A stretch of DNA of 26,948 nt from a virus: positions 1-26,948 of the IMG/VR virus record IMGVR_UViG_3300008111_001437. One strand, given 5' to 3'. This document shows, one piece after another, positions 1 to 26,948 of the stretch; the stretch's first letter is position 1; each line of letters begins with the position of its first letter. The position numbers were made by a program, and so were the translations under genes. A model generated the notes under the pieces. The model worked only from the letters and a program-made list of their open reading frames with translations. It had not been told where the DNA came from and ran no database searches.

Positions 1-1705
1 TAGAAGTATTAATAGGCACTCGTAGAGGCAAGTTCTCATAGTATATGCCGCTTTCGACTAAAACAGTAATGTGCGTATCTTTAGCCACATCTCCATAGGC
101 AATAACTTCTCCTATTTCGAATGATCCGTATTTGATGTCAACGTCAAAAATCTCTCTACCACCACTGTCTAGTTCTCCGCTGTGCGAAAGAATCTGAGCC
201 AATGCTCCAGAAGTTTCGCCACGAAGATATAGACCTTCTCTAAGATCTCTAGTTCTAACTGCTTCAGGTGTGCTGGTTAACACATCTCCTGTAAAGTCTG
301 TACGCTGTCCTTCGGTTTTAAGATAAAATCTAGGTAAACTAACCTGTACCACAGGTAAAGTTACAAACCCAGAACCTTGGTCAGTAATGGTAATACTTTG
401 TACTACTCCGCCACTTACGTCTGCAGTACCAAAAGATCCACTACCACCACCGCCAACAATTCGAACAGATACAAGTCCGTAACCGCTACCACCAGATATT
501 ACCTGAACATTGTTTACTTTGTAAGTTACATTGAACTTTACTCTATCAGCAAGATCGGGATGGGGTATCGCACTGTCGCTGGTAGTATCAACTGATGTTG
601 ATCCTGGCAGTACTGTATAAACACCAGAACTTAATTGTCTAACTGTTAATACGCCACCGGGAGTATCTGTAGTTGATAATACTTCATATCTAGCAGGTTC
701 GACAAATGTGCCTCCTGCTAGGGTAATAATATCTCCGGGCAAATAGTTAACACCAGTATAACTGACCTCTATGGTGTCCACACTCATTAATACTTGACCG
801 CTGAAACCTGCCCCGGCACTAGGAGCGTCATCTATAAGTTCTAGTGTACACTCACTAACACCATTGTTATAGGTTAATATTTTCTTATAAGGTCCAATTT
901 CTAATCTTGATTCGAGCATGATTTCTTCTGCTCGTTTTAGGGCGGCTTCTAGGCTTCTATAAGCGTAGGCCAATGCTCGACCTTGTATCTCCGGTGATAC
1001 ACCAATTCTTTCATCTTCTCCGCTGGTAGCAACATATAAGTTAACTGAACTACCAAACGCAGCATTATCCACATATCTTTTAGTGGCAGCAATTAATCCG
1101 TCGTAAACATTGTCGTCATCGGGCAAAGGATCACGTGCTAGAATAAGCGGACCAGTCATTACACCAAATGAAGTGTCATTTAGACCAGTTCTAGGATCTA
1201 TAGCATTAGTTCCTGCCTTGCTGATCTTAGTATCAACGTATCCTTTGCTAGTTGCTTCGTGTTCGTATACGGGTAATAACGGTGATACATTTGTACCCAG
1301 GTCTACTATTCTGTGTTGTTGACCGCCTGACCTAGCACTGAGGTCTCCGCCTAGTTGAGGACTGGAATCACCTACTACCTGTGAAAATTCAGAACTAATA
1401 GTTATTTCATTGGGGTTTGTGGTAAAGTCTAAAGCAATACCAGAACCGGCCATTATTTTCTTAAATTGTATTCCGTTGGCTGTATTATTAACAGTTAAGA
1501 CAGGAGTATTGCCTGTGGCAGGATCATTCTGTCCCGAATAAGAAATTGGAGTATCGTCTAAGCCAATAAAGGTAAGTTTTTCCCCAAGACCTAACGAACT
1601 ATACAGTTCTCTAAAGTTGTCGTTAACTTTTCTAAACGAATCGCGAATACTATCGCCTGTGCCGTCATTGCCGACAACACCAATATCAATGATTTTACGT
1701 GCCAT
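1..1705 (-). CDS. Tail-fibre-like structural protein, N-terminal part (cut by window edge)
   Basis: The frame is open from an ATG at 1703-1705 to the left edge, giving 568 codons with no stop, so the C-terminus lies outside. Residues 12-20 read GNDGTGDSI and lead into KVNDNFRELY, an N-terminal signature I know from tail-fibre or baseplate-associated proteins of marine T4-like phages. The rest is rich in Gly, Thr, Val and Asn with repeated beta-strand-like stretches, for example a GGGGSG run and a later GSGFVTLPVVQV stretch, as in trimeric fibres. It probably acts in the virion as a host-contact or fibre component. A late-type box (TAAATA) lies 29 nt upstream and AGGG precedes the ATG. Exact fibre identity is not certain. 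Confidence 0.75.
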   Translation of the reverse strand, partial: MARKIIDIGVVGNDGTGDSIRDSFRKVNDNFRELYSSLGLGEKLTFIGLDDTPISYSGQNDPATGNTPVLTVNNTANGIQFKKIMAGSGIALDFTTNPNEITISSEFSQVVGDSSPQLGGDLSARSGGQQHRIVDLGTNVSPLLPVYEHEATSKGYVDTKISKAGTNAIDPRTGLNDTSFGVMTGPLILARDPLPDDDNVYDGLIAATKRYVDNAAFGSSVNLYVATSGEDERIGVSPEIQGRALAYAYRSLEAALKRAEEIMLESRLEIGPYKKILTYNNGVSECTLELIDDAPSAGAGFSGQVLMSVDTIEVSYTGVNYLPGDIITLAGGTFVEPARYEVLSTTDTPGGVLTVRQLSSGVYTVLPGSTSVDTTSDSAIPHPDLADRVKFNVTYKVNNVQVISGGSGYGLVSVRIVGGGGSGSFGTADVSGGVVQSITITDQGSGFVTLPVVQVSLPRFYLKTEGQRTDFTGDVLTSTPEAVRTRDLREGLYLRGETSGALAQILSHSGELDSGGREIFDVDIKYGSFEIGEVIAYGDVAKDTHITVLVESGIYYENLPLRVPINTS

Positions 1706-1734
1706 AATTTACCCTAGTAAATGGTTTCAATTAG

Positions 1735-1740
1735 TATTTA
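1735..1740 (-). promoter_or_regulatory. T4-late-type promoter box for the tail-fibre gene
   Basis: The minus strand reads GGTAAATAC. The core TAAATA matches the 3' part of the T4 late consensus TATAAATA and lies 29 nt before the ATG at 1705, leaving a short leader that contains AGGG. Confidence 0.5.
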
Positions 1741-1764
1741 CCAATAAATTTTATAAGCCGAATG

Positions 1765-1770
1765 TAAATA
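1765..1770 (+). promoter_or_regulatory. T4-late-type promoter box for the zinc-ribbon gene
   Basis: TGTAAATAC is followed by only 4 nt (CTTT) and then the ATG at 1775. No Shine-Dalgarno sequence fits between. If the box works as a T4-type late promoter, the mRNA would be leaderless or nearly so. Confidence 0.45.
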
Positions 1771-1774
1771 CTTT

Positions 1775-2062
1775 ATGTTCTTAAATAAAAAAACAATTAA
1801 GAATCAATACACTAGGATCAGTAAACTAGGTGTAGAACACTGCTATTCGAGGGAAAAGATAGTAGTGGAATTTCGTTGTGACAACTGCGACGAAATATTT
1901 GAAAGAGATCTAAAAAATATAGATCATAGAAGACTAAGCAACAATTATTTTCACTGTTGCTCTAATTGTGATAGCAAACGATTTGCACAGCGCAAAGGTG
2001 CCGAGCGTAAAATTATATGGGATATGCCTGCTAGTCTAGACTGGCCTGTAGGCAAACATTAG
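1775..2062 (+). CDS. Small zinc-ribbon phage protein
   Basis: A 95-residue protein with a CDNC pair at residues 35-38 and an HCCSNC cluster at about 60-65, spaced like a four-cysteine zinc ribbon. The basic region after the second pair (KRFAQRKGAERK) could bind nucleic acid. I recognise the general pattern from short conserved proteins of T4-like marine phages but know no assigned function. It runs opposite to its neighbours, and its stop overlaps the stop of the IscA-like gene by 4 nt. The late-type box 4 nt before the ATG suggests late expression. Confidence 0.7.
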   Translation: MFLNKKTIKNQYTRISKLGVEHCYSREKIVVEFRCDNCDEIFERDLKNIDHRRLSNNYFHCCSNCDSKRFAQRKGAERKIIWDMPASLDWPVGKH

Positions 2063-2385
2063 ATTCTAAAACTTTCGCCGCAGCCGCAACGATCTTTTTC
2101 TGCAGAATTACGAAACTCAAAACCTTCGTTCAGTCCGTTTTTAACATAATCTATTTCTAGTTCTGTGAAATAGGGAAGATGTCTTTCATTAATATAAACG
2201 CAGAATTTTTCAAATAACTTTGTATATCCAGGTTCTAGATTTTTTATTTCGTCTAGGTATTCTAGAGTATAGGCCAGTCCAGAACATCCTGTGGTTCTTA
2301 CGCCTATAGAGATACCTTTGCCTTTACCTCTTTTTTCCAGCAATTTTTCTATTTGATTACTGGCTGTGCTTGTTACGGTAATCAT
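2059..2385 (-). CDS. iscA: A-type Fe-S carrier protein (IscA/HesB family)
   Basis: The 108 residues match the usual length of A-type carriers. The three conserved cysteines are present: Cys34 in TGCSGLAY, and Cys100 and Cys102 in CGCGESF near the C-terminus. These proteins bind Fe-S clusters and pass them from the scaffold to target enzymes in the cytoplasm. The gene overlaps the 3' end of iscU by 29 nt, which suggests one transcript with the SOD and iscU genes. No cysteine desulfurase is present here, so sulfur must come from the host or from elsewhere in the phage. ErpA or SufA would be alternative subfamily names. Confidence 0.9.
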   Translation of the reverse strand: MITVTSTASNQIEKLLEKRGKGKGISIGVRTTGCSGLAYTLEYLDEIKNLEPGYTKLFEKFCVYINERHLPYFTELEIDYVKNGLNEGFEFRNSAEKDRCGCGESFRI

Positions 2386-2743
2386 TTACGGCTGCCTTGA
2401 TGGCATCTTCTGCTAGAATTGAACAATGTATCTTAACTGGAGGCAATGCTAGTTCTGTGGCGATTTGGGAGTTTTTGATTGTTCCTGCTTCGTCGATGTG
2501 CATGCCTTTGACCCACTCTGTAACGAGGCTCGAGCTCGCGATAGCCGATCCGCAGCCATACGTTTTAAATTTTGCATCTGTAATAATACCTGTATCATGG
2601 TCCACCTTTATCTGTAATTTCATTACGTCGCCGCAAGCAGGTGCGCCAACCATACCAGTACCAATATCAGTATCACTCTTGTCAAAAGATCCGACATTCC
2701 TGGGATTTTCATAGTGATCAATTACTTTATCGCTGTATGCCAT
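2357..2743 (-). CDS. iscU: Fe-S cluster assembly scaffold (IscU)
   Basis: The 128 residues are the typical IscU length. All cluster ligands are visible: Cys37 in PACGD (with Asp39), Cys64 in YGCGSAIASSS, and Cys107 in KIHCSILAEDA. The LPPVK motif at 100-104, which in bacterial IscU binds the HscA chaperone, is intact, so this is a true IscU rather than a SufU or NifU fragment. It should assemble [2Fe-2S]/[4Fe-4S] clusters using host IscS. The ATG follows the SOD stop by one base, with AGGAG placed in the last SOD codons. Confidence 0.95.
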   Translation of the reverse strand: MAYSDKVIDHYENPRNVGSFDKSDTDIGTGMVGAPACGDVMKLQIKVDHDTGIITDAKFKTYGCGSAIASSSLVTEWVKGMHIDEAGTIKNSQIATELALPPVKIHCSILAEDAIKAAVNDYRNKHSQ

Positions 2744-2744
2744 T

Positions 2745-3299
2745 TTATACTCCTAGTCTAATATCGACAACTTCCCAATTGATAATTCGCCAAATGTTTT
2801 GTAGATATTTGGCTTTATCCTGTTGATAGTCTAATGCCCATGCATGTTCCCATGCATCGATTAACAGAGCAATTTTCATTTCTTTTTTGTATTCGTGATT
2901 ATGAATAGTATGCAGTTTGCCTGTGGTATCCATGTAAATCCAATTTGATCCCTGGGCTGCCATAAACTCTTTTTCAACGGCTTCTTTAAACTTATCAAAA
3001 TTACCGTAGACATCATCTATGATAGATTTACTGATCCCCTCGGGTTTATTTGCTGCTCTAGGAGGGGTTAGATTGGCAAAGAAGATATTGTGTAAAATAG
3101 CACCGCCGTAGTTAAAATCGGGATCTCCTTCGCCTTTGTTATAGCGTTCCGAATACTTTGCAGCCAAACCATCATAATGATATTTGATAGTGGCTTCGCT
3201 CATAACAGGCTCTAGTTCAGTTTTATCAAACTTTAACTTTTCCTGATACAATTCTCTTTTGTCTGTGTTTTCTGTTAAACTTTTAATAAAATGTAGCAT
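2745..3299 (-). CDS. sodB: Fe/Mn-type superoxide dismutase
   Basis: The 184-residue protein aligns by eye with E. coli SodB over its whole length. Metal ligands are His41 (KYHYD), His70 (AILHN), Asp148 and His152 (DAWEHAW), and Tyr49 fits the active-site Tyr34. The GSNW and C-terminal WRIINWE motifs are also family hallmarks. The Gln usually found four residues before the second His in Fe enzymes is Gly66, and His133 sits 15 residues before the Asp ligand, as in the mycobacterial enzyme. The usual His pair after the first ligand is replaced by Leu-Ala. It removes superoxide, which damages Fe-S clusters, and heads the operon with iscU and iscA. Metal choice cannot be decided by eye. Confidence 0.92.
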   Translation of the reverse strand: MLHFIKSLTENTDKRELYQEKLKFDKTELEPVMSEATIKYHYDGLAAKYSERYNKGEGDPDFNYGGAILHNIFFANLTPPRAANKPEGISKSIIDDVYGNFDKFKEAVEKEFMAAQGSNWIYMDTTGKLHTIHNHEYKKEMKIALLIDAWEHAWALDYQQDKAKYLQNIWRIINWEVVDIRLGV

Positions 3300-3306
3300 G
3301 GTCTAA

Positions 3307-3312
3307 TATTTA
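3307..3312 (-). promoter_or_regulatory. T4-late-type promoter box for the SOD-IscU-IscA operon
   Basis: The minus strand reads CGGTAAATATT, with TAAATA 7 nt before the SOD ATG at 3299. It lies back to back with the plus-strand box at 3316-3323, making a small divergent promoter region of about 40 bases. Confidence 0.5.
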
Positions 3313-3315
3313 CCG

Positions 3316-3323
3316 TATAAATA
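3316..3323 (+). promoter_or_regulatory. Perfect T4 late promoter box (TATAAATA) with Shine-Dalgarno downstream
   Basis: TATAAATA is the exact T4 late consensus. It is followed 20 nt later by the ATG at 3344, with AAGGAG at 3330-3335 well spaced as ribosome binding site. Confidence 0.65.
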
Positions 3324-3343
3324 ATCCACAAGGAGATTTAACC

Positions 3344-3655
3344 ATGGAAATCGTACTTTTAGCAATCGCCGTAGCAGTTATCGGTGCTTTCATTTATTAC
3401 AATCGCAGTTCCAAAGGATTGGATGTAAACAATGACGGCAAAGTAGACTCTGCCGATGTTAAGGCTGCTGTCCAAAATGTTGTCTGCGGTGCTAAAGAAA
3501 CTGCAGATGTTAACAAGGACGGTAAGGTTGATGCTGCCGACGTAAAGGTCGTTACAGAAAAGGTTAAAACAGTTGCCAAAAAAACAACTGCTAAAGCCAA
3601 AGAAACTGTTAAGAAAGTAGCACCAACTCGCGGTCGCAAGCCACAGGCAAAGTAA
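3344..3655 (+). CDS. Membrane-anchored protein with two EF-hand/dockerin-like repeats
   Basis: The 103-residue protein starts with a hydrophobic segment (about residues 2-18) that looks like a single membrane anchor or uncleaved signal. Two calcium-loop repeats follow, at about 27-39 (DVNNDGKVDSADV) and 55-67 (DVNKDGKVDAADV), with the D-x-N-x-D-G-x-V-D/A-x-x-D pattern of dockerin-type EF hands. The tail from about 72 is Lys/Ala/Thr rich and ends in RGRKPQAK, resembling histone-H1-like tails. A strong AAGGAG lies 8 nt before the ATG. The 3' end overlaps the opposite uvdE gene by 47 nt. No function is known to me; calcium binding is inferred from the loops only. Confidence 0.75.
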   Translation: MEIVLLAIAVAVIGAFIYYNRSSKGLDVNNDGKVDSADVKAAVQNVVCGAKETADVNKDGKVDAADVKVVTEKVKTVAKKTTAKAKETVKKVAPTRGRKPQAK

Positions 3656-4670
3656 TACCTTTGGCTTCTTCGTATAGTGCGAATGACGCTAGATTCTTAG
3701 CCTTGCTTTCGCACATCATATCGAAGTTATCCCTAAAACTCAGTGCCCATTGATTCACTGCTGTGTTCCAGTAGAAGTTTGAATGCGCTCTGAGTTTTGC
3801 TTTTTTGTGTCCGGATTCTAGTAGCGTCCGAAGATCGGGACGGATGTGTCTGGGATGATCATTAAGATGCTCTTCCCGTGATACACTATAATGTATGACA
3901 GGACGCTGACCACGCCAACTATCAATAACCCTTTTAACACGGTCGTCAGATGGTTCAATATATTCTCCAGTTTTAATCCAATGATGATGAATGTCTAAGA
4001 CCAAAGCACAATGGTCAACTAGTTCGAGGCTGTGTTCAATACCCCAGGTCATTTCATCGTTTTCGATTGTAAGGGTATTACGAGCCTCGGGTGTCATACG
4101 ACTTAGTGCGTTAACGATGCCCTGCGGGCCTTGTCGACCTGCAATATGAACGTTGATCTTAAAGTCCTGAAACGTTTGACCATAGCCCATCCATCGAGCC
4201 ATATCAACGTGATATTCAAATTCTTCGATAGATCGATTTACAATATCTGGATTATCAGATGCCAACACGCAAAACTGGCCAGGATGAAAAGACAACCGAA
4301 CGCCACGCGACCTAGCCACATCTCCGATCTGCTTAAATCCTCTTTCACAATATGCTCTAACATCGGGAAGCCGCCAAAACCAGCCCCAAGTTGGCTCAGT
4401 GTAGACAGGTAGTATATCACTACTGAGTCGTACCATTCTAAGATCTTCATCTAGTTCTCCTACTCGTTCGACCAATAGTCGACACGATTCTATATTTTGT
4501 TCCATCAACAACCATAGTCGATCGCAGGCAGCATCTTTGGTTTGTCTATTTAACCAAGCCACAGTTGTAGCACCTGTATTATATTTCTTACAGTCGTCTT
4601 TGGGTTTAATGCCGTCTACTTGATCAGGACGGTCGATCCATTTGCAGGCAAAGCCAATTCGTTTAGTCAT
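3609..4670 (-). CDS. uvsE: UV-damage endonuclease (UvdE/UvsE family)
   Basis: The 353-residue TIM-barrel-type protein carries family motifs: RLSFHPGQF (125-133), NVHIAG (173-178), IENDE (202-206), DIHHHW (226-231) and IHYS (259-262). The His/Glu/Asp residues in them are the expected metal ligands. The enzyme nicks DNA 5' of cyclobutane dimers and 6-4 photoproducts and starts excision repair. T4 itself uses the unrelated DenV, so this would be a functional substitute for a phage in sunlit water. Its start overlaps the end of the 76-residue gene upstream by 8 nt, so the two are probably co-transcribed from the promoter at 4900-4928. Confidence 0.92.
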   Translation of the reverse strand: MTKRIGFACKWIDRPDQVDGIKPKDDCKKYNTGATTVAWLNRQTKDAACDRLWLLMEQNIESCRLLVERVGELDEDLRMVRLSSDILPVYTEPTWGWFWRLPDVRAYCERGFKQIGDVARSRGVRLSFHPGQFCVLASDNPDIVNRSIEEFEYHVDMARWMGYGQTFQDFKINVHIAGRQGPQGIVNALSRMTPEARNTLTIENDEMTWGIEHSLELVDHCALVLDIHHHWIKTGEYIEPSDDRVKRVIDSWRGQRPVIHYSVSREEHLNDHPRHIRPDLRTLLESGHKKAKLRAHSNFYWNTAVNQWALSFRDNFDMMCESKAKNLASFALYEEAKGITLPVACDRELVLLS

Positions 4671-4893
4671 TAGATAATCCTGAAATAAGAAGTTCTCGTT
4701 CAGTCATATACGCTACGGGTTTGATCCAGCCACGATCAAGACATTCTGTTAAAATCAATTTATATTCGTAGGGAATACGTTGATTGATTTCAAATCCTGC
4801 TCGCGGTGCTTGAACAAACTTATCAACAATATGAAACCTAGGATCATCTTGTTTGATTGTACGAATTTGACTTTGGTGTGTAGTAAATGTCAT
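4663..4893 (-). CDS. Conserved phage hypothetical protein (76 aa)
   Basis: A 76-residue soluble protein with no motif I can assign; it has a central basic stretch (KFVQAPRAGFEINQR) and a C-terminal TERELL segment. It sits directly upstream of uvsE with an 8-nt overlap. The ATG lies 6 nt after the -10 box of a consensus sigma-70 promoter, so transcription would start at or next to the ATG (leaderless). No Shine-Dalgarno sequence can be seen and no other ATG is available near the N-terminus. Confidence 0.65.
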   Translation of the reverse strand: MTFTTHQSQIRTIKQDDPRFHIVDKFVQAPRAGFEINQRIPYEYKLILTECLDRGWIKPVAYMTERELLISGLSND

Positions 4894-4899
4894 ACTGTA

Positions 4900-4928
4900 A
4901 GTATAACATCTTTATCGCCAGTTGTCAA
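4900..4928 (-). promoter_or_regulatory. Sigma-70 promoter TTGACA-17-TATACT
   Basis: On the minus strand TTGACA (4928-4923) and TATACT (4905-4900) are separated by exactly 17 nt. The -35 box lies inside the last codons of the glycosyltransferase gene. It should give early, host-polymerase transcription of the 76-residue gene and uvsE. Confidence 0.8.
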
Positions 4929-5742
4929 GCACATATGGATCCTGAACTTCATGAGGATTTGGATCTCCGTGAAATACACAAATTGAGCAGTCTCTAGGTA
5001 TAGACACATTTCTTGTAGTTTTGAATACTCGTTTATTTCCGCTGTACAGAATTTCACTGCGATCCCGAATTTCCCATTTATAACTTTGTATCCATCTGTC
5101 GGACCAAAATGTAATACGAGATTTGGCCACATGCCAGATCCAATCTTGATCACCGTGCATTCTTTGTGCCTTTTTTGGATCAGTTTTGAAAACGGTGTAG
5201 ATATCTGGATGAAGCCCTGCAGGCCAACTCATGACAGAACTGTTTAGTATATTCCAAGTGGGATTAAATTTACGATTGAAATCTCTAATACCCATAAACT
5301 GATTACCTTGATTGGCAACTAGTTTGTTTATGTTTGCGTGTATAATAACATCTAGATCCATATATAGAACTCTGCCTTTGAGTCCAAGGCTTGGATCAAA
5401 CATATGCACCTTATGCCACCATCCTTTAGGATAGCCTTCGTTGGGCCTTACTATTGAAGTCACGCCTTCTATTGGGGTTTGATCGTCAGTGAGACAGCAG
5501 AATTCATAAGGCACCGTGAGATGTCTTGCAACCATGTTACGTAATTTTTCTACGTATTCGGGTCCGTACTTTGTACCGAACCGCACACAGAGAACAGTAA
5601 TATGTTCCTTAATGTCTGTGATGATGGGATCGGGTTCGATAGATGGAACAACGAACTTCTCAGGAAGTTCGCCAGTCCTTTTGAAATGTCTCCACTGCTC
5701 CTTACTTAATGTTTCTTTAAGGAGCCCCCTGTCATAATTCAT
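4912..5742 (-). CDS. Putative glycosyltransferase (DxD type)
   Basis: The 276-residue protein has a GT-A-like layout. A beta-strand near 47-53 (HITVLCVRFG) is followed by YEFCCLTDD at 79-87, and then by YMDLDVIIH at 127-135, whose Asp129-x-Asp131 is the expected metal/nucleotide-sugar site. The C-terminus (HGDPNPHEV, then DPYVLDNW) resembles the end of a recurrent phage and bacterial glycosyltransferase group. It probably transfers a sugar to a surface glycan, DNA base or protein; the acceptor is unknown. The ATG follows the KdsA stop directly (TAA-ATG), so the two genes are coupled. Confidence 0.75.
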   Translation of the reverse strand: MNYDRGLLKETLSKEQWRHFKRTGELPEKFVVPSIEPDPIITDIKEHITVLCVRFGTKYGPEYVEKLRNMVARHLTVPYEFCCLTDDQTPIEGVTSIVRPNEGYPKGWWHKVHMFDPSLGLKGRVLYMDLDVIIHANINKLVANQGNQFMGIRDFNRKFNPTWNILNSSVMSWPAGLHPDIYTVFKTDPKKAQRMHGDQDWIWHVAKSRITFWSDRWIQSYKWEIRDRSEILYSGNKRVFKTTRNVSIPRDCSICVFHGDPNPHEVQDPYVLDNWR

Positions 5743-6567
5743 TTATAATTTAACTATTCTATCTATATCTACGAGTTTTTCTAAGACCTCTTTGAGATCT
5801 TTGAGTTTGATCATATTGGGTCCGTCGCTGGGAGCAGAATCAGGATCTTCGTGTACTTCCATAAACACACCAGCAATACATCCTGTGGCTACAGCCGCCC
5901 TCGCCAAGTATGGGACCATAGTTCGATCACCGCCGGATCGTTCTCCCATGCCTCCAGGCTGCTGAACAGAATGTGTGGCATCAAAGACCACTGGATACCC
6001 GGTGCTTGCCATAATAGGTAGGCTACGCATATCAACAACAAGATTATTATATCCATGAGTATATCCCCTTTCGCATAACATAATACGATGATTGCCAGTT
6101 GAGGCAATCTTTTCTGCAACGTTCTTCATATCGTGTGGTGCAAGAAATTGTCCTTTTTTGACATTAATTGCACAATTAGTTTTGCCTGCAGCCAATAATA
6201 AATCAGTTTGCCTACATAGGAATGCCGGTATCTGTAGTACATCTATGCCTGCATCTGCTGATAATTCTGCTTGATAACTTTCGTGTATGTCTGTAAGCAC
6301 AGGAATACCAAATTCGTGTTTAATAGAATTAAGTATCTTTAAACCCTCGTCTATACCTATACCTCTTTTGGTATTAATACTAGATCGATTGGCTTTGTCA
6401 AAACTGCTTTTGTAGATGAGATCAATATCTAACTCATCGCAGACTTCTTTGATACAACCTGCAGTTTGTTCTGCATGATCTTGACTTTCTATTTGGCAAG
6501 GCCCAGCAATGAGAAAAATTTTATTCTCATTACCGGCAACTATTTTGTTGATTGAAAATGTACGCAT
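5743..6567 (-). CDS. kdsA: 3-deoxy-D-manno-octulosonate 8-phosphate synthase (KdsA), metal-dependent class
   Basis: KdsA condenses arabinose-5-phosphate with phosphoenolpyruvate to KDO-8-phosphate, the precursor of the LPS core sugar KDO. From the ATG at 6567 the protein has 274 residues, the normal length. Motifs include IAGPC (20-24), KSSFDKANRSS (53-63), DATHSVQ (196-202) and SDGPN. Cys24, His199, Glu237 and Asp248 match the metal ligands of the metal-dependent class (Aquifex type) in order and spacing. An ATG 33 nt upstream (6600) would overlap the previous gene; the late-type box 4 nt before 6567 favours the shorter form. The downstream glycosyltransferase suggests a role in surface glycan change. 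Confidence 0.92.
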   Translation of the reverse strand: MRTFSINKIVAGNENKIFLIAGPCQIESQDHAEQTAGCIKEVCDELDIDLIYKSSFDKANRSSINTKRGIGIDEGLKILNSIKHEFGIPVLTDIHESYQAELSADAGIDVLQIPAFLCRQTDLLLAAGKTNCAINVKKGQFLAPHDMKNVAEKIASTGNHRIMLCERGYTHGYNNLVVDMRSLPIMASTGYPVVFDATHSVQQPGGMGERSGGDRTMVPYLARAAVATGCIAGVFMEVHEDPDSAPSDGPNMIKLKDLKEVLEKLVDIDRIVKL

Positions 6568-6571
6568 AAAA

Positions 6572-6577
6572 TATTTA
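6572..6577 (-). promoter_or_regulatory. T4-late-type promoter box for kdsA
   Basis: The minus strand reads GGTAAATATTTT and then ATG; TAAATA ends 4 nt before the chosen kdsA start at 6567, another case of almost no leader. Confidence 0.45.
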
Positions 6578-6766
6578 CCAGTGTCTAATGACGTTGGCAA
6601 TAATAAACAGACAGGTAATCACATGAATGATCACCCAGAATGTTTTTAAGAATAATGATATACGTGCTTCTCGTAAAGTGAGAATAGGAACATCTGGACG
6701 ATCTTCGTCTGTCTGTCCCATTAGGTGCCCAGTTGCCCGAGCCCATATACGTTCAAAACTATTCAT
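6575..6766 (-). CDS. Small single-pass membrane protein of T4-like phages
   Basis: A 63-residue protein with a soluble N-terminus (FERIWARATGHLMGQ) and one long hydrophobic segment at about 38-60 (FLKTFWVIIHVITCLFI). It looks like a conserved small membrane protein of T4-like phages, but no function is known to me. Its ATG overlaps the stop of the QueD-like gene as ATGA, so it is translationally coupled to it. Confidence 0.7.
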   Translation of the reverse strand: MNSFERIWARATGHLMGQTDEDRPDVPILTLREARISLFLKTFWVIIHVITCLFIIANVIRHW

Positions 6767-7290
6767 CCTTCGTATATTGCAGAATTACCTGCGTGTTCGA
6801 ATACTTCAGCAGATTTTAGTTTAACGCCTGCGCCAACAGGATAACGTGCTTCAAAAACACGACCATCGGGATGTGTCCAGCCACGACCTTCTTGATAAGC
6901 AGCAAGTATTTCATTCATAGTTTTGTAAACTAATTCAGCAAACATTTCACAGCCCACACCGTCTACAATACGTAGATCGATAATACCCATGTTTTTAAAA
7001 CCGCCTTGGATTTTGTTTAGTTCTACAAATGTGCCACGTTCTGGATCATCTTTGCCAATGACCAGTGTATGATCGAATTGCCACTCTGACCATTCTTTAA
7101 ATGCCTTGAGTCCACCAAAGTCCATGACCCAATTGCGGTCGTCTAAGGTTTCAGATTCAAAGATTAGTTTGATACCAATTGAGTATCCGTGTAGCATAGA
7201 ACAATGACTGTGTGTTGAACGCCATTGTCTAAAACAGCATGACAGACCTCTGTCGTTACCGTACGTTTTTGTTGAAAGATATTTTGCCAT
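6763..7290 (-). CDS. queD: QueD-like 6-pyruvoyl/6-carboxy-tetrahydropterin synthase
   Basis: QueD-type enzymes make 6-carboxy-tetrahydropterin from dihydroneopterin triphosphate, an early step to 7-deazaguanines (queuosine, preQ0, modified phage DNA). From the ATG at 7290 the protein has 175 residues. Cys30 lies four residues before His34 (CSMLHGY), the D-F-G motif is at 57-59 and FDHTLV at 72-77 carries the second conserved His. The usual zinc motif HGH is HGY here, so the metal site is altered or uses His27/His29. A strong AAGGAG 8 nt upstream fixes this start; an ATG at 7329 would add 13 residues. No queC, queE or queF is seen in the window. Confidence 0.8.
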   Translation of the reverse strand: MAKYLSTKTYGNDRGLSCCFRQWRSTHSHCSMLHGYSIGIKLIFESETLDDRNWVMDFGGLKAFKEWSEWQFDHTLVIGKDDPERGTFVELNKIQGGFKNMGIIDLRIVDGVGCEMFAELVYKTMNEILAAYQEGRGWTHPDGRVFEARYPVGAGVKLKSAEVFEHAGNSAIYEG

Positions 7291-7335
7291 CTCTAGTCTC
7301 CTTTTAATAGGTAGCAAGTTTGATGACATGCAGAG

Positions 7336-7341
7336 TATTTA
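7336..7341 (-). promoter_or_regulatory. T4-late-type promoter box upstream of the QueD-like gene
   Basis: The minus strand reads CTTTAAATACTC; TAAATA lies 45 nt before the start at 7290, leaving a leader that includes the AAGGAG at about 7299-7304. It also lies 6 nt before the alternative ATG at 7329. Confidence 0.45.
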
Positions 7342-7357
7342 AAGTGGGGTGAACGTC

Positions 7358-7942
7358 TTAGACCACTGTTGAACTATTATAAGATATATTTACATTAAGG
7401 TCAATGTCAATATGACATAAGATATTAAATTGAGTATCTGGAAAGTAATGAAATATTTTTCCTATCTGATAGACCCAATATGCAGGATCAATTGGAGATG
7501 ATTCCGACTTAGCATAATTGGGGGTGCCTTTGTATATGTTATTGACACGATCTTCTTTGGCATAAAGATCAAACCCTATCATAGAAATTTCTCTGTGTTC
7601 TAAAACGCAGGCCAACAGTACTGCATACGGACCACTGCCCCAGTGTATAGATTGGTCATGTCTCCGATCTCCGTTATAAGGAAGGTCTGGAACAAGACTG
7701 ATATTTTTGTTTTTTCTTATCTTTCTAAAATAATGATACCAGAGGTCTCTTACATAAATGGTAGTGTTTATGGTATTGGGATTTTCAACGGCTTCGCGGA
7801 CCATTCTTTGATCGCAACAGACAAGATGATCTACAGTAATATCTCTGTGCAAGGCATTGCAGCCGATCAATGTATGATCTTGAAAACTGCTGATATTGAT
7901 GTTGCGTCGACTTTCGCCGTTCCCTATCACTAGGGCTCGCAT
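7358..7942 (-). CDS. Rossmann-like hypothetical protein (DUF115/sialyltransferase-like pattern)
   Basis: The 194-residue protein starts with LVIGNGESRRNI (residues 4-15), a glycine-rich turn after a beta-strand, and continues with LIGCNALH, HLVCCDQRMV and HWGSGPYAVLLA, ending with SMIGFDLY. This order resembles DUF115/MptE-like and bacterial sialyltransferase-like Rossmann proteins that handle nucleotide-activated sugars. I cannot name a substrate. The ATG follows the upstream stop by one base, with AAAGAGG in front as ribosome binding site. With the glycosyltransferase and kdsA nearby, a glycan role is plausible but inferred. Confidence 0.6.
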   Translation of the reverse strand: MRALVIGNGESRRNINISSFQDHTLIGCNALHRDITVDHLVCCDQRMVREAVENPNTINTTIYVRDLWYHYFRKIRKNKNISLVPDLPYNGDRRHDQSIHWGSGPYAVLLACVLEHREISMIGFDLYAKEDRVNNIYKGTPNYAKSESSPIDPAYWVYQIGKIFHYFPDTQFNILCHIDIDLNVNISYNSSTVV

Positions 7943-7943
7943 A

Positions 7944-8819
7944 TTAACCTCTTTCTTTGATTTCGCCGAATGGGTACCAAGCGCCTGGGCTACCTGCTCT
8001 CAGACATACCCAACCAATACCGGCACCTACTCTAGGAGCACTGTTCCAAACAATGTCACCTAGTTGATGTGTGCCTTCACTGGGAGGTGCTGCACCGTAG
8101 GTATGTAAATGATTATTAAATCTTACTGGTCCAGCAACGTGTAGATCGACATTAGGATCTGGATTTTTAACACCTATAGCAAGTTTACCATTGATTGAAA
8201 CTTGTATGGGATTTCTATTAAAATTACCAAGTAGTATGTTACCGTTGGCAGCAACATTTATTCTTGTAGTATTATCAGTGACAATATCGAAGTCGGTGGA
8301 CGCATGAGTGCCAACCATACCGTGAAAGTCATCGTTAGTTCCCACCATGACTTCAATGCCCATCTCTGCAACACTGAATGCGGCATTAGGTGCTTCAGTA
8401 CCTAGTCCTAAACGATCAGTGGCTGCATTGTAAATCAGATATTGATTAATACTTACTGAACCGTCTACGATCAGTCCTTTTAATCTACCTACTTGTTGTA
8501 GATTACTTTTGGTAACATTAGACCCTAGTTCTTTGTCATCTAAAGTTTTAACACCGCCAATGCTTAGGCTTTTGCCTTTGTTTAGATCGATGCTTTCTGA
8601 AGAAAAGAATTTGTCAGGACCTGTGCTGAAAACGAACTGTTTTGTATAACCGTCGCCACTCCATATAACACCTTTGCCGTTGTTATTTTCGCCCTTTTTA
8701 GCACGAAATTCAAGGAACTGTGTTACTTCTTGCGCAACAGGCTGGTGTGCCGCTTCGGCCAGATCTTTAATTATTTTGTTAAGATCTGCTAGAGTTTGAT
8801 CGAGATTGGTATTATTCAT
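7944..8819 (-). CDS. Tail-fibre or short-fibre-like protein
   Basis: The protein of 291 residues starts with a helical, coiled-coil-like part (DLNKIIKDLAEAAH, then FLEFRAKK). A long Gly/Asn/Asp-rich beta region follows, with LGLGTEAPNAAFSV and LHVAGPVRF stretches typical of fibre repeats. The C-terminus has LGDIVWN and WVCLRAGSPGAWYPFG, a pattern common at the ends of phage fibre proteins. It is probably a virion host-recognition protein. The start is taken as the ATG at 8819; the frame extends to a TTG at 8834, but the late-type box at 8825-8830 lies between them. Confidence 0.7.
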   Translation of the reverse strand: MNNTNLDQTLADLNKIIKDLAEAAHQPVAQEVTQFLEFRAKKGENNNGKGVIWSGDGYTKQFVFSTGPDKFFSSESIDLNKGKSLSIGGVKTLDDKELGSNVTKSNLQQVGRLKGLIVDGSVSINQYLIYNAATDRLGLGTEAPNAAFSVAEMGIEVMVGTNDDFHGMVGTHASTDFDIVTDNTTRINVAANGNILLGNFNRNPIQVSINGKLAIGVKNPDPNVDLHVAGPVRFNNHLHTYGAAPPSEGTHQLGDIVWNSAPRVGAGIGWVCLRAGSPGAWYPFGEIKERG

Positions 8820-8824
8820 ACCAG

Positions 8825-8830
8825 TATTTA
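8825..8830 (-). promoter_or_regulatory. T4-late-type promoter box for the fibre-like gene
   Basis: The minus strand reads TTGATAAATACTGGT and then ATG; GATAAATA differs from the T4 late consensus in its first base only and ends 5 nt before the ATG at 8819. Confidence 0.5.
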
Positions 8831-8849
8831 TCAAACTCTAGCACAAACA

Positions 8850-10025
8850 TTATTGTGTTTTTAGCAGAATAGTATCTTCGTTAATTCGTCCGTTAAGTTT
8901 AATATCAACGGCTTTGATATCATCTAGGAACTTGCGCAGAGCAACTTTTCCAGAATTTTTAAATTCTTTAAGTTGTTCTTCTGGCTTGCGCAGGGTTTTT
9001 TGCACAGATTTAATCTCATCAAAACCTGTGATTGAAGTACCTTTTACACCAAGATCGTTGAATTCGCCAGCGATATATTTGCCTAACTTGCGGCTTTTGG
9101 TGTTATAAATCCAAAGTTCTTTAGCACCTACGATATCAGCAGGAGCAATAGAAACTAACTTGAGTTTTTCGTCTTGTTTAAGGAACTTGAGTTTTTCTAC
9201 GATCTTTTCTACGGGCTTAGATTTTTTAGCACGAGGCTTACGATTGACCTTGGCTTCTTGCATAAGCATATCGCAGGCTGAGATAATTTCGTGATAAAAT
9301 ACAGTGATTTTTTTGATCTGTACTTTAGACAGATGGCTGTACGCTTCTTTGAGTTGATCGCATTTGCCCTCTTGCACTTCTAGATATTCATCATACTGAC
9401 GCTGATAAAAGTCTTTGATGATTCGAGCGTGTGCGGCTTTAACCTGTTTGCCACGTAGTAGATTTAAAACTTTAAATGCTTTAGGATCAAATGATTCAGG
9501 AGCTACTGAAAAGGACTCAATAGTCTCTTCGATCTCTTCAGTCATTCCAAAAGTGGCTTCCCGTACTCTTTCTTGTATAGAAACCACGGGCATGGTATTT
9601 TTTTCTTCAATGACTTCTGGTTCGACATCGTTTTTACCATTTTGGATCACGGTTGAAATTTCTTGAATCAGCCATTGCGCAGTATTTTTACCATCGTTGA
9701 AGTCTGCTCGAACAGGAGGCATTCCACGCAAAAGATTGGCTGCAATAGAACCCATGGTAGTATTACAACGAAAATCTTTAGTATCTTTAAATGCTTTAAT
9801 TTGATCTTTGGTATAACCGTTCGCGCTCATCCAATTAATGACTTTGGGCTTGAGATCGCGACCGTTGAACTCGAGACGATAGTAATTCATAGCAACATGG
9901 AAGAATCGCAAAAATTGATTCTCATCCCATGACTCATGTCCGTCCCACTTTGGACTAAGATCCCGTGCCTGTTTGGCACGATGTTCTGCTACATCCTTTT
10001 TAGTAACTCGAGTTTTAGTTGCCAT
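8850..10025 (-). CDS. Conserved phage hypothetical protein (391 aa)
   Basis: I do not recognise a known domain. Residues 1-130 are mixed alpha with Trp-rich parts (KWDGHESWDENQFLRFF). The middle part (about 130-260) is acidic and helical, residues about 260-290 are Lys/Pro rich (NRKPRAKKSKPVEK), and the C-terminal part includes ELWIYNTKSRKLGKY. It is led by a consensus sigma-70 promoter of its own and by AGGAG 9 nt before the ATG, so strong early expression is likely. An early DNA- or RNA-binding or structural role is possible but unsupported. Confidence 0.75.
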   Translation of the reverse strand: MATKTRVTKKDVAEHRAKQARDLSPKWDGHESWDENQFLRFFHVAMNYYRLEFNGRDLKPKVINWMSANGYTKDQIKAFKDTKDFRCNTTMGSIAANLLRGMPPVRADFNDGKNTAQWLIQEISTVIQNGKNDVEPEVIEEKNTMPVVSIQERVREATFGMTEEIEETIESFSVAPESFDPKAFKVLNLLRGKQVKAAHARIIKDFYQRQYDEYLEVQEGKCDQLKEAYSHLSKVQIKKITVFYHEIISACDMLMQEAKVNRKPRAKKSKPVEKIVEKLKFLKQDEKLKLVSIAPADIVGAKELWIYNTKSRKLGKYIAGEFNDLGVKGTSITGFDEIKSVQKTLRKPEEQLKEFKNSGKVALRKFLDDIKAVDIKLNGRINEDTILLKTQ

Positions 10026-10056
10026 TGTATGCTCCTAGTTGTTTCAGTATATGTAT

Positions 10057-10085
10057 ATTATAACACCATTCTGTCACAATGTCAA
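10057..10085 (-). promoter_or_regulatory. Perfect sigma-70 promoter TTGACA-17-TATAAT
   Basis: On the minus strand TTGACA (10085-10080) and TATAAT (10062-10057) are 17 nt apart, both hexamers perfect. The -35 box overlaps the last codons of the 62-residue gene upstream. It drives the 391-residue gene. Confidence 0.85.
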
Positions 10086-10262
10086 CCGCTCAATTTCTTC
10101 GTAGTCACCGGCACCGGTTTCTCTGTAGATCCAAACTTCATCAGCACCCTCATTTAGAGTTTTTTTGGCTAGTGCCTGTGCTTCTTTTTTACTTTTGGTA
10201 GTATCTACCAATTCTTCGTGTCCGTCGATGTCGGACCAGACCTCATACAGTTCCCAGGTCAT
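10074..10262 (-). CDS. Small phage hypothetical protein (62 aa)
   Basis: An acidic 62-residue protein (WELYEVWSDIDGHEE, then KKEAQALAKK, then DEVWIYRETGAGDYEEI). The pattern of alternating strands and one helix fits a small alpha/beta fold. No function can be given. AGGAG lies about 14 nt before the ATG, a long spacing. It belongs to the leftward early block. Confidence 0.65.
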   Translation of the reverse strand: MTWELYEVWSDIDGHEELVDTTKSKKEAQALAKKTLNEGADEVWIYRETGAGDYEEIERLTL

Positions 10263-10287
10263 TTTAGTTCACTTTTCTCCTATTAGG

Positions 10288-10869
10288 TTAAACAAACTTT
10301 TTCCAATCTCCATCGGGCGCCACCGCCCAACCAAGACGTTGAAGATCATTCCGGATCTCGTCGGTTATGCAACCTTCTGGTACATATCTTTTAGTTATTT
10401 CTAAATCAGCCAATTGTTCTTCGGTAAGTTCTTCGTTTTCTTTGTAGTGATCGTACAAACCAACATCTCGGATACCAGAACAATACCAATCTATGTAATC
10501 ACCCTTTTGTTGCATATCTGCAATTATGCCTCCAGCAGAACGCCACGAAGCACCCCATTCCTCGCCTTTAAGTACAGGAATTACTTCCAACTTAATGAAT
10601 CCATTGTTGCACATGGCTGCATATAAGTTTTGAGCATATGCATCGTCAACACGAACTTTCTCCAAAATCCAATCAGTGGTTAGGAGATCGTATTCCATAT
10701 TGTTGATTCTGTGTTGTGGATTATTGAACTTATGTTTATGTTCGTTGATTATCTCTTCAAAAAGATTGAGATAATCTTCGTTGACAGGTTCGCCTGCATC
10801 TGCCTGACGCTTAACATATCCTTCTTTTTGGAAGGTATGTCGGTCAGGGCTTTTTGAAATCTTTGACAT
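10288..10869 (-). CDS. Phage hypothetical protein (193 aa)
   Basis: Not recognised. The 193 residues contain a central region with several Trp and Gly residues (EEWGASWRSAGGIIAD) and a C-terminal GWAVAPDGDWKKFV. Its start overlaps the end of the 109-residue gene by 26 nt, as is usual in this compact block. No membrane segment or signal peptide is visible. Confidence 0.7.
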   Translation of the reverse strand: MSKISKSPDRHTFQKEGYVKRQADAGEPVNEDYLNLFEEIINEHKHKFNNPQHRINNMEYDLLTTDWILEKVRVDDAYAQNLYAAMCNNGFIKLEVIPVLKGEEWGASWRSAGGIIADMQQKGDYIDWYCSGIRDVGLYDHYKENEELTEEQLADLEITKRYVPEGCITDEIRNDLQRLGWAVAPDGDWKKFV

Positions 10870-11173
10870 CGTTAATTGCGGATTTAATAGTCTCTGCGTA
10901 GTTCAGCGCCTGCTGTTCATTCATTGTAATAGTAGTTTCATGCTGAAGATAACCACGTGTTATCAAGGTCCAAATTTGTTGCCATCTATTCATAGACCAC
11001 AGTGGAGATTTAACATTTACATATATGTTGACATTGATACCCACATCTTCAGCCTCAACCCAAACATTGTGCTCGTGATCGGGTTGACCGCAACCACAGA
11101 CTACTTGATAGGATTTAGCAGTACCCCAATCTCCACTTTTTAATATACCTTCGGCTGGTACTTGTGCTTTCAT
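10844..11173 (-). CDS. Phage hypothetical protein (109 aa)
   Basis: Residues 26-35 (VCGCGQPDHE) hold a CxC and a nearby His that could bind a metal; the rest has alternating beta-strands (INVNIYVNVKS) and a C-terminal helix (QQALNYAETIKSAIND). Function unknown. The start overlaps the stop of the 75-residue gene's reading frame as ATGA. Confidence 0.7.
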   Translation of the reverse strand: MKAQVPAEGILKSGDWGTAKSYQVVCGCGQPDHEHNVWVEAEDVGINVNIYVNVKSPLWSMNRWQQIWTLITRGYLQHETTITMNEQQALNYAETIKSAINDVKDFKKP

Positions 11174-11397
11174 TGTATAAATGGTCCGTCAAAAGTTTTA
11201 ACATTAAGTCGGTTGCTATAGATGCTGTCTACTATCTTTAGATAGTCTTCTTCGTTCATTATAGTTCTATAAAAACTTAAAGCCTGTATAGCCATGATGG
11301 CAGCAATTTCTACAGCATCATATTCTTCTAACATGATTTGATTAAAGGCCATGTATTTGTTATATAGTTCTTCTTCTTTGTTTTCTGTCATCTTCAT
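11170..11397 (-). CDS. Small helical phage protein (75 aa)
   Basis: A mostly helical, acidic 75-residue protein (NKEEELYNKYMAFNQ, then AVEIAAIMAIQALSFYR). It ends in an ATGA overlap with the 109-residue gene. A second in-frame ATG two codons in (11391) is equally possible as start. Function unknown. Confidence 0.65.
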   Translation of the reverse strand: MKMTENKEEELYNKYMAFNQIMLEEYDAVEIAAIMAIQALSFYRTIMNEEDYLKIVDSIYSNRLNVKTFDGPFIQ

Positions 11398-11548
11398 CTC
11401 TTTGATGTTTGTATTCTCGTTTTAACCACCATTTAAACTTTTGAAAATATTCTTCATGCGTGTATTTGGGCAAGTTGGCTTCGAAGTGCTCATCGCAATT
11501 AGTGTACCATAACTCTCTCACCCAAGTTCTAAACGCAGAATTTTTCAT
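11360..11548 (-). CDS. Small basic phage protein (62 aa)
   Basis: The 62 residues include FRTWVRELWYTNCDEH at 6-21 and a basic WWLKREYKHQR stretch near 40-50. It looks like a short phage protein of a type found in T4-like marine phages, but has no known function. It lies one base after the stop of the 271-residue gene and overlaps the next gene by 38 nt. Confidence 0.65.
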   Translation of the reverse strand: MKNSAFRTWVRELWYTNCDEHFEANLPKYTHEEYFQKFKWWLKREYKHQRDEDDRKQRRRTI

Positions 11549-11549
11549 T

Positions 11550-12365
11550 TTAAGTCCATAGTGATTGTCTAACTTTGATTAATCGGATCATCATTTCTTC
11601 GTCTTCTTGTTCGTATTGTGCTTCCAACTCATGGCTCTTGTCAAGAGCAGTCTTGCACATTTCGGCTTCTTCTGTGGTCTTATCTTCCATATCAAGGAGA
11701 TGATAACCTTTTTCACGACGCAGATTGCAGTAGGCTGTCCATCCGCTGACATCATGAACGTCTGGACGATTTGGATAAACTTCCTTCCACCAACGATATA
11801 GTTCTAGTATTTCTTTAGCAGCCTTGGCCTGGTAGGTAGGCTCAGCCAGATGCTTCTCACCTTCTTCCAAAAACTCTTCGTTAGTTAGAGTCATTGCCCA
11901 TTCTAGATAAGCAATGCCTGCTTCGGGAGAACGCCAGTTGCGATACCATCTGCGCCACCAAGGGTAACCATATTTTTTCTGATCTCCATCGCTCCAGACA
12001 CAATAATGCCAGGCCTGTTCTATTTCAACAAAATCAACTAGTTCATTAAAAAGACATGGGAGAAAACGGTTCCCAACATCTGACCAAGCACCAGGCTTGA
12101 TATCCCTAGGATGAGCAGTAAGAGCATGACTGCGAGTAACCCAACGGTTGTTAACATAGTATCTAACATCATTGATCCTTTCTGGAATCCAGCACCAAAC
12201 ATTTTGAATTTTATCCAAACCTTCTTCAGCGATCCACCAACGGATCGGATATTTGGCTTTAGCAGCCTTTTCCCACTCTGCCCATTCTTTTCCAGTACCG
12301 CACTTTATTTTAGTAGTACCTCGGATCCAATCGGCAAATGGAGAGCATGTCCAATAATCTCTCAT
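11550..12365 (-). CDS. Trp-rich phage hypothetical protein (271 aa)
   Basis: The protein is very rich in Trp, Tyr and Arg (IRWWIAEEGLDK, WWRRWYRNWRSPE) with a helical acidic C-terminus (AQYEQEDEEMMIRLIK). I do not recognise the family. It is the first gene behind a perfect sigma-70 promoter and has AAGGA about 9 nt before the ATG, so it is probably an early gene leading the block down to 10074. Confidence 0.75.
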   Translation of the reverse strand: MRDYWTCSPFADWIRGTTKIKCGTGKEWAEWEKAAKAKYPIRWWIAEEGLDKIQNVWCWIPERINDVRYYVNNRWVTRSHALTAHPRDIKPGAWSDVGNRFLPCLFNELVDFVEIEQAWHYCVWSDGDQKKYGYPWWRRWYRNWRSPEAGIAYLEWAMTLTNEEFLEEGEKHLAEPTYQAKAAKEILELYRWWKEVYPNRPDVHDVSGWTAYCNLRREKGYHLLDMEDKTTEEAEMCKTALDKSHELEAQYEQEDEEMMIRLIKVRQSLWT

Positions 12366-12402
12366 TACAATTCCTTCTCAGACTTTATAGTCGAACACTT
12401 TA

Positions 12403-12431
12403 ATTATACAATCTTTTAGGAAACCTGTCAA
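12403..12431 (-). promoter_or_regulatory. Perfect sigma-70 promoter TTGACA-17-TATAAT
   Basis: TTGACA (12431-12426) and TATAAT (12408-12403) on the minus strand are 17 nt apart. The -35 box overlaps the 3' end of the DUF2061 gene. It would lead the early block 12365-10074. Confidence 0.85.
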
Positions 12432-12613
12432 GATGCTTTGGTTTTGCCCCATTCTATCTTTAACCAAATTCTTTCCATAATATAATGTAAGATTGCTAAT
12501 ACTATATGTATGAGTACAGCATCGCCCAATCCTGTCCACAGGGCAGTGATCAGCATGGCTGCTATTCTATAACTGATTGTTCTTGCAATAGTTCTTTGAT
12601 GTGTTTCTGTCAT
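12428..12613 (-). CDS. DUF2061-type small membrane protein
   Basis: The 61 residues begin with RTIARTISYRIAAMLITALW (7-26) and end with HYIMERIWLKIEWG, which is the DUF2061 pattern: an amphipathic R-T-x-x-K/R-T-x-x-Y-R start, two hydrophobic segments and an H-x-x-x-E-R-x-W end. The family is found in bacteria and phages, is membrane-bound and has no established function. The ATG overlaps the stop of the 91-residue gene by 4 nt, which links it to the radical SAM pair. Confidence 0.75.
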   Translation of the reverse strand: MTETHQRTIARTISYRIAAMLITALWTGLGDAVLIHIVLAILHYIMERIWLKIEWGKTKAS

Positions 12614-12885
12614 TCTAGTTCCTTATTATTTTTTCCGCAATGATGTTGACAAGGCGGAAATGGATTTGCTGAAACCCATGTATTTTCCAATATCTGTATA
12701 GCCTTGCTATTTTTGACATTGTCTATACTTACTATGTTTAAATCAATACTACTGATTTCTCCCCCAACTAGAGATTTAAAATCACTTAGATCAGGTTCGT
12801 TGGCCATTAGACAACAGGGAAAAAACAAACCTTCTGCATTAATATACGGTAAGATATTATCGGATTTACATTTTGGATCTATCAT
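12610..12885 (-). CDS. SPASM-like C-terminal half of a split radical SAM enzyme
   Basis: The 91 residues hold Cys6, Cys24-Cys25 (FFPCCLMA) and Cys79/Cys83 (CQHHC). This matches in order and spacing the auxiliary-cluster C-terminal part of the radical SAM protein at 17617-18702 (Cys243, Cys262-263, Cys335/339). It lies directly downstream of, and 20 nt inside, the radical SAM gene at 12866-13531, in another frame. It either works as a separate subunit, is joined by a frameshift, or reflects a mutation or sequencing error. An auxiliary Fe-S cluster is expected from the family pattern. Confidence 0.7.
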   Translation of the reverse strand: MIDPKCKSDNILPYINAEGLFFPCCLMANEPDLSDFKSLVGGEISSIDLNIVSIDNVKNSKAIQILENTWVSANPFPPCQHHCGKNNKELE

Positions 12886-13531
12886 TTAGTTCTCTTACTA
12901 TATCGTTTAATGATTTTGTTGGTCTAAGAAATTCAAAAGTATCGTATCTATTGCTTTCTATAACTGTAAATGAATCTAATTTTAATTTTTTTGATAGTTT
13001 ATATGCTTCAAATACTGTGTCTTCGTTGTGTTTAAAAACGATATATCTCCAAAACACTTGACATTTTGAATTACTTTTTACAGTTGTTAATGCATCTAGG
13101 ATACTTTGCCATTTACTGTTTTTTCTATATACATGATTATTAGATTCGACACCGTCTATGTTGAAATTGATTTTATCATGATTGTCTAATAACTTAGATA
13201 ACTCAGCCCACCACTCTATTTTTCTTCCTGATCCGTTTGTATCTAAGTAGATTCTAATACCGGGATAGTTTGTTTTAAGTTGTTGAACTATCTCAATGAA
13301 ATTTGGATGATAGATAGCATCTCCGTGATCACCACAAAAGTATACTAAATTAAATTCTCTAGCAGATTTGACTACAACATTGATATCGATATCAGAAATT
13401 TTTAATTTGTCTTTGGCATATGTTCTAGGACAGGCGGGACATGCCAGTTGGCATCTAGTAGTTGCTTCTATATGCAATTCTTTTATTGATCTTACAGTGG
13501 TGTTTTCTTTATGAGAATGTAGAGAAGTCAA
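12866..13531 (-). CDS. Radical SAM core protein (N-terminal part of a split enzyme)
   Basis: Cys27, Cys31 and Cys34 (CQLACPAC) are the radical SAM [4Fe-4S] ligands. YFCGDHGD at 64-71, YLDTNGSG and FNIDGVE follow in the order seen in the complete homologue at 17617-18702. At 221 residues it ends just where the homologue's SPASM-like part begins. There is no ATG or GTG before the cluster motif; the best start is the TTG at 13531, two bases after the upstream stop. The substrate is unknown. Confidence 0.8.
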   Translation of the reverse strand: MTSLHSHKENTTVRSIKELHIEATTRCQLACPACPRTYAKDKLKISDIDINVVVKSAREFNLVYFCGDHGDAIYHPNFIEIVQQLKTNYPGIRIYLDTNGSGRKIEWWAELSKLLDNHDKINFNIDGVESNNHVYRKNSKWQSILDALTTVKSNSKCQVFWRYIVFKHNEDTVFEAYKLSKKLKLDSFTVIESNRYDTFEFLRPTKSLNDIVRELNDRSKM

Positions 13532-13533
13532 TT

Positions 13534-13917
13534 TTAAAACTTTCTTTGATACCCTGCTAGGTTGAGCATGATAGAATACTGCTCATAGGCTTTTTGGACA
13601 GCAGGATTTGACTGACGATGCCAACTTTCTTCACGTTCTTTTTCCATGAGCATAGAAAACATATCAGCGTCGCTGTAGCCGTGTTTATGGTTGCCAAAAA
13701 ATCTCTGCTCCATTTCTACCAGAGCACGAAATCTGCTTTCGGGTATTTGAACTGTGTAGACTTTTTCTGTTTCATATTCTACAAAATCCTTGCTGATAAT
13801 ATCTGCTCGCAATGGATCTGTAAAATATCTAGGAGGATGGTACCTGGCCCTGCGTTTTTGATCATCTACGATTTGTATTTCGTAGTTTTTGCAAAACTGA
13901 TCAACTTTTTCTTTCAT
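13534..13917 (-). CDS. Conserved phage hypothetical protein (127 aa)
   Basis: The start at 13917 is chosen because it overlaps the thyX stop as ATGA; an upstream ATG at 13968 would lie deep inside thyX. The 127 residues include an arginine-rich stretch (DQKRRARYHPPRYF) and a helical C-terminus (FRALVEMEQRFFGNHKHG, then SMLMEKEREESWHRQ). No function is known to me. Confidence 0.7.
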   Translation of the reverse strand: MKEKVDQFCKNYEIQIVDDQKRRARYHPPRYFTDPLRADIISKDFVEYETEKVYTVQIPESRFRALVEMEQRFFGNHKHGYSDADMFSMLMEKEREESWHRQSNPAVQKAYEQYSIMLNLAGYQRKF

Positions 13918-14579
13918 TGTACAAGGCTTTCTGCTAAAGGAAATATTTCTGCAATTACTTTTGCACAAGCACGAGCAACTTCTTGATGCTCTAATTGTGT
14001 ACCGTTAGCAGAACGAAGTTCAATAAAATGTATCCACGAACGTAAGGTACCATTCATGTATAGTTTGCTTTCTATTAATCCCTCAGGCAATACTGCACGA
14101 GCCTGTTCTTTGGCTATGCCCTTAGCGATAGCCCATTCGTAGGCGCTTTTGGCATAGTCGATGACCTGCTGTTGTTGACGTTCCCAATCTTTATGTAAGC
14201 GTTCGTCATCCGTTCCGACACTGTTCTGTCTGTTTTTTGGGTCTTGAAGTCGTGCTTCTCGCAGTATAAACGACAGGTCTTTAGTAGGGTCAGCATATCG
14301 CTGACTGAATTCTTGGAAGGAGAATGATCTATGACGTAATATCTGTCTTGCAATATCTCTTGTTGTGGTAATTTCGCAACAGGCGGAGACCATTTCAAGT
14401 GGGCTCCAGTGTTGGTGTTTGACCAAGTATCGGATGAGTTTTTCTGATGTCTCTGTATTGAGTTGATTGCTTGGATTGGACACACGGGCGCAATACGCAA
14501 TGAGTTCCTGCGCATCTGCGATGCCCATGTTTGCAAATTCTGATGTTGGTTGTGAATAGGATACCAAATGTACATTCAT
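13914..14579 (-). CDS. thyX: Flavin-dependent thymidylate synthase (ThyX)
   Basis: The 221-residue protein carries the ThyX signature RHRX7S: Arg82-His83-Arg84 (RHRSFSFQEFS) to Ser92, followed by QRY. ThyX makes dTMP from dUMP using FAD, NADPH and methylene-tetrahydrofolate, which supports phage DNA synthesis. The HWSPLEM stretch (57-63) before it is also family-typical. It starts one base inside the stop of the oxygenase gene (TAATG) and overlaps the next gene as ATGA, so it is mid-operon. Confidence 0.95.
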   Translation of the reverse strand: MNVHLVSYSQPTSEFANMGIADAQELIAYCARVSNPSNQLNTETSEKLIRYLVKHQHWSPLEMVSACCEITTTRDIARQILRHRSFSFQEFSQRYADPTKDLSFILREARLQDPKNRQNSVGTDDERLHKDWERQQQQVIDYAKSAYEWAIAKGIAKEQARAVLPEGLIESKLYMNGTLRSWIHFIELRSANGTQLEHQEVARACAKVIAEIFPLAESLVQ

Positions 14580-15136
14580 TATTTTTCCTTTGTAATGATA
14601 TCAAAATTGACGATACACCGAGGACCGTTTCTAGGAATGCCTCCACTATGTGTAATTAATCCGTCAAAGAAAACTAATCTGCCTTTTTTAGGTTCAACTT
14701 CTTTTATAATTTTACCTTCTTCATTGTAAAACGCAGTTGGGCCGTCTGCATTATTAATATAATAGAGACAAACAGAATGCGGAACATTAAAGTCAGTGTG
14801 AGGCTTATAATGAGAAAATTTAGTTTTATGTGGCACAGAAAGAAATATTCTTCCAGCCGCTATATCTTGCAATATCAAATTATTTTTATCACAAACCAAC
14901 TGAGGTATCAATGTAAAATTATCTAGATATTCGCTAGTTCGACCACTGGATTTAAGAACATGAACTAAACTCAAAGGGGCAACACCATCTTCTATAGCAG
15001 TGCTTTCGTATTTGCATCGAAAATCAATCAACGGGTGTATACACTCGTCATCAACATCAGTACGTCCAAGCGTAGATAGTTCATAAAAATCTTGTAGATG
15101 TTTAGGAACTAGATCGTCATAAACTTTTAAAATCAT
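14579..15136 (-). CDS. 2OG-Fe(II) oxygenase, prolyl-hydroxylase type
   Basis: The 185-residue protein has the iron triad His113-x-Asp115 (KPHTDFN) and His163 (ITHSGG), with Arg173 (GPRCIVNF) as the expected 2-oxoglutarate anchor. The overall order, including a GRLVFFDGL strand before the second His, is that of P4H-like dioxygenases common in cyanophages and other marine phages. The substrate is unknown. It overlaps its upstream neighbour as ATGA and its downstream neighbour thyX by 1 nt. Confidence 0.85.
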   Translation of the reverse strand: MILKVYDDLVPKHLQDFYELSTLGRTDVDDECIHPLIDFRCKYESTAIEDGVAPLSLVHVLKSSGRTSEYLDNFTLIPQLVCDKNNLILQDIAAGRIFLSVPHKTKFSHYKPHTDFNVPHSVCLYYINNADGPTAFYNEEGKIIKEVEPKKGRLVFFDGLITHSGGIPRNGPRCIVNFDIITKEK

Positions 15137-15627
15137 GTTTCTTCATCAGGCTCATCAAAGCAAAGACTTTCCATAGTCTTGTAATGTTCATAGGCCTTTT
15201 TTAGTGCTTCGAACTTTTCTAATTTATCTGGATCAGGAACAAGTATAGCCAATCGCTGTTCCATCTTAGTCATAAACTCACTAAGACTTCGACCTTTGAC
15301 CTTAATGTCCCCATCTCCCTTTATATTGATGCCGTCTGTGTCTATCACAACATTTGCTTGATTACTTAATCCAGAATTTATAGTGTAATTGGAACTAGGC
15401 CAACCATAACTATTATTCGTATTAATACCTGATATAACAGTGTGCCCATAACAGGTACTACCCGAGGAGTAGGTCATAGATGGACCTAACGTGATAATAT
15501 CTGGAGATGTAAGACTATCTATAGAAATAGTTTCACAGGCAGCGCCATAGTTGCCGAGATCTATGGTCGTGTCGTTTGAAACTGCCTGTGCTTCTTCTAA
15601 GGATCCTTGCTGTTCCTTAGTTTGCAT
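15133..15627 (-). CDS. Phage protein, possibly virion structural (164 aa)
   Basis: The N-terminal half is Ser/Thr/Asn/Gly rich and beta-like (SMTYSSGSTCYGHTV). The C-terminal half reads VVIDTDGINIKGDGDIKV and then LSEFMTKMEQRLAILVPDP, a beta-turn-helix combination I know from conserved T4-like phage proteins near structural genes. Function not established. The stop overlaps the oxygenase start as ATGA. Confidence 0.65.
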   Translation of the reverse strand: MQTKEQQGSLEEAQAVSNDTTIDLGNYGAACETISIDSLTSPDIITLGPSMTYSSGSTCYGHTVISGINTNNSYGWPSSNYTINSGLSNQANVVIDTDGINIKGDGDIKVKGRSLSEFMTKMEQRLAILVPDPDKLEKFEALKKAYEHYKTMESLCFDEPDEET

Positions 15628-15628
15628 T

Positions 15629-15823
15629 TTACTTTGCCTTGGCTTCTTTGCGGGCGTTCTTCTCTGCAGTGATTTCGTTACGGCGAGCCTTTACACTCTT
15701 TGCTACTTCTTGTAGGGCCTTACGAGCACGAGTACCGGCTGCTGAATTGCCCGCTTGAAATTTTGCATCTTCTGCTAAGAATGTTTCGAAATCTGCTTTG
15801 AGTTGTTCTACTGTGTTTGACAT
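15629..15823 (-). CDS. Histone H1-like (Hc1-type) DNA-binding protein
   Basis: The 64 residues include GNSAAGTRARKALQEV (25-40), almost the same as the conserved core of chlamydial-type Hc1 proteins, followed by a Lys/Arg-rich tail (KSVKARRNEITAEKN). Hc1 proteins bind and compact DNA; a phage copy could act on host or phage nucleoid structure. AAAAGGAAAA lies before the ATG. It is the first protein gene after the tRNA-like gene, 44 nt downstream of its CCA end, and could share its promoter. Confidence 0.7.
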   Translation of the reverse strand: MSNTVEQLKADFETFLAEDAKFQAGNSAAGTRARKALQEVAKSVKARRNEITAEKNARKEAKAK

Positions 15824-15847
15824 AATTTTTTCCTTTTAGTTATGCGT

Positions 15848-15869
15848 CATTTACTTATAAATGTAAATG
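15848..15869. repeat. Inverted repeat CATTTAC/GTAAATG at the 3' end of the tRNA-like gene
   Basis: Seven-base arms separated by 8 nt, beginning at the encoded CCA end of the tRNA-like gene. The arms are AT-rich with no T run after them, so this is a weak hairpin or a protein site rather than a standard terminator. Confidence 0.4.
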
Positions 15870-15978
15870 GTGTGGTCGGTAGGATTCGAACCTACAAAGG
15901 CTGTGACTAAGTCGGCGCCCCATTCCCAAGTGCGTTTCGCAACGGACCGGAGGTCTGCCATATTCCACTCACGACCAC
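15868..15978 (-). tRNA. tRNA-like RNA gene, 111 nt, anticodon not resolvable
   Basis: The minus strand starts with GTGGTCG, which pairs perfectly with CGACCAC near the 3' end, followed by discriminator A and an encoded CCA. A perfect T arm is present (GTAGG, loop TTCGAAT, CCTAC). At 111 nt it is longer than normal type II tRNAs. I could not find a normal D stem or a 5-bp/7-nt anticodon arm: the centre folds as an irregular long hairpin with a TGCG-AAA-CGCA tip, and a second small hairpin (GAC-TTA-GTC) lies before the T arm. A promoter places the start of transcription at or next to the first acceptor base. It may be an unusual tRNA, a tRNA with an insertion, or a tRNA mimic. Confidence 0.65.
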
Positions 15979-15984
15979 AAGTAT

Positions 15985-16013
15985 ATTATATAACCTTAAA
16001 GAATTAAGGTCAA
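15985..16013 (-). promoter_or_regulatory. Sigma-70 promoter TTGACC-17-TATAAT for the tRNA-like gene
   Basis: TTGACC (16013-16008) and TATAAT (15990-15985) on the minus strand are 17 nt apart. Six bases separate the -10 box from the first base (G, 15978) of the RNA, so transcription would begin at its mature 5' end. Confidence 0.8.
15993..16010. promoter_or_regulatory. Palindrome in the spacer of the tRNA-like promoter (possible operator)
   Basis: ACCTTAA and TTAAGGT form 7-bp arms around a 4-nt centre, filling the -35/-10 spacer and touching the -35 box. The position fits a repressor or activator site; it is too AT-rich to be a good terminator. Confidence 0.45.
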
Positions 16014-16025
16014 CTATTTCTAGAT

Positions 16026-16031
16026 TAAATA
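16026..16031 (+). promoter_or_regulatory. T4-late-type promoter box for the first rightward radical SAM operon
   Basis: GATTAAATATTAAC; TAAATA ends 10 nt before the ATG at 16042. No Shine-Dalgarno sequence is visible. Confidence 0.45.
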
Positions 16032-16041
16032 TTAACAGTTT

Positions 16042-17025
16042 ATGACACACGAATTTCAAAATATACCATTTCAAAATATAATCAAGTTTGGACAGCGGAC
16101 AATGTTAGATCGTCCTTTGTTTTCTGTCAGTTGGATTTTGGGCAGATTCTGCAATTATAATTGCTCATATTGTTGGCCGTATGCCCGTAGCGATCGAGTT
16201 GATCATCAAGAGCATGAAGTGTATATAAAGACCATAGACGAAATCAAACGCCAGGCAAGACAAAATGGATTCTCTGAATTCCATTGGAGTTTTAGTGGCG
16301 GGGAACCAACTGCTTATAAACGGTTACCAGAATTGATTAAACATTTAGACGATGGACCATTAACTCCGTATCAAAGCATACACATGACTACCAATCTTTC
16401 TCCAGGATCAAAATGGTGGAAGAATTGGTGCGACATAACAGCAGATCTTCAACGTAGAAGTATTACGGCTAGTTATCATTCAGAGTTTGCCAAGGAACAG
16501 GAATTCGGAGATAAGTGTCTACAGTTAATGAATGACAATGTTTTTGTTACTGTTAATCAAGTAATGGTGCCTGATCAGTTTTATGAACTCTATGATAGAT
16601 GCAGTAGGCTTCACAGTCGCGGTATCAACGTAACACTTAAACCGCAAAGCGATCCTACTGCTAGTTCTGTTGTTAGCGGATATACAGATGATATGATGAC
16701 TCTAATGCAAGTTGGCTTTCCGCAGAGATCCGACGGAGAAGATATCTATCAAATTGCACTGTACGATTCAGACAACACTGAATATCTATTCGATCAAGCA
16801 GAGCGATTTAATGCCTACGGTTTTAATAAATTTCAAGATTGGCGTTGCAATTCTGGATATCAAAGTGTTATAATAAGAAGCGAAGAAGTTAAAAGATCTT
16901 ATAGTTGTCATGACCAACTATTAGGTACACTAACAGCAGGGTTCAACTTATTCAAAGAACCTAAAATCTGTATTACACCGTCATGCGTTAGTTCGGCGGA
17001 TTCAAAAATACCAAAATGCAAATAG
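16042..17025 (+). CDS. Radical SAM protein with C-terminal auxiliary-cluster cysteines
   Basis: Cys37, Cys41 and Cys44 (CNYNCSYC) are the [4Fe-4S]/SAM ligands and GGEP at 86-89 is the SAM-binding motif. The C-terminal part has Cys269, Cys289, Cys310, Cys315 and Cys326, which fits an auxiliary Fe-S cluster of SPASM/twitch type. Such enzymes start radical chemistry on peptides or small molecules; I cannot name the substrate. The 327-residue gene is first of a three-gene unit and overlaps the methyltransferase gene by 10 nt. Confidence 0.88.
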   Translation: MTHEFQNIPFQNIIKFGQRTMLDRPLFSVSWILGRFCNYNCSYCWPYARSDRVDHQEHEVYIKTIDEIKRQARQNGFSEFHWSFSGGEPTAYKRLPELIKHLDDGPLTPYQSIHMTTNLSPGSKWWKNWCDITADLQRRSITASYHSEFAKEQEFGDKCLQLMNDNVFVTVNQVMVPDQFYELYDRCSRLHSRGINVTLKPQSDPTASSVVSGYTDDMMTLMQVGFPQRSDGEDIYQIALYDSDNTEYLFDQAERFNAYGFNKFQDWRCNSGYQSVIIRSEEVKRSYSCHDQLLGTLTAGFNLFKEPKICITPSCVSSADSKIPKCK

Positions 17026-17624
17026 ACACAGAACACTTACATCATTGGATGCGAGCAATACGCAACAGCAAAAATCCTATGCGCACCATGGATGCATTTT
17101 GGCGTGGCCAGATTCTTAGCAAAGAGTGGCTTATAAAAGAATTAAAAAATCAAAGACATCATGTAAAAGATTGTCCGTCTGTTGACATACATGGAGGTTG
17201 GGTGGGAACCTTAGCCAGTTTGTTGTTCCAAAGCGATTTACACATTTCTCATATTAATAGCATAGATATAGATCCAGATTGCAAAGACATAGCACTGGAT
17301 ATGAATCAAATAGAAATGGAGTCTGGAAAGTTTAATGCTATCACCGCAGACATGTGTTCCTTTTCTAGTACCGCAGATATAATTATTAATACTAGTTTCG
17401 AACATATCACCCAGGAACAGTATCTTATATGGCTTGAAAATATTCCTAAAAATAGTTTAATCGTATTACAAAGTAACAATTATAAAATACCGGAGCATAT
17501 AAGAATAGCAGAAAATCTAGATCAGTTTAAGAGCCAGAGTCAATTAGCACCAATTTTATATGCCGGTGAATTAGATCTTCCTTTGTATACTAGATACATG
17601 ATAATAGGTAAGAAATATGTTTAA
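17016..17624 (+). CDS. Class I SAM-dependent methyltransferase-like protein
   Basis: The 202 residues show the Rossmann methyltransferase order: motif I VDIHGGWVGTLASLL (56-70), the acidic end of strand 2 in SIDIDPDC (82-89), AD at 111-112, and strand 4 DIIINTSFEHI (121-131). It lies between two radical SAM genes, overlapping both (10 nt and 8 nt), so it probably acts in the same pathway. Motif I has GGWVG instead of the common GxGxG, still compatible with SAM binding. The acceptor is unknown. Confidence 0.7.
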   Translation: MQIDTEHLHHWMRAIRNSKNPMRTMDAFWRGQILSKEWLIKELKNQRHHVKDCPSVDIHGGWVGTLASLLFQSDLHISHINSIDIDPDCKDIALDMNQIEMESGKFNAITADMCSFSSTADIIINTSFEHITQEQYLIWLENIPKNSLIVLQSNNYKIPEHIRIAENLDQFKSQSQLAPILYAGELDLPLYTRYMIIGKKYV

Positions 17625-18702
17625 TTTTTCAGAATTAGATTCTGTGCATCTAGAGATTACCAACAACTGTCAGGCATCTTGTCCTATGTGTTCTAGAAAC
17701 TTCAGAGGTGGACTAGATAATCCTTATATAAAAATCAACGAATGGTCGTTAGATGACTTTCAAAATATATTCACCGAGGAAGTTCTAGGTCAAATTAAAA
17801 ATATCTACTTTTGTGGAAACTTCGGTGACCCTATAATCAATAATGATCTAGATCTAATGTGTGAATATGTCACAGCAATCAATCCTAATTTACAAATTAG
17901 AATTCATACTAATGGTGGTGCTAGATCTCAATCGTGGTGGAAATCGTTGGTAAAAAAATTACCTAAAAATCATTTTGTGATATTTGGTATAGATGGTTTA
18001 GAAGATACTCATCATCTATACAGGATAGGAACCACATATGAAAATGTCACACGTAATGCCAAAGCATTTATTGATGCTGGCGGCACAGCCGAATGGGTCT
18101 TTATAAAGTTTAAACACAATGAACATCAAGTCGACGAAGCAAGACAGAGAGCCAAAGATCTAGGATTTAGATTATTCACTGTGAAAAATAGCACTAGATT
18201 TTTAGAAGAAAAATCCAAAGTCTTAGATAAATCCGGAAATACAATCTATTACTTAGAACCGCCTAGCAATAATCAAGTGACATTGATAAGTCCAGATATG
18301 ATCAAGAATTATAAAACTTGGGTGAGCGAATCCAAAATAGATTGTTATGTATTAAACAGTAAAGAAATATATATAGACGCTTATAAAAAAATATTTCCTT
18401 GTTGCTTTTTAGCATCAACTCCATACAACTATACAGAAACTTCTGATTTAACTTTCCCTGTTAGACAAGAAATTAAAAAACAATATTCCTTGCTGGTTGA
18501 TTCTTTAGGCGGAATTGATCAATTAGATGCAGTAAATGTTGGTATTAAAAATGTTCTCAGTTCAACTACCTGGCAAACTGTTTGGGATTATTATTGGAAT
18601 GATTACAAACTTATTGTATGTGCCAGAACCTGCGGGGTTAATGAAAAACAAACTATTTCAAAACCCAAAGATCAGTTTGTAGAAAGATCTGGATTGAATT
18701 AA
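17617..18702 (+). CDS. Radical SAM/SPASM-like enzyme, full length
   Basis: The core cysteines are Cys18, Cys22 and Cys25 (CQASCPMC), followed by YFCGNFGD (64-71) in the position usual for the GGEP motif, and IHTNGG (96-101). The C-terminal part holds Cys243, Cys262-263 (FPCCFLA) and Cys335/Cys339 (CARTC), a likely auxiliary cluster. At 361 residues it is the complete version of the split enzyme at 12610-13531. It ends the three-gene unit and overlaps the stop of the opposite amidinotransferase gene by 4 nt. The substrate is unknown. Confidence 0.87.
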   Translation: MFNFSELDSVHLEITNNCQASCPMCSRNFRGGLDNPYIKINEWSLDDFQNIFTEEVLGQIKNIYFCGNFGDPIINNDLDLMCEYVTAINPNLQIRIHTNGGARSQSWWKSLVKKLPKNHFVIFGIDGLEDTHHLYRIGTTYENVTRNAKAFIDAGGTAEWVFIKFKHNEHQVDEARQRAKDLGFRLFTVKNSTRFLEEKSKVLDKSGNTIYYLEPPSNNQVTLISPDMIKNYKTWVSESKIDCYVLNSKEIYIDAYKKIFPCCFLASTPYNYTETSDLTFPVRQEIKKQYSLLVDSLGGIDQLDAVNVGIKNVLSSTTWQTVWDYYWNDYKLIVCARTCGVNEKQTISKPKDQFVERSGLN

Positions 18703-19679
18703 TTTCTAATTAAATCTAAAGTTACACAATGGAATCCGCCACCTAGCGTTCTTTCATGACGCATGGGTAACATGACACAGTCTATATTGTAGTCTTCTAA
18801 TAACTTTCTTAATGGTTCTTGATGTTCTTCAACAACAATAAGATTTGGATTAATAGAAAACACATTCATATTCATCCATATACTAGCATTACAGTATCCG
18901 GGATAATGACCTATGTCTATAGGTTCAGGTGCCCATACAATGTCCCAACTTTGTAAAGGTTTAGGTAGTTGGCTTTTGTCTTTGATCCTGCTAGGATTCA
19001 ACAACATCAAACCTTCTCGAAGAAAAGCAATAGTGCTGTCCAGATGCATATAACTGTAGATATTTTCTAAAGTATGCACCTTTGCTGAGTTACCTACTAG
19101 CGATTGTAGATACTCTGCACCTTTCTTATTGCCGCTGTTACTGACTAGATAATATAAATCGTCATTGCATCTTAAAACATTGGCTGCATCAAAACTAGGT
19201 TCAGTTTCATTTAGTGCAAGAACATCTTTGTTTTTTATACATGACGTGTTATATAATTCGTCTGTAAATTCTGGCCTTTGTATAATATAGTTTGCTTGGC
19301 TGCTATGATTTTTTAGATGTGTGTCTAAGGCTAGATATTCTAACCGACGAGACTTCAAAGGTTGAGGAGTGGCTAATATTAGATCTTTGTAAACTAATAC
19401 ACCATCTCTAGGACAATAATTGTAGTATTCCGGATCGATATTTTCTGGACGTAGTACAGTTACATTTTCTTCTTTAAGAAAGTTACAAAAAATTTCTAGA
19501 TCTTCATTGGCTTCGTCAATAACCTGTTGCGGATAAGGACCTACAGGTATTTCACTGTCGTCTACTATATCAGCATAATTTACAGTGCGCAGACTGATAT
19601 CCACATCCGGCACTTTAGCACCAGTAGCATCACCGACAATTACTGTTTTGAGTGTATCCCATTCATTCGAACTTAACAT
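18699..19679 (-). CDS. Glycine/inosamine-phosphate amidinotransferase family enzyme, copy 1
   Basis: The enzymes of this family move an amidino group from arginine to an amine (glycine, inosamine phosphate and others). The catalytic triad is visible: Asp164 (FDAANV), His212 (YMHLD) and nucleophile Cys318 (GFHCVTLD), counted from the ATG at 19679, which gives 326 residues. A TTG at 19697 would add six residues, but the copy at 24254 aligns best with the ATG start. CPRDG and RTLGGG motifs are also typical. It runs against its neighbours from a 30-nt divergent spacer shared with the oxygenase at 19710. Acceptor substrate unknown. Confidence 0.87.
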   Translation of the reverse strand: MLSSNEWDTLKTVIVGDATGAKVPDVDISLRTVNYADIVDDSEIPVGPYPQQVIDEANEDLEIFCNFLKEENVTVLRPENIDPEYYNYCPRDGVLVYKDLILATPQPLKSRRLEYLALDTHLKNHSSQANYIIQRPEFTDELYNTSCIKNKDVLALNETEPSFDAANVLRCNDDLYYLVSNSGNKKGAEYLQSLVGNSAKVHTLENIYSYMHLDSTIAFLREGLMLLNPSRIKDKSQLPKPLQSWDIVWAPEPIDIGHYPGYCNASIWMNMNVFSINPNLIVVEEHQEPLRKLLEDYNIDCVMLPMRHERTLGGGFHCVTLDLIRN

Positions 19680-19698
19680 TTTGTAATTTGTATCCAAT

Positions 19699-19704
19699 TA
19701 AATA
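19699..19704 (+). promoter_or_regulatory. T4-late-type promoter box for the 19710 operon
   Basis: AATTAAATATACTT and then ATG; TAAATA ends 5 nt before the start at 19710, leaving no room for a ribosome binding site. Confidence 0.45.
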
Positions 19705-19709
19705 TACTT

Positions 19710-20201
19710 ATGAGAAATTTTGGACACATCGAACCAACTTGGAATATTCAGCAATTTAAAGATCTAACATATAGATTTGATCCCGATCCTATTCTCTGTG
19801 ACGAGTATTCTAAATATGGACACAGTTTAGATTCGATGAAATTTTATAACTGCTTTGAAACCGATATAGATTTTTCGTTATCTCAGATATTAGATAAGTT
19901 TGATCTAAAAGGCATGACAGCCGCAGTTAACTTTTTTACACCCGGTCAATATATTCCGTTGCATTCCGACAGATATGAAAAATATACAAAGATACATAAC
20001 TTAAAAAATGCAGATTCAGTTGTTAGAATAGTTTTAATGTTAGAGGATAGTTCTCCGGGACAAGTATTACAGGTTAAAAATAAAGTTTACTGCGAATGGT
20101 CAGCGGGAGATTGGTTTTCGTGGAACGGTTATGACCCGCATGCTTTTTATAATCTCAGTAAAGAGAACAGATATGCATTACAGATAACTGGTTACAAATA
20201 A
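19710..20201 (+). CDS. Fe(II)/2OG oxygenase-like protein (Asp/Asn beta-hydroxylase type)
   Basis: The 163 residues carry His85-x-Asp87 (LHSDRY) and His144 (DPHAFYN) as a likely iron triad, with Arg154 (ENRYALQITG) as 2-oxoglutarate anchor. GQVLQV and GDWFSWNG strands between them fit a double-stranded beta-helix. The layout recalls aspartyl/asparaginyl beta-hydroxylases and related small cupins. The stop overlaps the ATG of the next gene (TAATG). Substrate unknown. Confidence 0.75.
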   Translation: MRNFGHIEPTWNIQQFKDLTYRFDPDPILCDEYSKYGHSLDSMKFYNCFETDIDFSLSQILDKFDLKGMTAAVNFFTPGQYIPLHSDRYEKYTKIHNLKNADSVVRIVLMLEDSSPGQVLQVKNKVYCEWSAGDWFSWNGYDPHAFYNLSKENRYALQITGYK

Positions 20202-21007
20202 TGATTCAAATATTCAATAATCAATTATCTTCTAACAATGTTAGATCTCTTTTAGACTATTTTCATGTAGATGATGAAACAGTCGACGCGAGACCGGATG
20301 TTAGAAGCAAACATCCTCAATGGGATAGTCAGTGGCCTAAACATATTATTAAAAATGTACTAGATAATATTTTAGATTACGATTATCGTGTAGAAGAAGT
20401 TGTGTTTTTTGATACCAAGATAAGTTATAGTTTACACGTTGACAGCGGCAAAATTGAAAGTTCGAGAAAAGGACATGTGATTATTTTTCCATTGTTTGTA
20501 GACGGAACAGGATCAACAGCACTATTTGATAATCATTGGCATTTAGATAGTACAAGATTCAGCAAAGTAAAAATAGAACCTTTTGAATATAATTTACCTA
20601 ATCGTTTTGAAAGTTGGACCTATATTAAAGATCTTAGAATACTGCTGGATCAATGTTTAAATTCGCCTAAAACTATAAATGATTTTGTAGTAGATGAAGA
20701 ATTTATATCTACTCTCCGATACCTAATAGATGCAAGACAGGATTTAAAAACAAGTAAAGTTGATGGACGATGTTATGATTACACGGATGTAGTAGGTTAT
20801 GATTCACAATTAAAATTTAATGAACATATACATGATCAAAACTTCACGCATATTCCTATAGAAACTTTACACGGGCTGACATTGAATTCTATAATACATT
20901 GGAATGTTGGTAGTTGTTTTGCTTTTGAAAGAACCAGACTGCACAGCGCCTGCTCAGGGCATAATAAAAAAATAGGTTTAACTATTTTTACTCAACGATT
21001 TGATTGA
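20201..21007 (+). CDS. 2OG-Fe(II) oxygenase-like protein with a large insertion
   Basis: A first half with His79-x-Asp81 (SLHVDSG) and strands such as HVIIFPLFV is followed by about 130 residues without clear motif. The end reads IIHWNVGSCFAFERTRLHSACSGHNKKIGLTIF, split here as a strand (SCFAFERTR), His248 and Lys257. His248 is the likely third iron ligand; the usual Arg may be replaced by Lys. At 268 residues it is larger than its neighbours. Its last 30 nt overlap the B12-type radical SAM gene on the other strand. Assignment as an oxygenase is by motif order only. Confidence 0.6.
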   Translation: MIQIFNNQLSSNNVRSLLDYFHVDDETVDARPDVRSKHPQWDSQWPKHIIKNVLDNILDYDYRVEEVVFFDTKISYSLHVDSGKIESSRKGHVIIFPLFVDGTGSTALFDNHWHLDSTRFSKVKIEPFEYNLPNRFESWTYIKDLRILLDQCLNSPKTINDFVVDEEFISTLRYLIDARQDLKTSKVDGRCYDYTDVVGYDSQLKFNEHIHDQNFTHIPIETLHGLTLNSIIHWNVGSCFAFERTRLHSACSGHNKKIGLTIFTQRFD

Positions 21008-22876
21008 GCATTTCCAATATTGATTTTTTCTTTGGTAGTGATAGGCTTTTCTAAAAAATTCTTCTTCAGTATGCTCTGATAAATCCTCATGCGATATTTC
21101 TACACACTCGGTATGTAGATCAAACAGATCTTTTATCACAGAATTATTTTTAGTTTGATAAACCAATGGATATGTTTTATTGTAGTCTATACACATTAGG
21201 TCATTGATCTCTATCAATTGTTTGTTGTTTATGTTATAGGCTTTATTGAGAAATTCAGACAATTCTTCAATAACCTGTTGTCTGTTTTTTTGGAAAAATA
21301 TACAAGTTGCAGACTTATATTCCCAATAAGTCCTATCTATTCTTCTACCCCAGAATGTGCCATTGTTAATTACATCCTCTATATTAGATCTTGTAATAGC
21401 ATGTTCATTATAAAACAAACCTTGTTTTCTTGTTTCAATATAATCTACAAGATCTAATATAAATTTTGTTTCCTTGATGCCCTGTTTCTTTAGATATTTC
21501 ATTATATAATGTCCCCAACCATAGTAGTACATCACTATGGTCCAATGGGCGATCATATATCCGTCTAATACTTCTTGCGTGTTTAATACTCTAGTTGAAT
21601 CTACAGTTCCCATAGTTTCTACAATATACGAACTCTCGTCGTCAACTGTTAACCAGAATGTGTCTAAAGGAACTTTCTTCTGTGAAAGTTTATGTTTTTC
21701 TAAATAATCGGAATTGCTCATTGGAGCATTAGGAGTAAGAGACAACGGATGAACCATTAGAAAGTGTTCTTGTCCCATGTCTATCAATTTTTGTAATCCA
21801 TCTGTAAAACTTGTAATAGTTTCTTCTGGAAGAGGCCATATCAATTCTGAATAAGTCTTAATATCGTTCTTTTTATAAAAATCCATAGCATCTCTGATAG
21901 TATTCTCTGAGAGATTAAATCTATCTATAGCCGCTAGAGTATTGTCATTTAAACTTTGTAAAGCAAAAGTAATTCCTTTAAAAAGATTCGTGCCTGCATT
22001 CTTATCTAATAAGGCCATGCTTTTAATACGTTCGGAATTATTTTTCGCCCAGTCTATATCCCAGACCTTTGGGTATCCTGTTTTTAATTTTTTTTCAATG
22101 ACATATTTCGTGATGTCTAGGTCTCTGTCAAACATACCCCAATTACTATCGCACACAGACACGTACTCAATTTGTCTTTCAGATATCCAATCAATTTCTT
22201 TATAAATTCTTTCTAAATCAAACATCTGTACTTTGTTCCAATAAGAATCGCCTATGTCACAGAATGTACAATGGTAAGGACATCCTCTCATAGTTTCTAT
22301 AGTAACCTGCCATAAGAATTTTTGTTGGTTGCGTGTTTCGTATTGATCAATTATTTGATCATAGAATCCGGATAAAATAGGACTGGGTAAACTGTCTAAA
22401 TCTTTTGTTCTTGTTACGCCTGAAATGATTTTTCCTGGTAAACTGATTCCTGAAAGTTCTTTAAAATTTCTAGTTTCTAAATTTTTTAGAATTACAGTTA
22501 ATGCTCCTTCATTCTCGCCCAACACACCTATATCGAAATAAGGATGTTTTTTCAACAAGAAAGGATCTGTAGTACTGATCTGAGGTCCACCGACAACTAT
22601 GAAACAATTGGGCCACAGTTCTTTGACTCGCTTAGCCAATGCACAGTTGTAGTTCCAATTCCATATATAACAACTCATTACCAATACATCTGGTTTTTCA
22701 ATTCGACTGACAAATGAATCTATGTTTTCTTTTTCTATTAATACTTCTTTCAAAGAGTATGTTTGTGCTACATATTCGTCAGAGATAGCGTCAAGCCAAT
22801 GATAAGAAATTGCTAACGGTAAAAACTTATTAGGTCCGTAGTTGTCTACTACCTGTATAAGATATACATTTTTCAT
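20978..22876 (-). CDS. B12-binding-domain radical SAM enzyme
   Basis: Residues 1-140 form a B12-binding-like Rossmann domain (DVLVMSCYIWNWN at 63-75, VVGGPQ at 94-99, GENEGA at 120-125). The radical SAM ligands are Cys199, Cys203 and Cys206 (CPYHCTFC). The DxHxxG motif of base-off B12 binders is absent, as in most of this class. The C-terminal 300 residues are helical and unrecognised. Members methylate unreactive carbon or phosphorus centres or rearrange carbon skeletons. The ATG directly follows the stop of the DegT-like gene. Substrate unknown. Confidence 0.88.
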   Translation of the reverse strand: MKNVYLIQVVDNYGPNKFLPLAISYHWLDAISDEYVAQTYSLKEVLIEKENIDSFVSRIEKPDVLVMSCYIWNWNYNCALAKRVKELWPNCFIVVGGPQISTTDPFLLKKHPYFDIGVLGENEGALTVILKNLETRNFKELSGISLPGKIISGVTRTKDLDSLPSPILSGFYDQIIDQYETRNQQKFLWQVTIETMRGCPYHCTFCDIGDSYWNKVQMFDLERIYKEIDWISERQIEYVSVCDSNWGMFDRDLDITKYVIEKKLKTGYPKVWDIDWAKNNSERIKSMALLDKNAGTNLFKGITFALQSLNDNTLAAIDRFNLSENTIRDAMDFYKKNDIKTYSELIWPLPEETITSFTDGLQKLIDMGQEHFLMVHPLSLTPNAPMSNSDYLEKHKLSQKKVPLDTFWLTVDDESSYIVETMGTVDSTRVLNTQEVLDGYMIAHWTIVMYYYGWGHYIMKYLKKQGIKETKFILDLVDYIETRKQGLFYNEHAITRSNIEDVINNGTFWGRRIDRTYWEYKSATCIFFQKNRQQVIEELSEFLNKAYNINNKQLIEINDLMCIDYNKTYPLVYQTKNNSVIKDLFDLHTECVEISHEDLSEHTEEEFFRKAYHYQRKNQYWKCSIKSLSKNS

Positions 22877-23467
22877 TTAATTAAAAATAGGAAGTAATGA
22901 AAGATCCGGATAATCAGAGTGCCCTATTTTTTTAGATTCTAAATCTTTTACTTTATTAAATTTTTCTATTCCTACAGCAGCAACTTCTGGAATCATATAA
23001 TAGTGATATCCCATAGTAGAAATATTCTGTTCCGGCCAGTATATATTTCTATCTCTGCCGTCATAACTCATGCGTATTAATTGATTTTTAGTTTCTAAAT
23101 CATCTACAAGTATCATTCCACCCCTGCCGATTCCTAGATGTTTATGAAATTGAAAACTAAGGCACATCATGGTATTGGGTATGTAACTGTTTGGTTTCCA
23201 TAAAACAGCCGCATCTATGATATTTGTTCCAGGAAGAAAATAATAATCCTGCCATTGTTCGTTATTCCAACCCCATTTGATGCCTAACTTTTTTAGGGTC
23301 ATTGGAACAGAAACATATGTATGTTTTGGACATAAGGTTTCTTTTATGTCTTGCAATCTAAGACACAGTTCGATACCGTGAGTACAACAGTCTACAGCCA
23401 CAGCATATGGAGATCCAAAATAATCTGCGATTGTATTTTCAAATTCGGTTACTTTATCAAAGCTCAT
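22877..23467 (-). CDS. Miniature DegT/DnrJ/EryC1-type PLP protein
   Basis: At 196 residues this is about half the normal size of sugar aminotransferases of this family. It keeps the core pattern: VAVDCCTHGIELCLRL (23-38, cofactor phosphate site), IDAAV with Asp85, and FQFHKHLGIGRGGMIL (105-120) with Lys109 at the Schiff-base position, then GYHYYMIPEVAAVG (153-166) matching the usual N-Y-R-M stretch. The C-terminal small domain is missing. The gene is intact and coupled to the B12 radical SAM gene (stop and ATG adjoin), so it is probably functional rather than decayed. It may need a partner or act as a cofactor-binding or dehydratase-like protein. Confidence 0.75.
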   Translation of the reverse strand: MSFDKVTEFENTIADYFGSPYAVAVDCCTHGIELCLRLQDIKETLCPKHTYVSVPMTLKKLGIKWGWNNEQWQDYYFLPGTNIIDAAVLWKPNSYIPNTMMCLSFQFHKHLGIGRGGMILVDDLETKNQLIRMSYDGRDRNIYWPEQNISTMGYHYYMIPEVAAVGIEKFNKVKDLESKKIGHSDYPDLSLLPIFN

Positions 23468-23510
23468 ATTGTAATTATTCCGTTATTATCTGCACCAAAA
23501 TTTTTTAGGT

Positions 23511-23516
23511 TAAATA
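23511..23516 (+). promoter_or_regulatory. T4-late-type promoter box for the 23524 operon
   Basis: GGTTAAATATTTGATC and then ATG; TAAATA ends 7 nt before the ATG at 23524. It is the only box seen before the rightward unit 23524-26948. Confidence 0.45.
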
Positions 23517-23523
23517 TTTGATC

Positions 23524-24261
23524 ATGCCCATCATTGATCGATTAATTGAAAATTACGATGTAAAAAATCTCAACTCTGTGTTTAAAGACGCGAGCCCTGC
23601 ACCTATGATAATTTTGGACGACTTTTTTCCAGAAGACACGGCTAAGAGTCTCAGCAAAGAAATTGATTCCATAGACCAAGACCTTTGCAGAAAGTTTACT
23701 AGAAACGGAAGTTACATGGAAGAATGTAATAATCTATCATTGATGCCTTCAGCACAGGATGTTATAGGGCAACTGCATTCTCAGACTTTCATGAATTGGT
23801 TAAATCAAGTTACAGGTATAAATCATCTCATACCTGATCCTTATTTGATCGGAGCAGGTTATAGTAGAAGTTTTAAAGGTGATAGTCTTAAAAATCACAT
23901 AGACTTTAATTGGAATGATACTATAAAACTATACAGAGCATTGACTCTGATAATTTATCTCAGTGAAGGATGGCAAGAAGAATGGGGCGGAAATTTAGAA
24001 TTTTCCAGTTTTGATAATCAAGATCAGATTAATAAAGTTTACATCAAATGGAATAGGGCAATAATTTGGCAACACCATGAAAGTTGTTTTCACGGATATC
24101 CAGAGCCAATAGATTGTCCTGCTGATCAATCCAGAAAGACTTTAAGACTGTTTTACTATGTTAGTAATCAGGAACCTTTAAAAGATCAACCTCCGCATAG
24201 AAGTTTATATTGGTACGATTTGCAAAATCAAAGACCAGTCGATGATAGGTCACATGAATAA
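23524..24261 (+). CDS. 2OG-Fe(II) oxygenase, prolyl-hydroxylase type
   Basis: Counted from the ATG at 23524 (245 residues), His125-x-Asp127 (NHIDFNW), His190 (CFHGYPEP) and Arg208 (KTLRLFYY) form the iron and 2-oxoglutarate sites. LTLIIYLSEGW followed by WGGNLEF is characteristic of P4H/Tpa1-like dioxygenases. A TTG two codons earlier (23518) is a less likely start. The 3' end overlaps the second amidinotransferase gene by 8 nt, so both are in one operon. Confidence 0.85.
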   Translation: MPIIDRLIENYDVKNLNSVFKDASPAPMIILDDFFPEDTAKSLSKEIDSIDQDLCRKFTRNGSYMEECNNLSLMPSAQDVIGQLHSQTFMNWLNQVTGINHLIPDPYLIGAGYSRSFKGDSLKNHIDFNWNDTIKLYRALTLIIYLSEGWQEEWGGNLEFSSFDNQDQINKVYIKWNRAIIWQHHESCFHGYPEPIDCPADQSRKTLRLFYYVSNQEPLKDQPPHRSLYWYDLQNQRPVDDRSHE

Positions 24262-25297
24262 AGTTAATTCAAATACAGAATGGGGAGCGTTGAAAGAGAT
24301 AATTTTAGGTAGAGCAGACAATGCTAGTATACCTCGCACCAAAAACAAAGACATACATTGTGTTGATTATGCAAATTACGATTCAGTAGATGCATTGCCT
24401 GGAGGATATTATCCCCAACAACTCATAGAAGAAACGCAAGAAGATTTAGATCTTTTTCAACAACAACTAGAATCTCTAGGAATAAAAGTTTTACGACCAG
24501 ATGTTTTAGATTTTGCTAAAACACATTCAACCAATGACTGGCAGTCCGAAGGCTATTATAATTACTGTCCTAGAGACAGTGCATTAGTTATAGGGGATAT
24601 GATTATAGAAACTCCTATGCCTTTGAGATCTAGATACTTTGAAAACTTTGCCTATAGAAAAATCTTTAAACAGTATTTCGATGCCGGTAGTCGTTGGATA
24701 TCTGCCCCTAAAGGACAATTACTAGATGAGTTATATGATAGAACTGATCTCAGTAAACCAACATTAACAGATTTTGAGCCGGCATTTGATGCTGCTAATG
24801 TGATTAAATGTGGTAAAGATATTTTCTTTTTAATTTCTAATTCTGGAAATAGGGTAGGTGCTAAATGGTTGCAGTCTACTCTAGGAGATCGATATACGGT
24901 TCATATCTTAGATAGTATCTATGCCTATGTGCATTTAGATACAAGCATATTACCATTGAGTGCTGGAACTGTTTTATTGAATCCTGCTAGAGTTACCGAA
25001 TCTAATCTTCCTGAATATTTTAGTTCGTGGAAAAAGATTTGGTCAGAAGAGCCTGTGGAAACACCTTACATAGAACATTGGGCTCCGGCCAGTCCTTGGT
25101 TAGGTATGAATGTGTTAAGTATTAACGATCGCACAGTGGCCGTAGAGCAGTCACAGACAGTTTTAATCAAACAGTTAGAGCGAGAAGGTTTTGATATCCT
25201 ACCAGTTCGACTTAGACATTGTAGAACACTCAGTGGAGGACCACACTGCGTGACTTTAGATACAGTTAGAGATGATCACTATGGCGATTACCACTGA
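24254..25297 (+). CDS. Glycine/inosamine-phosphate amidinotransferase family enzyme, copy 2
   Basis: From the ATG at 24254 the protein has 347 residues with the triad Asp179 (FDAANV), His227 (YVHLD) and Cys332 (GPHCVTLD). It is clearly a paralogue of the minus-strand copy at 18699-19679 (shared NEW/TEW start, YYNYCPRD, ISNSGN, LLNP, W-MNV-SIN motifs) but has an extra segment of about 16 residues before YYNYCPRD. An ATG at 24242 would add four residues; the shorter start aligns with copy 1 and has AGG in front. The amine acceptor is unknown and may differ from copy 1. Confidence 0.87.
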   Translation: MNKVNSNTEWGALKEIILGRADNASIPRTKNKDIHCVDYANYDSVDALPGGYYPQQLIEETQEDLDLFQQQLESLGIKVLRPDVLDFAKTHSTNDWQSEGYYNYCPRDSALVIGDMIIETPMPLRSRYFENFAYRKIFKQYFDAGSRWISAPKGQLLDELYDRTDLSKPTLTDFEPAFDAANVIKCGKDIFFLISNSGNRVGAKWLQSTLGDRYTVHILDSIYAYVHLDTSILPLSAGTVLLNPARVTESNLPEYFSSWKKIWSEEPVETPYIEHWAPASPWLGMNVLSINDRTVAVEQSQTVLIKQLEREGFDILPVRLRHCRTLSGGPHCVTLDTVRDDHYGDYH

Positions 25298-25841
25298 AAA
25301 CTTAATAGATTGGAATATCGTTTTAGAATCTCTAACTCCCGGAAGAGGGGATCCTATCACTATGGACTTGGTATTAAACAAGTCTACGATAAAAGACACA
25401 AACTCTAAAGTCATGGATGCCTATACAACGATTTCACAAACATGGATAGATGCAGGCTATGATTTAAAAAATATCAAATGGTTTGATTATTATCCAGGCG
25501 AACACTTTGACAAACAAATAGAAACTATATTTGAGAATTTAGTAAACGCCAAGGCTCGAAGAGTTTGGATCAGCGAAATAATGCCAGGTAGATCTGCACC
25601 TTACCATTGGGACGTGGACGATCACGAGGAGTTTTGGCTCAGTGAAGGACCCTTGATCAGGTATACCTGTTTTATAGAAAAGCCTAGTTTTGGTCATATA
25701 TTTGTTTTAGACAATCAACATTACTATAACGAGCCTCAACATTCTGTGATACAATGGAATGATCATAGAGCCTATCATGCAGGAACAAATTGTGGGCCCG
25801 AACCTTTTTATCTATTTCATTTTGTAGGAACACCAAGATGA
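25272..25841 (+). CDS. HxD-type Fe(II) oxygenase-like protein, tandem copy 1
   Basis: The 189 residues contain YHWDVDDHEE at 111-120, where His112-x-Asp114 is the likely iron pair, and AYHAGTNCG (167-175) with His169 as third ligand. It is a paralogue of the next gene: WIS, PYHWDV, FGH, W-D-R and HAG-NCG occur in the same order. The ATG at 25272 is preferred over 25281 because the conserved Trp14 then aligns with the copy. It overlaps the amidinotransferase end by 26 nt. Function is inferred from motif order only. Confidence 0.7.
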   Translation: MITMAITTENLIDWNIVLESLTPGRGDPITMDLVLNKSTIKDTNSKVMDAYTTISQTWIDAGYDLKNIKWFDYYPGEHFDKQIETIFENLVNAKARRVWISEIMPGRSAPYHWDVDDHEEFWLSEGPLIRYTCFIEKPSFGHIFVLDNQHYYNEPQHSVIQWNDHRAYHAGTNCGPEPFYLFHFVGTPR

Positions 25842-26383
25842 TAAATTATGTAGGTAACTCTAACAGTGTGATAAACTGGAGTGAATTAATTTCTATAGTA
25901 AAGGATCAGGAACCTGCTTACATAGGACCTAGCCATAGTAGAAAAGATAATATTCCCGGAGTTCACGATGTATTAGATATTTGGGATCGTGCTGGTTATG
26001 TTTTACAAAAGGACGGTGGAACAGCGGGTTGGGATATGTTTTTACCTGGGACAAATTTTGATAGAAGCATAGTTGATGTATTTGCAGAATTTGTCGGAGT
26101 AAAGACTTATAATAGTGCATGGATCAGTAGAGTCAATCCCGGAATGATAGTACCCTATCATTGGGATGTTCACGATAACGAAGAAGAATTATCTAAACTT
26201 CCTAATTTTAAAAGGTGGCATGCGCATATGTCTACCCCTCAATTTGGACATGCATTTTGCGCAGACGATAAATGCTTTTACAATCAAGAACAAGGTGCTA
26301 CATATGAATGGAGCGACAGAAGGTTCTGGCACGCAGGTGCTAATTGCGGATTAGTTCCTAAGTATATTTTTAATTTTTGGTAA
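25838..26383 (+). CDS. HxD-type Fe(II) oxygenase-like protein, tandem copy 2
   Basis: The start at 25838 overlaps the previous stop as ATGA and gives 181 residues. His108-x-Asp110 (PYHWDVHDNEE) and His165 (FWHAGANCG) repeat the pattern of copy 1; the identity by eye is moderate, so the duplication is not recent. The middle part differs (KRWHAHMSTPQFGHAF). The two may form a heterodimer or act on successive sites. Confidence 0.7.
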   Translation: MINYVGNSNSVINWSELISIVKDQEPAYIGPSHSRKDNIPGVHDVLDIWDRAGYVLQKDGGTAGWDMFLPGTNFDRSIVDVFAEFVGVKTYNSAWISRVNPGMIVPYHWDVHDNEEELSKLPNFKRWHAHMSTPQFGHAFCADDKCFYNQEQGATYEWSDRRFWHAGANCGLVPKYIFNFW

Positions 26384-26388
26384 TATAA

Positions 26389-26948
26389 ATGGATGATGTA
26401 AACGAATATTGGTGGCAGCCTGAAGAATCTAAAATAGGTTTTTGGCAAAAAACAATCAAAGATAAAACAGAATCTTCAACATTCTGTGCTTTGCCTTGGA
26501 TACATTTTGCTACAAGACCCAATGGAGATATGCGTTTGTGTTGTAGCGCCAATGCCAGCGGTGCGGGCAATGATCACACAGTTGGTCTTGTAAAAAATGA
26601 AAAGGGAACACCTGCTAATTTTGGTCATGAAACACCAATGAGCGCATGGAATAATGAATATATGCGTTCAGTCAGAACTACTATGATGGCAGGTAACATA
26701 CCTAATAGTTGTCAAAAATGTTTCAAAGAAGAAAGCAAAGGCGTGGCTAGCAAAAGGATCTGGGAAACAGCATACTGGTCTTTGGAAGGTGTTGATCTAG
26801 AAGAATTAATTAAGCAAACTGAAGAGGATGGCACAGTACCTGATAAATTGGTCTATTTGGATTTGAGACTTGGCCACACCTGTAACTTGAAATGTGTAAT
26901 GTGTAGTCCGCATGACAGTAGTCTATGGGTTCAAGATCATAAAAAGAT
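26389..26948 (+). CDS. Twitch/SPASM-type radical SAM protein, N-terminal part (cut by window edge)
   Basis: The frame is open from the ATG at 26389 to the right edge (186 codons). An N-terminal cluster region comes first: Cys33 (FCALPWIHF), Cys51-Cys52 (RLCCSANA), Cys108 and Cys111 (SCQKC). The radical SAM motif Cys165, Cys169, Cys172 (CNLKCVMC) follows, then SPHDSSLW. Having the auxiliary-type cysteines before the core motif is a layout I know from phage and marine bacterial twitch-domain radical SAM proteins. It starts 5 nt after the previous stop; a TATAAAT sequence overlaps its ATG. Confidence 0.85.
   Translation, partial: MDDVNEYWWQPEESKIGFWQKTIKDKTESSTFCALPWIHFATRPNGDMRLCCSANASGAGNDHTVGLVKNEKGTPANFGHETPMSAWNNEYMRSVRTTMMAGNIPNSCQKCFKEESKGVASKRIWETAYWSLEGVDLEELIKQTEEDGTVPDKLVYLDLRLGHTCNLKCVMCSPHDSSLWVQDHKK

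Follow-up and report, generated by a model that had tools for sequence, protein, structure and literature searches.

A mini-DegT aminotransferase-like gene, a StrB-like amidinotransferase (AT) gene and one HxD oxygenase gene form a real module in phages. We identified this trio in a T4-like lake phage (IMG/VR record IMGVR_UViG_3300008111_001437, the whole analysed stretch of 26,948 nucleotides being referred to as the window). On balance, its enzyme families and residues favour a cargo cassette that encodes a phage pathway making a guanidino sugar. Somewhat more tentatively, we suggest that a large family of aquatic T4-like phages, almost all uncultured, may build a guanidino nucleotide sugar by this three-enzyme core, as a positively charged mark on virions, host glycans or DNA. 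A guanidino sugar of this kind in viruses was not described in the literature searched.

Gene content of the island

The inventory in the initial annotation of positions 16042-26948 (four radical SAM (RSAM) enzymes, two ATs, a 196-aa mini-DegT, a probable methyltransferase (MT) and five HxD proteins) was borne out by family matches and conserved catalytic residues. All thirteen main open reading frames were found at the positions below, most of them overlapping.

16042..17025, +, backbone radical SAM enzyme (RSAM1); PF04055 1.1e-11, CNYNCSYC
17016..17624, +, probable SAM methyltransferase (backbone); conserved Rossmann-like motifs only
17617..18702, +, backbone radical SAM enzyme (RSAM2); PF04055 5.6e-9, CQASCPMC
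18699..26388 (7.7 kb), swappable cargo cassette inside the RSAM backbone, whose pieces abut in L292
18699..19697, -, AT1, StrB-like amidinotransferase (cargo core); StrB 1bwd E 3.7e-73
19710..20201, +, small HxD 2OG/Fe(II) oxygenase, Asp_Arg_Hydrox-like (cargo core); PF05118 7.7e-4, below gathering cut-off
20201..21007, +, HxD-motif protein, putative oxygenase (cargo); no family match
20978..22876, -, cobalamin-dependent radical SAM C-methyltransferase-like protein (cargo); PF02310 and PF04055, CPYHCTFC
22877..23467, -, mini-DegT PLP aminotransferase-like protein, 196 aa (cargo core); PF01041 1.5e-19
23518..24261, +, 2OG-Fe(II) oxygenase (cargo); PF13640 (2OG-FeII_Oxy_3) 4.7e-12
24242..25297, +, AT2, second StrB-like amidinotransferase (cargo); StrB 1bwd E 8.6e-99
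25272..25841, +, HxD-motif protein, putative oxygenase (cargo); 11 sequences share H112-x-D114 and H169
25835..26383, +, HxD-motif protein, paralogue of the preceding one (cargo); 12 sequences share H109-x-D111 and H166
26389..26946, +, backbone twitch/SPASM radical SAM enzyme, incomplete at the end of the window; SPASM 1e-4

Viral contigs contained at least 580 stretches related to RSAM1. C37, C41, C44, C269, C289 and C315 were conserved among 60 sequences, the C-terminal cysteines being candidates for a putative auxiliary cluster. The protein at 17016-17624 had no Pfam, PHROG or NCBIfam match, and is probably a SAM methyltransferase, judging from Rossmann-like motifs in 35 relatives (G61-W-x-G, D84-x-D86 and E129-H130 conserved). 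Its gene adjoined RSAM1 in 62 out of 65 distinct RSAM-anchored loci; RSAM2 and the twitch RSAM were each present in 50 of the 65. A complete homologue of the twitch RSAM (L003:12148-13569) matched the twitch RSAM model NF033640 with 410 bits against a cut-off of 170, and had no relative among PDB sequences at E 0.1. An antiphage-defence reading was rejected, as the RSAMs matched viperin models weakly and over the shared core.

The backbone (RSAM-MT-RSAM at 16042-18702 plus the twitch RSAM) was found again in sister phages that lack AT altogether. In L292, RSAM2 (11561-12652) directly abutted the twitch RSAM (12645-14057) with no cargo between them; identity to the window lineage was 90% in ThyX, 77% in RSAM1, 65% in the MT, 47% in RSAM2 and 74% in the twitch RSAM. 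Since sister phages keep the backbone without AT and mini-DegT, the apparent single island is a constant backbone with swappable cargo, and the backbone genes do not need guanidino chemistry. Thus, of the original view that the 11 kb formed one pathway, the part that stood was the linkage of the trio and not the single unit. A continuation of the island to the right was confirmed in close relatives, where it ran about 15-18 kb past the window end with further RSAM and oxygenase genes. The window itself had no megablast match among 50,697 phage records.

Both ATs matched Pfam ADI weakly and StrB strongly. StrB was their closest solved relative, and both were closer to it than to glycine amidinotransferase. 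The Asp/His/Cys triad of this pentein fold family was present and aligned to StrB (FDAAN, HxD and GGxHCxTLD motifs), with H218, D220 and C324 found in 106/106 sequences and D170 in 103/106. AT2 was 42% identical to AT1 and its triad residues were conserved. We predict that both carry out arginine-dependent amidino transfer to an amine.

The mini-DegT was above the PF01041 cut-off, and its PLP lysine (K109) and ring-nitrogen aspartate (D85) were conserved in 155 sequences. Its model (pLDDT 95.5) had GDP-perosamine synthase as the best fold match, followed by ArnB, covering part of each target only (TMt about 0.4). Both are nucleotide-sugar 4-aminotransferases, and the mini-DegT is putatively a nucleotide-sugar C4 aminotransferase. 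The full DegT fold (about 360-390 aa) was absent from this 196-aa protein, in which the C-terminal domain is missing and the core is incomplete.

In the 19710 protein, H85-x-D87, H144, R106 and R154 were conserved in 78 sequences, giving an iron triad and a 2OG-binding arginine (R154); a profile search against PDB sequences found nothing convincing for this family. For the 20201 protein, 5 sequences shared H79-x-D81 and H248/H254, and the 25835 protein was 33-41% identical to the 25272 protein. These three, which had the motif and no profile match, are putative 2OG oxygenases. The 20978 protein, with cobalamin-binding and radical SAM domains and a CxxxCxxC motif, matched TokK (9.7e-66) and CysS (5.3e-48); its score against the KedN5 family was 219.6 bits, below the cut-off of 700.

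Linkage of the trio across viruses

The trio stayed together, mostly contiguously, across very different backbones and gene orders. The mini-DegT was carried by 69 out of 77 AT-anchored viral loci, among the best 80 loci kept from a scan that reached viral ATs down to 59% identity. The two genes were adjacent or one gene apart in 70 out of 86 distinct loci with both, and they were on the same strand in 81. The HxD gene of the 19710 family was found in 78 of these 86 loci versus 3 of 43 with mini-DegT and without AT, and the trio was contiguous in 46 of the 78. When the HxD gene was used as the anchor instead, AT or mini-DegT was present in 39 out of 47 loci. Half of the mini-DegT viruses (43/84) had no AT nearby. 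Trio-bearing phages were many, diverse, aquatic and nearly all uncultured. Rather than homologues scattered singly among phages, the core set was syntenic across dozens of distinct viruses, beyond what chance would give, and in alignments the catalytic residues of AT, mini-DegT and HxD proteins were conserved.

A bacterial version of the trio was not established. A search of bacterial genome contigs for mini-DegT gave 30 loci, of which only L038 had an AT. The two loci checked, L030 and L038, which have rich phage-like clusters, may represent phage contigs that ended up in bacterial bins, because the same MAGs also hold T4 gp23 genes. A bacterial mini-DegT adjoined a GDP-mannose dehydratase (4e-101).

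A candidate guanidino-sugar pathway

Nucleotide-sugar enzymes were found near 67 of the 86 loci with AT and mini-DegT, and glycosyltransferase-like families near 81. One glycosyltransferase-like family had a GT-B-like model and was fused to the HxD domain in L017/L018. Families c7 and c16 are tentatively assigned as glycosyltransferases from a low-scoring fold match (TM about 0.36); c7 was recognised by fold only, a profile search against PDB sequences giving nothing convincing. Arn-type partners, a UDP-sugar dehydrogenase and a UDP-glucuronate decarboxylase-like enzyme, were present in L016, L207 and others. The L016 SDR was closest to UDP-glucuronate decarboxylase, and in L207 the dehydrogenase, the decarboxylase-like gene and the AT overlapped on one strand. 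Homology to NodU-type carbamoyltransferase was also observed. If the pathway below is right, it supplies reduced forms of textbook enzymes, namely the 196-aa aminotransferase and UDP-sugar dehydrogenases of 246-282 aa.

From the observed gene content, residues, linkage, mini-DegT fold and cargo-less sisters we infer the reactions, their order, the sugar and its acceptor. A nucleotide sugar would be converted to its 4-keto form by the Arn-type pair in sister phages, and in others by a GDP-mannose-4,6-dehydratase-like enzyme or alternatively by the host. The mini-DegT would place an amino group at C4 and the StrB-like AT would transfer an amidino group from arginine to the 4-amino sugar, an order of events in which the initial annotation, with a DegT-type enzyme supplying the amine to be guanidinated, is supported by trio linkage and conserved residues. 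The HxD oxygenase would hydroxylate the guanidino product, with C-methylation (by the B12-RSAM), oxidation or carbamoylation as lineage-specific additions, and a soluble glycosyltransferase would pass it to an acceptor in the cytoplasm. The RSAM/MT backbone would be a separate constant module receiving different cargo. This pathway does not account for AT2, the additional oxygenases or the RSAM backbone. On G002/G003, the nearest contigs to the window, neither Arn-type partners nor any other enzyme for a 4-keto sugar turned up, so the window lineage would depend on the host or on genes beyond the contig for this step.

As acceptor, a virion protein such as the tail fibre is the leading though tentative candidate; a host surface glycan, reached via host enzymes, is less likely, phage DNA unlikely and a free small molecule improbable. 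Neither a lipid-carrier transferase (PF02397) nor a flippase (PF01943) of the phages' own, the marks of self-sufficient lipid-linked (O-antigen type) synthesis, was found in any of 12 records, the control profiles matching 9/14 and 13/14. A literature search on guanidino sugars or amidinotransferases with O-antigen found nothing relevant.

The product could instead be a guanidino small molecule (a guanidinoacetate/creatine-like osmolyte or an aminoglycoside-like antibiotic) directed at the host or at rival phages. StrB/AGAT-type enzymes make such molecules, and the pathways to aminoglycoside and nucleoside antibiotics repeatedly employ StrB-like AT, DegT, B12-RSAM methyltransferase and NodU-type carbamoyltransferase, classes to which the AT, B12-RSAM and carbamoyltransferase homologies observed here belong. 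Enrichment of viral guanidinoacetate N-methyltransferase in a marine survey points the same way (PMC11360552). However, we consider this unlikely given how tightly the genes are linked to those for nucleotide-sugar enzymes and glycosyltransferases, ATs nearer to StrB than to glycine amidinotransferase, and a simple hydropathy scan that found no hydrophobic-segment protein, hence no membrane exporter, in the 31-gene island. Among the options first named (small molecule, sugar or surface glycan), the module's setting among nucleotide-sugar and glycosyltransferase genes now favours the sugar over a free small molecule.

Pentosylated DNA is on record for T4-like phages (PMC12838424), and a guanidino sugar might be carried on phage DNA as a hypermodified base against restriction, like RB69 arabinosyl-hmC or the Thanatos pentose on cytosine. 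The dehydrogenase and decarboxylase would yield a UDP-pentose, and all island enzymes look cytosolic. However, a protein of the thymidylate-synthase family, to which dCMP hydroxymethylase belongs, was found in only 4 out of 14 records and was absent from the complete genome of the trio carrier S-SCSM2R, which makes this reading rather improbable, although post-replicative modification would be compatible with that absence.

Genes gathered independently at a cargo-accepting site, with no joint pathway, would fit the different inserts at this site in different sister phages and the AT2, 20201, 23518 and 25272/25835 families, each found in only 3-4 of the 86 loci. Such gathering does not predict trio linkage across differing backbones and orders, and we regard this strained reading as quite improbable. 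Direct peptide or protein modification (RiPP-like or tail-fibre maturation, in which RSAM/SPASM enzymes and oxygenases would alter side chains and the AT would target lysine- or ornithine-like amines) is equally doubtful: many twitch/SPASM RSAMs modify peptides, the backbone RSAMs are their relatives and the region abuts tail-fibre genes, but the mini-DegT and nucleotide-sugar neighbours do not fit and no precursor gene was noticed among the ORFs scanned (60 aa or longer).

If correct, the guanidino-sugar proposal would reveal a compact route to a cationic guanidino sugar in many aquatic phages; such chemistry is familiar chiefly from antibiotics like streptomycin. The split into constant backbone and swappable cargo lets each half be tested separately.

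Comparison with known systems

In streptomycin biosynthesis the DegT aminotransferase StsC is followed by the inosamine-phosphate amidinotransferase StrB, which acts on an aminocyclitol. The same two superfamilies are proposed to act in sequence here and StrB is the closest solved AT relative, but the DegT of the island is a 196-aa mini form and its neighbours are nucleotide-sugar enzymes and glycosyltransferases, not cyclitol enzymes. The Ara4N (ArnB, Ugd-ArnA) and GDP-perosamine (PerA/RfbE) systems share the mini-DegT fold and the UDP-sugar dehydrogenase with UDP-GlcA-decarboxylase-like, or GDP-mannose-dehydratase-like, partners; unlike them, the phage module adds an amidinotransferase and an oxygenase, and its aminotransferase and dehydrogenase are truncated.

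Pelagimyophages have a host recognition cluster in which LPS genes and radical SAM cassettes occur; it is likewise a hypervariable region of T4-like aquatic phages with tail fibres, glycosyltransferases and a UDP-glucose 6-dehydrogenase, but its description names neither an amidinotransferase nor a DegT (PMC7029224). The initial annotation knew of no described phage pathway with this set; a partial precedent exists in the Campylobacter phages CP220 and CPt10, reported in 2010 with five clustered RSAMs and a putative glycine amidinotransferase, for which no role beyond host fitness was given (PMC2853527). These T4-like phages resemble ours in having an RSAM cluster with AT in an interchangeable block and two sugar-transferase-like genes alongside, but their AT is only 28-36% identical to that of the island, and the mini-DegT had no match in Campylobacter phages. 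Our proposal, if true, would at least in part explain why T4-like phages carry clustered RSAM and amidinotransferase genes, a puzzle since 2010. A cultured carrier of the trio is Synechococcus phage S-SCSM2R (PQ898602; host Synechococcus WH7803), a marine cyanophage whose AT and mini-DegT are 58% and 54% identical to those of the window. Within 7 kb it has five glycosyltransferases alongside the mini-DegT, an RSAM, the HxD gene and the AT, and it makes this proposed widespread, unstudied phage sugar chemistry testable in the laboratory.

Enzyme genes of the window and phages carrying them

All enzyme genes listed in the initial annotation were found in the window. StrB was the nearest solved structure for both amidinotransferases (AT1, 18699-19697, E 3.7e-73; AT2, 24242-25297, E 8.6e-99), TokK and CysS were the nearest relatives of the B12 radical SAM enzyme (20978-22876), and the 196-aa PLP aminotransferase-like protein (mini-DegT, 22877-23467) retained the PLP lysine and Asp. 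A fifth radical SAM (RSAM) gene and an additional 2OG-Fe(II) oxygenase were located beyond the reported region, at 12866-13531 (-) and 14579-15136 (-). A Kdo-8-phosphate synthase at 5743-6600 (-) adjoined a phrog_1962 glycosyltransferase at 4912-5742 (-); the former was labelled as a DAHP-type aldolase in PHROGs but matched KdsA in the PDB (3fs2, E 1.3e-99). A QueD-like 6-pyruvoyl-tetrahydropterin synthase was present at 6763-7329 (-).

The 26,948-base IMG/VR virus window has two T4-like features:

2-1705, gp9/10-type baseplate/fibre protein
13914-14579, ThyX

T4 gp23 was detected in 10 of 28 tested records bearing these genes, including 200-364 kb contigs and the cultured Synechococcus phage S-SCSM2R. 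Among 50,697 phage records, AT2 had a relative in seven and mini-DegT in eight, S-SCSM2R being the only isolate found with both.

Linkage of the amidinotransferase, mini-DegT and a small oxygenase

Searches of viral contigs recovered relatives of mini-DegT in at least 582 stretches and of the amidinotransferase in at least 565. Mini-DegT was inside the fetched flank in 69 of the best 77 new amidinotransferase-anchored loci, and the amidinotransferase was present in 41 of 84 mini-DegT-anchored loci; as the scans covered the best 80 loci each, the linkage is shown for amidinotransferases that share at least about 59% identity with AT1. The small HxD 2OG/Fe(II) oxygenase gene (19710-20201 in the window) occurred in 78 of 86 distinct loci with both genes, versus 3 of 43 mini-DegT loci lacking the amidinotransferase (Fisher p ~1e-21, the loci not being fully independent). 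With genes called by a simple ORF caller, at most one gene separated mini-DegT from the amidinotransferase in 70 of the 86 loci, the two shared a strand in 81, and all three genes were strictly contiguous in 46 of 78. Of the 47 distinct loci obtained by separate anchoring on the HxD gene, 35 carried the amidinotransferase and 37 carried mini-DegT, with the two together in 33. On contig G001 (L002/L135) the AT1 match was in two pieces with a stop reported in each, which may reflect a frameshift or an assembly error; another scan gave a full-length match.

A cargo region within an RSAM backbone

Anchoring on the RSAM gene at 16042 gave 65 distinct loci, in which broad RSAM profiles detected the 17617 RSAM in 50 and the twitch RSAM (26389 in the window) in 50; the 17016 methyltransferase was found in 62. 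The amidinotransferase was present in only six of these loci and mini-DegT in only three, and the proposal that the 11 kb constitutes a single pathway is therefore not supported. The left flank of the window (glycosyltransferase, KdsA, ThyX) was common to several of the phages anchored in this way. In L292, whose flanking proteins were 47-90% identical to those of the window lineage, the 17617-type RSAM (11561-12652) and the twitch RSAM (12645-14057) overlapped by 8 bases. Other sister phages held different inserts at the corresponding region, for example L285 and L311; the insert of L297 includes a dehydrogenase, a decarboxylase-like SDR and oxygenases of the 25835 type. Because the two RSAM genes abut in L292 and sisters hold other inserts, 18699-26388 behaves as cargo within a constant RSAM backbone, either gained in this lineage or lost from the sisters.

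Sugar context, acceptor and known phage modules

The mini-DegT model (pLDDT 95.5) had GDP-perosamine synthase as its top fold match (3.0e-10), followed by AHBA synthase, AtS13 and ArnB. The bacterial context of mini-DegT was a cassette of cupin, small methyltransferase, mini-DegT and GDP-mannose 4,6-dehydratase (PF16363, 4.3e-101). Such a cassette, with a GDP-mannose-dehydratase-like gene, was fixed in bacterial and Prochlorococcus contigs (L026, L027, L031, L032, L034, L035). A UDP-sugar dehydrogenase profile matched 53 of the 86 viral loci, and at least one of four nucleotide-sugar profiles matched 67. In the sister phage L016 a dehydrogenase and an SDR, the latter nearest to human UDP-glucuronate decarboxylase (7.7e-22), were situated between two AT1 copies, and in L207 one strand held mini-DegT, the HxD gene, dehydrogenase, SDR and amidinotransferase. 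The dehydrogenases of 246-282 aa retained the catalytic GGKCLPKD cysteine motif and ended shortly past it; these reduced forms (L016:13781-14629, L207:8386-9126) lack the C-terminal domain. With substrates inferred from these homologies, we lean towards a guanidino-sugar cassette as the likely identity of the cargo; the initial interpretation is partly supported.

Glycosyltransferase-like families (c7, c16, GTc2 and c6, the last called from a DxD-type motif alone) were present at 81 of the 86 loci. Family c7 had no match to solved structures by sequence; its model (pLDDT 86.9) matched GT-B glycosyltransferases, SdgB being the top match, with low TM-scores. It was fused to the HxD domain in L017 and L018. 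Gene content favours either an acceptor in the cytosol or reliance on the host's machinery, since a simple hydropathy scan detected no membrane protein among the 31 island genes of the closely related contig G003, and PF02397 and PF01943 were absent from 12 records while control genomes scored positive. DNA would be a less likely acceptor, at least in S-SCSM2R, as its complete genome had no thymidylate-synthase-family protein. Very large repetitive proteins, possible scaffolds or acceptors, were observed at the cassette end in four loci (L017:17203-20580, L018:14829-19397, L150:13446-18992 and L138:8002-12870); in L138 and L150 the c6 glycosyltransferase-like domain formed the C-terminus, with degenerate copies upstream. 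A protein with an Mtd_N (major tropism determinant) domain was immediately right of the G003 island (L019:7560-9026), and the island thus sits between fibre-type genes.

The literature searched, which excludes most subscription journals, contained no report of the three linked genes and their sugar context. Related modules have been described: phages CP220 and CPt10 possess an interchangeable module of five RSAM genes and a putative glycine amidinotransferase (Timms et al. 2010, PMC2853527), and host-recognition clusters of pelagimyophages carry LPS genes and RSAM cassettes (PMC7029224).
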